In this document: positions 1 to 64,000 of the stretch, piece after piece
Position numbering within the stretch: the stretch's first letter is position 1
How the letters are laid out: each line of letters starts with the position of its first letter
Assembly (NCBI GenBank): GCA_905221615.1
Contig: CAJNDT010006187.1
Span: 1 to 64,000, forward strand
Direction of reading: 5' to 3'
DNA length: 64,000 nt
Origin: Symbiodinium sp. CCMP2592
Taxonomy: Eukaryota > Sar > Dinophyceae > Suessiales > Symbiodiniaceae
Program-made: the position numbers and the translations under genes
The notes under the pieces: model-generated
Seen by the model: only the letters and a program-made list of their open reading frames with translations
Told to the model about the DNA's origin: nothing
The model's database searches: none

Positions 1-98
1 ATGTAATGCGGTGTCTGCACCCGACAACGACCAACCAACACACTCCAAGGATCATCGACGCTTGCAGAAAACAGACCTTTGAACGCGGCAAACACAAG

Positions 99-2159
99 TC
101 AACGGACCGGGGGCGCATCACCTCGAAGATAGTCACTACGGGTGAGACGTTCCTCAAGACACAACTGTCCTATATGATACCAAGTTTGCGCGACACTCAA
201 TTTCTTTGTTTGCAAGTCGGCGACGTTATCCGTTCCTGGGACGTGTGTAACCAGGATCTCGCCGTTCTCAACCTTATCCTGCAAGTAGCAAAGACGAAGG
301 TCCACGTGACGCATCCTTCTCAGGAAGCCGGACATCATACTGACCTGGCGAGCGGAAGAGCTGTCCGTAGGCAGGTATAGGGGTTGCGCAACGCTTTCGA
401 AAAGGTGGCCCAAAAGCTGCCCCAATCCTACAAGCTCGCGCGCCATCTCAACCATAGCGAAAAGCTCAGACTCCGCACTGGAGAGTGCTACGATAGGCTG
501 GAGCCTCGAGTAAGTCTTGATACAGTTCCCATTCAGATAAATCACTCCTCCGCTGGTGCTCTTCCGTCCAGTAGAGCGTTCAGAGGCCCAATTAGCGTCG
601 CTGAATCCAACGAGGGTTGCAGTCCCAGGTTGAGCTTTGGAGTCCTTCTGAAAGACCTGAACAAGATCGGGAACCTCCAACAGCCAACGGAGCACTTTAC
701 GCATACAATCCTCATGCACAGCGCGCGGACAGGCTTGACCTCTAGACAGCATGGAGTGAAAATAACACAAATCCCCCCTGGTTTGCACAAGCCAGCCTAG
801 TTTCCCTAGGGTGCTTCTAAAGCGGCTCGCGGCTTCAGGGGATAGCTCTTCGGAGGGCTTCTCGGGGTCTTCCTTGTCAAGGATCGATCGGAGGTCTGGT
901 GGTGCAGTGCAGGGCTTCATCTTCCTGCGGTTCTCCTGGCTCCACCCAAAAGCCTCGAAGATCGAATCGACGTATTCTTTCTTCACAGCCAACAAGATCT
1001 CATGGCCACGCTTGATTATCTCACGGCCTAAGAATCCGATCCTGCCGTCCTCATCCAAGCGTCCAGTCAACTTGACCTTAAGACGGCCCATGAGGAAGTC
1101 TAGAAGCTGTTGGTTTGCCTCTTTCGTTCTTGTGGCTAGCAAGATGTCGTCGACGTACACAAGACAAAGCACAAGGATGGCTCCCCAATACCCTTTGTAC
1201 AACGTAGGTTCAATAAGAGAAGGAAACAATCCCAACTCAGCAAGAAGTCCAGCAAGATGCTTCTGCCACGAAAGGCCTGCCGATCTCAAGCCATATATGG
1301 CTTTCTCCAGGATGACGTAAACCTTAGAGCCATCAGGGTTCTGAAAGCATCCCGGCAACTCAAGCACGGTATCAAGAACCAACTTGGCATACAAGAAGGC
1401 AGTCGAAACGTCAAGTCCCCAAAGGACAAGCGTATCCTGGACAACACGACAGATGAAAGCCTTGAAGGCCTCCACAGAAGCAGTCTGGCTCGCAATGCCC
1501 CAGTCAAGCGCCGAAGGTTGATTGAAAGCAAAGTCTTTTGCAACAAGGCGCGCACGCACAATGTGCTGATCGTCAACATCAACCTTGTCAGTGAAGACAA
1601 AACGCGAATTAATGATCTTGGCACCTGTCTCCTGGCAGTGGGTCTTAATCTCATCATAGGTGCGGGCGTTGCCGACACCCAAGTTGTGCATAGCAGACAC
1701 CTCTTTCTGCATGCCAACCCACGTTTTCTGAGGATCCAAAGGCAAGCCACTGACATCATCAACCACAGAAGTGGGCTTGATGACCCACACCTCCCGAGCA
1801 CCGAAAGGCATGGCTACCCCCTCATCGGGGTTACTGTGCTGAGCGGGTGCTTTTCTCTTAAGCTGAGCAGCAAACAAGCCGACCTCACCGTAATCAACAG
1901 GACTCAGGTGATGCTTCTGGTCCGGAATCACTGAGAACATGAACTGAGGCATGCTCGTACTGTCAAGGACATCCGGGACCTGAGCAACATCCATGGGCAC
2001 AGTGTGGTCGTCCATATCAACCTGATCCATCTCAACGTCCCCACCAGGGAGATACTCCTGAGGGAGCTCAGAGTCTTGGGCTGCTTGTGAGGGTTCGGGC
2101 ACCAGGTGCTGCAGATCCTCAGGAACAGGAGACCCAGGAAGACTGGGCTCGTAGTCCAA
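99..2159 (-). CDS. Copia-type reverse transcriptase-RNase H (element A, 3' part of pol)
   Basis: The open stretch is 686 codons. Residues 145-345 are the RT core: GLDVSTAFL near residue 248 carries the first catalytic Asp, and YVDD lies at 335-338. The RNase H domain follows, with SDANWAS near 520, SSAESELFA near 570 and TDSSSARQV near 606. The last 60 residues are the usual copia tail (HVPGTDNVADLQTKKL). The product would copy the element's RNA into DNA inside its particle. The frame opens at a TTG codon only because a tandem duplication places a TGA just upstream, so this is not a true start. The conserved motifs look intact although the upstream frame is broken. The family assignment is firm; activity is unknown. 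Confidence 0.9.
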   Translation of the reverse strand: MDYEPSLPGSPVPEDLQHLVPEPSQAAQDSELPQEYLPGGDVEMDQVDMDDHTVPMDVAQVPDVLDSTSMPQFMFSVIPDQKHHLSPVDYGEVGLFAAQLKRKAPAQHSNPDEGVAMPFGAREVWVIKPTSVVDDVSGLPLDPQKTWVGMQKEVSAMHNLGVGNARTYDEIKTHCQETGAKIINSRFVFTDKVDVDDQHIVRARLVAKDFAFNQPSALDWGIASQTASVEAFKAFICRVVQDTLVLWGLDVSTAFLYAKLVLDTVLELPGCFQNPDGSKVYVILEKAIYGLRSAGLSWQKHLAGLLAELGLFPSLIEPTLYKGYWGAILVLCLVYVDDILLATRTKEANQQLLDFLMGRLKVKLTGRLDEDGRIGFLGREIIKRGHEILLAVKKEYVDSIFEAFGWSQENRRKMKPCTAPPDLRSILDKEDPEKPSEELSPEAASRFRSTLGKLGWLVQTRGDLCYFHSMLSRGQACPRAVHEDCMRKVLRWLLEVPDLVQVFQKDSKAQPGTATLVGFSDANWASERSTGRKSTSGGVIYLNGNCIKTYSRLQPIVALSSAESELFAMVEMARELVGLGQLLGHLFESVAQPLYLPTDSSSARQVSMMSGFLRRMRHVDLRLCYLQDKVENGEILVTHVPGTDNVADLQTKKLSVAQTWYHIGQLCLEERLTRSDYLRGDAPPVR

Positions 2160-2432
2160 GCTCTCTTCTCAGGTGATGCTTCTGGTCCGGAATCACTGAG
2201 AACATGAACTGAGGCATGCTCGTACTGTCAAGGACATCCGGGACCTGAGCAACATCCATGGGCACAGTGTGGTCGTCCATATCAACCTGATCCATCTCAA
2301 CGTCCCCACCAGGGAGATACTCCTGAGGGAGCTCAGAGTCTTGGGCTGCTTGTGAGGGTTCGGGCACCAGGTGCTGCAGATCCTCAGGAACAGGAGACCC
2401 AGGAAGACTGGGCTCGTAGTCCAAGCTCTCTT
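1903..2432. repeat. 265-bp exact-looking tandem duplication inside pol
   Basis: The block 1903-2167 is repeated at 2168-2432. Both copies encode the acidic linker upstream of RT (LDYEPSLPGSPV to FSVIPDQKHH on the minus strand). The unit is 265 bp, one more than a multiple of three, so the second copy throws the reading frame and creates a TGA at the junction. By eye the copies look identical, which points to a recent event. Confidence 0.9.
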
Positions 2433-2534
2433 CTTCAAGCTCCACAACTTCAGGGTTCGGGTTGATTTCCCGAAAGCTTCGCGAAGGGTTCTTCCGTGTG
2501 GAACGCCGCAGTTGAGTACATAGATGACAGACAT
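2119..2534 (-). pseudogene. Detached upstream piece of element A pol
   Basis: This piece encodes the stretch just N-terminal to the RT fragment. It contains the second copy of the LDYEPSLPG linker, preceded by residues reading NPNPEVVELEEES. It runs out of frame into the duplication and stops at 2119. Upstream, near 2535, recognisable pol sequence ends and the short tandem repeats begin. It is acidic and has no catalytic motif. It is a remnant of one pol frame, not a gene. Confidence 0.7.
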
Positions 2535-2540
2535 AGAATC

Positions 2541-2935
2541 AACTTACTTGACTCCATACTTTACTCTACACTTGATACTTGACTCTACACTTGATACTTA
2601 CTTACTTACTTGTGACTGACTCTGTGACTTACTCTGTGACTTACTCTGTGACTTACTCTTGACTTACTCTGTGACTTACTCTGTGACTTACTCTGTGACT
2701 TACTCTTGACTTACTCTGTGACTTACTCTCTGACTTACTTACTCTCTGACTTACTCTCTGACTTACTCTGTACCTCTCTACATACTCTCTACATCTCGTG
2801 ACTTACTCTTGACTTACTCTGTGATTTACTCTGTGACTTACTCTCTGACTTACTCTCTGACTTACTATCTGACTTACTCTCTACCTCTCTACATACTCTC
2901 TACATCTCGGTATCTAAATCTCTCTTCTAAAGCCA
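2541..2935. repeat. Short tandem repeat, unit around GACTTACTCTGT
   Basis: About 390 bp of imperfect 10-12-bp units of the type GACTTACTCTGT, GACTTACTCTCT and CTCTACATACT. There is no coding content. It forms the boundary between the RT fragment and a longer satellite. Confidence 0.9.
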
Positions 2936-4005
2936 GGGGTGGCACCGTCGTCGTCCATCGGGAATGCAACCCTTCCCAAGGATTCGCCTCCTCGAGCGCC
3001 CAAACGCTAGGTAAAGTTACACATTTTAGGCGCGCCGCGCAACCCTTCCCAGGGATTCGCCTCCTCGAGCGCCCAAACGCTAGGTAAAGTTACACATTTT
3101 AGGCGCGCCGCGCAACCCTTCCCAGGGATTCGCCTCCTCGAGCGCCCAAACGCTAGGTAAAGTTACACATTTTAGGCGCCCGGCGCAACCCTTCCCAGGG
3201 ATTCGCCTCCTCGAGCGCCCAAACGCTAGGTAAAGTTACACATTTTAGGCGCCCGGCGCAACCCTTCCCAGGGATTGGAACTCTCGAGCGCCCAAACGCT
3301 AGGTAAAGTTACACATTTTAGGGTTCCCGCGCAACCCTTCACAGGGATTCGCCTCCTCGGGCGTTCAAACGCGAGGTAAAGTTACACATTTTAGGGTTCC
3401 CGCGCAACCCTTCCCAGGGATTCGCTTCCTCGGGTGTTCAAACGCGAAGTAAAGTTACACATTTTGCGGGCGCCGCGCAACCCTTCACAGGGTTTGGGCG
3501 CAGCTCAACTGCATTTTGCAACCCTTCACAGGGATTGGCATTTTGCAACCCTTCACAGGGATTGGCATGGTCGAATGCACGAACGCTAGGTAAAGTTGCA
3601 ATTTTTGATGTGCATTGAAATGAATTTTGCAACCCTTCACAGGGATTGGCGTGGTCGAGTGTTCGAACGCGAGGTAAAGTTGCAATTTTTTATGAGCATT
3701 GAGATGAATTTTGCAACCCCTCACAGGGATTGGCGTGGTCGAGTGTTCGAACGCGAGGCAAAGTTGCAATTTTTGATGTGCATTGAAATGAATTTTGCAA
3801 CCCTTCACAGGGATTGGCGTGGTCGAGTGTTCGAACGCGAGGTAAAGTTGCAATTTTTGATGTGTATTGAGATGAATTTTGCAACCCTTCACACAGATTG
3901 GCGTTGTCGAGTGTTCGAACGCGAGGTAAAGTTATTACTTTTGATGTGCATTGAGGTGAAACTTGCAACCCTTCACAGAAATTGGCGTTGTCGAGTGTTC
4001 GAACT
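2936..4005. repeat. Minisatellite of 73-85-bp units
   Basis: About 13 tandem units share GCAACCCTTC(C/A)CAGGGATT followed by a CGAGCG/CGAGTG stretch and GGTAAAGTT. The units up to about 3,480 have a period of 73 bp and carry ACACATTTTAGGCGCG. Those from about 3,580 have a period of about 84 bp and carry GCAATTTTTGATGTGCATTG. This is two homogenised sub-arrays of one family. ORFs crossing it are artefacts of the repeat. Confidence 0.9.
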
Positions 4006-4354
4006 AGTACTAGTACTACTACTACTACTACCACTACTACAACTATTATTACTACTACTACTGCTACTACTACCACTACTACAAAAGAATACTACTACTA
4101 CTACTACTACTGCTACTACTACTACTACTACTGCTACTACTACTAGTACTACTACTACTACTACTACTACCACTACTACTACCACTACTACTGCTACTGC
4201 TACTACTGCTACTACTACTACTACTACTACTACTAGTACTAGTACCACAACAACAACTACAACAACAACAACTACTACTACTACGACTACGACTGCGACT
4301 ACGCAACGACGACTACTACTACAACTACTACGACTACCACTACTATCACTACTA

Positions 4355-4394
<40 letters not shown>

Positions 4395-4405
4395 GCGACA
4401 TAAAG
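4006..4405. repeat. Trinucleotide microsatellite (TAC/ACT)n
   Basis: Roughly 400 bp of nearly pure TAC units with interspersed TGC, CAC, AAC and GAC triplets. All frames are open on both strands and give homopolymer-like peptides, so no gene is called. Confidence 0.95.
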
Positions 4406-4854
4406 TGACCATGCATAGAGTCATAGAGTCACGTTGAAACCACAGTAATCAGGGATGTCTATATAGTGAGGTTCCGGAGCTAGGAAAGGAAGACTTCTGC
4501 GTCATGTTGGACTATACCCTAAACCCGCTAAACCTGAACATTAGTGTTCATAGAGTGAACTACATCAAGTCAAGTGCGTGGTACATAGATGACTCCATGA
4601 CTCTATGACTCTTTCTCACTCTGACGCTATGACTCTATAACACTATGACTCTATGATTCTGTTTCACTGTGACTCTATGACTCTATATGACTCTATGACT
4701 CTTTGAACTATGACTTGTGCTTGACATGTACTCGACTCTATTTCTCGATGACTCTATGAACTATGACTTGTACGACTCTTGACTGTATGTGACACTCCGA
4801 CTCTGTGACTCCGTGCTTTTGACTCGGTGACTCTATGACCCTATACACTGGATT
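4406..4854. repeat. Degenerate TGACTCTA-type repeat
   Basis: Starts with about 150 bp of non-repetitive sequence. From about 4,580 it becomes imperfect repeats of CTATGACTCT and GACTCTATGA up to the integrase stop codon. No coding content is seen. Confidence 0.8.
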
Positions 4855-6440
4855 CTATGACGTAGCGTAACACTCTTCGCTGATGATGCTTTCGGGCCAA
4901 TTGTCTTCTAGTTTTACTTGAGGCTTGTCAGGGGCTTGTTGCTGTTCAGGATTGTCAAGGTCACCGAGCGTATCCCTGATGTAATCACGAAAGCGAACTT
5001 TGCAACGCCTAGAGTGGAAGCGCGATCTACCTAAGCATCCCGGACAACGTGCCGTTTTGTTGTTTTCAAGCCATTCAGGCTCCGGTTGCGGCAACGGGAT
5101 TGCTTTCCTCGGTAGGGCCACCCCTGGTAGGCTTTCATAATCAGGCTCATCAGGATTAGCCTCGGCGATAGTGGGTAACAAGTTCGACGAGAACGTCACT
5201 GGGTAGGCCATCTTGAGAGCCCGGGCGACGCATCTTTTCATAGACCCATTTGAGAGTCTGATCATGAAGTGATGCCCTTGCCCACCAATCACGGGGCCGA
5301 GATAGGCACCAATGTCGTATCGACCGTCAACTTGTGATGCAAGGTGTTCTGGGGGCTGAATGTACATGATGCAAGCGAAAGGAAACAACAAGTGAGGCGT
5401 GTGACTCTCACCCAAAGCTCGCTGCAAAGGACTCAACAGTTGACCCTGCGACGTTCCGAACCGGTTGTGTGAAGCAGCCGCATGGCTGTGAAGCAATTCC
5501 ATCGCTTCCTCATTTGCCAACAATTTCAAGCCACTCACGCCCTTGGCGTGAAGCTCGTTGGCCAAAGCGGTTTCTTTAAGCGTGCGGATTGCTCTCTCAG
5601 CTACCGGGGCGTGCTTGCTAGGAGAGGTTTTGGTAGAAACCGAACTCCCACCTGTAACCTCAACAACCTCGGCTGCTATGGCTGCTAAAAGCGGTTCCCC
5701 GTCATGTACAACATGAACTTCTTTGAGACCGAATGAGTTGAGGAATTTGACTAGCTTCCCCACTGTGACTTTTCGGTAATCTCCTGCATAGGTAGCAGCT
5801 GTGCCTACACAATACGTCGGTACGTGCACCACAGCGATCAAACGGATGCCTCGATACCAGTATTGATCCATCTGCACCTCAAGTGGGTCGACACTTTTGC
5901 GTGTTCGGGCGGGCGCTAGCCCTTTAGACCTTACACAGCTAGGACAGCCACCCCAGTAGGGGGTATGACCCTGACGTTGGTGGCGCAATCTAGCTCCGGC
6001 ACCGATGTTTTCGGGGAGAGCTTCTTCAGGGTCTACCGGGGGTTTGGTGTTGTTCGGGGTGGTTCTCTCTAACCCTTCACGGTCATCACCATCATCATCA
6101 AAAAGCTGCTCTAGCTCTTCAACACCAATGGCACCACCCACATCACCTGAATCAAGCAATGGGCGACAGACCGACATGCACGCTGAACTACCTACTGGCA
6201 CGCAGGCTGCACGACCTACCTGCAAGCAAGCTAGACTACCTACCGGAACACAAGCTGGGCAACCTACCTGCACGCAAGCTGGACTACCTAACTGAACACA
6301 CGCTGGGCAACCTACCTGCACGCAAGCTGGACTACCTAGCTGAACACACGCTGGGCAACCTACCGGCAGCACTTCTCTGACAGCGGCACTCTGCAAGAGA
6401 ACCTCACGAGCTCTCTCCTTTGGCTGCTGCTCAAAGGCGG
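4855..6440 (-). CDS. Copia-type integrase (element A pol)
   Basis: This is the 3' part of a long open frame (4855-9192). The zinc-binding end is seen as H-x4-H followed by CPSC (around 5,950). The catalytic triad is D in MDQYWYRG (about 5,866), D in HDGEPLL (about 5,701) and E in APVAERAIRT (about 5,590). After the core come the copia-style lines on element placement and the GYDIGAYLGP-like segment. The enzyme would insert the cDNA into host chromosomes. The frame ends at 4855 in sequence that is not RT, and the next pol part is 2.4 kb away behind repeats. The integrase looks intact in its motifs. Its true N-terminal limit depends on how the overlapping proline-rich frame is used. Confidence 0.85.
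6165..6372 (-). repeat. Eight or so CPAC-containing octapeptide repeats in the pol frame
   Basis: A 24-bp unit (doubling as a 48-bp unit) encodes tandem octapeptides of the form VGCPACVQ, LGSPACVQ and VGSLACLQ, just upstream of the integrase zinc finger. Several units keep a CxxC spacing; others have the first Cys replaced by Ser or Arg. It is followed by an acidic stretch (ELEQLFDDDGDD). I know of no standard copia domain like this. Confidence 0.8.
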
Positions 6441-6446
6441 CTAAAG

Positions 6447-8255
6447 TTACAGGTCGCTGTCGCTGCTGATTGCCTCGACCTCTTCGAGGTCTACAAGCGG
6501 AGGAACCAAAGGTGCCGGTTTCGCTGCCGTTGCCAAACTGGTCGGCGGTGGCACAAATCGTTCCTCTTCCGTGGGCATCTCGATGGTGTAGTGAACGCCC
6601 ACCACCGCCCGGGGTTTCGGCACATGCTTGGATACCGGCATCAGCTTCTTTGTTGTAGGCCTTGGTGTGGCTGCCGGCGGCATGAACGACGGCCTTGATG
6701 TTGGAAATGGCGCCCGGAGAGAAGGCGCTGCTGTGGGCGTTGGCATCGGCGCTGAATTCGGCGCCACTGGTACTGTACTCGGCCTCGGTGCTGTGGTCGG
6801 TCGGGCCGGATAGGGCCTGTAGCGGTAATCCATGGGGATCTGCGGGGGCACGTGCATCTGCATGGGCACCGGAATCTGCATAGGAACCTGCATCTGCATG
6901 GGAAAATGTATGGGCACCTGCATTGTTGCTGGCACCGACCTTTGAGCTGGAACTCGAGGAGGTTCCGGCGTATTCTCCACCTTGGGCGCAGGAGGAGGGC
7001 TCGGCATCCTTGTCGAAGCGGCCTTTGCTTGAGCACTGGCCTTTGCTCGAGCCGCGGCCTGTGCAAAGTCCGTCACTTCTCTCTGGCCCAAGAACCCCAT
7101 CCGGGCACCTTCCATGGCCGAGAAGGGCATATGCCTCGTCGGCACCACAGGATCCACCGCCGCCACCGGAGGTGTTGTTGTTGCCACCGGCTTTGCCACA
7201 GGGGCCGGCGATGTCAAAGGAGCCGGGGTTGTCACAGGAGCCGGCGATGTAACAGGAGCCGGCGTTGCCACAGGAGCCGGCGTTGTTGTAGTTGCGCCCT
7301 TCGGCGGCTTTGGAATCGCTGCCTTCGAACCCTTCGGCGGCTTTGGAACCGCTGCTTTTGGAACCTTTGGAGCGGCAGCCTTCGGAGCGGCCCTCGGTGG
7401 AGGTGGTGCTGTCCAGATGTTGGGCGGCGCTGGCGCGGCCTTTGGCGGACTCTTTGGCGGACTCTTTGGCGTTGGTGGTGTAATCGGAGACTTCGGTGGT
7501 GTGGCTGGCCCCTTTGGGGGCGTACTTGGCACCATAGCTGTTGAGCCTGGGGTCTTCGGTGGAGTCACAGGCTGCTGTGCCCCACGTATCGCGGACAACA
7601 CCCCCTGCCTCCTTTCGCTGGCTCGCTGCCTGAACTGGGCTAGATCCGCAATTTTCTCCTGCATAACGGCGCCCTGGGAGCTGGTTGCGGGCGCACCCGA
7701 GCCAGGAGCAATGTTGGAGGCTGTGGTGCTCGACGTTGGTCTCCATTTGCCCCAACACTCGTCCTCGTCCGTCTCCTCCTCCTGTGCTTCCACGCTCATA
7801 GGGACCGTGCTCGGCTCCGGCACGGGAGGCATAGGAGTTGTATCCGGCTCCGGCATGGGTGGTTTGAGAGGAGCCACTTTCCCACGCCATGCGTACACAG
7901 GAGTGGTCACGACCGGGCTGTCTGGAGAGTCTTGCCTGGCCAGTGCCTTGGCACCAGCCTTCGTAAGAGCGCCGCGGGGAGAAGTCTCCGATCCTGGCAG
8001 AATCAACGGACTCGGCGGCTCCACCGGACTGCTTTCGAAAAGGCTCGCAAAACTCATCGGCGGACTCTCTTCCACCTCTGCTGTCGGCAAGTCCGGCTCT
8101 GTGAGGTGAGGAGACAATTCCGGGGAAGAGACCGGAGTCGGCAGCGCCACGTCGTTGGAGAGCTCCGTCTGCTCCGCCGGCAACCTTTGAACCCGGAAGG
8201 TCGAGTTCTCCATGTCCTGGTCCTCCATCTCTTGGTCCGGATTCGAACCAGACAT
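6447..8255 (-). CDS. Proline/alanine-rich acidic-ended ORF inside element A pol
   Basis: The ATG at 8255 opens about 602 codons, ending in an acidic tail (EAISSDSDL). The N-terminal quarter is acidic and Ser/Pro-rich. A short charged segment (EKIADLAQFRQRASERR) may be helical. Next come PPKSP/PKAA repeats, TPAPVTSPAPV repeats, a Met/Pro/Gln stretch (QVPMQIPVPMQM) and a more ordered C-terminus. It lies in a different frame from the protease and integrase, yet their frame also stays open across it. The composition here is protein-like, while the overlapping frame reads as disordered Gly/Ser/Cys-rich sequence, so I take this frame as the coding one. Function is unknown: it may be a linker reached by frameshifting or an accessory protein. 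Confidence 0.55.
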   Translation of the reverse strand: MSGSNPDQEMEDQDMENSTFRVQRLPAEQTELSNDVALPTPVSSPELSPHLTEPDLPTAEVEESPPMSFASLFESSPVEPPSPLILPGSETSPRGALTKAGAKALARQDSPDSPVVTTPVYAWRGKVAPLKPPMPEPDTTPMPPVPEPSTVPMSVEAQEEETDEDECWGKWRPTSSTTASNIAPGSGAPATSSQGAVMQEKIADLAQFRQRASERRQGVLSAIRGAQQPVTPPKTPGSTAMVPSTPPKGPATPPKSPITPPTPKSPPKSPPKAAPAPPNIWTAPPPPRAAPKAAAPKVPKAAVPKPPKGSKAAIPKPPKGATTTTPAPVATPAPVTSPAPVTTPAPLTSPAPVAKPVATTTPPVAAVDPVVPTRHMPFSAMEGARMGFLGQREVTDFAQAAARAKASAQAKAASTRMPSPPPAPKVENTPEPPRVPAQRSVPATMQVPIHFPMQMQVPMQIPVPMQMHVPPQIPMDYRYRPYPARPTTAPRPSTVPVAPNSAPMPTPTAAPSLRAPFPTSRPSFMPPAATPRPTTKKLMPVSKHVPKPRAVVGVHYTIEMPTEEERFVPPPTSLATAAKPAPLVPPLVDLEEVEAISSDSDL

Positions 8256-8258
8256 CAC

Positions 8259-9192
8259 GCCTTACACACCCTATTTGGCCTTCCGAGCATGAGCGGCTTT
8301 GGGCTTCGGGGTATTCACTGCCGGGACCTAAAAGGTGAGAAGACGCAACCGACCGACCGACGCACAAGCTACCTACACTCCTAGATCCTACTTCTCCTAA
8401 GGGGTGAGACGAGGCAACCGACGAAACTGCACTGCCTACGCTTCCCTTCTCTTCACTTTGCAAAACAAGCATAGAAGGATCTGGCTCTACATAGGTGCAA
8501 GCTTTCAACCACGACGTGTTGGCGTACAATTCTGTCTCAAAGCGCAGACCACCCGGAGGATAGGCTACGTGTAACTGAGGATCATAGTCATAATGAAAGA
8601 TCCTAAAGCCTAAGGACTGCAAGATGCCTGAGCTAAGGATGCTTATCGAATTGGGGGCAATATACGCTTCCAGCTGCACTCGAATCTCTCTGTAAGCTTG
8701 GGTTCCAGAGGGCCCCGATTCGAAACAAGGGAACCAAAGCTCTAGCAACCCATACCTAGTTATCTCCATAGTCTGGTCGTTGGCGACACTTACAAAGAGA
8801 GGCTCAACCTCAAGCTCTCGGATCAGCTTCGCAGTCACTCCAAGCATGTCTTGCGAAACAAGGTGAACACTCCCACCGCTATCAATCAAGAGATACGAGG
8901 GGTCGTCCCTAGTGACTGCAGGAAGTGCCAAAGTTGGAAAAGCAAGGCACTCTGAAGACCGATCCCGAAGCTGAGGCTGCGGCGCGGAAGCAAGTCTCAA
9001 AGCAATCACTGCTACGGCTACGCAAGCATACGTGAAACATGACTGCCGTGGGCTACTCAAGCATGCAACCAACCGACAAATCAAGCATCCTACCATGCAA
9101 AACATGAAAAACGTGAAAATCAAGGCAGTCATGGTGAAAAACTGTCCCCTCTCAGGCATTGCTTCAGAAATCTGCCCTGCCGCGGGCAACAA
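8259..9192 (-). CDS. Aspartic protease region with preceding hydrophobic segments (element A)
   Basis: The frame overlaps the end of the nucleocapsid ORF by about 64 bp and sits in the -1 frame relative to it, as expected for gag-pol slippage. The first codon of the open stretch is TTG, so no separate start is claimed. Residues 18-45 and about 52-70 are strongly hydrophobic (ALIFTFFMFCMVGCLICRLV and CVAVAVIALRL), like two membrane spans. The protease follows with LLIDSGGSVHLV (about 8,880), a DSG active site typical of retropepsins, which act as dimers to cut the polyprotein. Downstream residues resemble the flap and C-terminal part of the domain. The hydrophobic part is unusual before a copia protease. 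Confidence 0.75.
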
Positions 9193-9811
9193 GACGACAT
9201 AAGGAGGGCCGCTTTGCCAATCTTCCCGGCACCCTTTGGAGCAGTGGGAGCTGGCGCCGCAGTCGAGGAAGGTGCAGGAGGGGCCACCTTGGGAGTGGCA
9301 CTCTCTGTTGCCGCCGCTGCGGTCGCAGCAGCCTTCTCATCGGCAATCCTCTTCCTGCACTCGTTGGCCCAATGGCCCGGCTTGTGGCAGTAATTGCAAG
9401 TGCCCGGCTTCTTCTTTCCAGGAGCCGGCGTTGCAGATCGTGGCCTTCCGCCCTTCTTGCCATCTTTGCCTTTGTCCTTTCCCTTTCCTCCTTTGTCTTT
9501 GCCTTTGCCTTTATCACCATGCTTGCCTTGGCCTTTTCCATGACCTTTTCCTTTGGGCTCGCCACCCTTGGGCTCACCCTTCTCAGAACGATCAGCACCA
9601 AAAGCTGCAAAGCCCTTGGCGTTCGAGGCTTCCTTGTGAAAGTTCAAAACACGAAGCTGCTCATCATAGAAAACCAAACCGCGCTCAAGCTGCTCCAAGG
9701 TTGTCAAAGACCCATGCAACAAAAGGTACTTCTTGCAATCATCATGAAGGTGCTTCAAGATGCAACTGATAACATCAGCCTGCTGCAGTTCAAGGTCTGG
9801 GTACTTGTTGG
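9129..9811 (-). CDS. Gag C-terminal part with CCHC zinc knuckle (element A)
   Basis: This frame continues the capsid domain (NKYPDLELQQADVISC onward) after a frame break at 9812. A Lys/Gly-rich basic stretch follows (KGKGHGKGQGKHGDKG and similar, about 9,600-9,430). Next is one zinc knuckle, CNYCHKPGHWANEC, with the C-x2-C-x4-H-x4-C spacing that binds RNA in nucleocapsids. The tail is Ala/Pro-rich and ends at 9129, overlapping the protease frame. It needs a one-base shift from the upstream gag ORF, so it is either decayed there or relies on slippage. Confidence 0.8.
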
Positions 9812-10528
9812 CTAGCGAGCAAAATCAGAAATCATATGGCGAAAAATATCCAATGGCCGTCTCAAGTGCTTTGGTGGCGCGATCAAGAGAGCCTGCTCTC
9901 TGAGCGCCTGTCCCTCCACACGAGACCTAACAGACAGTTCTTTGTTCAACTCACGCCAGAGGTCGTACCCTGCAGCGGCACCGCCTTGACTCAACTCGAC
10001 AAGCTTGGCTATGTCAACTCCTCGCTGAACACCAGCGAGAGCCTGCTTCAAGAGGTACCACAGCTTAGTGGAACGAGCGGCCTTCCCCTTTGAGAGGCTG
10101 ATCTGCTGAACCTGAACACCGCTCTCCACAGCCTCTTGCAGTTCCTCCGCGTAGCGGTCGTCTAAAAGACACAGCCAGGAGGTCAGTTCTTCGCGGTAAG
10201 CGGTCCACGTGGAGATTTCCTCATGGCGCGATCTCATCTTGTCTGCTGCCAACTTTGGCAGGGACGGAATGTAGTTTTCCGCCCTGTTGCTGCGCAAGCC
10301 TGTGTCCACATCCATCTTCACAACACCATCAGAGTCAACTCTGATGGCACCCAGGCTTCCAAGAGCTTCAGCGGGCGTCCCTTGGGACGAACTTGCAGCA
10401 ACAGGAGCTGCACTTGCGGCCGAACTTGCAGCGTTTGCACTCGCAACGGCGAGCGTCTTCACCATCTCGGTGAGCTGCGAAATCTGGCCCTGCTGAGCTC
10501 GGATCTGTTCATCCTGGGCTTGCAACAT
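9812..10528 (-). CDS. Gag capsid-like region (element A)
   Basis: The ATG at 10528 opens 238 codons. The N-terminus is a Gln-rich helix (QAQDEQIRAQQGQISQL), then an Ala/Ser-rich linker, then a helical capsid-like region (TAYREELTSWLCLLDD to RPLDIFRHMISDFAR). It stops at a TAG at 9812-9814. The sense of the protein continues directly in the -1 frame. Coding sequence of the same kind also lies upstream of this ATG, so this is an internal methionine of a longer gag. Confidence 0.75.
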   Translation of the reverse strand: MLQAQDEQIRAQQGQISQLTEMVKTLAVASANAASSAASAAPVAASSSQGTPAEALGSLGAIRVDSDGVVKMDVDTGLRSNRAENYIPSLPKLAADKMRSRHEEISTWTAYREELTSWLCLLDDRYAEELQEAVESGVQVQQISLSKGKAARSTKLWYLLKQALAGVQRGVDIAKLVELSQGGAAAGYDLWRELNKELSVRSRVEGQALREQALLIAPPKHLRRPLDIFRHMISDFAR

Positions 10529-10782
10529 GCCTGAAAAGGTTGACAGTGTTGTCTTCTGGACTAGGCACAGTGCCTGCTGAGGATTCTCTTCTCCATGAGG
10601 GAAAGTCGGTTGCGTTCCAAACTGAGGCTGCTGCTAAACTGCTGCAACGGAACCTGTTGAGGTACCTGTGGAAAAGGCACCTGAGGCACTTGACCTGCAC
10701 TCACAAGAGGTCTGGGTCTGCGGTGTGCTCGGACTGTTCCGAGTAGGGAGGGACCTTCCACGAGTCCGCGAGCCAGGTGCAC
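10529..10782 (-). pseudogene. N-terminal remnant of element A gag
   Basis: Two frames carry consecutive pieces of one protein: a Pro/Gln/Val-rich stretch (GQVPQVPFPQVPQQVPLQQF) and then, after a TAG near 10,636, GTQPTFPHGEENPQQ leading in frame into the capsid ORF. One frame shift is needed to join them. The element A gag thus has at least two breaks. Confidence 0.6.
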
Positions 10783-10859
10783 TCAACTCTCGAGGGGTTG
10801 AGGGGAAAGCCAGAAGAAACTCCACTGGCACAACTAGCACTTCGCCCTGAACTCCGTCT

Positions 10860-11279
10860 TCGCGGCTAGGCTCGGCTCGTGTCCATGGCTCTGAGGAGCA
10901 ACCTTGAGCTCCGCTACGACGTTAAAACCCAAACGTGCCTTGAGGACACTTCTTAGGTTTAGTAAAAGGAGGTGCAAGCCGACTGACTGACTTCGTCACG
11001 CAAGCTACAGCAGTGAAAGCTAACAGTACTTTTACACCTTTTGTCGCAACCAACTGTTCACCACGCACTTGTCACGCAGTGCAAGTCTTGAGCCAAAGTG
11101 AAACGGGGTGCAGACAGAGACTTCAGCACTTCGTCCCAAGGACTCCAAACGGCTTCTCTGCACGGTAACTCTGTTCGGCCCAGGTGTTCGACTGACGCAT
11201 GCAGAGTCTTGCAATACTCACCTCAAGTTACAAGTTTCAACCATGTTTTTCTATGGAGCCACTGTGCAAACTTCCTTTT
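10860..11279. other. No gene seen; probable 5' non-coding or LTR remnant of element A
   Basis: No protein resembling a known family and no repeat matching the rest of the window. By position it should hold the leader or LTR of element A, but the partner LTR is outside the window, so this cannot be tested here. Confidence 0.4.
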
Positions 11280-11288
11280 ACAAGGCTG
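11280..11288. repeat. Left 9-bp target-site duplication (ACAAGGCTG) of the inverted-repeat array
   Basis: ACAAGGCTG directly abuts the first terminal inverted repeat. The same nine bases occur again right after the last one at 18457. Confidence 0.8.
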
Positions 11289-12352
11289 TACTGTGAGGTT
11301 CTCTGATGTGTCCTACATTTTTTGTTGTTTTCCGGGCCCCGAAAATGGGCTCGTAAAGCTCGTCGAAAGTGTGGCAGGGTAGGGAAGCCCTGGACGGAGG
11401 TTTTCAGGCCTGGAGAAGTGTTGGGAGGGACTTGGCAAGGCTGCGGTGCATGAATAGTAGACGCCTTCAAATAGTGCCCGAATAGTGCCCGAATAGTGCC
11501 CGAAATAGTGCCCGAACTAGTGCCCGAATGAACCCTTCATAGTGCCCAAATGATTTTTCGCGAAGAAAAAGGAGATTTTCCTTCCTCTACGAAAGGAAAT
11601 GTATTTGGGCACCATGAAGGGTTCATTCGGGCACTATTTCGGGCACTATTCCGGGCACTATTCGGGCACTATTCGGGCACATGCCAGGTGGAGGCTTGGG
11701 CGGCATTATCTGGAAGGCTAAGGGTTGGGAGGCCTGCAGGACCACCAAAACACTGGAAATGCGCACGAAGAATAGGAATTTGCGCTGCAGGAGGCATTGG
11801 GGAGTGATCTGCGGGGCAGGGTTTGGAATGCAAAAGGGGAAGTTTAGGGAAGGATCTGCAGAGTTTAGGGCAGGATCTGCAAGGCTTTGGGGGAGGGTCC
11901 GCAAGCAAGCGTTTGGAGGAGCAGACACGAAAAACATGAAGGGTGGCATGTGCAAAAAATTGTAGGGTAGTCTATCTACAAGTTTACGGGGGCCTTGGCC
12001 ATGCGAGGGTTTAGGGAAAGATCAGGCAGGACTTCGGGGAGGATCTATAACGAGACTTTATGAAGGAGTTATGGTTTTTATCGAGTGCAGCAGCAGTCAG
12101 TCATTGACAGTCTTCTTGTTTGCATATTCAGAAACCTCCCCCCCGCCCCCTCAATTTCAATGTGTGCCGCAATGTGTGCCGCAATGCTCATTGGGCGCTT
12201 CTATGTAAACATTGAATTTGGGGGGAGCGGGGGGTCTGGAAGGTTTCAAGATTTGTGGACAAACAATTCCAAAATTGTACTATCGCGCGAGGCCATTTTC
12301 AGTGTTCGAAAAACCACGAAAACTGTAGGACGCATTAAGGTACCCCCATAGT
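11289..12352. repeat. Inverted-repeat transposon unit 1
   Basis: First and most left-diverged copy: its left end reads TACTGTGAGGTTCTC where the other units have a GGGGG run. It contains the CGGGCACTAT hairpin (11,470-11,683), a GTTTAGGG(A/C)AGGATCTGC minisatellite (about 11,845-11,890) and a second GC-rich inverted repeat (12,131-12,247). Confidence 0.8.
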
Positions 12353-12822
12353 CAGTTGCCGCCTTGCTTGCCATGCTGTGGTATTTATGACAAGTAGTTG
12401 TCATGACATCATGGTCAACAGTCTCAAGCTGACCACGCACAGACCCCGCGCATAGCTACAAGGTTGTTTTTCGAGCAAAGTTCCAATCCAATTGGGAGCG
12501 TCTTTGTCCAAAGGTTTTCGATCCATTCTAGAGCCCATTTTCGAGCTCCAAAAACGAAGCCCAAAATGGGGTCTCCCCTAATAGTTTCCAATCAGGCGGT
12601 CTCAGCTTTGGGAACCAATTTTTGGCCTCAAAATGGGGACCAACCCGAGCTCAAAAACTGCGGAATTCTGCGAGGGAGACGTGTTTGAAGCTTTACCAAA
12701 GTTTTGCCCGACATGCGGCGACCAGTGTCGCGAGCGACCGCGTCTGTTGAAATCAATCAAAACGCTCCGTTGCTACCCTGGTGATTGGGCTTGTGCTGCT
12801 TAAGCACCGTTGTTTGCCACTG
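12353..12822. repeat. Array spacer 1
   Basis: 470 bp lying between two inverted-repeat units. It starts CAGTTGCCGCC and contains a small palindrome (ATGACAAGTAGTTGTCAT, about 12,388). Its small ORFs recur in all spacers simply because the array is duplicated. Confidence 0.75.
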
Positions 12823-13885
12823 TAACTGTGGGGGTACTCTGATGTGTCCTACGTTTTTTGTTGTTTTCCGGGCCCCGAAAATGGGCTCGTAAAGCTCGTC
12901 GAAAGTGTGGCAGGGTAGGGAAGCCCTGGACGGAGGTTTTCAGGCCTGGAGAAGTGTTGGGAGGGACTTGGCAAGGCTGCGGTGCATGAATAGTAGACGC
13001 CTTCAAATAGTGCCCGAATAGTGCCCGAATAGTGCCCGAAATAGTGCCCGAACTAGTGCCCGAATGAACCCTTCATAGTGCCCAAATGATTTTTCGCGAA
13101 GAAAAAGGAGATTTTCCTTCCTTTACGAAAGGAAATGTATTTGGGCACTATGAAGGGTTCATTCGGGCACTATTTCGGGCACTATTTCGGGCACTATTCG
13201 GGCACTATTCGCACAGGTGGAGGCTTGGGCGGCATTATCTGGAGGGCTAAGGGTTGGGAGGCCTGCAGGACCACCAAAACACTGGAAATGCGCACGAAGA
13301 ATAGGAATTTGTGCTGCAGGAGGCATTGGGGAGTGATCTGCGGGGCAGGGTTTGGAATGCAAAAGGGGGGGTTTAGGGAAGGATCTGCAGAGTTTAGGGC
13401 AGGATCTGCAAGGCAGGATTTGGGGGAGGGTCCGCAAGCAAGCGTTTGGAGGAGCATACACGAAAAACATGAGGGGTGGCATGTGCAAAAAATTGTAGGG
13501 TAGTCTATCTACAAGTTTACGGGGGCCTTGGCCATGCGAGGGTTTAGGGAAAGATCAGGCAGGACTTCGGGGAGGATCTATAACGAGACTTTATGAAGGA
13601 GTTATGGTTTTTATCGAGTGCAGCAGCAGTCAGTCATTGACAGTCTTCTTGTTTGCATATTCAGAAACCTCCCCCCCGCCCCCTCAATTTCAATGTGTGC
13701 CGCAATGTGTGCCGCAATGCTCATTGGGCGCTTCTATGTAAACATTGAATTTGGGGGGAGCGGGGGGTCTGGAAGGTTTCAAGATTTGTGGACAAACAAT
13801 TCCAAAATTGTACTATCGCGCGAGGCCATTTTCAGTGTTCGAAAAACCACGAAAACTGTAGGACGCATTAAGGTACCCCCATAGT
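12823..13885. repeat. Inverted-repeat transposon unit 2
   Basis: Nearly identical to unit 3. Begins AACTGTGGGGGTACTCTGATG, ends GGTACCCCCATAGT. Hairpin at about 13,005-13,213. Confidence 0.8.
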
Positions 13886-14355
13886 CAGTTGCCGCCTTGC
13901 TTGCCATGCTGTGGTATTTATGACAAGTAGTTGTCATGACATCATGGTCAACAGTCTCAAGCTGACCACGCACAGACCCCGCGCATAGCTACAAGGTTGT
14001 TTTTCGAGCAAAGTTCCAATCCAATTGGGAGCGTCTTTGTCCAAAGGTTTTCGATCCATTCTAGAGCCCATTTTCGAGCTCCAAAAACGAAGCCCAAAAT
14101 GGGGTCTCCCCTAATAGTTTCCAATCAGGCGGTCTCAGCTTTGGGAACCAATTTTTGGCCTCAAAATGGGGACCAACCCGAGCTCAAAAACTGCGGAATT
14201 CTGCGAGGGAGACGTGTTTGAAGCTTTACCAAAGTTTTGCCCGACATGCGGCGACCAGTGTCGCGAGCGACCGCGTCTGTTGAAATCAATCAAAACGCTC
14301 CGTTGCTACCCTGGTGATTGGGCTTGTGCTGCTTAAGCACCGTTGTTTGCCACTG
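13886..14355. repeat. Array spacer 2
   Basis: 470 bp, essentially the same as spacer 1, including the ATGACAAGTAGTTGTCAT palindrome. Confidence 0.75.
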
Positions 14356-15427
14356 TAACTGTGGGGGTACTCTGATGTGTCCTACGTTTTTTGTTGTTTT
14401 CCGGGCCCCGAAAATGGGCTCGTAAAGCTCGTCGAAAGTGTGGCAGGGTAGGGAAGCCCTGGACGGAGGTTTTCAGGCCTGGAGAAGTGTTGGGAGGGAC
14501 TTGGCAAGGCTGCGGTGCATGAATAGTAGACGCCTTCAAATAGTGCCCGAATAGTGCCCGAATAGTGCCCGAAATAGTGCCCGAACTAGTGCCCGAATGA
14601 ACCCTTCATAGTGCCCAAATGATTTTTCGCGAAGAAAAAGGAGATTTTCCTTCCTTTACGAAAGGAAATGTATTTGGGCACTATGAAGGGTTCATTCGGG
14701 CACTATTTCGGGCACTATTTCGGGCACTATTCGGGCACTATTCGGGCACTATGCCAGGTGGAGGCTTGGGCGGCATTATCTGGAGGGCTAAGGGTTGGGA
14801 GGCCTGCAGGACCACCAAAACACTGGAAATGCGCACGAAGAATAGGAATTTGTGCTGCAGGAGGCATTGGGGAGTGATCTGCGGGGCAGGGTTTGGAATG
14901 CAAAAGGGGGGGGTTTAGGGAAGGATCTGCAGAGTTTAGGGCAGGATCTGCAAGGCAGGATTTGGGGGAGGGTCCGCAAGCAAGCGTTTGGAGGAGCATA
15001 CACGAAAAACATGAGGGGTGGCATGTGCAAAAAATTGTAGGGTAGTCTATCTACAAGTTTACGGGGGCCTTGGCCATGCGAGGGTTTAGGGAAAGATCAG
15101 GCAGGACTTCGGGGAGGATCTATAACGAGACTTTATGAAGGAGTTATGGTTTTTATCGAGTGCAGCAGCAGTCAGTCATTGACAGTCTTCTTGTTTGCAT
15201 ATTCAGAAACCTCCCCCCCGCCCCCTCAATTTCAATGTGTGCCGCAATGTGTGCCGCAATGCTCATTGGGCGCTTCCATGTAAACATTGAATTTGGGGGG
15301 AGCGGGGGGTCTGGAAGGTTTCAAGATTTGTGGACAAACAATTCCAAAATTGTACTATCGCGCGAGGCCATTTTCAGTGTTCGAAAAACCACGAAAACTG
15401 TAGGACGCAATAAGGTACCCCCATAGT
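14356..15427. repeat. Inverted-repeat transposon unit 3
   Basis: 1,072 bp. Close to unit 2, with one extra CGGGCACTATT in the hairpin arm and a longer G run near 14,905. Confidence 0.8.
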
Positions 15428-15895
15428 CAGTTGCCGCCTTGCTTGCCATGCTGTGGTATTATAACAAGTAGTTGTCATGACATCATGGTCAACAGTCTCA
15501 AGCTGACCACGCACAGACCCCGCGCATAGCTACAAGGTTGTTTTTCGAGCAACGTTCCAATCCAATTGGGAGCGTCTTTGTTCTTTGGTTTTCGATCCAT
15601 TCTAGAGCCCATTTTCGAGCTCCAAAAACGAAGCCCAAAATGGGGTCTCCCCTAATAGTTTCCAATCAGGCGGTCTCAGCTTTGGGAACCAATTTTTGGC
15701 CTCAAAATGGGGACCAACCCGAGCTCAAAAACTGCGGAATTCTGCGAGGGAGACGTGTTTGAAGCTTTACCAAAGTTTTGCCCGACATGCGGCGACCAGT
15801 GTCGCGAGCGACCGCGTCTGTTGAATCAATCAAAACGCTCCGTTGCTACCCTGGTGATTGGGCTTGTGCTGCTTAAGCACCGTTGTTTGCCACTG
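15428..15895. repeat. Array spacer 3
   Basis: 468 bp. Differs from spacers 1 and 2 by a few substitutions and single-base gaps (for example around 15,460 and 15,580). Confidence 0.75.
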
Positions 15896-16948
15896 TAACT
15901 GTGGGGGTACTCTGATGTGTCCTACGTTTTTTGTTGTTTTCCGGGCCCCGAAAATGGGCTCGTAAAGCTCGTCGAAAGTGTGGCAGGGTAGGGAAGCCCT
16001 GGACGGAGGTTTTCAGGCCTGGAGAAGTGTTGGGAGGGACTTGGCAAGGCTGCGGTGCATGAATAGTAGACGCCTTCAAATAGTGCCCGAATAGTGCCGA
16101 AATACTGCAGTGTCCGAACTAGTGCCCGAATGAACTCCTTCATAGTGCCCAAATGATTTTTCGCGAAGAAAAAGACATTTTCCTTCCTTTACAAAAGGAA
16201 ATGTATTTAGCCACTGTGAAGGGTTCATTCGGGCACTTTTTTTGGGCACTATTTTCGGGTACTATTCGGGCATCTATTCGGGTGCCAGGTGGAGCTTGGG
16301 GCATTATCTGGAGGGCTAAGGGTTGGAAGGCCTGCAGAACCACCAAAACACTGGAAATACGCACGAAGAATCGGAGTTTGTGCTACAGGAGACATTGGGG
16401 TGTGATCTGCGAGGCAGGGTTTGGAATGCAAAAGGGGGAGTTTAGGGAAGGATCAGAGTTTCGGGCGGGATCTGCAACGCAGGATTTAGGGAAGGGTCTG
16501 CAAGCAATTTGGAGGAGCATACACGAAAAACATGAGGGGTAGCATGTGCAAAAAATTGTAAGGTAGTTTATCTAGAAGTTTACGGGGGCCTTGGCCATGC
16601 GAGAGTTTAGGGAAAGATCAGGCAGGACTTTGGAGAGGATCTATAACGAGACTTTATGAAGGAGTTATGGTTTTTATCGAGTGCAGCAGCAGTCAGTCAT
16701 TGACAGTCTTCTTGTTTGCATATTCAGAAACCTCTCTCCCGCCCCCTCAATTTCAATGTGTGCCGCAATGTGTGCCGCAATGCTCATTGGGCGCTTCTAT
16801 GTAAACATTGAATTTGGGGGGAGCGGGGGGTTTGGAAGGTTTCAAGATTTGTGGACAAACAATTCCAAAATTGTACTATCGCGCGAGGCCATTTTCAGTG
16901 TTCGAAAAACAACGAAAACTGTAGGACGCATTAAGGTACCCCCATAGT
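15896..16948. repeat. Inverted-repeat transposon unit 4 (most diverged)
   Basis: 1,053 bp with many substitutions and small deletions, notably in the hairpin (16,077-16,275), where one arm has lost repeats. It is the oldest-looking copy. Confidence 0.8.
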
Positions 16949-17403
16949 CAGTTGCCGCCTTGCTTGCCATGCTGTGGTATTTATGACAAGTAGTTGTCAT
17001 GACATCATTGGTCAACAGTCTCAAGCTGACCACGCACGACTCCGCGCATAGCTACAAGGTTGTTTTTTCGAGCAAAGTTCCAATCCACTTGGGAGTGTCT
17101 TTGTCCAAAGGTTTTCGATCCATTCTAGAGCCATTTTCGAGCTCCAAAAACGAAGCCCAAATGGGTTTCCAATCAGGCGGTCTCAGCTTTGGGAACCAAT
17201 TTTTGGCCTCAAAATGGGGACCAATCCGAGCTCAAAAACTGCGGAATTCTGCGAGGGAGACGTGTTTGAAGCTTTACCAAAGTTTTGCCCGACATGCGGT
17301 GACCAGTATCGCGAGCGACCGCGTCTGTTGAAATCAATCAAAACACTCCGCTGCTACCCTGGTGATTGGGCTTGTGCTGCTTAAGCACCGTTGTTTGCCG
17401 CTG
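16949..17403. repeat. Array spacer 4
   Basis: 455 bp. Carries deletions relative to the other spacers, for example loss of the GGGGTCTCCCCTAATAG stretch near 17,163. Confidence 0.75.
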
Positions 17404-18456
17404 TAAATGTGGGGGTATTCTGATGTGTCCTACGTTTTTTGTGGTTTCTGGGCCCCGAAAATGGGCTCGTGAAGCTCGTCAAAAGTGTGGCAGGGTAGGA
17501 AAGCCTTGGACGGAGGTTTTCAGGCGAAGTGTTGGGAGGGACTTGGCAAGGCTGCGGTGCATGAATAGTAGACGGCTTCAAATAGTGCCCGAAGAGTGCC
17601 GAAATAGTGCCCGAACTAGTGCCCGAATGAACCCTTTATAGTGCCCAAATGATTTTTCGCGAAGAAAAAGGAGATTTTCCTTCCTTTACGAAAGGAAATG
17701 TATTTGGGCACTATGAAGGGTTCATTCGGGCAGTATTTCGGGCACTATTTCGGGCACTATTCGGGCACTATTCGGGCACTATGCCAGGTGGAGGCTTGGG
17801 CGGCATTATCTGGAGGGCTAAGGGTTGGGAGGCCTGCAGGACCACCAAAACACTGGAAATGCGCACGAAGAATAGGAATTTGTGCTGCAGGAGGCATTGG
17901 GGAGTGATCTGCGGGGCAGGGTTTGGAATGCAAAAAGGGGGGGTTAGGGAAGGATCTGCAGAGTTTAGGGCAGGATCTGCAAGGCAGGATTTGGGGGAGG
18001 GTCCGCAAGCAAGCGTTTGGAGGAGCATACACGAAAAACATGAGGGGTGGCATGTGCAAAAATTGTAGGGTAGTCTATCTACAAGTTTACGGGGGCCTTG
18101 GCCATGCGAGGGTTTAGGGAAAGATCAGGCAGGACTTCGGGGAGGATCTATAACGAGACTTTATGAAGGAGTTATGGTTTTTATCGAGTGCAGCAGCAGT
18201 CAGTCATTGACAGTCTTCTTGGTTGCATATTCAGAAACCTCCCCCCCGCCCCCTCAATTTCAATGTGTGCCGCAATGTGTGCCGCAATGCTCATTGGGCG
18301 CTTCTATGTAAACATTGAATTTGGGGGGAGCGGGGGGTCTGGAAGGTTTCAAGATTTGTGGACAAACAAGTCCAAAATTGTACTATCGCGCGAGGCCATT
18401 TTCAGTGTTCGAAAAACAACGAAAACTGTAGGACGCATTAAGGTACCCCCATAGTA
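17404..18456. repeat. Inverted-repeat transposon unit 5
   Basis: Ends the array exactly at ATAGTA. The left end (AAATGTGGGGGTATTCTG) resembles unit 4, but the internal part (17,640-18,450) is close to units 2 and 3, suggesting recombination between copies. Confidence 0.8.
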
Positions 18457-18465
18457 ACAAGGCTG
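18457..18465. repeat. Right 9-bp target-site duplication (ACAAGGCTG)
   Basis: Matches 11280-11288 exactly. Removing 11289-18465 would rejoin the flanks as one ACAAGGCTG. Confidence 0.8.
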
Positions 18466-19173
18466 TACGCTGTTGAATCTTCGCACTTGTAGTTGGGTGT
18501 TTGTGTAGCATACGTGCCCCCAGCCGAGCGTCTTTAAATATGGGAGGCGGGGCAACATTGACCGTTTCCAGTGTTGTCAACTGCATGACAACTTGCTAAG
18601 AGAAACCAACCAATCCCCCTCATAATAACGCAGGAGACCTCAAGGAAGCCAGTCTCGATATCGCAGCTAAATCGTTGTACGAAGCCAGGACCGGCCTGCA
18701 CTCTGAAGATTGCAGGTGGAACGCGGAACCATGTAGTCCCGCTCAAAGCCAAACTCAGCTCCTCTCCATATCCTGAAGCCCTGCTGGATCCAATCCTTGT
18801 TAACCAGCCAAGTATCTGCCGAAACGAAGAAAGGGAGAAAGCGCCGGAATGATTCTGGCTCTGCTTAGTTCCAGCACTTTTGGAGGGCACTGTCATCCGC
18901 CTTGTGATGGAAGAAACTGGATTTAAGCAGTTTTGACCCATGCAATGCCCACTTTTGGGTTGCCGGGTCTGGTATGGCGCTCTTGAAGAAAGAAACAGTA
19001 TGCCAGATTTGACCTCAGTTCCAATTTTTTTCTTTGGAACCAGCTCCGTACTAAGAAGGCGTGCACACTCTGGCCCAAGCAACAAAAGGTTGAAGTTTTG
19101 TGCTGGACGTCCACAGCGTTCTGCAAGAAGCCAGCAAGCGAAGAACAAAAAAAAAATAAACCGTGACCGTGCA
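18466..19173. other. Unassigned 0.7 kb between the array and element B
   Basis: This is the continuation of the sequence interrupted by the array. The longest minus-strand ORF here starts inside the LTR of element B and has no recognisable domain, so I do not call it. It may include 5' sequence of element A. Confidence 0.5.
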
Positions 19174-19178
19174 GAAAG
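19174..19178. repeat. Left 5-bp target-site duplication (GAAAG) of element B
   Basis: GAAAG lies directly before the 5' LTR and again directly after the 3' LTR (28440). Five bases is the usual size for copia elements. Confidence 0.85.
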
Positions 19179-19872
19179 TGTGAAAAGTTGTACCTCTAAG
19201 CTGCTTGAGTGGTGGAGCCTCAGTGTGCTGGGCTGCGATATGTATATCATCCTGCTGACTGCAGTTGGAGTGAGCCAATTTTCCTGCGATTCCTGGAATT
19301 TTCTGAGGTGCAATGGTTATCTGGATTTTTTCTGCATGGTTTTGGCTTTGCAGAGGTTTTCTCAAAGCACTGGAAGATTTTCACTGGGAGCTGCGGTTTT
19401 CATGGCATGGAACCTTGGTTTTCAGCTGCGAGAACAGTTTTCGACATGTGGCATGAGTTGCTTGAGCTTTTGAGTGAGATGAGTCAATACTGTGAGCCGT
19501 TAGTCCGCATGAGTTCTCGAAGGCCTCAAGGTACCTTCTCGAACAGCTGTAGTGTATGCGAGTTTGTTTGCCAGCGTGGAGCTTGTAGAGAAGCTGCGAC
19601 GGTATGCTTTTGAAGCGAAGTTTTGTTTTGGCATGTGCTGAAGCACATGTGAATCCGGAGTGCCGCGCTTTATGTGTGGGTCAAGGCTGGAAAGCTTTGA
19701 GACTGAAGCTCGTTGAAAGAATGGGCCAATGATGAAACATGTTCTGAGGCTCATTACAGCAAAGCTTTAGTTGACAGCAGTGCAGTGCAAGAACAGCTGA
19801 ACACTTCGTTTGTTGCGCGAGCAAAAGTCTGTGCAGACCTTGACGGGTTGTTCAGGGTTTGTAAGTTTTACA
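19179..19872 (+). repeat. 5' LTR of element B
   Basis: Starts TGTGAAAAGTTGTACCTCT and ends AGTTTTACA. Aligns along its whole length with 27736-28439, with scattered substitutions and short indels. Small ORFs within it are shared by both LTRs and are not genes. Promoter elements cannot be defined by eye; no TATA-like box stands out. Confidence 0.92.
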
Positions 19873-19884
19873 TGGTAGCGGAGC
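19873..19884 (+). promoter_or_regulatory. Primer-binding site (initiator Met tRNA-like)
   Basis: TGGTAGCGGAGC begins immediately after the 5' LTR. It matches 10 of 12 bases of TGGTATCAGAGC, the copia primer site complementary to initiator methionine tRNA. Minus-strand DNA synthesis would start here. Confidence 0.75.
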
Positions 19885-19930
19885 ACTGTTTGTGCTCCCA
19901 CACCATTTCCGCCGACCCAAAGAAGGTGTT

Positions 19931-22900
19931 ATGTCTCAAAGGCCTATAGGTCCAAGTGCTGAGGCGCCAGCTCCGTGTAGTCCAGGTCTTGCTGAGGCTG
20001 GAGGGGAGTATGGGTGTGGTACAGCTGGGTGTGGGCAACAGGAAAGGAGGCAAACAGGTGTGGAAGGTGTGAGTGGTGTTGGGTCAAGCGATCCGTGGTT
20101 TACAGGTGTTCAGAGAGATCCCTGGGCGTTGTACGGAAATCGTATGCGTGCTGGAATGGGACCGATGGAGTCTCATATTAGCATGCCATGTCCACCTTCG
20201 AGCGGTACGCCTTCAGTTGCAAGTGCGTGTGCTGGCATTAGGCCAGTGGCGCCAGCCCCAGGTTTGTCAGTGCCTTCAGGTCCTGCGAGGAATCTTTCGA
20301 CAGTTCCGAATCAAGGATGTTGCAGTCAGGTTTCTGGAGATAATGTGAGTGCAGGGAGACATCTGCTTGATCGCATGAGTTCGCGTGAGTTGCAGTCCTT
20401 GTATGCAGATCTTAGCCAAAGACTGAATGTCCCTGTGAGTGGGCAGTTTGTTCCTGAGAGATTGGGGCAGTCGCCACTTGATTTGAATGTGCCAGCTTTC
20501 GTGAGACATCAAGGTAACACGTTACCTGGTGTTCCAGCTGAAAATGCGAGGAGCAGTGAAGACAAAGACGTCTTTAGTCGCAGTGAGAAGTGGCTAGGGT
20601 CTCCACCTACGCCAAATCATCAGGCGTGGAAAGGGCGTGAATCTGAAGTGCTGGGCATGAATGCCTATATTCACGAGTTGGTTGCATGGGCGAACCAAGC
20701 AAGTGTTGAGTTTGGGAAGGAGATCGCTCAGGCCGCGCGATGGCCTACACAGATTGCATGGAACACGTTGTCTAAGAGTCAACAAGCGCGAGGAGTTCGT
20801 TTGTTTAGTGTGCTGAAGGCAGCGTTTGCAGATCATGGGCGGATAACTCTTATGATCCAAAGTTTTGGAGAAGGGCTTGACATTGTTGCAGTCGCCATGC
20901 AGGGAGATGTTTTTGGAAACTCTCTTTCGTATATGGGTAATGGTTTTGAGTTGCTGAGGCAGCTTGCCAAGGAGTTTTCTCTGAGAAGCCGTGCTGAGGC
21001 TATGAGTCTCAGGGCGATGCTGATGGCAAGAACGTTTCGAGCGCAGGACTCGTCAGCTCCAGTTGCTGACACAGTGCGTCAGATTGAGGTGGCAGTGGCA
21101 AGGTTTGTGCGTTTACTTTCGACGCTAGATCCTAGAGATGCTGCTGGGTTTCCTTTGACTGACAGTGATCAGCTTACGCTTTTGATGAGGTCTTTGCCTG
21201 AGAGCGCGAAAGCGTATACGTTACATCATTCGCAAGGTGAGACATATGCCTCATATCGATCTTCAGCTTTGCGATGGGAACATCAGCAGCGTTTGTTTCT
21301 TGAGTTGCAAGGGGCCAAAGGTTTGTTTGGCTTGCATGAAACCGAGTTTTCTGAGAGCGCAGGTTCGCCTGAGGCAGGTGAGGGAATGGATGGTCACGTC
21401 TTTGGCATGAGTGCTAGGCCTTCTGATGCTGGGAGCGGTGTGAAGTGCAACCGTTGTGGCAAGAAGGGGCATCAAGTGAATCAGTGCACGGCAGACCTTT
21501 CCAAGGTTAAGTGCTTCAAGTGCGGAGAGATGGGCCACATATCTTTGAACTGTGCCAAGGGCAAGCAGGGTGATGTTTCTCAGTCAAGTGCGAGGCCTAA
21601 GGGTTCTGATGGCAAAGGTGCTGCTGCGGCCAAGGGTCAAGTTTCTTTTTCGCCTAAAGGCAAGAGCAAAGGAAAAGGAGGAAAGAAAGGAAAAATGTTT
21701 GCTCTGTTTGATGAGGAAACGGGGGTTTGGTGGTACACAGATGCTGATGAATCTTTTTACACCGAGGAAGGTGATGAGCAAGAAGCACAGCAGGTGGACT
21801 CCACTCTTGTGTTATCTTGTGTCATTGAGTTAACTGATGAGCCCAATACGCGTTTTGAAGCTGTCCTTGAAGACAGCGAGTCGGTGTCTGTTGTGCTCCA
21901 AGAGCAGTTGTGTCAACCATTGTTGCAGTCGTTGGGTCAATCGCTTGGAACTGAGTTTTGGCTGCTTGACTCAGGTGCGTCATGCTGTGTTATCAACCAC
22001 GTGACTTTGAAGACGCTTCCGCATGATGAGTTGACTGCATGTGGTTCGACGTTTATGGCTGCGAATGGGACTCCTGTTCCCTTTGATGGTCGTTGCCATG
22101 TTGTGCTAAAGGTTCGCACAAAGGATTCAAGTGGAGCTACTAAGAATGGTGTCTGCAAGATTCCTGTGATGGTGGGTGACACTCCTTACAATATCCTGTC
22201 AACGCGAACTCTTGGAAGGCATGGTTGGCGTGTTGTCTTGGATGAAGGCGTTTCTGTGTGTCATGTGAAGTCGGGTGTTGATATGATTGATACCTGTATT
22301 TGGTGTGACACGCCTTGGATCCGCGTGATTCCTCATTCAGAAGGTGATCTCTTGTTGCCGTCGGATGCCTCAGTTGATCCTGCTCCAATTTCCTCGATTG
22401 GACATGTTGCAGTTGTTTCGCAGAAGACCAAGGGAGATCTTGAAATTCACAGAGCAAAGGGCCACATGCCCTTCCATCCTGATTGCGAGCATTGTCTGAA
22501 GTCCCGAGGTGTTACCCAACACAGGCGAAAGTCTGAGCGCGGAGTTGAAACAGAGATTGTTGCAGATTTTACGTTTCTGGACTCTTCTGGAGAGATGATC
22601 AGCGTGGCTGAGCGCCAGACAAGTAGCTCTTTCAAGGTCCTCGTCCTTCGTGAGGCCTTTTCTTCTTCTATTGGGGCTGTGATGATAACTGAGAACATTG
22701 CAAAAGACAGAGGTCTTCTTTTGAAGTGGCTTGCTGAGTTTGGGATGTCGTCCTCACAAGCAAGCATTGTGCTTTTGACAGATTCCGAAGAAGCGGTGAA
22801 GTCGTTTGTTGCAGGTGCGTCGGATAAGTACATTTTTATGGTGCGCAAGGCTGCGCCACAGGCTCATGAACAGCTTGGTGGTGCGGAAAGGACAGTCCGG

Positions 22901-23149
22901 GTCCTTAAAGAAGGGCTAGCTACCTTGCAAAGTGATTTTCAGTCGCTTGGTTGCGTTTTGTCGTTTCGGAGAGACTTGCTGCAGCTTGCACTTTCTTACC
23001 TGTGCATGAGTGTGAATGCGAATGGCAAAGCTTTTGGCGGTGAACGCTCTCCAAAGGAGGTTGCAGTTGGTCGAAGGTTGCCAGATACCCCTTTTGCGTT
23101 GTTTGGGTCCAAGGTGCTTGCTGAGGTGCCCGAATATGTCGCGTTTTGA
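19931..23149 (+). CDS. Gag-protease-integrase polyprotein (element B)
   Basis: The first ATG is at 19931; the open frame gives about 1,072 residues. The N-terminal 150 are disordered. A helical capsid-like part follows (about 230-460). Two CCHC knuckles come next (CNRCGKKGHQVNQC near 506, CFKCGEMGHISLNC near 527), then a basic Gly/Lys stretch. The protease has LLDSGASCCVI near 679. Integrase shows an H/C zinc end (HRAKGHMPFHPDCEHC, about 840) and a DDE triad: D in EIVADFTFLD (about 877), D in LLTDSEEA (about 951), E in GGAERTVRVL (about 985). Gag, protease and integrase share one frame with no stop between them, unlike element A. The frame ends at a TGA at 23147, where the protein sense passes to the +1 frame. 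Confidence 0.9.
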   Translation: MSQRPIGPSAEAPAPCSPGLAEAGGEYGCGTAGCGQQERRQTGVEGVSGVGSSDPWFTGVQRDPWALYGNRMRAGMGPMESHISMPCPPSSGTPSVASACAGIRPVAPAPGLSVPSGPARNLSTVPNQGCCSQVSGDNVSAGRHLLDRMSSRELQSLYADLSQRLNVPVSGQFVPERLGQSPLDLNVPAFVRHQGNTLPGVPAENARSSEDKDVFSRSEKWLGSPPTPNHQAWKGRESEVLGMNAYIHELVAWANQASVEFGKEIAQAARWPTQIAWNTLSKSQQARGVRLFSVLKAAFADHGRITLMIQSFGEGLDIVAVAMQGDVFGNSLSYMGNGFELLRQLAKEFSLRSRAEAMSLRAMLMARTFRAQDSSAPVADTVRQIEVAVARFVRLLSTLDPRDAAGFPLTDSDQLTLLMRSLPESAKAYTLHHSQGETYASYRSSALRWEHQQRLFLELQGAKGLFGLHETEFSESAGSPEAGEGMDGHVFGMSARPSDAGSGVKCNRCGKKGHQVNQCTADLSKVKCFKCGEMGHISLNCAKGKQGDVSQSSARPKGSDGKGAAAAKGQVSFSPKGKSKGKGGKKGKMFALFDEETGVWWYTDADESFYTEEGDEQEAQQVDSTLVLSCVIELTDEPNTRFEAVLEDSESVSVVLQEQLCQPLLQSLGQSLGTEFWLLDSGASCCVINHVTLKTLPHDELTACGSTFMAANGTPVPFDGRCHVVLKVRTKDSSGATKNGVCKIPVMVGDTPYNILSTRTLGRHGWRVVLDEGVSVCHVKSGVDMIDTCIWCDTPWIRVIPHSEGDLLLPSDASVDPAPISSIGHVAVVSQKTKGDLEIHRAKGHMPFHPDCEHCLKSRGVTQHRRKSERGVETEIVADFTFLDSSGEMISVAERQTSSSFKVLVLREAFSSSIGAVMITENIAKDRGLLLKWLAEFGMSSSQASIVLLTDSEEAVKSFVAGASDKYIFMVRKAAPQAHEQLGGAERTVRVLKEGLATLQSDFQSLGCVLSFRRDLLQLALSYLCMSVNANGKAFGGERSPKEVAVGRRLPDTPFALFGSKVLAEVPEYVAF

Positions 23150-26100
23150 GGCGGCAGCGTTTCTTCATCCGCAATTTGGGTCGCTTGGGAGCTTGGTGTA
23201 TGCACATGTGCGTGTGGGCCAGGTCTTGACGCCAAAGGTGTTTGTTGCCAAGTCGATCAAGCTTGTGTTTCCGATTGAGCTTGTCTTCGAGTCGGGGATG
23301 TTTGAAGTTTTGCGTCGTCGTGGTGAGCTTGGGCCTGAGAGGCCAGATCATCCAGTTGCGCCTCGGATTCTTCCGAGTTCCCAGGGTGCCTCTTTGAAGT
23401 GTCCTGTTTCCGGTCCGCCAAAGGAGTTTTTTGAGAGGTATGGGTTCTCAGGTGAGTGCCGAGCGTGTTCTAACATGGCACAATTTGGGTCTAGGAAGGG
23501 CTCTTCTCACGGTCGGGCTTGCTGTTTGAGATATGAAGCGTGGTTGCGGTCGCAAGTTGCAACAGATGACAGCATGGACGTTGAAGTGCCTGTGGCTTCG
23601 GATGCAGAGGCTATGCGTGAAGCTCTTTCTGAGCTAGCCGAGGATGAGTCGAGGCAAGACCGAGCTGTGGAGGAGGCTCAGGGTTCTCCTTTGCCTCCCC
23701 CGGCCAGTGGGGACGCTGCTTCGTCTGAGGCTCCAGCGAGGATTGTGAGCGAGGCGGCCCCTAGTGGTCGTGTTTTCACGCGTGGTTGTCCTGCGTGCGA
23801 GTCTGGCATGAATGCTCCTGGCATTCGTCACAATGCTGATTGCAAGCGAAGGAACCAACATCTGAGTGTTAGATTTTATGTTTCTGGGGAGCCCGATGAT
23901 GACGAAGCTTCATCCAGGCGTCTGCCTGAAAATCTTGAAGGAGCTGCTGCTCCTGAGTCTGAGGGCATTGGGGCTCTTGATGAGGACACTGAGATGCCGT
24001 TTGCCGATCCAGTGTTGACTGGAAGTGAAGGCGGAGGCAGCCTAGAGGCTGAAGAAGTGCTTCGTGGAAGCAGTGCTGTGAAACGCTCCTCTGAAGTCCC
24101 GTTGGAAGATCTGGAGCGTGAGATCAGGCAGGACCAAGAAAGGGTTGCTTCAGTTATGGTTACCTTCCACAATTGCGAAACAGGGAATGATGTTCACATG
24201 CCTCTTGCGAGTTTTGTTGAGCAGGCGTTCCAGGTTTCCAATTATGTCCCTTTGCTTTCAGGGCTTGTGGATTCGGTTCAGTTCGCCCCGAACTCTACGA
24301 GTGTTGTTTTGCCGTTTGGGAAAAGGTCGCATTTGAGACTTTGGAAGCCTAGTTCCGCTGTTGATGACTCTACCTTGGGTGAGCTTTCAGGAGATCAGGT
24401 CATGGAAGGCATGGTCAAAGAAGTCAACAATTTGAGTCACATGGAAACTGGGGATCTGTTGACTGCTTCAGAACTTCAGAGTCTTGAGAAGAGGTTCCCA
24501 GGTACCTTGAAGGTCATCCCTAGTCGTTGGGTCACGACGCAGAAAACACCAACTACTGTGCGAGCTAGGATTGTCATCAAGGATATTGCTGGCAAGAACT
24601 CAGAGTCTGCAAGGGCTTTGGGCATTTCAAGTCCTACTCCTAGTGCCGATGCTTTGTTCACGGTTCTTGGGGTTGCAGGTTGCAGAGATTGCGTGATTGC
24701 GAGCGCTGATGTATCTCACGCTTTCATGGCTACGCCTTTGAGGGAAAGGGATGTGGTTATGAGGTTTCCTCTGTCAGTGTCTTCGGTTTCGGGGGATCCT
24801 TTGTATCTTCACCTCAACAAAGCCCTCAATGGGCTACGCAAGGCTTCGCAAGAATGGATTTACTTCGTAGGGGAGACTGTGAAGGTTTTGGGGCTTCAAA
24901 GTTGCAGCTTAGAGCCGTGTCTGTTTTCAGGCATGCTTGAGTCAGGTCCCTGTTTGCTGTTGGTCTATGTGGATGATTTTCTGTGCATTGCGCCAACAAA
25001 GGAGGATGTAGATCACATCTTTGGAGTGATTGAGGAGAAAGTTGAACTCAAGAGAACTGGGTTGATCAATTCTTCCAAGGATGGCGGTGGCACTTTGCGG
25101 TTCATTGGTAGGGTTATCTCCAGGAGAAAGGGGGAGTCCTCTATCACAGTGTCTTTGCCAGAAGATTATTTGGATGAGACCTTCAAGGCTTATGGTCTTT
25201 CGGGAAAAGGTTCCTCAAGTCCCCCAGATGTAGCGGTTCATGTTGAGAAGCTAGATGGGGTTCCATTGTCTCCTGAGGCGTATGCCAGGTTCAGGTCTGC
25301 GTTGGGGAAAGTAGCTTGGATGACGCAGACTCGTCAGGACTTGCGTGCTTATGTGTCAATCTTGGCAACGCAGCAAGCCACACCCACGAATCATACTGAG
25401 CATGGTCTCCGAGCCTTGCTTCGATTTCTGAAGAACGACATGTGCGTGGTTGTGCGGTTGCCTGCTGCGAGTGATGTGTTGGCTCCCTCGCAACACTACC
25501 AAGGAAAGAGGCACCTTGTGTGTTTCTCTGACGCATCGCATGCGCCTTTGAGGTGCACGAAGCGCCGTGGAATCAGTGGAGGAGTGTTGACACTTGATGG
25601 CTGCGTGATAAAGACTTTGTGTCGTCACCAACAGCTTGTGTCGCTGTCGTCTATGGAGTCAGAGCTGTTTGCGTTGCAGTCGGTTGCTCAAGAAATGTCG
25701 AGTCTTGGAAAGTTCATGGCAAGGGTCTTCATGTCGTTTCGAGAAAGCGAGGAAGTTGAATTGCCTGGGGTACTTTACAGTGACTCAGAAAGCGCTTTGA
25801 AGCTTCTTCGCAATTTGGACACACCCAGGCAAAGCAGACATCTTGAGATAAGAGTCGAGTGGCTTAAAGCTCGTGTCGCAGCGGGTTCTTTGGTCCTTGC
25901 GTTTAAGAAGGGAATCGAAAATCCGTCAGACCTCTTGACTAAATGTTTGGGGTCCTCGGCTTTCGGGATACATCGCGAAGCGTTGGGCTTTGAGTCGCTG
26001 TCGGGACCACTTGCGTCTTTGTGCAATCATGAGAAGAGATTGGTGATGGTTGAAGTGTGCTGTCGACCGCAGTCGAGTGTTCAAGGTGCATGTCGCAGAG

Positions 26101-26354
26101 TCGGGATGAGTTACGTTGGCGTGACTGAGAACATGCAGAGTGACAGCGTGTTCAAAGAGGTGCGTCGATATCTTCTGAACTTTGCGTGTGACTGCGTGTT
26201 TGTGCATGTGTCCACGCCTTGCTCTTCTGGATCTTACTTGCGTCGGTTCTCTGGCGGGAGCTCGTCGAAGTCGGATTGGGAATGGTTTGAGGTGTTTCCT
26301 TGTGTGTTGAAGTACTTGAAGCTTGGGAAGCACTCGAGCTTTGAGCTGCCATAG
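23138..26354 (+). CDS. Reverse transcriptase-RNase H with C-terminal extension (element B)
   Basis: The frame is open from 23016, but sense begins where integrase leaves off (FEAAAFLHPQFGSLGSLVY, about 23,147). About 350 residues of acidic linker follow, including two Cys/His-containing segments (CRACSNMAQFG, CPACESGMNAPGIRH). RT runs from about 24,380, with SADVSHAFMA and YVDD at 24,966. RNase H has CFSDASHA (25,522), SSMESELFA (25,650) and YSDSESALK (25,776). The usual copia end (ENPSDLLTKCL) is at 25,918. A further segment without a copia counterpart then runs to a TAG at 26352. The ATG at 23016 lies inside integrase and is not a credible start, so a +1 shift or decay is needed. Confidence 0.88.
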
Positions 26355-26645
26355 ATTTGGCAACATGACTTGTGCCAGAAGGTGCTGAAGAAGGCAGGCC
26401 ACACGTTCGATGTGCCGGTGAGGTTGTGCATGACTGGTCTTTGTTCGAAAGGGGGTGAGCCTATAGGCAAAGTCTTGGGTTTTACTTCGACTTCTGAAAA
26501 GTTTGTGTCTGCCCTGAAGTGTTTTTCCAGCTGCAGGTGTGCTAAGCATGCAAATCTGTGGCAGGTTGGGTGGACCGAAACAGGTTTTTACACTCCGAAA
26601 CTCGCTGATGCGATTGTTCGAGGTGCGATCAAAACGTTGCAGTGA
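26038..26645 (+). CDS. Methyltransferase-like C-terminal extension of element B pol, interrupted by TAG
   Basis: After RNase H the frame continues for about 200 residues, with an in-frame TAG at 26352-26354, and ends at TGA 26643. Visible features: a motif-I-like start (VMVEVCCRPQS), GMSYVGVTENM, then VHVSTPCSSGSYLRRF, which recalls the Pro-Cys loop of cytosine methyltransferases, and a Cys/His end (CRCAKHANLW, then GFYTPKLADAIV). Cytosine methyltransferases captured by retrotransposons have been described in dinoflagellates and some algae, which makes this reading plausible. It is inference from short motifs only. It could be another Rossmann-like or unknown domain. The TAG separates the last 97 residues. 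Confidence 0.4.
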
Positions 26646-26796
26646 TGCTTTTTGGGGGGTTTGGGCCGGGCTGTTGGCTGGGTTCGGATTCTCCTCTTGA
26701 CGCCGGTTTCTTTGCGGACGTTGAGGTCTGCAGACAAAGCTCCGTACTGGTGCTAGTTGTTTTGCGTGTGAAACCTAGGTGCGAACTCGTGCTGCC

Positions 26797-27408
26797 ATGG
26801 TTCTCACGACCGATGAGCGCAGGGAGCTGCGCCGTTTGCTGGATAAGATGGATTCTGCAGATGGCTTGGCTTCGACTGCCAATACTTCTATGACCGATGG
26901 GACCAAGCGTCTCAGAGATGTGGGTGGATATCCAGAGGATGGGTCTACTGCATCAGGTTCTGCTTGCGGTGCCCAGCTGCCGATTTCAAAGGGAAGCGCA
27001 AAGGGTGTCGTGAGCACGCCCAAGTGTTATGAAGACCTCGTCGATGCCTTCGAGGGGGAAGAGTTTGGGGAGAGTGACAATGTGATTGTCGTGAGCTATG
27101 CGGGTACTGAGATCACCTCGGTGCCACTTCCGAGTGATCTCTCCGTGGAGGATTGGGGTCGAACAATCTGCGACCTGCCAAAGGTCCAGAAGAATAAGAC
27201 TTGGTTTAAGAAGTCCTATGCGGCCTTGGTCAAGCTATCCAAGGAGGATAGCGACCTTGCAAGCTATCTCAATTGGGTCAAGGAGAAATTTGGTCGCAGT
27301 TACGATCCGACGACCCCATCCAGTCAAGCCTCGGACCTTGCGGGGTATTTGATGAGGATTGGTTTTTCAAAGCAGAAGGGATTCCAGCGCAAACTGGCGG
27401 AGGAGTGA
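26797..27408 (+). CDS. Unrecognised 203-residue ORF before the 3' LTR of element B
   Basis: The ATG at 26797 (context GCCATGG) opens 203 codons. The N-terminus is a charged helix (TDERRELRRLLDKMDSADG). A Gly/Ser-rich linker follows, then a compact-looking part with Trp and basic residues (VEDWGRTICDLPKVQKNKTWFKKSYAALVKLS, about 120-155) and SYLNWVKEKFGRS. I do not recognise it. It sits where env or accessory ORFs occur in LTR elements but has no signal peptide or membrane span. The intact frame suggests the element, or its recent ancestor, used it. Confidence 0.6.
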   Translation: MVLTTDERRELRRLLDKMDSADGLASTANTSMTDGTKRLRDVGGYPEDGSTASGSACGAQLPISKGSAKGVVSTPKCYEDLVDAFEGEEFGESDNVIVVSYAGTEITSVPLPSDLSVEDWGRTICDLPKVQKNKTWFKKSYAALVKLSKEDSDLASYLNWVKEKFGRSYDPTTPSSQASDLAGYLMRIGFSKQKGFQRKLAEE

Positions 27409-27735
27409 AATCCTTGCTGGATTGCGGAAGAGTTCTTTATCAATTTGGGAGCATGGGTACATGTATGAGCGGTGAGAGCTGGTATTCTCAAGGATGCCTG
27501 TGTGTATATTCACTGTTAGAAGTCCGTTGGGCTTCGCTTTGGGTGATATCCTTTCTGACATGAGAGAAGAGCTGGCTATCTGGCGCGAGATTTTCCAATA
27601 CCTATGTCTTCGTCGCTTCGCATGGGTTGCAGCGTGGCTACATGGTTGGCAATGTTTCAATGTGTGCTTGGTGTCGAGAAGTGCTTGTTTTGGACAGCAG
27701 CAAGGATGAGAGATGATACACACATCGAAAGGGGG
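27409..27735 (+). promoter_or_regulatory. 3' non-coding region ending in the polypurine tract
   Basis: About 330 bp without a supported ORF. It ends in GAAAGGGGG (27727-27735), which directly abuts the 3' LTR and fits the plus-strand primer site. Confidence 0.75.
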
Positions 27736-28439
27736 TGTGAAAAGTTGTACCTCTGAGCTGCCTGTTGAGTGGTGGAGCCGCTCAGTGTGCTGGGCTGCGA
27801 TATGTATATCATCAGGCTGCTGACTGCAGTTTGGAGTGCAAGCCAATTTTCCTGCGATTCCTGGAATTTTCTGAGGTGCAATGGTTATCTGGATATATTC
27901 TGCATGGTTTTGGTTTGCAGAGGTTTTCTCAAAGCACTGGAAGATTTTCACTGGGAGCTGCGGTTTTCATGGCATGGAACCTTGGTTTTCAGCTGCGAGA
28001 ACAGTTTTCGACATGTGGCATGAGTTGCTTGAGCTTTTGAGTGAGATGAGTGAATGCTGTGAGCCGTTAGTCCGCATGAGTTCTCGAAGGCCTCAAGGTA
28101 CCTTCTCGAACAGCTGTAGTGTATGCGAGTTTGTTTGCCAGCGTGGAGCTTGTAGAGAAGCTGCGACGGTATGCTTTTGAAGCGAAATTTTGTTTTGGCA
28201 TGTGCTGAAGCACATGTGAATCCGGAGTGCCGCGCTTTATGTGTGGCTCAAGGCTGGAAAGCTTTGAGACTGAAGCTCGTTGAAAGAATGGGCCAATGAT
28301 GAAACATGTTCTGAGGCTCATTAAAGCAAAGCTTTAGTTGACAGCAGTGCAGTGCAAGAACAGCTGAACACTTCGTTTGTTGCGCGAGCAAAAGTCTGTG
28401 CAGACCTTGACGGGTTGTTCAGGGTTTGTAAGTTTTACA
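27736..28439 (+). repeat. 3' LTR of element B
   Basis: Starts TGTGAAAAGTTGTACC, ends TTTTACA. It is about 97 percent identical to the 5' LTR by eye, with a 10-bp length difference caused by short insertions near 27,760-27,845. Confidence 0.92.
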
Positions 28440-28444
28440 GAAAG
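28440..28444. repeat. Right 5-bp target-site duplication (GAAAG) of element B
   Basis: Identical to 19174-19178. Confidence 0.85.
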
Positions 28445-31400
28445 AGAGAAGGTCTTGGAAACTGAGAGAGTCACACAGGTTAAGCTTTTCTAACACAGAG
28501 ACTTTCTGAGACTTACGGATTCACCATGCAGCGGAAAGACATAAAGCTGGGTCTGGCAGCTTCAATGCGGCGGCGGTGCCAAGCACGTGACTTTATTTTT
28601 GCTCGGTTTTTATTTTGAACTGCCGCACACGATTGCAGCGTGATCTTGCTGCATCTTGTGACGCATGCTTCTGTGCTACCGGCCGCCATTTCGTGAAGGT
28701 CATCTGAGCGACAATGCATTTGAAGGTTGAACGATCCCTGCTGGCTAAGTCTGCAAGTCGCGATCTGTTTCACCATTAGGCTCTTCTGTACAGTTCTTTT
28801 TCTTCTTCTTAGTTGTGTTTTGCTTCTTACTGGGACCGAGTGCTACAGCCGTAGTCGACGAGGCCCGCCCACGCCAAAAAAAAGTTGAAAAACCTGCGTT
28901 AAAGAAAGAACAAGTGCCGCTCTTTTCTTCTGTTAATCGTATTTTGTTGTTGCTTTCTTCAATGTGCGGTAAATTTATTTCCATCCATGTTCGAATGACA
29001 TGGAGCGCATTTCTTGAATCTTTTCAAACAACGACATTTTTTCCGAGAGATTTGACTAATAAAAGTAGATAGGCGAACCTAAAGCTGGAATCTTCGCTTT
29101 GTTTGCTTGCCGTCAACCTCGGAACGTTTTGTACTTCATTTTTGGAAATTTTGCTGCCTTTATTCAGACTTTCGTCTGATTCGTGTGCTTCCACCACAAC
29201 AATTTTCAAGTTATTTTTCGTTTTTTCACCCAATTTCATCGATTGCATGCTTTGTGTGTGTGTGTGTGTTCGATTTCCGCGCATTTCATTCTTTTCTTCG
29301 CTTTCAAACTCTTCTTCTTTTTTCGTGCAAACCTCGAACCTCGGGTTCAACCTTGAGTTCCGATGTTTCGCCCCCGCTGAACCCAGAATTTTGCCACCTC
29401 TCTCAAAGTTTGAATCCTGGGTTCAGGAGCATTCCAAAAACCAATGCTCAGGCTTGGCAAAGACGCGATCATGACCCTGTCGTCGGGCCGTCTTCCACGT
29501 TGCCACCACTGTGGTTGCAGATTGCGACCATCCGTGTCTTCTCATCAATGTCCTTACGACAGCCCATCAACACAACATCATCATCTCCATCATCACCATG
29601 ACCATCATCCAATCACGATCGCCAGTATCACAAGCATCCCGTCATCACAGCTTTACGATCATCACCAGCATCATCACCATGATATCCTGTTGTCTTCGTC
29701 ATCGCAATTCATCATTACCAGCCCCGAGTTAATGCCTGGTGCCGCCATGACGAAAGTAAGAACGAGAAGTTTGCACGAACAACAGAACGGTATGTATGAG
29801 AAACATACACGGGTCGAGGTCATGCGGGACCTGCATTGCTGAAGTGTTTTCTGCTGTGTGGTACTTGCTGTCCCGCTCTTCGATGTGGAAAAATCAGCCC
29901 GCATTATCTTACGCAGTGCCAGGGTGACAGACTGTTTCGCATCCTACAGCAGGGGTCCTTCGAGCAGCGCGATCAAGCTTTGAGGAGGTGTGTTTCTCGA
30001 CGTTTTTTGGGTCAGCACAGTTCCTGAACAGCTTTCTGTCCCTCAAGGATCCGCTTTAGGACGTTCTCTGGTCGCTTGCCGTCAGTGCCGTACGCCGGAA
30101 CGTCTCTGAGGCGTTCTTAGGAGTCAGTGTCCAATGTACAGGCCTCTGCTGCTTCTTCTGGTGCCTGCTGCTGCTGCTGCTGCTGCTGCAGTCTCCCAAT
30201 CTTGGTGAAACTGAGCCCCAAGCCTGAACAAATGGCCTGCCGGGGCTTTCGATTGCTATGGAGCGACGAAGAAGCGTATTGTTCGTTGATCATTTTCAAT
30301 CCGCCTTGTGCGGTGATTCACATCATCCCCCAATGTAGAACCTTAAACAAAGCATCCAAGTCTAGAAGCCATCCAAGATTCCAGCTTCCAGCATCTGAGC
30401 AGCTGCAATTCTGAAGAGGCTGGTAGGACAGATGTTCCTGACTTTGACGTTGAAGAACTTTGGGTGTCCGGCCTTTCAGTGACCCTTCCTGGTCTTACAT
30501 ATCGGTTGCTGCTGATTGGCTGTGGGTTCGTACCACTGCCAACAAGCTCTTTCGGAACAGGCCTTCGGACACATCAACAGTTGTCCATGTTATGATAGCA
30601 AACATAAGGTTGGTGATTGCAACGCGCCCTTCGTTCCTGCTGTTGAGCCTCGATGGTTCGAGCTTTCAGGTGTTCACGGCCAGCAAGCCGGGTCTGGAGC
30701 GAGTCTTTTCCCCTCAGCCGGCCCAGTTCTCAGAACATGAGGTGAGCAACCGAACATACTTAACCTAGGCCTCATCCCTGAGACCTAGAGGTTGTCGTTC
30801 AAGCGCTGAGTAATGCCTTGGGGAGCGGGAAGGATCGGACACACTCGAAGTGACTGAGGCTGGGAGAACGGCGGCGACCCTGAGAGGGAAAGCTCGTTCT
30901 TCGTCTGATATCCACAGGACCAGCGCGGTGTGCCTCCAGCTGGTCAGCTTACTGTCGTGCATGTGGGGTGCCCTCGGCATGAGTGCATTACCAGGTGAGC
31001 AGCCAGGGGAGGGACTCTTCTTCCGTATGCCATTGTTCACGAGTCATCCCGCCAAGCACCATCAACCCAAGCTGCGCTCGAACTGGCACCCGCAATACAC
31101 ATGACCCAGAACAGCAGTTCCGAAAGCCCATTCATGATGCATGGCCCCAACATCTTGTGGATCAGTCGCAGCTGCAACTACTGCTTGAAAACGCTTTGAC
31201 CAAGTCAAATTGCGGCTTTCCCAGATTGTGCGTGCGCGGGCCGCACCTATTGTAAGACATAAGCCTCGGCACCTGCGGCTTTGTCACAGATTTTCTCCCG
31301 AGATGCAAAGGCAAAGAGTACAAGAGAGCAGCACATTGCATGTGGCATGCGCTCGGGGATAGATGTCGTTTCGTCTCAGTATGGCAAGGGCAAAAGCACT

Positions 31401-31521
31401 CACTTCCAAAAGCTGCGGACCTCTCGACTCTCGACTGCCGTGGCAACTTGCACTTGTTTTGGCTCCAGCGTTTAGGACCTTTTGACAGTGCCTCTGCCAA
31501 GAAGCATCGTGTACTGTCGAC
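28445..31521. other. 3 kb without a clear gene, upstream of the symporter
   Basis: Contains pyrimidine-rich stretches (28,790-29,350), a (CAT/CAC)-rich microsatellite (29,575-29,690) and a short CTG run (30,166-30,188). An exon-like piece is at 30,516-30,740. Nothing else could be assigned. The 5' untranslated region of the symporter should lie in the last few hundred bases. Confidence 0.5.
30516..30740 (+). CDS. Possible exon of an unrecognised gene
   Basis: The open frame reads SYHCQQALSEQAFGHINSC, CPCYDSKHKVGDC and then a proline-containing segment (NAPFVPAVEPRWFELSG). The Cys/His spacing is suggestive of metal binding but matches no family I can name. Exon borders are not resolved. Reported as a weak call. 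Confidence 0.25.
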   Translation: MAVGSYHCQQALSEQAFGHINSCPCYDSKHKVGDCNAPFVPAVEPRWFELSGVHGQQAGSGASLFPSAGPVLRT

Positions 31522-33737
31522 ATGGCGTCGACCGCGCAGTATGCCGGCCAAACCAGCTTCTTCGGGGACAACACGCCGCTGCCCATCGAGTCCGGCTATG
31601 CCATCGTGCTAGGCTTTGGTGCATTCTTCTCCGTGCTGACCACGGTGTTGGTGTACCTGGACAAGTATGCCAACGGCACGGAACACACATCTGAGTTCTT
31701 CAACACCGCCGGCCGCTCCGTGAAGACAGGCTTGACTGCTTCTGTGATCGTGTCTCAGTGGACCTGGGCTGCCACGCTGCTGCAGTCCTCCAATGTGGCG
31801 TGGCAGTATGGAGTGTCTGGACCATTCTGGTATGCCAGCGGCGCAACGATCCAGGTGCTGCTCTTTGGCATTCTGGCCATCGAGATCAAGCGCCGTGCCC
31901 GGACGGCCCACACGGTTTGCGAGATGGTCCTTGCAAGGCAACGGCAACCCGTGACAACTCCAAACTTCAAGAGTTTTTTGACCCCATTTGCTGAATTTTT
32001 GTAGTGATAGTGGATCCTGACAGGTGGGGCAAGGCGGCGCACTTGACGTTCCTCTTCTTCGCTCTGCTGGCCAATGTGATCGTGACCTCCATGCTGCTGT
32101 TGGGCGGTGCTGCCACCGTGAATGCACTGACAGGCGTGGACACCGACTTGGCGTCCTTCCTAATTCCATGGGGTGTGATCTTGTACACTGCGGCAGGTGG
32201 CTTGAAGGCCACTTTCATGGCATCCTACCTCCACACCGCCATCATTTTCCTGGTTCTGGTGGTATGTGTGTACACCGTCTACGTGAAGAACTTCTCCTCA
32301 GACATGATCTACGCTGGTCTGCAGCAAGTGTCGAGCTACTCGACGACACAGTGCGAGCAGATCTTCAAGCAGGGCACTCAGACCTTCTTCGAAGCGGGCA
32401 AGTACGCCTGCGGGCCTGTCCCGGAGAACGAGGGCGGATCCTACCTGACCATGCTCTCGGGTGGTGGCACCAAGTTCGGCATCATCAACATCGTTGGCAA
32501 CTTCGGCACCGTCTTCGTGGACCAGTCGTACTGGCAATCTGCCATTGCGGCTAAGCCGACCAGCGCCCACAAGGGATACCTGCTGGGTGGATTGGTTTGG
32601 TTCACGATCCCCTTCGCGCTCGCCACGTCCCTTGGCCTGTGTGCCGTTGCCCTGCAGCTCCCCATCTCATCTGCCGAAGCCGGTGCAGGTCTGGTGCCGC
32701 CCGCGGTCGCCACACACCTCTTCGGCAGCTTCGGTTCAGTGATGATGGCGGTGATGCTCTTCATGGCCATCACCTCCACCGGCTCTGCTGAGGGCATCGC
32801 CGTGTCATCCTTGGTCACCTACGACATCTACAAGACCTACATCAACCCCAAGTGCACTGGCCAGCAGGCGCTGTTCATCTCCAAGGTTGTTGTTGTGGTC
32901 TTTGGTCTCCTTATGGGAGGCCTCGGCGTGGCGCTGAATCACATGGGCCTGAACCTTGGCTGGGTGTACCAGTTCATGGGGAACGCTATTGGTTCGGCAG
33001 TGGTGCCTCTCTGGAACCTGCTCATGTGGAAGAAGGCCAGTGCCCTGGGGGCGGTGGTCGCAGCCTGGGGCGGCATGATCCTGGCCCTGGCAACTTGGCT
33101 GATCGTCTGCCAGGCCGAGTTCGGTGAGATCACGATCGACAACCTGGGAACACTGAACCCGAATCTCGCTGGCAACATCGTGGCCTTGGCGTCCTCGGCC
33201 TTGATCCACTTCGTCTTCTCCATGGCCAGCCCTCAGAACTACGATTTCGAATCTATGGGCAAGATCGACGCTTTGCCGAACTCACACGTCTTTCAAGTTC
33301 CGTCGATGTGTCAGGTTTGCTTTGGGGGCCGTAGGCTGTAGATGACGGGTTTCAGTCAGCGTCCGGCCAAGGAAATGCTCGAGCAGGACATGAGCGGCCT
33401 GGACGACGAGGATTACACCTCGGACTTCTTGGACGCGGCCAAGTGGTGGATTCAGAAGTGGGGTTGGGGCTTCACGATCCTCATGGTTCTGATTTGGCCT
33501 TTGCTGTCCTTGCCTGCCGGGGTCTTCACGACGGACTACTTCGCTTTCTGGGTGTTCATCAGTATCGCCTGGAGCTTCGTGGCCACGTTCGTGATCATCG
33601 TCCTCCCCATCCAAGAGTCCTGGGGCGCCATCATGGGTGTGTGCTACTTCATGGTTGGCAAGCAAGCGCCTCAGAAGGCCGACGCTGCAGCGTCCACTGC
33701 CGAGAAGGCTCCTGAAACGCAGGAGGTCGCATATTAA
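31522..33737 (+). CDS. DUR3: DUR3-like urea/sodium-solute symporter (three exons)
   Basis: A sodium:solute symporter family protein closest to DUR3, which imports urea (and polyamines in fungi) across the plasma membrane with an ion gradient. The ATG is at 31522. Exon 1 is 31522-31937, exon 2 is 32024-33287 and exon 3 is 33360-33737, giving about 685 residues, the usual DUR3 length. Exon 1 carries [20 protein letters not shown] and [19 protein letters not shown], both typical of DUR3. Exon 2 carries many membrane spans and [15 protein letters not shown]. Exon 3 holds the last spans and an Ala/Lys-rich cytosolic tail. Intron 1 has a GC donor and AG acceptor and keeps frame. The intron 2 borders (GT-AG, 72 bp) are my best in-frame choice but not certain. 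It lies on the same strand as the S1 and Ran genes. Confidence 0.9.
31938..32023 (+). other. 86-bp GC-AG intron of the symporter gene
   Basis: The exon ends GCAAG, the intron starts GCAACG and ends CTGACAG, and the next exon starts GTGGGG. Joining restores ARWGKAAHL, as expected in DUR3. This fits dinoflagellate splice sites. Confidence 0.85.
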
Positions 33738-35209
33738 GTTATGTCTTTGACTCTCCGGAGAAATTCAGGGCTGCAGCAGGTGGAGCCTGCTGGCCCTGGA
33801 TACTGCTCGAGCTCGGATAGGCATGGGAGATGCAGATGGAATCTGCATGGTGCCATCACGGGGGAGGGCAGCCACGAACTTCCTTTGTTCCAACAGTTTA
33901 GCAGCTCCAGGCATCGTGCCATCGCTCAGCGAGGAAACGATCCTACCTGTCACTTGTCTTTTCCCGAGCTTTCGGGTGGCAGGCTCGAGAGATGCAGATT
34001 TCGCAGCGACCCCGCACACTACGTGCCCGGATGAAGCGAAAGTTCGCCAGCAGAGGTCAAGCTGCCACATGCTAGAGGTGTTCCACCTCTGCCTTGACTT
34101 GTGTGCGTGTGTGCATGCGTGTGTTTCCTGAACTGGGCTCAATGCTCGCAGCCTGCCGCTGTTTAGAACAAGCGGGCAGGCCGCCTTGAGAGTTGTGGTC
34201 ATCAGATCAGATCGCTGCGTTCCGAGAGGGTCTTTTTTCCTTCGTTGCCGGAGCCTTCGAGGCCACCATCGCCCGCGATGGCATCCTTCCGGTCCGCCAA
34301 GGGCTTCACGGCCCCAGGCCGGGCCTTCTTTTGCTCGGGAGACTGCCGCAGAGAATCGAGATGGGCCCCCGCCTCTTGAGTGGGAACCGGCGCAGGTCCA
34401 GGAGACTCGTACCCTGCGAGAGGGAGGGAGGGATAGCCCGAAAGCTTCGCTTGTTTTTGACATGTCGTCTGGGCTGCAGCTGAGAGCCCGACATCGGCAA
34501 AAGTTTGATCACTTCGTCCAGGCAACCTTGTGTCCTGTTTCTGGGCACTTGCGTCGGGACTAAAGATAAGCCTGCAAATCTCCAAAATGCAGAGTTTGCC
34601 GAGTGAGAGCAAGTTTGGGGCCGCAGGCAACAGGCCGTATGCGATCTGCTTTGAACACGTGAGCAAACATGATCCGACCTTCGGCCGGGTATCCGAAAGA
34701 AAGTAGGTGACATGGGAGTTTGGCTGAGGCTTGCCGGAGAGGTGCCAGGCCGAAGTCATTTCGGGAGAAGTTCGGTGGGGGAAAGAAGGGCACAGCTCTC
34801 TCAGAGCGGGCCCGGTAAGCGAGGGGTATCTTGCTGCCCCGAAGTCGAGCACTAGCCCAGGGACCGACAGTCTTGACCGCCCACGAGGATGAACAGACGC
34901 GAGAGTCGCGCATGGGCGAGGGCTCAGGCTTACTTCGTGGTACTTCCTAAACACTGAACGGATGGACTGAGATGGGAAGAAGGGAAGAGGGGAGCAGAGT
35001 CGCATGCCCTCAGTGGCATCCGATTGGTCTCCCCCAAGGCTGGGGGAGGCCTGCTCGCATGGTGCCCCGGATGTCCAACGGAAAGACAAGAAGCTCTGAA
35101 CCACAGAAAGAAAGCAAGAGGAATACAGAAAGACGAGAGCCCAGAGGGGTAGACACTGTTCAGAAAGGAGCGTTTTTATGACGATGCTGGCGGTCATTCG
35201 CACTTACCG
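33738..35209. other. 1.5 kb with no supported gene
   Basis: Begins with the likely 3' untranslated part of the symporter gene. GC-rich, with open frames on both strands that look like chance ORFs. No family is recognised. Confidence 0.45.
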
Positions 35210-35785
35210 GTGGTTGTTTCATTCAAGTCGCTGTGCAGGGGAGTCTTGATGCTATCAGGTGTGCTGCTGGTTTCCCTGAGCCTTGCCTGCGTGTGCTACA
35301 CTGCGGTGGAGAGCTCGGATGGATCTCACTCCGGCCTTCCGCAGCCTTTGCTGCTGCTGATCGAAATTCTCAGAAACCGCGCACTGTGCACGCACGCTCA
35401 AAGTGTTGCTTCGCAGGTTCTGCCCGGGGATGCTTTCGTGGGTCCGACAGCTGCGCCAGCGACAGGCGCAGGCTCCACTGCAGGCTCCGCTGTGCGCCAT
35501 CGTTTTCTGGGCCATGGAAGCTTTTGGGGCGTTTCAAGGCCGGCTTGCCCTGCGGGGTGCTCAGAGCTCCGGGCCGGCCCCGACCTCCGCTTTTGGAGGC
35601 CATGCGATGCCACACGCTGTCTTTGCAATGAAAACCTCAGATCAAAATGCTCTGCACAACTTTCGAGCACGGAAGGAAGCGCCGCCTTGGGTGCCTCTGC
35701 TGCTGCCCTGCTGCTGCTGAAGGCAGCCCACAACGTCAGGAGGCTGGCTTCTAGACGGAAGAATCCAGACACACACAATTTGTAG
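35210..35785 (+). CDS. Possible first exon(s) with signal-anchor-like N-terminus
   Basis: The 191-codon open frame starts with a hydrophobic segment (GVLMLSGVLLVSLSLACVCY) and continues into Ala/Ser/Arg-rich sequence (GASAAALLLLKAAHNVRRLASRRK). In dinoflagellates a signal peptide followed by such sequence can be a plastid-targeting leader. It lies 350 bp upstream of the first S1 module and could be its start, but no splice junction could be fixed. Part of the frame is likely intron. Confidence 0.25.
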   Translation: MVVSFKSLCRGVLMLSGVLLVSLSLACVCYTAVESSDGSHSGLPQPLLLLIEILRNRALCTHAQSVASQVLPGDAFVGPTAAPATGAGSTAGSAVRHRFLGHGSFWGVSRPACPAGCSELRAGPDLRFWRPCDATRCLCNENLRSKCSAQLSSTEGSAALGASAAALLLLKAAHNVRRLASRRKNPDTHNL

Positions 35786-36141
35786 CAGACGGACACGGTT
35801 CACATCACTGTTACTACTCATGCTGGTGCGCCCTGGTGTGCCAGACATGTGCAGGAAAGACGCGACTCGCAGCCCTGTGCGCACGATAGTGAAGGCAAGA
35901 TTCTTTCTTACAAGGTCTGCAGTTTCTGAGCCATCCAAGTTATCGGTAGCAAAGTGATCCGACCTGCAGACTCTTGCGAACGATGGTTCACAGACCCCCA
36001 ACAAAGAAGCTGCAGGCAGAAGGCGAGGGCAGGTCGCTGGAGTCTTTGGAAGTTGGCGAGGAGCTGGGGCCTCAGGCAGCTGCACAGAGTCACTCAGACT
36101 GACTCAGACTCTTCATTCACTCAATCTTCCCTTGGCTGAGG

Positions 36142-36250
36142 GTTTCGGGCACCGTTCAACGCGATGCAAAAATCGGCGTCTACGTCGACATCGGTGCTGA
36201 AAAGGCGGAGATTCAGCTCGCGGGGGAGTCGTTCATGTATGCGAATAGCA
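36142..36250 (+). CDS. S1 module 1 core exon
   Basis: After CTGAGG the frame reads [20 protein letters not shown], then [11 protein letters not shown]. It keeps the Gly, Val and Asp of the S1 strand-3 signature. The 3' border is not fixed. Confidence 0.65.
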
Positions 36251-38229
36251 GACTGATGTTGGCAGTTTCCCCGATTGCCTTGTGAAGCCGACAAGCTACG
36301 GTTGTCGCAAGCCGTCAAGAAGCGAATCCTTCCTGCCAGCCCGCCCTTCTTCCTCGGAACATGGTTCCGAAGGCCGGCACCGGTGGGAGAGCTTTCGAAA
36401 GGGTAGTTGCAGACTGGCATATGACGGAGCTCAATCCTGATGGATTGCCTTTGTGTTCTTTGTCTGCTTCTCAAGGCTTGGCTGTGATCAGGGTTTGAGC
36501 TCGCGGTAGGAGACTTGAGTGGGAGTCTTCGCTGGCAAATATTCGAGATTGTCCAGAAAATTTTGACCTTCTCGCCTCCCGACTCCAAGCCGCCTCCTTT
36601 GAAGAGCCGGATTTCAGGGTCAGCAGTACGAAGCCGGCGACGTGATAACGGGCTTGAAGATCTGGCAGGCCTTCTGTGCAGTGCAGAGGCTCGTGAGGGA
36701 TTGTGTTGCACCATTGCGAGGTCGAGACGGGAGACACTCCAGCAACTCGGAAAATCAGGCGCAACGATCCGAGTTGAGCAGGGCTGTCGCTGCACTTCAT
36801 GATGCAATTCTTGGCAATGTGTCAGGGTGACATTGGGCGAGCTGCCCACCTCCTTCTCCGAAGGTCAAAAGGTGCCCGGCAAGTGCAAGTGATCTTGAGG
36901 GTGCGCATGCCCATCAGATGCGCAAGTCCACAGCTTCGTAAGATCGTGCACCCGTCAAGCCTGGGCTTTCTCGTTCCCCAACATGTCAGGTCAAGGGGAA
37001 AGTCTCCACCAAGCAGAGCTATGGTGTCTTCTTTGACATCGGCGGAATGAGGAGAGTTTCTCAGAGATTGCATTGCCGCTGGCAGAAATGGTCACTGCAT
37101 GTTCAGTGCGAGTTGATGCAAATAGGCGAGAAGCATTTGCTGGCACTCGCGTGCGAACAAGAATGGGAGAAGTCAGTGTCGTTTCATCCGAGATTCCAAT
37201 GCAGGGATGCACTGGCTCCGGCAAGAAGCTTGAGCAAGCGGCCGGATCAGTATGCCGAAGGGGAGGACCGAGAGCGACGGGGCACTGGCCGAGTAAAAAA
37301 ATCCGAAACCCACCAGGAAGCCGAGCTGGAGGTGCTCTCCATCGAGGGTGACAAGGCATTTGCTCTTTGGGTGTTGGGATGCTTCGTGGGCTCCAGAGAT
37401 TCCTCGAAATTCTAAGATCACCGTCGGCATCGTGGGAGTGGCCGCTGCTGCCGCTGAGCAGTCCGCTGCCACATCCAAGGCCCCCACACAAAGACGAGTA
37501 ACAAAACGTAGAACTTCCTGGGAGCTGCAGGCCCTCTCGCAGCTCAAGCTAGGCCAGGACATCGAAGGCAGGAGCAGCAATCTCCAGCAGTTGCAGCTTA
37601 CAACGGGTCAGAAGCCAGGGTCAGAGGGTCTGCGTTCGCGTCGGGTCGGTCGGATTGGATTCTGTGTCCACGCAGGCCTTAATCATTCAAGTCATCGTTC
37701 AACAACCAACCGAGCAACAAATAGAAGCATAGCTATCCATCCATCCATCCATCCATCCATCCATCCATCCATCCATCCATGTATCTATCTAGCTATGTAT
37801 CCATCCAAGGTCTGTCTATCTATCTTGCATGTAATATCGTTGTGGTCTGTTCGGTGTGCAGGCACACGCAGATAGATTGATAGCACAAGCAGAGGAACAA
37901 CCTTAGGTATGCATCACGAGAGCTTGTGAGGTAAAAGTATAGGAACATAAGGGAGATGATGGTGGTAGTGATGATGATGATGATGGTGGTAACGGTGGTG
38001 GTAACGATTACTACAATGATGGAGAGATGATGCTGATGATGATGATGATGATGATGATAGTGATTATGATGATGATGATGACGGTCAGGATCGACACGAA
38101 AATAATCATGACGACAATGGCGATGATGGTGATGAATGGTGATGATACGATGGCGTGTGTATATATACATATGTAATATGTGTGTGTGTGTGTGCGTGTG
38201 CACGCACATGTGCCAATCCATGTATGTGC

Positions 38230-38283
<54 letters not shown>

Positions 38284-41200
38284 ATGCAGGCGTGGCAAGG
38301 CGTGGCATGGCATGGCATGGCTGCATGCATGGCCGGATGGCTGGATGGCTGGATGGCTGGATGGCTGGATGGCTGGATGGCTGGATGGCTGGATGGCTGG
38401 ATGGCTGGATGGCTGGCTGGCTGGCTGGCTGGCTGGCCGGCTGGCCGGATGGATGGATGGATGGATGGATGGATGGATGGATGGATGGATGGATGGATGT
38501 TGTGTGTGTGTGTGTGTGTTATGTATGTACGTGCGTACGTACGTATGTATGTATGTATGTAGGAAATTAGGTAGGTAATTATGCATGTTTGTATGTCTGT
38601 ATGTATGCATGTATACATGTACACATGCAGGTGCGAATATTGCACATGCATGCATGTATGCATGCATGCATGCACGTACGAACGTTGTGCATGCATGCAT
38701 GGCTTGCACGTGCAGATGCATTCATGTTTTGCATGTTTGCATGTCTGGATGAGTGCTGTGCATTTCGTGTTGAGATGCATACATACCTAGATGCGTGCAC
38801 GTGCGACCCGGAGCCAATGAGTGCATGCAGCTTGCAAGCGTAATTGTTGAGACTCGGCCGGTTCCTCCGTGTTGAAGTTTTTGGATTCCTGGTCCTTCTT
38901 TACCCTCGCTCGGCACCTATCTGTGCTGAACCCAGCTGCGAGGCACCATCGCCCGAGTCAACCCGGAGTGCCACGGCTGGCAATTCACGACTTTCGCAGC
39001 GTACTGTTGTTCGGCTTTCGAGCCTGTGTCTGTCAGCTGAGATCATCTCATCAGCAGGTACGGTCTGTTCATCAACATCGGAATCGGCATTGATGCTCTT
39101 TGCACGCCATCTCAGCTGGACAAGGCGATCGAGGAATACAAGGCGGGCTGTGGCGGCAGCGCATGGATGAAAAAGCATAAGGCCTCAGTTTTTGAGTGCG
39201 CATAGACCACAGCTACAAGTGAGCTCAAGTTCTCCAGTGACATGTGGGCAGCTCGACTCCTGAAATCCTGGGGTCTTGCCCCTACCTGAAGCGGTCTCTT
39301 CGGATGCAGGAAGGCGACAAGATCTCTGTGAAGGTGGGCTTTCCTTCACTGGCGGTTCACAGTAGCGATCGTAGGTGGACCTCACCTTCAGGTGGCCAAC
39401 GTGGATGTAGTGAAGGAGCAGGTCGCAGTCACCACCCGACCCCTGGCGTCCTTTGCTCAGACACCTCCAGGTGAATCCAGTCAGACTCCTTCTTGTAGTG
39501 AGTGGAAGACCCATAGACTCAAATTGCAACAAAAGCTCAACAACCTCGGACTGAGATCGTATCTGTGAGAGCCCAGGTTACAAAGGTATACATGTATGTA
39601 CATGAATGAGTATTTTTTATCCTTATCCTTGCCAAACTAGCACCCCGAAGCCGCTGCATTTGTCTCCGAGGTCACAGGCCAAGGTCGGCGAGAAGGTGGA
39701 GGGCACGATGTTGAGCGAGTCCAAGGCGAGAAAGCCTGGAGAAAGCCGAGCCATTTTTGGACGAATTGTTGGGGGGAAGTTGGCTTATGTGTTAATCATC
39801 GTATTAGTTGCTTTACAGACCCATCACCTGTGGTCTCGAGATGCAGGGTCACTGTCTGCTGCCAGAGTCGTTTGCCACAGGCCGGCATTTTCTTCGATGC
39901 CGGCTACTCCAGGGACTTTCTCGCCCCAAACAACCTGCTCAGTCAGACTCTGAGATGTGGTGGATTGCTGGCGATCATGCTATCATGGACGTATGCCCAT
40001 CATCCTGGAGGCAAGCCGAAGGACGAATACACACGTGGCGAGGTCAAGACCCGAGTACAGTTTCGAGAGCACAGGCTTGCCAGTGAACGCTACGCCTACC
40101 GGAAAACAGCCGATAGCCCCGTTGCACGAAAAGCACGTCAGTCTTGAACAAACGGAGCTGTCTCGCCGTTTCTTGCGTTCTCGCCGTTTCTTGTGCGTCA
40201 ATCGCTGAGGTGGCTGATCTGACTGTAATGCAAGTCGACGGAGACCGCGTCACGGTGTCGGACAAGGAGGTGCGCACAGCATGCCCTTTGTCCTGTGTGA
40301 CCTAACGTGTCTTAGCATGTTCAGCTTGTGCATCTGCCGCCTTCCAACAGCAAGCCAGGATGTGGGTAAGCCAGTTGGAAGCTTCGTCCGTGGTCAAGAG
40401 GTTGCTGGAAAGGCCAGACTCCAAAGTGCCGGAGCCAGCGTCGAAGCCTGTCAAGTAGGTGCACTTGCAGAAGCATGTATCCCTGAGTTTCCCGCTACCT
40501 TTGCTGCACCTGAGCCGACCTTGTCAAGACTTGTCTTCTCAGGATTGTTGCTTGCATCCAAGTCCTGGACCCTCCAAAAACCTCATCTGCCACCTGCTCC
40601 TTGTCAACAGTGCCCAGAATGCCCATATTTCAGTGACCCACTCAAGGCTCTGCAAGTCTCTGCAGGTCGTTCGCTACATGGACAGTGTGGGCATCTTTAT
40701 GGACATTGGAGCTTCCCGGGAGCGCTGAAGCTGAGACTCTGTGAGACATTGAGTACGTCAGAGCAGTTCTTGTATGCGTCTCCGTATCTTTTTATAGGTA
40801 CACGGCTTGATGGATATGTGGGTGTATGCTTGTGCCCTGAATCCGGCAGGATGCGCTCTGGCGCACGAAGGGGCCAGGTGCCACAGTGCTGCCCAAGGAA
40901 CCTCAGGAGACCCTGAAAGTGCTCTTAGCCCTCTTTCTTTCGGAGTGAGCGCTTTGACCAGGAGTATGCGGCCGGTGAAGAGGCTCCTTGAGCTGTCGAC
41001 GGTTTGAGGGGCCAGCCTGAGCCTCCTTATGCGATGTCATCAGTTTGGGATTTGGGGCGCCCTGCAAGCGTGGATTTAGGGTTTAAGGCAGGTTCCATCT
41101 TTGTGCGGAGGTCAGTCCGGAAGGAATTGGTCTCACAGCCCGAGTTGTTATGTTGTTTTCTAGAAGGTTCGCAGTTGGCAGGTGTCCGGCCTGATCGTCA

Positions 41201-43556
41201 CCCGCCTGGATGCCGCAGCGCAAACCCTGGAGGCACAGGATGGCACAGGAAGAATTTGCAGCGAAAGGTGAAGGTGATTTTGAGGCTTAGGGCCAGTGAA
41301 ACTGCGAGAGGTTGCGATGCCCGGCGCAGAGTTGGTCGCGACAAGCCCGGGGCCTTCGTAAACCCGTGGAGCAGGAGCTAAAGGGGTGTGTTTGCAGCCT
41401 CTCGAACCTTCCGAGTGCCCGAGGCCTGTCCATGGAGACCTTGAAGGCAAGCAGACCCCAGTCCCCATATTTGCCTTTCCGGTCCCAAGAAGAGGGCAGA
41501 GGGACCCCGTGAACTTCGACAGGTCGGCGAGGAAGTCTCAGGCACCGTCACGAAGACCATCGCCTTCGGAGCCCTGTCAGCACTCTTCGCTTTGTCGCTT
41601 GGACTCTGCCTTTCCACTTCCGCATCCTGTCACGACGTGTCGTTCTGAGGCGTCTTTGTCGACATCGGTGCCGAGAGGGACGCTCTCTATGTGACCGCCT
41701 CATTTAGGCCTTGGCACAGCTTGCGAAAGAAGCTGTGAGCCCCCTGCCAAGGCCATCTCGCAGCTGGAGAAGCCTCTTTCCGACTACCAGCCCGGAGACA
41801 AGCTGGAAGGCCGCTTGCAGTTTCCAGCGCCGAAAGCCTGCTTTTCCTCTCGTTGCGGATCGTTCGGCCAGGCCTGCGCGTGACGGAGGCCCAGCGAGCA
41901 GTTGAGTCACTTTTGGAGATTGGGTTGCAGAACGGTCGATCTGCAAACTCTGCCAGGTGGATGCTCAACGTCAGCGCCTGGGCGTCTCTGCACGCCCCGT
42001 TGCTGGAGAGTACGAAGTGGGCCAGGAGGTTACTGGCAAGGCATCGCAAGGGCACGCCACAAAGCTGTTTTACAGATGTCGAGTCTTCAGCTGCAGGAGG
42101 GTGGCTTTGACCGTTCCGGCGCAAGTCCATAGATCTTAAGGGCAGTTCAAGACGTCTGCCTCGGGGATTGCTGGTTTATTGCTGACTGTTACAGGCAGTT
42201 TCACCCTCAAGCACATCACGGAAGGTTTCCTGCACTCTGCTCTTGATAACAGGTCACGAAGATCATGGAGTTCGGCCTCTTCGTCGACATTGGTGCGCCA
42301 GCGAGCTCAGATCGGTGTTCTTCGGTCTGCTAAGTCTGCCGTCGGATGCCTTCGAAGCGTGTTATTTCTGCAGAACTTCAGGGCCTCTACCCTGGGCCCC
42401 AAGCTTGCGTGCCGAGGTCCGTGGACGCTCTGGCTCCGACCGCCCTTCTCTCCGGTGACACGAGTGAGCAACTGGCCCACAGAGTCGTTTGCTATCTCCA
42501 TGCTCGGCCCTGCTAGGCCCGGCTTAGGCTTCATCCGACTTCAAACCATGCCGGATCAACCCTCTGGGCCTCCCTCATGCCCGAGAGCACACAAACATTT
42601 CCTTGTCGCCGAGGTATACGGAGGGTCAGGTCTCACACTCAGTGCATTGCTCAGTTCAACCCATGGTGACCAACGGAATGCCAAGGTGCTCGAGGATCTG
42701 AAGGTGACACGAGTGGATATCCCTGGGAACAAGATCGCAGCTGCTTGATGCAAGCAGGAGCATGAAGTCAGCATGCGCAGTGACTGCATGTGACTTCCGT
42801 CTGAAGGAGGCCACTGCCCCTCTTGTCTCCACACCCGGCCCAGGTTGGGCAGCAAGCAGGCGCCGGTGATTCGGAAGCAACGACCAGCATTGACAAACTC
42901 GAGGCTCACCCAGAATTCGCTGCAAGTGATGACGCGGCTGCGCCGGACGGTTTCTCACTTTTTGTCGGGAGGTCGGATCCAAGGTGAGTGGCGCCAGGAC
43001 CTAAGACTGTGAAGGGGCACACCGTCCAAAAGCTTGGCCTGGGACTCCCTGTCGCCGCAGCGAGGTCGTTCGCGGTATTCGGGACTGTCTTTGCAATGCT
43101 TTGTGTCACGAGGGCTGCGTGCAGTGACATTGAAGCAAGCAAGCAGCCGCAGGAGTATGGTATCTTCGTGGACATCGGCCTCGGGAGAATGGATGCCCTC
43201 ATGCCAAACTCCATGTTGGGTGATGTTGCACCAGCCTGAGTTGAGCTGGAACAGAAGACGTCCTGCGACCCAACATGTCTTACCCTTATTGCTCAAACCT
43301 AACTTGAAAGCCTTCGCAGAGAAGAGCGCTGCGTGCCGTGATGCGTGCGACTCAGACCTCGGCAGCCTTCAAGCCCAACCAGAAGATCGAGGTGGCAGAG
43401 GGCAAAGGGTGAGTCGAAATGCCAAGCCCACTGAGTGTCTAGTCAAGGGGCCGTTTAGAGGCATCTCGGAGTGAGCTCTTGACTTCAAGCTGCTTCTGCG
43501 TGCCTCAGGTCTACATTGCACAAGTCGATGCAGCACAGAACCGCGTCACCGTGAGT
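36142..43556 (+). CDS. Tandem S1-domain RNA-binding protein gene (at least eight modules)
   Basis: Eight exons encode the core of an S1 domain (a five-stranded RNA-binding barrel), each with a G(V/I/L)(F/Y)-x-(D/N)-(I/A)-G signature: about 36,172, 37,022, 39,063, 39,884, 40,690, 41,650, 42,271 and 43,158. Between them lie exons with the start of the domain (VG-x-x-V-x-G, at about 36,861, 39,684, 40,370, 41,523 and 42,010) and exons with its end (x-V-D-x-x-x-x-R-V-T-V-S type, at 37,102, 39,394, 40,210, 41,165, 42,685 and 43,509). All are on the + strand and flanked by AG acceptors. Multi-S1 proteins include ribosomal protein S1 and Rrp5; I cannot say which this is. Start and end are unresolved. 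Introns hold repeats but no stop inside recognised modules. Confidence 0.75.
36990..37050 (+). CDS. S1 module 2 core exon
   Basis: Starts after a CAG. Reads [21 protein letters not shown] matching upstream piece ([13 protein letters not shown]) lies at about 36,845-36,885, and the end piece ([10 protein letters not shown]) at about 37,102. Confidence 0.7.
37735..38830. repeat. 1.1-kb block of mixed microsatellites within an S1-gene intron
   Basis: Successive runs: (CCAT)n at 37,735-37,780; (GAT/GGT)n at 37,955-38,150; (TG)n at 38,178-38,282; (GGAT/GGCT)n at 38,328-38,500; (TATG/TACG)n at 38,515-38,565; then CATG-rich sequence to 38,830. All open frames here are repeat artefacts. It lies between S1 modules 2 and 3. 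Confidence 0.95.
39058..39203 (+). CDS. S1 module 3 core exon
   Basis: Reads [20 protein letters not shown] followed by [10 protein letters not shown], a good match to S1 strands 3-5. The Asp of the signature is Asn here. Two related pieces follow: EGDKISVKV (about 39,308) and [15 protein letters not shown] (39,394). Confidence 0.7.
39881..39950 (+). CDS. S1 module 4 core exon
   Basis: Starts after a CACAG. Reads [20 protein letters not shown]. The module's first strand ([10 protein letters not shown]) is at about 39,681-39,710 and its end ([20 protein letters not shown]) at 40,210-40,269, followed by a GTGCGC donor. Confidence 0.7.
40666..40728 (+). CDS. S1 module 5 core exon
   Basis: Starts after TGCAG. 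Reads [20 protein letters not shown]. The first strand ([13 protein letters not shown]) is at about 40,370-40,410. The end exon ([19 protein letters not shown]) is at about 41,165-41,240. Confidence 0.7.
   Translation, partial: VVRYMDSVGIFMDIGASRER
41523..41702 (+). CDS. S1 module 6, two exons joined by a GA-AG intron
   Basis: The first exon, 41523-41568, reads [15 protein letters not shown]. The second, from 41650, reads [16 protein letters not shown]. Removing 41569-41649 (81 bp, starts GAGCCC, ends TCTGAG) restores the perfect S1 signature [14 protein letters not shown] across the junction. Confidence 0.8.
42253..42315 (+). CDS. S1 module 7 core exon
   Basis: Starts after AACAG. Reads [19 protein letters not shown]. 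The first strand ([10 protein letters not shown]) is at about 42,009-42,040. The end piece ([17 protein letters not shown]) is at about 42,685-42,735. Confidence 0.75.
42850..42983 (+). CDS. Linker exon between S1 modules 7 and 8
   Basis: The open frame reads [20 protein letters not shown] then [14 protein letters not shown]. It is acidic and ends at a clear donor (AAG before GTGAGTGG). It probably lengthens the linker between two S1 barrels. Confidence 0.45.
43152..43217 (+). CDS. S1 module 8 core exon
   Basis: Starts after CCGCAG. Reads [20 protein letters not shown]. Its end piece is the exon at 43,509-43,556 ([16 protein letters not shown]), which runs into a GTGAGT. Confidence 0.75.
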
Positions 43557-43689
43557 GCTTCGGAAGCAAGTTTCTCCGAGAGCGAGAGCGAGAGAAAGAA
43601 AGAGAGAGAGAGAGAGAGATAGAGGGAGAGAGAGAGATGGGGGGAGGAGGGGCAAAACACTCAGCTTTCACTCTCCTCCAAATCCCTCA

Positions 43690-44817
43690 CAAACAACGGG
43701 GGGGCCTTTGAGGCCAAGGAGGCGTCAGGCACCCCTCATGCCCCGCCCGGGGCAGAAGAGGGGAGGAGAGAGAGAGAGAGAGAGCCTCAACAAACACCTG
43801 GAGCCCCGAGGAGGAGGCACAGCAAACACAGGGAGCACGGCCCCCGGAGGCAGCCACACGGGGGCCTCGCCCAGCACACACCCACCGCAACCGCAGCCGC
43901 AACCCACAACCAGCGGGGGGGCCAGCGCGGCTACCTCGGCAAGTGCATACATGCCACCGCAGCAGCAGCCCAAGCCTACAGGGGGCCCAGCAACCTCCCG
44001 CGGGAAAGCCAAGCCGCAGCCCCCAGAGGAGCCAAGGCGCCGCAGAGCCGCAGGCTCAAGTGTCGCAGCAGTGGGGGATGCGAAAAGGGTCGAAGGCCAC
44101 CTCAACATATGGCTGTTGAGCTTAGGGCAAGGGCGTACGCCTCGCAACATGCCGCCCGAACTCCCAGTGGCCCCGGGGACATACCTCCACCTCCGCTACC
44201 TTGGGCCCGGAGGGGCATGGGCCGCAGTGGTCCTCCACCAGCAAGACAGACGGGGGCCCAGCTACTTTTCTGGCCAACAGCGGCCCTTTGCGAGAGCCAG
44301 ACAACAAGCACGTGACCCTGCCATTGGGGCGAGCCACCTGGGACCTGGCACAGCTTTGGTCCTCTTCCCGCTGGGACCACCCAGTGGAGCTCCTTCGCGG
44401 TGGCTCCTCTATGTGACGGCGGTCGAGCACACCAGCCTGGGATGGTCCGAGATCAATGCCATCCGTATGCTGCCGGGGGAAGCTTACCTACTGTGGCAAC
44501 GTAAAGGAGACAAAGGCTGGGAGCAAAAGGCAGTCGTCGGCCCGGCAGCACAGCAATATTTGCAGACTGGAGGAGAGAGTCTGCCGTCGGAAGGGGGGCA
44601 GACAGGCTGCCAAGCGGGGGATTCTCAGATGCGAGCAACTGGGAAGACCTCGGAGCCCGCGTGGTTCCGAGCAGAGGGGCCAGAGAGCCACAGGATGATG
44701 CCGAAGAAGAGCACCCCGCCGAGGGGGAACCGGAAGGTGACGATGCCGCCCTCATGCAGACCCCCAGCGGGGGAGCCCGCAGCAGCCATGAGGTCAATGT
44801 TCCAGAGGGGTGTCTAG
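43690..44817 (+). CDS. Unrecognised GC-rich ORF, first of an overlapping pair
   Basis: The open frame begins in a GAGA-rich stretch (43,575-43,640) with no credible start. Likely protein begins near 43,690-43,740. It is Pro/Gln/Arg-rich up to about 44,090. A more ordered part follows (NIWLLSLGQGRTP, TYLHLRYLGPGGAWAAVVL, then ALVLFPLGPP, RWLLYVTAVEH, NAIRMLPGEAYLLW). I do not recognise it. Near 44,660 the protein sense seems to pass to the next frame, where the second ORF continues with acidic sequence, so the two are probably one coding region with a frameshift. G-rich codon use differs from the neighbouring S1 exons, which suggests an inserted element. Confidence 0.45.
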   Translation, partial: QTTGGPLRPRRRQAPLMPRPGQKRGGERERESLNKHLEPRGGGTANTGSTAPGGSHTGASPSTHPPQPQPQPTTSGGASAATSASAYMPPQQQPKPTGGPATSRGKAKPQPPEEPRRRRAAGSSVAAVGDAKRVEGHLNIWLLSLGQGRTPRNMPPELPVAPGTYLHLRYLGPGGAWAAVVLHQQDRRGPSYFSGQQRPFARARQQARDPAIGASHLGPGTALVLFPLGPPSGAPSRWLLYVTAVEHTSLGWSEINAIRMLPGEAYLLWQRKGDKGWEQKAVVGPAAQQYLQTGGESLPSEGGQTGCQAGDSQMRATGKTSEPAWFRAEGPESHRMMPKKSTPPRGNRKVTMPPSCRPPAGEPAAAMRSMFQRGV

Positions 44818-46178
44818 CCATAGCCATGGTACGCCGATGCCTGCGCAGACTGGCAGCTGTACTTGCACGAGGGGGATCTGCTCTACTACAACAACGTGTC
44901 GAGGATCTCCTTGCCGCCCTTGACCCACTTGGACTACGGGGGACGGGGAACCCCCTCTGGGGGAGAAAGCGCCAGAGGGACACCACAGAGTTTTCAGAGG
45001 CAGCCCGCCTACTACGACACCTTGCAGACAGACTCCCCACGGCGCTCAGTGACGTAGACTTGGCAGAAGACATGGCGGTCCGAATAGCCATGCTCAGTCA
45101 GGGAATCCGCCGGCTCGAGGCGGAAATTCATGACCAAGGGGGGCTCCAAGCACTGGAAGCGCGCGAAGGAGCCTACCTGGCCATCAAGGCTATGACGAGC
45201 GCACGAGACAAGGTCCTGACGGGAGACAGGGACTGGCTTACAGCCAACTGGCTTTGGACCGTGGCATCCCTGCTCGAAGAAGGGGACGCCCTCTCATGGG
45301 AACTACGCCATGTACCGGGGGAAGCTCATAGCAGTGATGTCCTCGCTATGGCGGGGGGCGCTGACGAGACCTACGGGGACATGCCGGACGTGTGGAAGGC
45401 TAAACAGTACCTCAAGGAGTTGGGGGGGCTCCTTCCGTTCCTCGCGGACAATGACGCCGACCAAGCCCGCAGGCTTGTGGCAGGGCTGCTAGCATGGGTC
45501 CAAAGCCAGGAAGGGACCACGTTGCTGGTAGACAGCCAAGGCAATGCAGAGACACAGGAAAATGAGGGAGCCCCAAGTCTGTTCGATGGCCCGCCTGCAG
45601 CACCCGGGGGACACGTAGCCGTCAACGACGAGGGGGAGCCCATCGAGACCATGCCCCACGTGCCGCACACGCTGTTGGAAGTCAACCGCACCGCCGAGGG
45701 TGTAGCAGCCAGCGACCCAACTGCACCCGAACAAGGGATGCCCGCCGAGAACAACGAGCCCGCCGCGCTGTCCGAGTTCGAGGGCATCCATGGTGATCCC
45801 GTGCGGGGGGCAACGACCCACACGGAAGAGACGAACATGACCAGCTTGGGGGGCACGCAGCTGGATGCCAACACGTCGGGCAACGCCACAGGGGGGACAG
45901 AGCCGAAGCCCCGCTTTCCGGCCTACTGGAATCTCCGGGGGTCCCTGGCCACGCTTGATGTTCCGTCGTCGGCTGAGCGGGACCCAGAGAGTTTTCCCAG
46001 CGAACCGGAGCCTCCCAGTGACGTGCTGTCTGCACAAGACATTGCGGATGGCCATGCGTTGCAGGAACAAGTAGAGGCAGAACTAGAAGCTTTCGGTCGG
46101 GCCAGTCGAAGACGGCTCCACAGTCCCGAGGGGGCCCGCAGGAGAGCCAACCGTGAATGGACCGATGACAGTGACTAG
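44661..46178 (+). CDS. Unrecognised acidic ORF, second of the overlapping pair
   Basis: About 505 open codons beginning at a GTG inside the previous ORF. It starts acidic (QDDAEEEHPAEGEPEGDD). A helical, Leu/Arg/Ala-rich part runs to about residue 290 (RRCLRRLAAVLARGG, LLRHLADRLPTALSDVDL, QYLKELGGLLPFLADN). A long disordered acidic Pro/Ser-rich tail ends REWTDDSD. No catalytic motif, zinc knuckle or RT is visible. A gag-like or ORF1-like protein of a mobile element is possible but unproven. The uninterrupted length in one frame argues for real coding history. Confidence 0.5.
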   Translation: MVPSRGAREPQDDAEEEHPAEGEPEGDDAALMQTPSGGARSSHEVNVPEGCLAIAMVRRCLRRLAAVLARGGSALLQQRVEDLLAALDPLGLRGTGNPLWGRKRQRDTTEFSEAARLLRHLADRLPTALSDVDLAEDMAVRIAMLSQGIRRLEAEIHDQGGLQALEAREGAYLAIKAMTSARDKVLTGDRDWLTANWLWTVASLLEEGDALSWELRHVPGEAHSSDVLAMAGGADETYGDMPDVWKAKQYLKELGGLLPFLADNDADQARRLVAGLLAWVQSQEGTTLLVDSQGNAETQENEGAPSLFDGPPAAPGGHVAVNDEGEPIETMPHVPHTLLEVNRTAEGVAASDPTAPEQGMPAENNEPAALSEFEGIHGDPVRGATTHTEETNMTSLGGTQLDANTSGNATGGTEPKPRFPAYWNLRGSLATLDVPSSAERDPESFPSEPEPPSDVLSAQDIADGHALQEQVEAELEAFGRASRRRLHSPEGARRRANREWTDDSD

Positions 46179-46700
46179 GGGGATGCTGTTGCAGTGTTGC
46201 AGTGTTGCGGTGATGCACTCCGGGTTTTACGCTTTCTTTCAGCTCTCTGCCGGGGCCTCAGTGTACAGTGCAGTTCGACTCGTCTTCTGGGGGCACCGAA
46301 AGGGGGGCCAAAACCAATGCCGACCTAGGGGGTCCTGTAAGTGGCCCGGGTCTCAGCAGTCGGGGAAGCACAGTATCTGGCCTGTGGGGTGCGTGATGCT
46401 TAGCCTACGAGGCGGGTTGGGGGATAGTGTACAGGGGGGTTTTAACAGGTCAGCCGGTGCGTATTCCCCTGGAGTTTTTATCTTTTCTCACCGCCCGAAA
46501 ACCCCGGTGCGCGAAATCGCGCGGGGGGGAGGGTGTTCGAGCCCGACCCTCCTGGCCGTGTTGAAGAAGAGAGAGAGCCGGACTGTGAAGATGAATCAGA
46601 TTCAGCTTTTCCTAAGGTGCCGTGGAGCCCACTGCGGAGATGCGGCAGCGTCGTGGCAGGTCGAGCCTGGTCTCCCTGTGTCTCTATCTGGAGGAATACA
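46179..46700. other. Non-coding stretch after the ORF pair
   Basis: G-rich, with an imperfect GTTGCAGTGTTGCAGT repeat at the start and no supported ORF. It may be the 3' untranslated part of an inserted element. Confidence 0.4.
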
Positions 46701-46727
46701 TATATATATATATGTATATATATATAA

Positions 46728-46762
<35 letters not shown>
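46698..46762. repeat. (AT)n(AC)n(AT)n microsatellite
   Basis: Runs of AT, then ACAC, then AT again. Confidence 0.95.
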
Positions 46763-46763
<1 letters not shown>

Positions 46764-46839
46764 GTGCTCACGCTCCCCCATGATCCACCCGAACCTGCAT
46801 TTTGTAATCAATGGATCATGGGAGGTGGGCAGCCTCGGA

Positions 46840-47330
46840 TGCTAAAACATCGCCAGGCTCGAGTTTCCCAAAAAATTGTGAAGCTGGAAGTGCTAAAACA
46901 TCGCCAAGCCAAACTCTGAGCAACTATGACCCCGCACTCCCCATAGATGCCAGGATTTTGGGAATTCGATCCCTGCCAGTGTTGTCGCATTTCCGGCTTC
47001 AGGAAGTTTAGGGGGAATTCGAGCCTGGCAGCGTTTTGCAAACTTCGGATGCGAAAACAGCGCCAGGCTCGAATTTCATAAAAATTTGTAAAGCCGGAAA
47101 TACAAAAACATCGCCAGGCTCGAATTTCCCCAAAATCTCAGCAACTGTGGCCCCGCGCTGCTCATAGATGCCAGGATGTCTGGATTTTGGGAAATTCGAG
47201 CCTGGCGATGTTTTGGCACTTCCAGTTTCAGAATTTTTGGGGAAATTCGAGCCTGGCGATGTTTTGACAACCTCGAATGCGAAAACACTGCCATGCTCGA
47301 ATTTCCCAAGATTCCTGCAATTCGAAATGC
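46840..47330. repeat. Cluster of about nine ~30-bp repeats in both orientations
   Basis: Core AAAACATCGCCAGGCTCGAA followed by TTTCCC. Forward copies start at about 46,843, 46,893, 47,057, 47,103 and 47,280. Reverse copies start at about 46,958, 47,011, 47,190 and 47,238. Adjacent opposite copies can pair into hairpins. No ORF is supported here. Confidence 0.85.
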
Positions 47331-48900
47331 CAAAGTAATGGAAGAACAGCTGTACCATGTACTCATACATGAGCCTTCAATTGCTTCCCAACTGTGCTCT
47401 TGCTTCTTTCATCGAACAAAGTCATAGCTGTTGTTAAGATCAGGTTTGCTCAACAAAAGGAGCGGAAGAACAGTTGCACTTCACAATGTTGAAACCTGCC
47501 TGTATTTGTGGATGCTTTAGTCTGCTTTAGCACGTTTTATGTGAAGGCGACTGTTCGTTGAACTTTACATCATGTTTAGATACTGTCGAGTTCTCGTTTC
47601 TGCATCGGGGTACGATGTTGCTAACCGTCTGGACTCGTGCCCGTTGCCTAAACAAGGAAGAAGTATTTCTTGTATTTTATGAATTCAAAAACAAAAGAAG
47701 CTGATGAGCTCCGATATTTCCTATCATTTCATGTCACGTGAGTTCCCAATAGTACTGTCTTGCCTGATTACTTTGGGCTGCCCTTATTCAAGTTGAAGAC
47801 CAGGAAAGAAAGTACCATGAGCTCTCAATTGCTTCGATTGCTGGCGGTACTAACTCTTCTCTCACCGCGCAAAATCATAGCCGAGTCAAGGTCAGCCTTG
47901 CTCAAGAGGTAAGTCAAGTGTTTTGTTGCTTTCCCTCAAGCATAATGAGAAAGATGTGTTTCCACTATTGCTCGGAGGCTATGAGGAGAGGTTTGGAGAC
48001 GTTTCATGCTGTATTAAACGAGGGCAGGAGCTTTATCACTTGTGCGACGGGCGTTGTGCAACGGAGCTCGATTATGTTCTGAGCCATGATCCCCTTGTAT
48101 CGTTTAATAAGATAAAACAGCAAATGTGTTGAGAGGAACAACGATTGCTTTCCAGATACATGCTTGTCTTAATTCCCACGATGTATAAATCGTCAGAAGC
48201 TCGACATACTTTCCTAATTGCCGAATGTATTTGGGGTTTGGTGGAGGGAGACCACTTCTTTCACCAAACACCCAGAGTTAACTTTCTTGTATTGGCAGAT
48301 TGTAAGAGCTCGTTGAGTTCCTTCCAGCCACTGAGTTCCAGTGGCTGATAAGGGGCTGAGGTGGCTTATTGCGTTTCTTTGTGTTGTGATGAAACAAGAT
48401 TTACAACACCACCTGAGAAAGAACAACTGAGCTTGCCTTCTCTTTTCTAACATTGAAGATATGAAGTTGTCCTAGGTTCCCTTGAAGCATAAAAACACAT
48501 GCAGGTTACTTTCCATCTCTTATAGTATAAGAAGCCAGGCTTTATTTTTCCTTTATGGATAAATCGGCAACACCTCTGTTCAGTGTTGTCGCTAGTAAGC
48601 CAAACATACCACTGGTATGTTGGTTTTCACTCAGAAACTTTTCCTTACCCCTTTATATCTATTCAAAGTGTACATCTTAAGTAGTTCGACAACTCAGAAT
48701 CCAGAACCACAACCTGGTTTCGGTTTCGGCTTGTTTACCTATGATATCAAAAAAAGTTCAGGTAGACATGTACAAGAAGTGCAGAACACACCGTAATTAC
48801 CGATAGATTCGGACTCAAGGGTTAAGCATCTTAAGAGGACTACGCAGGAGTATTGACAAGAAGACCGGGGTGGATCTTGGGTGTTTGTGTGTGTGTGTGA

Positions 48901-48942
<42 letters not shown>

Positions 48943-49100
48943 TTATATGTATATGTATAAGATGTACACGCTCATATGTAGCAGCTATCGGGAATGGGAT
49001 GTGTAGGTTGAAGGCATGGGGACAGCGACTGACCTGGCCAGGGGCAGCGGTGGTTCTACCGGGGCATCTCTTGACAGCGCCGGCCTGAGTGCGGCGTTGA
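47331..49100. other. AT-richer stretch without a recognised gene
   Basis: A weak dispersed repeat is visible: the sequence around 47,370-47,460 resembles 47,820-47,910 (TCAATTGCTTC, then TCATAGC, then TTGCTCAA). Otherwise nothing can be supported. Composition is clearly less GC-rich than the neighbours. Confidence 0.5.
48901..48942. repeat. (TA)n microsatellite
   Basis: About 40 bp of alternating TA. Confidence 0.95.
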
Positions 49101-49154
49101 TGGCCCTCCTTTCTCATGATATGTGAAGCCTTTTGTGAATACACCTGGTGTTCT

Positions 49155-51420
49155 CAGGCTACATCCCTCAGGGATTCATGATCCCGGACCCCAAGCGGCA
49201 CGCGGAAATCATCGGGCGCGAAGACCTGATGGATCCGGAGAGCCCGGGGCATTGCATCACAGATCACAGAATCACTCCAAGCCGCTCAGGCACGTGATCC
49301 AAGCACTCCGAAGTGTCTTTGCCAGAGGAGCCGATTCCCTGGTACGAGTGGGCAGAGAAGTTCCCCGGGTTCATCCGATTCAATGAGAAGGACCGAGGGC
49401 TTGGTCGAGCAAGACCAACAAAGGGGGTCTGAGTTCTCGATCGCAACGCTTCAGCATGTTTCAGGCCGAGCGCAAAGAAGACTTGACAGAGGGGTTGATC
49501 TCAAGTGCATGGGTGCGGTTGCATGGCCCTGCTTGGGAAACCGGACGATCTGTTTGGCGAAGTCCGCCAATAATGGAAAGGTCCCACCTCACTTCACCAA
49601 AGCATCCGCCACAAATCGCCCGGGCTCAGGACCAGGTGATCACTATTTCCGTGCGAGCCCACGGCTTCTATGGTGAGAAGGAGCTGCGCCAGGCCTTCCC
49701 AGCCAGAACCTCGAGGTTCGAGCAGCTGTTTCACAGCTCCCAGCGACCTGCAAGAGACCAACAGATGCTGAGGCCCACCTCCCGGTCCCGGCGCATCTGC
49801 AGAAAGCCGATGCCAAGCCAGCCACAAAGGAAGACTTCTTCGTGAAGCTCGAGGAGCTTGGGTGTGAAAGTGTCGGCTTTCTGCGGCTCTGGTGACTTGG
49901 AGGGGCTTCGCGGAGCCGACCTTGAGGGTTGAGTCTTTCTGCGAGGACCAGCCGATGCCAAACTATGATGTCGGCATCAAGCCAGAGATTCACACCAAAT
50001 ACCGTTGATGCCTTAGCTGTGCAGTCCTTGCAAGGGCAAAAACAGGGCCCTGTGTTGGCCACTTGGTGAGTCATGGTGGGTCTGCTTTGGTGCGAACATA
50101 TATCTGCCTCGCAGGTCAGCCGCCGCTCAACGACCCCAACTGGCGTGCCTTGGCTGAGTGGATGCTTGGCACCGGATGGCCCGTATCAGGACAGCTTGTA
50201 AAGCGATTGCTGCAGCTTGGAGCAGTCTAACTTTCGCAGGGGCTAGTTCTGCAGCCCAATGTGGACCATCTGGAAACGAATTGCTTGGTTGTTGCCAGTC
50301 TGCAGTGCCTTTTAGCATTGATGCCCGCCAACACCGCTGTCCCGTGTCGACTGCTATCTCTACTTGCATCAAATCCGGAATCAAGCACCAGCCCGGTTCG
50401 AGCACTGCGACAAGCGCTTCCGATGAATTCAGCCGTGTTTCAAGCTGCGATTCAAGCACCAGCGGTCCAAGCACACCAAGCTCGGGCCTTTTTCCGCTTG
50501 TTTAGGGTTTTCAGGAACCCGACACTCCGCTTAGTGATAGTGTTGGTTTTCGCAGCCACTCACATTTAGGGTTAGCATCCTTCTGCACAACGTTTCGGTT
50601 TTGGGTTTGCACCGCGAGACACCTCTAGTTGCAGGATTTTGGGATTCCTCCTGTTGGGTTACTGGGCTTGCCGCGCATTCTATCCGATTGGGGCTTCGGG
50701 TTTTCTGCACAGTCACTGCAGCGTCTCCTTGTGGCAGGTACGGCCTACAAAACAGCATAATGACAAAATGGAGACCTGACACTCCGAAACACTGACAGAG
50801 ATTGAAATATTCAGAGCTTCACATATTTCTGCAGTGAGGGGCTCGGCACGTCTGGTTTCATATCGGCTATCCCTCACTCTCTAATTAATCTGACGTGCAG
50901 TCGGGTGTAGTGCATTTGCGACCATATTGTAGCCCTTCCTTCTACGCGCTTGGGGCTGTGTAGGGCTTGGACTTGACGACGGGGGGAGGTCAGGAGGGCA
51001 CGGCAGACCTAAAGCCCTGCGCGAATCCACAGCACGAGACTCCCTTGAATCTCGACGGTGACGTCTGTTGGAAATTCTGGTGCCCAGTGCCCGAGCACGA
51101 ATCTTCGGTGCAGGTCTTTCCACTGCGCGAATCTGCTTTTGCCATTTCCGAGAGTGTTGAGTCGAGTATGTTCAAGTTCAACCCTGTCAAAGCTAGATCC
51201 TAAAGCCTCCACCCTGCGGTACCATCATGGGCTCTACTAGGTGAGTTCCCCGTGCCGGATCGGAAGCCTATCACCATGGACTTCAAGGCTTGGTTTCCTG
51301 TTAAGAACCGGCCTCCAAGATTTACCTTGAGACGTTAACCGCTGCTGGCAGACCATCGTGGAGCGTGCTGGGCCGTTTGTGCCCACTGAGAAACCCGGCC
51401 TCAAGAAAGCGAAGGAGGCG
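49155..51420 (+). CDS. Scattered exons of an unrecognised gene
   Basis: Exon-like pieces on the + strand, each after an AG: about 49,155-49,250 (GYIPQGFMIPDPKRHAEIIG), 49,314-49,392 (SLPEEPIPWYEWAEKFPGF), 49,803-49,862 (ADAKPATKEDFFVKLEELG), 49,928-50,004 (ESFCEDQPMPNYDVGIKPEI), 50,115-50,184 (GQPPLNDPNWRALAEWMLGT), 51,240-51,299 (EFPVPDRKPITMDFKAWF) and 51,352-51,420 (TIVERAGPFVPTEKPGLKK). Composition is soluble, charged and Pro/Trp-containing. I recognise no domain. Whether all belong to one gene is inferred from shared strand and style; the 50.2-51.2 kb gap is long. Confidence 0.45.
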
Positions 51421-53090
51421 AGGTGTCAGCTGTCTCCACGTTCTCCCTTGCCGCAAGCAGACAGCTCGACAGTCTGGCGCCCAGGCGGATGGCGATGACT
51501 GAGATCCGCACTTTTCCGCAGGGCGCGCCTTTGCGCGAACTGACGCCCTGCGCAGCAGAAAGCAGAAAATCACACAGTTTCATGAAGATTCTTCTAGAGG
51601 CATCGTGAAATCAGACAGAACCAGCCTATCAGTACCTAGAATGACATACTGCGGTGTTGCAGAAGAGCGAGCTGCCCCACCCGCGTCCTGACATGCTCGC
51701 AGTGGTGCGAAGGGCGTCGGAGATTGAACCTGCCAGGAGCTGACAGTGTTTCCATAAAGAACTCATCCGATGCCATGACAGAGCTTAGACGCGGACGAGT
51801 ATCGACAAGGGGGTTTCGAACGGCCTGAGCAAGTTTTGCAACATGCCATGATGTTTCGGGTCCGGGGCTCGTTCAGTGCTTTGGTTCGTGAAAGAAGGGG
51901 TGTGCGTGCGGTGAACAGACAACTGCAAAGAGATACCGACAGACCTCTTTCTCCTAGCCCTGGCAGGCCTGGCTCGGATACTTGCCGTCCGCGCACCGCC
52001 AAAAACGAAGTTGCGAGAGCTGTGCAGCGGCCGCCAGGCCTTTGAGCGAGTCTGGGCGACCGTCCCCGTCCTCCGCTTCGATTCAAGAACGGTGTAGCGC
52101 ATCTTTCTTAGACCATGCCTGCACCTCCGGATCCCAGTGCAACCCATTGCAGCAACCCAAGATTTCCCAGCGGTCCTGTCATCCCGCATCATCCGGGTCC
52201 CCGGTTCGTTTCGCCGTTTGCGTCATGGCGCTTCCGAAGTGGCTGGACCGCATTTAGCGGGAATCTGGGGTGGGCATAGCGTCTTGAACGAGGCAAGACG
52301 GTCTTGAGCCGACTGTGACGTTCAGGAAGCCTGCTACTAGCGCTATGCTACTCGCCATCCCCACGACTCAGCGCAGCGCCCCTAAGGCCCTTTGTGGACC
52401 TATCCAGCTGCTGGAACGACCTGGCCAGAACTGCCGGGGGGGGGAGGAAGGTTGGAAGAGATGACTGAGACAGAGCTGCTGTAAGGCTTGCTTTCGTCTG
52501 TTTTCCAGGTTTGAGTGTTTGAGAGGGGTATCGTGCTCTGTCTGAGTTTGCTGTCAGTCCAAGCTCGCCGCTGCAGAGTCGGCCCAGAAGGCGCAGAGGG
52601 TCGCTGTTGCTGATGCTGGCGATGATGATTTTGTCGGTGAGGATCAGCACGGGTGCCGAAAGGGTAATATTGCTGATCAAGCTGAGGCATTATTGTGATG
52701 ATGGTCATGATTATCATGATGGTGATGATGATGATGATCATGGTCATGATCATGATGATGATAGGAGGAGGCGGAGCAGGCAGCGGAGGAGGAGGAGGAG
52801 GAGGAGGAGGAGGCGGAATCAGGACGGGGAGGATGTCATGCAGCATCCGCTGCCAGCATCATACTTGTCGTCGTCTTCGTCCACCTCATCAGAGTCAAAA
52901 ATACAAGTCATCAGTGCTTGCAGGTGCTCTGATAGTACATTGGAATACTCCTTCGACTACAGTGAAGATACCAGAGTTTCCCGCAGTTAGGGGCAGCCTA
53001 GTTGACTGCCCTCCCCTGTGACCGTGTGCTTTCGTTGATGCAGCATGAGCTGCCAAGCTTCCACGAAGAAGAGCATGTGTGACACTATGA
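51421..53090. other. No supported gene; contains GAT- and GAG-rich microsatellite
   Basis: (GAT/CAT)-rich sequence at 52,690-52,760 is followed by (GAG)n at 52,765-52,815. Short exon-like bits (for example SELPHPRPDMLA near 51,668) are too small to assign. Confidence 0.5.
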
Positions 53091-53099
53091 TGCTTTTTT

Positions 53100-53260
53100 G
53101 AAAGCCGCACAGCGGCTCTGAGTCGCAACCGAGCCAAGAGCCGGCGCCGGCGGGGCCCTGCTGCCGAGGCGGCGGCGCAGTCCACGATGCTGGCGATGGC
53201 GCAGGCGGCACAACTGCTGCAAGCGACCGGTGAGGAGATGCTGCATGCTCCATCCCCGCT
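53100..53260 (+). CDS. Possible exon, Ala/Arg-rich
   Basis: The open frame reads SRTAALSRNRAKSRRRRGPA then MLAMAQAAQLLQATGEE. Basic followed by helical Ala/Gln-rich sequence. No family is recognised and borders are unknown. Confidence 0.3.
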
Positions 53261-53784
53261 CAAGGCTGCCGTGTTCAGGATCTGGCAGAGTTCGCATCTG
53301 CGGCCTTTCTGATATCTTCCGACTCCAGCTTTGAAGTACCGGACGGTCCATGACGTGAGAGCAGTTGAAGGTCTGCTTTTGCAATAGCATGAGCAGCAGA
53401 CCAGCATGCCGGCTTAGTCTGACACAGAGATTCCGTGAGATCCTGACAGAAAGCCCAACGCGGACTTCCCATCCAAAGCCGCAGCACGGCCACACCACAC
53501 CAAGTCCAAGCCCGCCCGGTGCCATGTTTTCCCGGCTATGGGGCTTCGTGCAGAGCATCACATCCAAAAGGCACCGGCCTTAGTTTTTTGGGCCTCGGAG
53601 TCACTGGGAAGAAGCAGGGGATCCGAGACTTTGTTGCTCGGATGCATGTCATAACGGCATAGCCACGACACTCCTATCTTGTGTACAAAGTTTCCTGAGT
53701 TCCTGTACACAGACATTGGCCGGAATTCGATGCCAGTGACATGTTCGATAAGCTTACGTAACTTAATGCCGTCCTCTCTTGGGA

Positions 53785-54204
53785 GAGGCCTTCCTCGGAA
53801 GAGGCGCCGCCGGCAAAGCGGGCACGTGTGCAGAAGCTTGGCGAAGAATTCTCGTGGTTAGGGAGATTAGATTCTCTTAGGCTGGGCAAAGATGCTGCTG
53901 GTGCAGTGTACCAGAGATCCATCCTCGCAGTCACAGAACTTGCAGATCGTTTCCAGTGCTGGTGCAAGCAAGGGATGCTGTTCGAAGAGACAGGCTCCAG
54001 AATCCGGAAGTGCTTGTGGAATCCGTACGATATGTTTCTTGTGTACGTTTTGCTTGGCCTTGCCGACGGTGATACCCAGAACAGATCGACACAGGTTAGT
54101 GGACAAAGAAAAGTGAGCTTTGCGAGTTCCGTTTCAAGCCACCCTTTCTGGCAGATGTATCTATGGTGTGTTGGCGTAGCTTCACAGCTTTTCGAGTGCT
54201 GCTG
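53785..54204 (+). CDS. Possible exon with nuclear-signal-like PPAKRARV
   Basis: One frame is open for about 140 codons: SSEEAPPAKRARVQKLGEEF, then LAVTELADRFQCWCKQGMLF and a hydrophobic segment (MFLVYVLLGLADG). The PAKRARV piece resembles a monopartite nuclear localisation signal. Part of this may be intron. Not recognised. Confidence 0.3.
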
Positions 54205-54294
54205 ACGCCGCGCTCCTGTATTCAGAAAAGCATAAACACGAAAATCCCTAGCCCCTCATCCTTTCGAAAAAGTCAGAAGCAGCCGCACCTGCTT

Positions 54295-54540
54295 TTTGAA
54301 AAGACCCTAAGCCCTGAACCCCTAAACCCTCAAACACTAAACCCAAACCCCTGAACCCTGAAACCTGAAACCCAAAGATCCCTTATCGATCCCTTAAAGG
54401 TGCCCTACAGGAACCCTTATAGATTTCTTGAAGGAATCCTTGAACCCCTAAAACCCCAAAACCCTAAACCCTGAAATGCAAAACCCTGAAAACGAATAGG
54501 TCCCTTGAAGGAACCCTAAACCCTAAGGGTCCAGGTATCT
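54295..54540. repeat. Degenerate telomere-like CCCTAAA repeats
   Basis: Irregular ACCCTAAACCC, CCCTGAACCC and AACCCCTAAACCC units, related to the TTTAGGG telomere repeat known from dinoflagellates and plants. Too degenerate to be a true chromosome end. Confidence 0.75.
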
Positions 54541-55530
54541 CTTTAGGAGGGTCCGGAATCTCCTAGGGAGAGTCCTTGGGTCTCTTTGGGGTCTTAGAAC
54601 TCCTACAGTTTGAGGTTCCCCAAAGTGTTACTGTTGATGAGATAAATCCTGCATCAAGGCGACACAGATTTGCAGCTAGTGCTAGTGACTGCTAGTGCTT
54701 GGAGGCCCTTGGCGGGGCTTCCTTGTAGGAAAAGGGGGTTGCTGGCGGCTGTTGGGTTGGAGTGCCTTCGGCTTCAGCCTGACTCGGTGACCTTGTGCCT
54801 GAAGTTAGACCTGACAGCCGAGGACAAGCGTCGATAGCAATGCGCCTGAGTCTGAGAATGCACCTGGACTGATATAGAAGGGCTGCAGCGGCTGAAGGTT
54901 TGGGGTGAGTGGGAAAAGTGGAAAAGGATTGTTGTACCTTCATCCTTTGGTTCTTGTTACACAGGGCACACGTCAAGCCATCCAAACGGTTTTCACTGGT
55001 TTGCACGGCTAGCTTTCATTTCGGGGGATTGCTGTCCGGAGGGATGCCTTCCCCCACTTCATCGACTTGAACACAGCATCTTGGTAGTGGCCCCGTTCTT
55101 CCCAGTGGAGCTTCAGGCGCGGCCTGCAACGGCTCTCGCTTCGCAGGCCTTTCGCTGCAAAGATCCTCGTAGCAGTTGGTTGGGATTGGATCTTTCAGCG
55201 TATGGGGATCAGGTTCTAGACCTGTGCGCTGAATTCCTCGACTTTTACTACATTAATCTACTTGTAGCTTCCCGAACGTGACATGTCTGGAAGTCTGGCC
55301 CTGCTTGTGCCTGCCAGTGGTGAGAGGATTTTCCATAGAATGAAACATCCCCCAGATCCCCTCAACTGCGGAGGCCAGCGGGCCGGCGGTGGAGGCCTGG
55401 TTCGCCTGCTTTGAATGACGAGATGGGAGAACTCTAGAACTTGAGAACATGGATTGCAGATTTGTGTCGGGCGTTTCCGGGCTTCCGTTGCGTTGTAACC
55501 AGTCATCGATTGTCAGCACTCCTTGGCCAG
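54541..55530. other. About 1 kb without a supported gene
   Basis: Starts with CTAGGG/TCTTTGGGG-like degenerate sequence continuing from the telomere-like tract. Otherwise no ORF or repeat is worth calling. The first exon and promoter of the Ran gene may be hidden near its end. Confidence 0.4.
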
Positions 55531-58426
55531 TACAAACTCGTACTCCTCGGAGATGCGGGAGTCGGCAAGACATGCTTCGTCGGGCACCAAGAGGAAGTAA
55601 AGTCGTGCTCCGATGAACGGGTTGCAGTGCACTGCCTTTGCTGCCCGAGCTATGAGAGAATGAGGTGTCCCACCAGGAAACAGCATCTACTGCGAGTCTA
55701 CTGTCACTGTAGCCGCGAAGGTGAAACGGCACGTCACCGGGGAATTTGTGAAGAAGTACCGGCCCACAGAGGAGAATTGCTCAGCTAAGTCATGAACACA
55801 TCCATGCTTCCAGTTCTCTGCATCGCATGTGCAGGGCTGCGAGATGAAGAAGCTGAAGATCTCGACCAGCCGCCTCGACGGAAGAGTTGATCGTCCGGAG
55901 AGATTTCTTGCTTGAGCCCGGGCTTAGCCGCAGAGCGCCCAGGCAGAGGTCCTGTTCTCTTCCAGGTGTGGGACACGGCTGGCCAGGCCTGGCAGGGGAA
56001 GGGACTCGACACAGCACGAAAAAATCTGGAGCCGAGCTCGCACGGAACAGTTCGTACAGTCGCTGCATGGAAGCCAGACCTTGTGAGGATCACCTTGCCG
56101 GGCTCCGGGATGGATACTTCATCGGTGCCTCTATCGGCACAGAGTCCTTGCGAACATCAGGACGTCATGCCTTGCCTGGGTGCTGAGGTCGTTATCGGGT
56201 CTCCAGGGATGTTTCTGGTCTCGGGTGTCCGTCATGTGGGTACACAAGCATGGCGCAGACCGAACGCCACTGCAAGGTGCGCAGTGTGCTATGGTGTTCT
56301 TCGATGTCGCGGCCTTGGTTTTCTTTTCCCGTGAGAACATATCACATTCGTACATTCCAAGTCGGGACTCGACCGAGATCCCTTGCGACTGACACATGAC
56401 ATAGAATGACATAGAGAAGGTTCGTAGATTCCTGGAGTTTCGCGTTGTGCCGAAGCCTTCTTGTGACTGTTACGCAAGGTCCAGGCCCGACGTTGCCAGA
56501 CCTGCCAAGGTGACGAAGCGGGAGAGCCACCAGAACCTGGCGAAGTGGGTAACAGACTTGAGGCTGGGTTGGGCCGCTGGGCCTGCTTGCTGAATAGCTT
56601 TTCTTTTTTGACCAGCCAATCTGCACTGCTGCGAGGAAGGTGGCTGGTGAGATTCCTGTGGTTGTCGTTGGGAACAAAGTTGATGCCCCGGGCAGAGTGG
56701 TCAAGGCTCCATTCTTTTGTTTTTCTGCACGTCTTTAGGGATGCTGGATGCCAGGGCAAATGCCTTCCTGCCTTGATGCAATTGAACTTGACTTCTGCTC
56801 CTGTATGCTACAAATGTTCGATTGCACAGCCTCGGATGACTCATGACCATTTGGCAGGCGCAAGAGGGTTCTGTCATCATGCGCAAGCTGAAGGCAGGGC
56901 ACATATGTGCACATGAGAAGACTCACGATAAGTGAAGTTTGGATGCCGAGCATTTTCTGCTGCTAAGAAAATCTGTGTCAACTGCATCAGCATCTGCGAT
57001 CGGGCACAAAGGTTCAGTACTACGACCTCAGTGTGCGACTTGTCCCGAAAGTGCGGCAATTTCTTGCATAGCTCGTAAGCCCCACGAGGAAGGAGGCTCG
57101 AAAGGAGGATGAGCCCAAGTGAAAGTCTGGGATGTTAATGATGCGGGGGTCTTTACAGGAATTTGATGAGGTGAATGAGTAGGAATGGCCATCTTGAGGG
57201 ATATTCATGAGTGGGGGTGGCCTCCTGCCCGATTAGTACCAGGAGATCGGTCTGGGACCTTTGTTACATCAGTGAGGTAGAGCACCCAGCGTGGAGGACA
57301 GAATGAACTACATCTGCGGCACTCCTGTGGCTCCGATGCATGATGGCCATGATGACGATGATGATGAAGGATATCTGTTTTTCCAGATGAGACGTGTACA
57401 GAAAGATCAACGTGATTTGTTGTTTTCCCCAGAGCGATGATCATGAGCGGACAAATTAAGCGATGGGATGTCAACAGAGACGTGACAGTTTTGCCTGACT
57501 GCGGCCAAACGGTTGTTCGGTAACGCTACTCACAAGTGGTCGGTTTCGGCAAGGATCGTCCCAAAGAGAAGATGGCAACACTGCGCGGTGGTATGTCAGC
57601 AAGTCAACAAGCAGCTCCTCAACGTCGCAACTGTGCAGATTCGGGGATGTCATATCGTGACACCCGACGGAAACCGAACCGCCGGGCAGCGCGTGTGGGT
57701 TATCGAGTTATCGACATTGAGTGATAGACGTTTCCTGGCAGCTGAGGATTCATCCCAGTGTCGAGAATTGGCTGTCTGTGTTTCCATGTTTTGGTTTCAT
57801 GTGATGTGAGAGTTTGAAGACCGCCACTCGCAAAAGATAGCACCATGATGCTATAGCCTTTGGTTGCCGCTTGTTTTAACCATCATTTGGTGAGGCGAAC
57901 GCGCTTCAACACGGAGGTGCCGCTTTGCAGGGAAGGAAAGGTAGGATGCGGTGTATCGCAGGTGTAGATGGGGATGGGCTCAGAGCTTCCGCCGACAGTT
58001 TTCCGAAGCCTTCCTGTGAAGGTGCCTTTGCTTTTCCTGTCCCGGCGACTGCTGGGAGACAGCAGTCTTAGGCGCGGTTCGACAAAGTCAGATCGTCTGT
58101 TGTAGGCCCTTGCTTCGGTCACTCCCCAGTTGGTTCCAACCGTAGGAAAGCCTCACTCAGAGGGTTGTCATCATGTGAGGTGCTAGGACTTGCCAGGCTT
58201 ACGCCGGAGGCGGGCAGTCGACCGCCAGAGCCGATACTCCCCTCGGCTGCTGAGCAAAGGCCGAGCCTGTGCTGCAGAATGTGCGTGCTTCTGTTTCCCT
58301 AGCCGGCTTTCCCCCCCTAAAACCCCGGGGCCCCGCGCCATGTCCGTGTATTGTCGCAGGCGAGCAGCGAGGGAGCTGGCAGATGCGTTGAATGTTGCGA
58401 TCAACGACAGCGACGATGATCTCTGA
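55531..58426 (+). CDS. RAN: Ran-type small GTPase gene, at least ten exons
   Basis: Ran drives transport through the nuclear pore and spindle/nuclear-envelope assembly. Exons that join in frame and align with Ran: 55531-55578 (P-loop GDAGVGKT), 55721-55771 (VKRHVTGEFVKKYRPTE), 55835-55885, 55966-55986 (VWDTAGQ, switch II), 56088-56124 plus 56277-56317 (GLRDGYFIGAQCAMVFFDV), 56510-56548, 56640-56705 (GNKVD base-recognition motif) and 57012-57032 (VQYYDLS). The last exon, 58360-58426, ends in NDSDDDL, like the acidic Ran tail DEDDDL. KRH-x-TGEF-x-KKY and the acidic tail set it apart from Rab. The N-terminus, the exon before VQYYDLS and the SAK region are not found. Intron donors are GT, GA or GC; a G follows every acceptor except in exon 1. 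Confidence 0.88.
55772..55834 (+). other. 63-bp GA-AG intron of the Ran gene
   Basis: Exon 2 ends ACAGAG, the intron starts GAGAAT and ends TGTGCAG, and exon 3 starts GGCTGC. Joining gives PTEGCEMKKL with Ran spacing. A GA donor is rare outside dinoflagellates. Confidence 0.8.
55987..56087 (+). other. 101-bp GC-AG intron of the Ran gene
   Basis: Splits the switch II region: GGCCAG before GCCTGG, then TTGTGAG before GATCACC. Joining gives DTAGQDHLAGLRDGY, residue for residue with Ran. Confidence 0.8.
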
Positions 58427-60700
58427 GTTAAGACAGAGACCGGGCCTGCTGTTGGTGACGTCAGTGCTATGCAAATGCAAAAGTCCCATGCGGAAAAAAT
58501 GCTGGGTGGGAGACTGTCAAGGTCACCCTGCGCCCCTGCATGAGTCTCGAGAAACGCTTGCGAGATCGTGAATTTCGAGGTACCGTGTACTTGTTGCACG
58601 GTTGTTGGAACTGTGCAAGCCCAGTGCGTTTCTGAAGCCACATGCAGCAACCCTCCTGCGTACAGCTGCAGCTGGGTTGGGCAGACAATGCAAGTGCAGC
58701 ATACAGAACTGAGATTGCTGTGAACCTGGCTCGCAGCTCCAAGTTTCTACCGGTAAGCCGGGATGCGTGCTCGAAGCCTGAAAAAGCTGCAAGCCGAAGC
58801 AGGGAGGACTGTTGGCCGGAGTGTATGAACGATTTTGTTTGATTCTGGTTTGAAGAGATTTCGCCATCCACGGGTGCCATAGGTGTTGTGCGCCACTTTC
58901 GGCTTTTGCCATTTCCCACGACGCGTTTGTGAGGAGCTGGAAGCAGCGGAGCAGGAGCAGCGGAGGGCAATTGCCTGCCCAGGGTCAGAAGGTCTTCGGG
59001 CTTCGGGAGCTCTGGCACGACGCAGCGCAGGTTCCATGCAGTCGTGTCCCTCAAAGTGCACAGAGCTCGACATGGCCCGTCCGGAGCTGTTGCAGTCTTG
59101 AGCATCAGGTACACAACGAAATCGATCCCTAACCGATGGTTCAGCACGGTCTGACTGCAAGTAACGGGTTGGCGAGAATCTCTAAGCACCCCAGAAATGC
59201 ATCACAGGAAGATTTAGGGTGGCAGCTCGTGTTGCCATGGTGTCTCATGTGGCTTGCGTTGGACGCGCCGGCGCTGAGCTGCCACGAGCCTCAAGCTTTT
59301 CAACTTGTGGCGGTAGCCCGCTGTGTGGCCCCCTGCATGTCCCAGGTTCCCAGCACCGCCAGCGAGTCCCAGCAGCCCCAGTCGCGCGAGCCCTCAGAAG
59401 TTTCTGTGTAGGTGTTATAAGACACGACAAACTCATCCGGTGATGCGAAGCCTCGGACACGTAAAGCTCGGACTTGGGGGAAGAGAGGTGCAAAAAGCGC
59501 CTGAAACAGTCCGATTGAGGTGCCCCGATCTCACCGCGGCAGGCTGCCAAAGGCGCTTGGCTGCGGGCGAGAATGGAAGTTCTATGCCGTTGTGATGCCA
59601 TCGCTGGCAGGCGCAGCCCGACGGAGCCTGGAAGGCTTCGGAGTCGTCGGCCTTGTTGCCAGGCTCTGCCGGGACTCGGTGCATTTTGCTGGGTTTCCGT
59701 CTTTAACGCGAATTTGTTTGGAAGCTTCGCAGGAAGGCCAATCTACATTATGAAGTGCGTTCATGTCTGGGCATGCACTTGTTTCACTTGCCATGCGCGC
59801 TCTGACCTGCCTTGGGTAATGAAGCCTTTTCCAGTTTCGTGCCATCGACTCTTGCTTGTCATTCCACGCTCGTGTTCAGCGCTTCCCCCAGTCCGGTTAC
59901 TCTTTTTTTTCCACGGCTGGTTCGGTGGACATATTCGCCATTGACTGTTTCGCGTTGGGCGGGCAAGTCTCATGCTGCTACAACAGAATATGATTTCATA
60001 GAGCCGTGGCTTACCCCGTATTCATGTCGGATATACAAACCAGTCAATAAATCAATAAAAGAAACCCGACGAACCTGCTGCTGCTAGACAACTTCAAGTC
60101 CAACTCTTCGTGCACCGACTGCCTCAGTCCATGGGTGTGGGCCGGGCGCTCCCGCCGCGATCGTGCTTGGCGCCCGAGAGCTTCTTGGACGCGGGATTGG
60201 CACGACCCCGATTTTGGGACGAAGGTTGTTGCGTGCACTTTAGAGTTTGGAGCCCTCAGAGCCGGTTGCCGGGTGCCGTTTCGGCGTGAAGCTGGCAGTC
60301 CTCCTCAAAAGGCCATCAGTTTGGTTGGGGGTGTCATGTGTCGCGCAATTCCGGGCTCAGCCCCATTGTGCACTTCCCAGCTGCCAATTCAGGGGCAGCT
60401 AGCCGCCGTCGCCCTCGAGGCAGGGTAAGGGCATAAGACTTACCTTCCTGGTACCAACAAGACTAATGGTGAAATTTTGATAGTGGCAAGGAAGATGAGA
60501 CTGATAGTGGCTCGGCTCCCGCGGCCCTGTGAGGCCCCGACGCGAACAGCCAACGCCACTACAGAACTCGGCCGGCAGAGACAGCTCGTGGCAGAGGCCT
60601 CCCAAAAGCGAGTGGAATGTAGGATTAGTCTTGTGACCGCAGTAAGACTGACAACAAGAGTGATGAAAACTCATACTGATAATACGAATAATACTAAATC
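58427..60700. other. 2.3 kb without a supported gene
   Basis: Open frames on both strands are short and carry no recognised motif. A basic/acidic segment at about 58,925-59,030 (EELEAAEQEQRRAIA) could be an exon, but its borders are unclear. Confidence 0.4.
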
Positions 60701-60754
60701 ACAAGAATACGAACAAAATGATCACAACTATAACAACCAGTTTTTCAACTTCTA

Positions 60755-60945
60755 TGTCCAGACGCTGGCAGGTGGAGGTTCTCAGTGTGGCGCGGCACCC
60801 CAAGGAGCAGGAGCTGCAGCTCCTCCAGGCTGCCTGGATGCTCTGGCGCGGGATTTCCAGGTCGGAGGAAAAGCGGAGCGATTCGGAAGAGCGAAGCTTA
60901 GATATCACACAGATATCGCTAGACTACGAGCATGCTTTCTGCTGA
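60755..60945 (+). CDS. Possible exon of unknown gene
   Basis: Reads VEVLSVARHPKEQELQLLQA, then WRGISRSEEKRSDSEERS. Charged and helix-like. No family is recognised. It is followed by (TAC/TGC)n and (CAC/AAC) triplet repeats at 60,950-61,200. Confidence 0.3.
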
Positions 60946-61200
60946 AGCTACTGCTGCTACTGCTACTGCTACTGCTACGACGACGACTATTTTTCTTCTT
61001 CTTGTTATGTTTGCTAGCTACCACAGTTAGCATCAAAGCAACCTGGTGATGGTGGTGGCGCTGGCGGAGGCGGTGGCGGCAGCGACCGGGGTTGTGCGTA
61101 ATGGTCGCGGTGGTCCTCGTGGTCGGGTGGTCGTGGTGGACCAGCACCACCACAACAACAACGCCAGCAGCAGCAACAACACCAACAACCACGACAGAAA
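60946..61200. repeat. Imperfect trinucleotide repeats
   Basis: (CTA/CTG)n at 60,950-60,985, (GGT/GGC)n near 61,047-61,085 and (CAC/AAC/AGC)n at 61,141-61,190. Confidence 0.85.
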
Positions 61201-61744
61201 TGACAATGTCGCCCACAACCACAGCACAACAATATTGAGACAACAAGTCTTGTTCATCTGTCATGTTAAATTGAGCCCAGAAGTTGTCATTCAGCAGTTT
61301 GTTTCCGAGCCGGAAGGTCTCGGATCCGGACTTTCCTTCGTCGCCTCCCCTGCCGGTTGTGGCCGAGGCGTTGAACACGGGTCCATCACATTGGTTTGGG
61401 TAATGACGCACGATGCCCTAGACCGCTAGAGCCCGAGATGATCTACATGCGGTGCTGGAACACTATCCAGCAGATTGGGTGTTAGGGAAAAGTCGAGCCG
61501 AAGCCTGTGTAGTTTTCTCTCGCCGAGAGATGGCACCAGAAACGGTTGGCGCTGGCTTTACGCTGCTGACAGCTCTTTACTTTCCGAGTGGCATTCGTGG
61601 ACAGTTGCACGCCAATAAGGGTGCACAAGAACGAGGGGAGGGGCTTTCTGAACCTTGCTTGATCTGCGAAGGCCGGGAAGTGGAAGGCTGGTGACCGTGC
61701 CCTCTTGGTGCAGGCCAGCGGAGAGCAACTTGAGTAAAGTTGGA

Positions 61745-62125
61745 TTCAATGTGTCGCCCCCCACGCTGGCACAACGTGTCGCATGCTCCCGTGGAGGTGG
61801 GCAGCCGCGTCCCTCGAGGCCTCGCCAAGTTCGAGGGAGCTTTCCGTGCCCTCGCCGGCCAAGCACCGGCCTCAGAGACCCGGCAGAGCACGCGGGGCCC
61901 GGGGGCGGGGAGGAGGAGCTTCGGCGTGAAGTCTGTCTCCTGTCGGCTCTGCCGGCTTTGCCTCTGCTCGTGCTCTGCTGTTCTCTGTCTCTTTCAATCC
62001 GTACTTGTAGGTTTTACAGTTTTTCTTTCCACCTCGGCCCCATGGTCGACTGCGCCCAGATTTGAAGACTTCTTTTGACCAGAAGAAGCCGATTCAGTGG
62101 GTTCGCTACGTCGACCATGCTCTCA
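61745..62125 (+). CDS. Possible exons of an unrecognised gene
   Basis: Two exon-like pieces: 61,770-61,885 (NVSHAPVEVGSRVPRGLAKF, then EGAFRALAGQAPASET) and about 62,070-62,115 (FDQKKPIQWVRYVDHA). Both are on the + strand with protein-like composition. No domain is recognised and junctions are not fixed. Confidence 0.3.
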
Positions 62126-62504
62126 TATTCCGGCAAAGGATTCCGGGCCTTCTGTAGATGGCCAAACACAGAAGCCATCTTTTCCTCTCACAACCTCCTC
62201 ACAACATGCATCTTGACATGGAAGAAGATAGGCATGTCACTAGTCACGAAGGGGAGGGGCATTCCAGGCCATTGTGTTGATGTTAGTGGTGATGCCAACG
62301 AGGGCTTGGGCCCGCCAGGTGCAGGTGCCGTAGCACAGCACGCCCCTTTGTGCTGGTTTGACACTTTTTGCGAGATCTACTCTACAGGGAACCCTCACGA
62401 GTGTCCCGCAAATACAACGGCACCTTCATGATTTTGTGCAGGTTGCATTGACTTTACAGCTTCCAGCTAGATATGGCAAATGGCAATTTTAAATCGTAGC
62501 CCCA

Positions 62505-62560
62505 ATCATAACCCTAAACCCCCCAAATCCTAAACCTCAAACCCTAAAGCCCAAAGCATA
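62505..62560. repeat. Short telomere-like CCCTAAA tract
   Basis: ATAACCCTAAACCCCCC and AAACCCTAAAGCCC units, as at 54.3 kb. Confidence 0.65.
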
Positions 62561-64000
62561 AATCCAACACCTCTTTGCATTGCTTCGTTTTTATTCGCCT
62601 CATCTGCTTGGCGGTAGCCGAAGCGCCCAGGCCTTGGCGCAGACACAAGGAGCCATGGAGGGCCCCCTGAGTTTCAAAGGCGAGGCCAGTGTGGGGTGCG
62701 GAACCCAGGCAGATAGTCAGGATCGGTTCCTCGGGTCTCTGTTGTGTGATCAAGGTTCCTGATCTCGAACGATACCGAGCGTGTGGACGAGGTGGAACCT
62801 TTGCAGGCCTGTTGAGCCTGGCCAGTTTCAAAATATCTCGAAGATTCAACAGCTGACAGGCGTTGCAGTCAAGGGTGGCCTTGGAGGCTGGCAGTCTGCA
62901 GTTTTCAGATTCAACTCCAGCCTTGAAGTGGGATTGTCCGCGTCATGATGACATCTCTGACCGGTCGTCTGCGAAGAACCCAATACATGTCCATGCAACG
63001 AAGCGGTGAAGACAAGCGGCAAGCAAACCACCGCGGCAGCTGGCTTTCTGCGGCGACGACTTTCGTGGCTCCCTGGGCAGCGATGCCTCTGTGGAGGCGC
63101 AGTCAGGGGTGCGCTGCAACATGCTGCAACTCAGTTTTGCTGAACCAACCCCCCGCGAGGCTGCGGTCCGCGCTGCGCTGCTGCAGGCTGCTACGACTTT
63201 CCCTGTTTATTGTCAGGACTACAGGTTAGAGCTGCGCCGGGAGAGCTCAAGGTTCAAGGCTTTGTGAATGCGAAGCACCAGACCCTTCCTTTGTAGCTTT
63301 TGATGTGAAGGTCGGCGTCGTACCACCCTTGCAGAAGCCGCCTTTCCAACGCGCGGGCCCCAGCTGCGCCGCTGCGCCGACACCGTCTAATCTGTTCTTT
63401 CTCTCAAGCAAGTGCGGGGACCATGCCACCGGAGTCCTCGAGCTGCAGAAGTGCGATGGCAGAACGTAGTGGCATGCCTTGACGCCCTCAAGAAGAATTT
63501 GAGAGGTCGTCGTTCGCCATGCACATGTATACGGGGCGGTGTTAGGAACGGAGGCAGGCTTGCAGGCAGGCAGTCATCGAGCCATATGTGTTTCAAGCAG
63601 GAAAGGAAACATCGAAGCCAGAAGGTCCTTGTCCTTGCGCTTCTGGCCGAGGCTTAAGCCGCACGGATGCCGGCGTCCACGCGCGCAGTTTCCGGCTTGT
63701 GGTGCCACTCCTGAGAGTGCAGGCCAAATCAGACACATTTCTTGCGAAGAGGCTTTGAATTCCAAGACATTCAGCATGCAGGCCTCGGACCTCCAAGCAG
63801 ATGGCCGCTGTCCGGGGCTCCAGGCCGCGCTGAACAGTGCGGGCCCCGGCTCTCTCGGAATTTTACATCCGCGTGTCCTGTCCTAGCACGAGGACGCCTT
63901 CCCAACAGTCTGCGGATCCTAGAGGCCGGGCTACTGCCACTTCACTCCACAGACTGGTTCCGTGATGATGGGCAACTAGAAACAAGGGCACTTGATCATA
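62561..64000. other. No supported gene to the window end
   Basis: Short open frames on both strands without motifs. Isolated exon-like bits may belong to a gene running off the window, but none can be defended. Confidence 0.4.

Follow-up and report, generated by a model that had tools for sequence, protein, structure and literature searches.

The tandem arrays described here probably arose when a transposon, E, inserted once and then recombined with sister copies bearing a second repeat, S. E would be a non-autonomous DNA transposon with terminal inverted repeats (TIRs) that inserts at TA and is presumably of Tc1/mariner type, and S a passenger repeat of ~475 bp; the explanation as a whole is given a probability of roughly 0.6. 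Judged by their substitutions, the outer parts of the ordered arrays look like one older E, with an interior near the family consensus. Since they can be read as complementary parts of a single element, E was probably inserted alone and opened later through recombination with S-E donors.

The window, i.e. the whole 64,000-nucleotide stretch analysed, belongs to a genome of 1.1 billion bases. Its array, at 11,290–18,455, consists of five E units of ~1.06 kb, with ~65-bp inverted ends, alternating in a single orientation with four S spacers of ~470 bp, as an earlier, sequence-only reading had described (Table 1). That reading had also taken the array to be bracketed like one insertion and its spacer to be imported, and both points hold. 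Self-comparison of the window paired the array sequence with itself alone among the matches listed; since these include no S next to the array, tandem duplication of a solitary insertion in place is ruled out, in agreement with the same reading. Contig C2824 has a left flank and left junction identical to those of the window's locus, with E/S sequence spanning 14.3 kb behind that junction; ten 200-bp slices sampled from base 1 to 13,200 were all E or S. The number of units in the window is uncertain, because C2824 shares the left junction yet has the longer E/S stretch. C5325 and C2824 conflict at this locus. The window array is an older mosaic.

Table 1. Features of the E/S array and its flanks in the window.
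Feature	Positions	Strand	Remarks
Flank duplication, left copy ACAAGGCTG	11280..11288	+	peculiar to 1 of 15 loci tested
TA, left target dinucleotide	11289..11290	.	inferred via family rule
Outer left inverted end (E left end, ~65 bp)	11290..11354	+	consensus inverted-repeat alignment
E unit 1	11290..12352	+	12 substitutions vs family consensus, at unit positions 8–657; 0 at 658–1069
S spacer 1	12353..12824	+	0 substitutions vs family consensus
E unit 2	12825..13885	+	2 substitutions
S spacer 2	13886..14357	+	0 substitutions vs family consensus
E unit 3	14358..15427	+	2 substitutions
S spacer 3	15428..15897	+	6 substitutions, 6/6 common to last S of C4494 (L021)
E unit 4	15898..16948	+	42 substitutions, confined to unit positions 202–1032
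S spacer 4	16949..17405	+	11 substitutions
E unit 5	17406..18455	+	16 substitutions
Outer right inverted end (E right end, ~65 bp)	18391..18455	-	consensus inverted-repeat alignment
TA, right target dinucleotide	18455..18456	.	inferred via family rule
Flank duplication, right copy ACAAGGCTG	18457..18465	+	sequence match to left copy

The 9-bp duplication reported earlier at the outermost ends is present, ACAAGGCTG occurring in both flanks and the match extending to 12 bp with the adjacent TAC, but it is not the target-site duplication of the family. None of 14 other loci has a 9-bp flank duplication, the longest common stretch there being 7 bp, and among 210 mismatched flank pairs, used as a control, a 9-bp match and an 8-bp match each occurred once. 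Since the family-wide signature is a dinucleotide on both sides, mostly TA, and the 9-bp match is locus-specific, the target duplication in the window is read as TA, with ACAAGGCTG outside it. By hand tally, TA precedes 14 of 18 readable outer left ends (TT 3, TG 1; truncated, contig-end or shortened ends, at L012, L013, L023, L032, L037, L039 and L043, are omitted) and follows 19 of 25 readable outer right ends (TT 2, TG 1, unclear 3). L017 and L030 have TT at both flanks, and L024 has TT at one and TG at the other. An empty site of the window's own locus, suggested earlier as a check, was looked for with flank queries and not found; instead, paralogous empty sites were found for four of the eight loci of the joined-flank query (L009, L015, L016 and L018), each with a single TA (GACTATGC, CTTACTAG and GCGTACAG), except for a TG in the L009 paralogue (AGGTGCTT).

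The TA target duplication of the Tc1/mariner superfamily is present, with TT/TT exceptions at two loci, and so are its TIRs, in the form of the 65-bp inverted ends of E. In the family consensus these form an imperfect inverted repeat with a score of 70, compared with 34 for the best of 500 shuffles; the ends of the S consensus score 24, within the shuffles (mean 21.8, maximum 41). Mutator-like elements make target-site duplications of 9–11 bp, a type excluded by the other 14 loci and by the 2-bp duplication at the empty sites. Tandems of Helitrons or Helentrons, which lack both target duplications and TIRs, are excluded by the inverted ends and the 2-bp duplication found here, and a piggyBac/CMITE type by the empty sites, which do not fit a TTAA target.

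Arrays with the same ends and other copy numbers, which the sequence-only reading had proposed looking for, were read on 29 other contigs, in the forms E-S-E, E-S-S-E, E-S-S-S-E and longer; E-S-E is the most frequent (seven stretches). Among the outer-end sites listed (100 of 124), pairing of inward-facing ends by reading gave 12 pairs, five of E-S-E size (2,592–2,612 bp) and one of solo-E size (1,061 bp). C42 has a pair of identical ends measuring 4,045 bp. A solitary E was also absent from five further E places, including one on a contig that had been read before. The supposed solo-E precursor is rare, since one of the 12 listed pairs has its size, and this counts against the recombination model. 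So do the arrays that end in S (eight loci read, with a clear TA missing at three S ends) or begin with it (L036), for which residents of another make-up would be needed.

The internal junctions differ from the outer ends. At none of the 115 recovered was a TA duplication found (the count omits L011, L021, L022, L033 and L039 and keeps L012 and L014, which have a common right flank). The E-S junctions carry the 3-nt step TAG in 48 of 50 cases and the S-E junctions CTG in 44 of 45, while the 20 S-S junctions have CAG in 14 and CTG in four. An earlier suggestion that units jumped into their own spacer finds no support, given this absence of TA and the recurrence of identical 3-nt steps. Double insertion, with tandem TEs as satellite seeds, has reportedly been proposed by McGurk and Barbash (2018; as cited in PMC9659126 and PMC12628747); repeated insertion at TA should leave internal target duplications, in contrast with these junctions. 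Random ligation of units is disfavoured, because an E-E junction of the corresponding form has no match in the genome and no inverted units occur in the arrays read. The 3-nt steps look as if cut ends of Tc1/mariner type had been joined. They are compatible with 2–3-nt staggered cleavage, and are seen at junctions, not in excision products.

The first E units have 82 substitutions in the left half and 26 in the right, the last E units 24 and 47, respectively (Fisher 3e-8). Among 18 first units, 13 lean left, one leans right and four are tied; among 17 last units, 13 lean right, two left, and two are tied. The tables of first and last and of nearest units omit L011, L013, L014, L020, L021, L022, L033 and L039, which are second stretches of a contig or lie on identical-flank contigs. 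In seven of nine testable arrays the first-E substitutions lie wholly to the left of the last-E ones, and the reverse order occurs in none; no permutation out of 200,000 matched the observed statistic. The ordering persists in six of eight testable arrays when ten recurrent positions are removed. The variants 696G and 1052A occur together in unit 1 of L041 and are split in L018, with 696G in the first E and 1052A in the last. Interior substitutions relative to the consensus number 0–4 in eight arrays, 16 in L024 and 78 in the window, and the latter two fail the ordering test. L037 likewise has no outer excess (0.19% outer, 0.19% interior), and these three arrays count against the recombination model.

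In the proposed history, E would insert at TA as a solitary transposon, the target being that observed at four loci, and E and S would be joined end to end (E-S, S-E, S-S) by ligation of ends cut with a 3-nt stagger. Such joining could yield circular or tandem S-E donors, which would recombine by homology with the E resident at a TA site. The resident would thereby be cut in two. Its left portion would survive as the left portion of the first E and its right portion as that of the last E, and the S and E enclosed by them would be young and close to the consensus, as the substitution pattern at seven of nine testable loci suggests. Further rounds may have produced longer mosaics, including that of the window. 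Two routes, integration of a circle or gap repair out of register with an array elsewhere as template, would lead to the same product and are indistinguishable here. Two biochemical reports count against parts of this scheme: the cuts of ISY100 at its 5′ ends lie mostly 2 nt inward (part of PMC2170065), at odds with a 3-nt stagger, and 12 of 12 sequenced circular products of Mos1 in vitro were autointegrants, not end-joined circles (part of PMC2642840), at odds with donor circles. The analysis itself met with no donor circle. More tentatively, S, in which inverted ends were not detectable, might be a genomic parasite of the transposon. It would move between loci by homologous recombination, landing in solitary copies of E and drawing on excision products in which E and S are joined end to end as donors. 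In this way a DNA transposon would seed satellite arrays dispersed over the genome at TA sites.

The main competitor is that arrays transpose as macro-elements, the outermost TA-flanked E ends being cut and the E-(S-E)n block reinserted at a new TA, as had been proposed for the 7.2-kb array of the window. The outermost ends are TA-flanked and a move of the whole is possible; the internal ends lack TA duplications, so that the outer ones look cuttable, and the empty sites of four E-S-E arrays show a clean single-site target. The predominance of E-S-E, both in the structures read and in the paired sizes, and the rarity of solo E point the same way. As the main history it is nevertheless unlikely, because mutation after a jump would scatter evenly, yet the outer halves are enriched and the first and last E complementary in seven of nine arrays; moreover, the outer substitutions mostly differ from locus to locus, apart from the ten recurrent positions. 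Under the recombination model finished arrays could still transpose as one element, and the pattern is explicable without such movement. The window, taken by itself, favours neither history, with divergence of 1.22% in the outer halves and 1.27% in the interior and the ordering test failed.

Ordinary satellite turnover, in which unequal exchange and gene conversion homogenize the middle of an array while its edges stay diverged, would explain why the edges are older and the middle more uniform, and would also account for the additional E/S on C2824 and the mosaic make-up of the window array. It is improbable as the general explanation: most short-array interiors are nearer to the genome-wide consensus than to locus-specific variants, arrays of two E leave little space for internal exchange, and the entry of S into a solo E is left unexplained. 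Least probable is an assembly artefact, in which collapse and short-read polishing would have set the unit numbers and the consensus-like interiors, with no more behind them than a simple TIR element and a satellite. Contigs with identical flanks do carry differing arrays (C1974/C2779, C491/C2358, C4494/C5125 and C2358/C2848), as the disagreement at the window's locus also illustrates; against this, short E-S-E arrays lie within contigs of about 0.5–2.3 Mb, four with paralogous empty sites, and strongly diverged interior units persist in the window and L024. Polishing with short reads that are anchored in the unique flanks could make edges look old and the interior close to consensus, and the diverged interiors of these two arrays speak only against a general artefact.

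Comparison with known systems places E near non-autonomous Tc1/mariner (IS630) elements, which have the same 2-bp TA duplication and terminal inverted repeats. The ends of E begin with CTG, unlike those of Sleeping Beauty, which begin with CAG; some targets are TT, and the arrays contain S. The 3-nt CAG/CTG footprints of Sleeping Beauty resemble the internal-junction steps described above (part of PMC3952818).

Among retroelements, Ty5 cDNA is said to recombine into resident LTRs. In tandem LTR-retrotransposons a shared terminal repeat, the role of E here, alternates with an internal segment within one overall target duplication, and such tandems can form by recombination through the shared repeat, although for those of rice the authors prefer a single insertion, which differs from the present reading (part of PMC11899658). 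E differs in being a DNA transposon that has TIRs and targets TA, and S is repeatable one to three times. In corals, full-length MITEs known as CMITEs occur in tandem, separated by similar spacers, as E and S do; they are ~100 bp long and have TTAA targets (piggyBac type), and the authors propose replication slippage for their arrays (part of PMC2872659). The Xenopus Tc1/mariner MITE miDNA4 also has a variable number of satellite monomers, within one element, whereas S lies between complete E copies (part of PMC12628747).

If the recombination model is true, it offers a concrete and testable account of how a single DNA transposon can give rise to a satellite array. Most of the short arrays tested seem to keep the original E in their outer parts, split in two, making locus histories readable. 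Insertion (TA, transposase) and amplification (recombination) would then be separable, a distinction seldom easy to draw for transposon-derived satellites.

Ten matches to the DDE_3 profile, eight of them free of stops, are spread over eight contigs. Within the outer-end sites listed, the exact outer-end pattern is absent from six of these contigs, and C4595 and C5194 lie outside those sites; the comparison tied no transposase to the ends of E among the sites listed. C2846 carries DDE_3 matches together with an E-S array with an altered left end (L029).

The array in the window (positions 11,290-18,455) has the anatomy proposed in the sequence-only reading: five copies of E, a ~1.06-kb unit with 65-bp inverted terminal repeats, alternate with four copies of S, the ~470-bp spacer, and all lie in the same orientation. 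The E units (e.g. at 11471-11680) contain a palindrome of repeated 'cgggcactatt' motifs, with arms of up to 81 nt set 51 nt apart, which is clear in four of the five units and weaker in the fourth. Other features of the window are tabulated below; around the second retroelement, positions 19179-20132 and 27736-28439 align to a single stretch at L018, an array locus in the same genome, as LTRs would.

Features of the window outside the E/S array
Feature	Position	Strand	Remark
Retroelement-like reading frame, RVT_2 (Ty1/copia-type reverse transcriptase)	99-2159	-	Pfam match
Perfect tandem duplication, 265 bp	1903-2434		spans edge of the 99-2159 frame
Retroelement-like reading frames beside the array	4855-10528	-	4855-9192 lacks a Pfam match
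Second retroelement: zinc knuckle, RVT_2	19892-26354	+	Pfam match
Sodium:solute symporter family (SSF) frame, 445 aa	32004-33341	+	Pfam match
Short degenerate CCCTAAA-like repeats	54304-54376 and 62500-62555		contig-internal

A search of the same genome (1.1-Gb assembly) with E and S together gave at least 137 matching stretches (22 of 347 candidates scored), and S alone gave at least 64 (40 of 291 scored). E/S arrays were read on 29 contigs beyond the window. Several contigs have identical flanks (C1974/C2779, C491/C2358, C2358/C2848 and C4494/C5125), so the independent loci number at most 26, the window included; C131 and C2480 have 2.5 kb of left flank in common (99.8%). The different copy numbers anticipated for other arrays were found: E-S-E is the commonest structure (seven stretches), beside E-S, E-S-S, S-S-E, E-S-S-E, E-S-S-S-E, E-S-S-S-E-S and longer forms, several containing truncated units. 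All six substitutions of the window's third S recur in an S on C4494. In all, 12 pairs of units on different contigs, this one included, have at least three substitutions in common; some of these pairs lie on contigs with identical flanks. From such comparisons, units seem to travel between loci.

The array had been thought to have moved as one 7.2-kb unit, bracketed by a 9-bp duplication. ACAAGGCTG is present at both flanks, and with the adjoining three bases the match reaches 12 bp; as a shared long duplication it is found at the window only, among 15 loci tested. By hand tally, TA flanks 14 of 18 readable outer left ends (TT 3, TG 1) and 19 of 25 readable outer right ends (TT 2, TG 1, 3 unclear), and at five further places three of five outer ends have TA. 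At loci L017 and L030 the dinucleotide is TT at either end, and at L024 it is TT on one side and TG on the other. The flanking TA reportedly matters for cutting in Hsmar1. Paralogous empty sites of L009, L015, L016 and L018 are uninterrupted, with a single TA (TG in the L009 paralogue). The empty site sought for the window was not found in the same genome, either in a joined-flank search (40 of 870 candidates scored), which also gave no spanning match for L017, L024 or L025, or in a second search (11 of 11 scored). Because the long duplication is confined to the window and outer ends elsewhere are flanked by a dinucleotide, either two copies of ACAAGGCTG were already in the target before insertion or their origin is atypical.

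A TA duplication is absent from every internal junction recovered. In a pattern-based recovery, which strongly diverged junctions would escape, TAG occupies 48 of 50 E-S junctions (filler in two), CTG 44 of 45 S-E junctions, and the 20 S-S junctions have CAG (14), CTG (4), one deletion and one filler. The outer ends of S read AACAG followed by TA at three loci, and TA followed by CTGTCAG at locus L036. Together these sequences indicate that the common internal junction is two ends with one 3-nt step in common, owned by one end or the other; such a junction is expected where two ends, each with a 3-nt 3' overhang, are joined. The step resembles the CAG or CTG footprints of Sleeping Beauty described in an excerpt of PMC3952818, and differs from ISY100, for which an excerpt of PMC2170065 gives cleavage mostly 2 nt inside. 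A similar step is expected where E has been excised from S-E-S, which may be an alternative source of S-S. The expected E-E junction had no match genome-wide (control 0), and 12 circular Mos1 products sequenced in vitro were autointegration products and not end-joined circles (PMC2642840, excerpt), which counts against the inferred end-joined donor step.

Relative to the family consensus, substitutions in first E units (n=18) number 82 in the left half and 26 in the right, in last E units (n=17) 24 and 47, and in internal units (n=21) 52 and 33. Across the nine arrays other than the window with both terminal E units, the outer halves have 49 substitutions in 9,621 positions versus 31 in 15,285 for the interiors (Fisher 4.6e-5); L037 has no outer-half excess, and the window is equally diverged in both (13/1,069 and 78/6,164). 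Ordering was testable in nine of ten arrays, L009 having no substitutions. All first-E substitutions lie left of the last-E ones in seven of the nine (L015, L016, L017, L018, L025, L037 and L042); L024 and the window fail, and the reversed order occurs in none. No permutation in 200,000 reached the observed statistic, with the window in or out, and six of eight testable arrays stayed ordered after removal of ten recurrent positions.

On the simplest reading of this pattern, recombination opened one old E, whose two parts are now the outer pieces, and the interior is newer. Had a finished array jumped whole and then mutated, split and ordered outer substitutions would not be predicted. We replace the one-unit jump, while keeping the anatomy, with a history in which a single E inserted first and recombination came after, given a probability of roughly 60%. 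A short-read polishing artefact is the caveat on the edge/interior pattern. In the window, E1 is diverged through position 657, the next S, E, S and E are near-consensus, and an older block follows; E4 is the most diverged unit, with 42 substitutions, every one past position 201. Several rounds of recombination would fit this arrangement.

The main weakness of recombination into a single inserted E is the rarity of solo E. The outer-end pattern TACTRTGGGGGTAC has 65 forward and 59 reverse sites (control 2 and 7), and among 100 sites listed there are at least 12 inward-facing pairs, of 1,061, 1,975, 2,335, 2,592, 2,593, 2,595, 2,602, 2,612, 3,084, 3,566, 3,580 and 7,129 bp, five read as sequence and the others known by size; one of the 12 has the size of a solo E. 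Excerpts of published work describe tandem arrays of coral MITEs (PMC2872659), tandem LTR elements (PMC11899658), MITEs carrying satellites (PMC12628747) and double insertion (PMC9659126). Among the matches listed from the open-access literature, none describes a TIR transposon that serves a spacer as a landing pad by recombination.

The left flank of the array on the window contig, C5325 (363,755 in total, the window covering 1-64,000), is found again on contig C2824: the match is 100% over 100 bp, identity runs for 303 bases from window position 11,191, and E1 has an identical left end. Other slices of its flank match window 8,591-8,651 and 1-19, and one slice has no match. Each of the ten slices sampled on C2824 between base 1 and 13,200 consists of E or S sequence, and from these samples the array seems to extend 14.3 kb to the contig end. 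The C2824 E1 has an 11-bp deletion and, of the first five substitutions in the window's E1, carries the initial three but not the following two. The two contigs are versions of one locus, through allelism or assembly error. The true number of units in the window should not be assumed to be five.

Ten DDE_3 (Tc1/mariner-type) transposase stretches are present in the genome, and no link between them and the outer ends of E was found. Three lie at G000:C2846:42296-49637, spaced at 3.56-3.57 kb with open frames of 306-411 aa, perhaps tandem copies of an element that carries a transposase; the same contig has an E-S-E-S array. At G000:C42:23689-27733, two identical outer ends (TACTGTGGGGGTAC) face inward 4,045 bp apart, possibly a longer relative.
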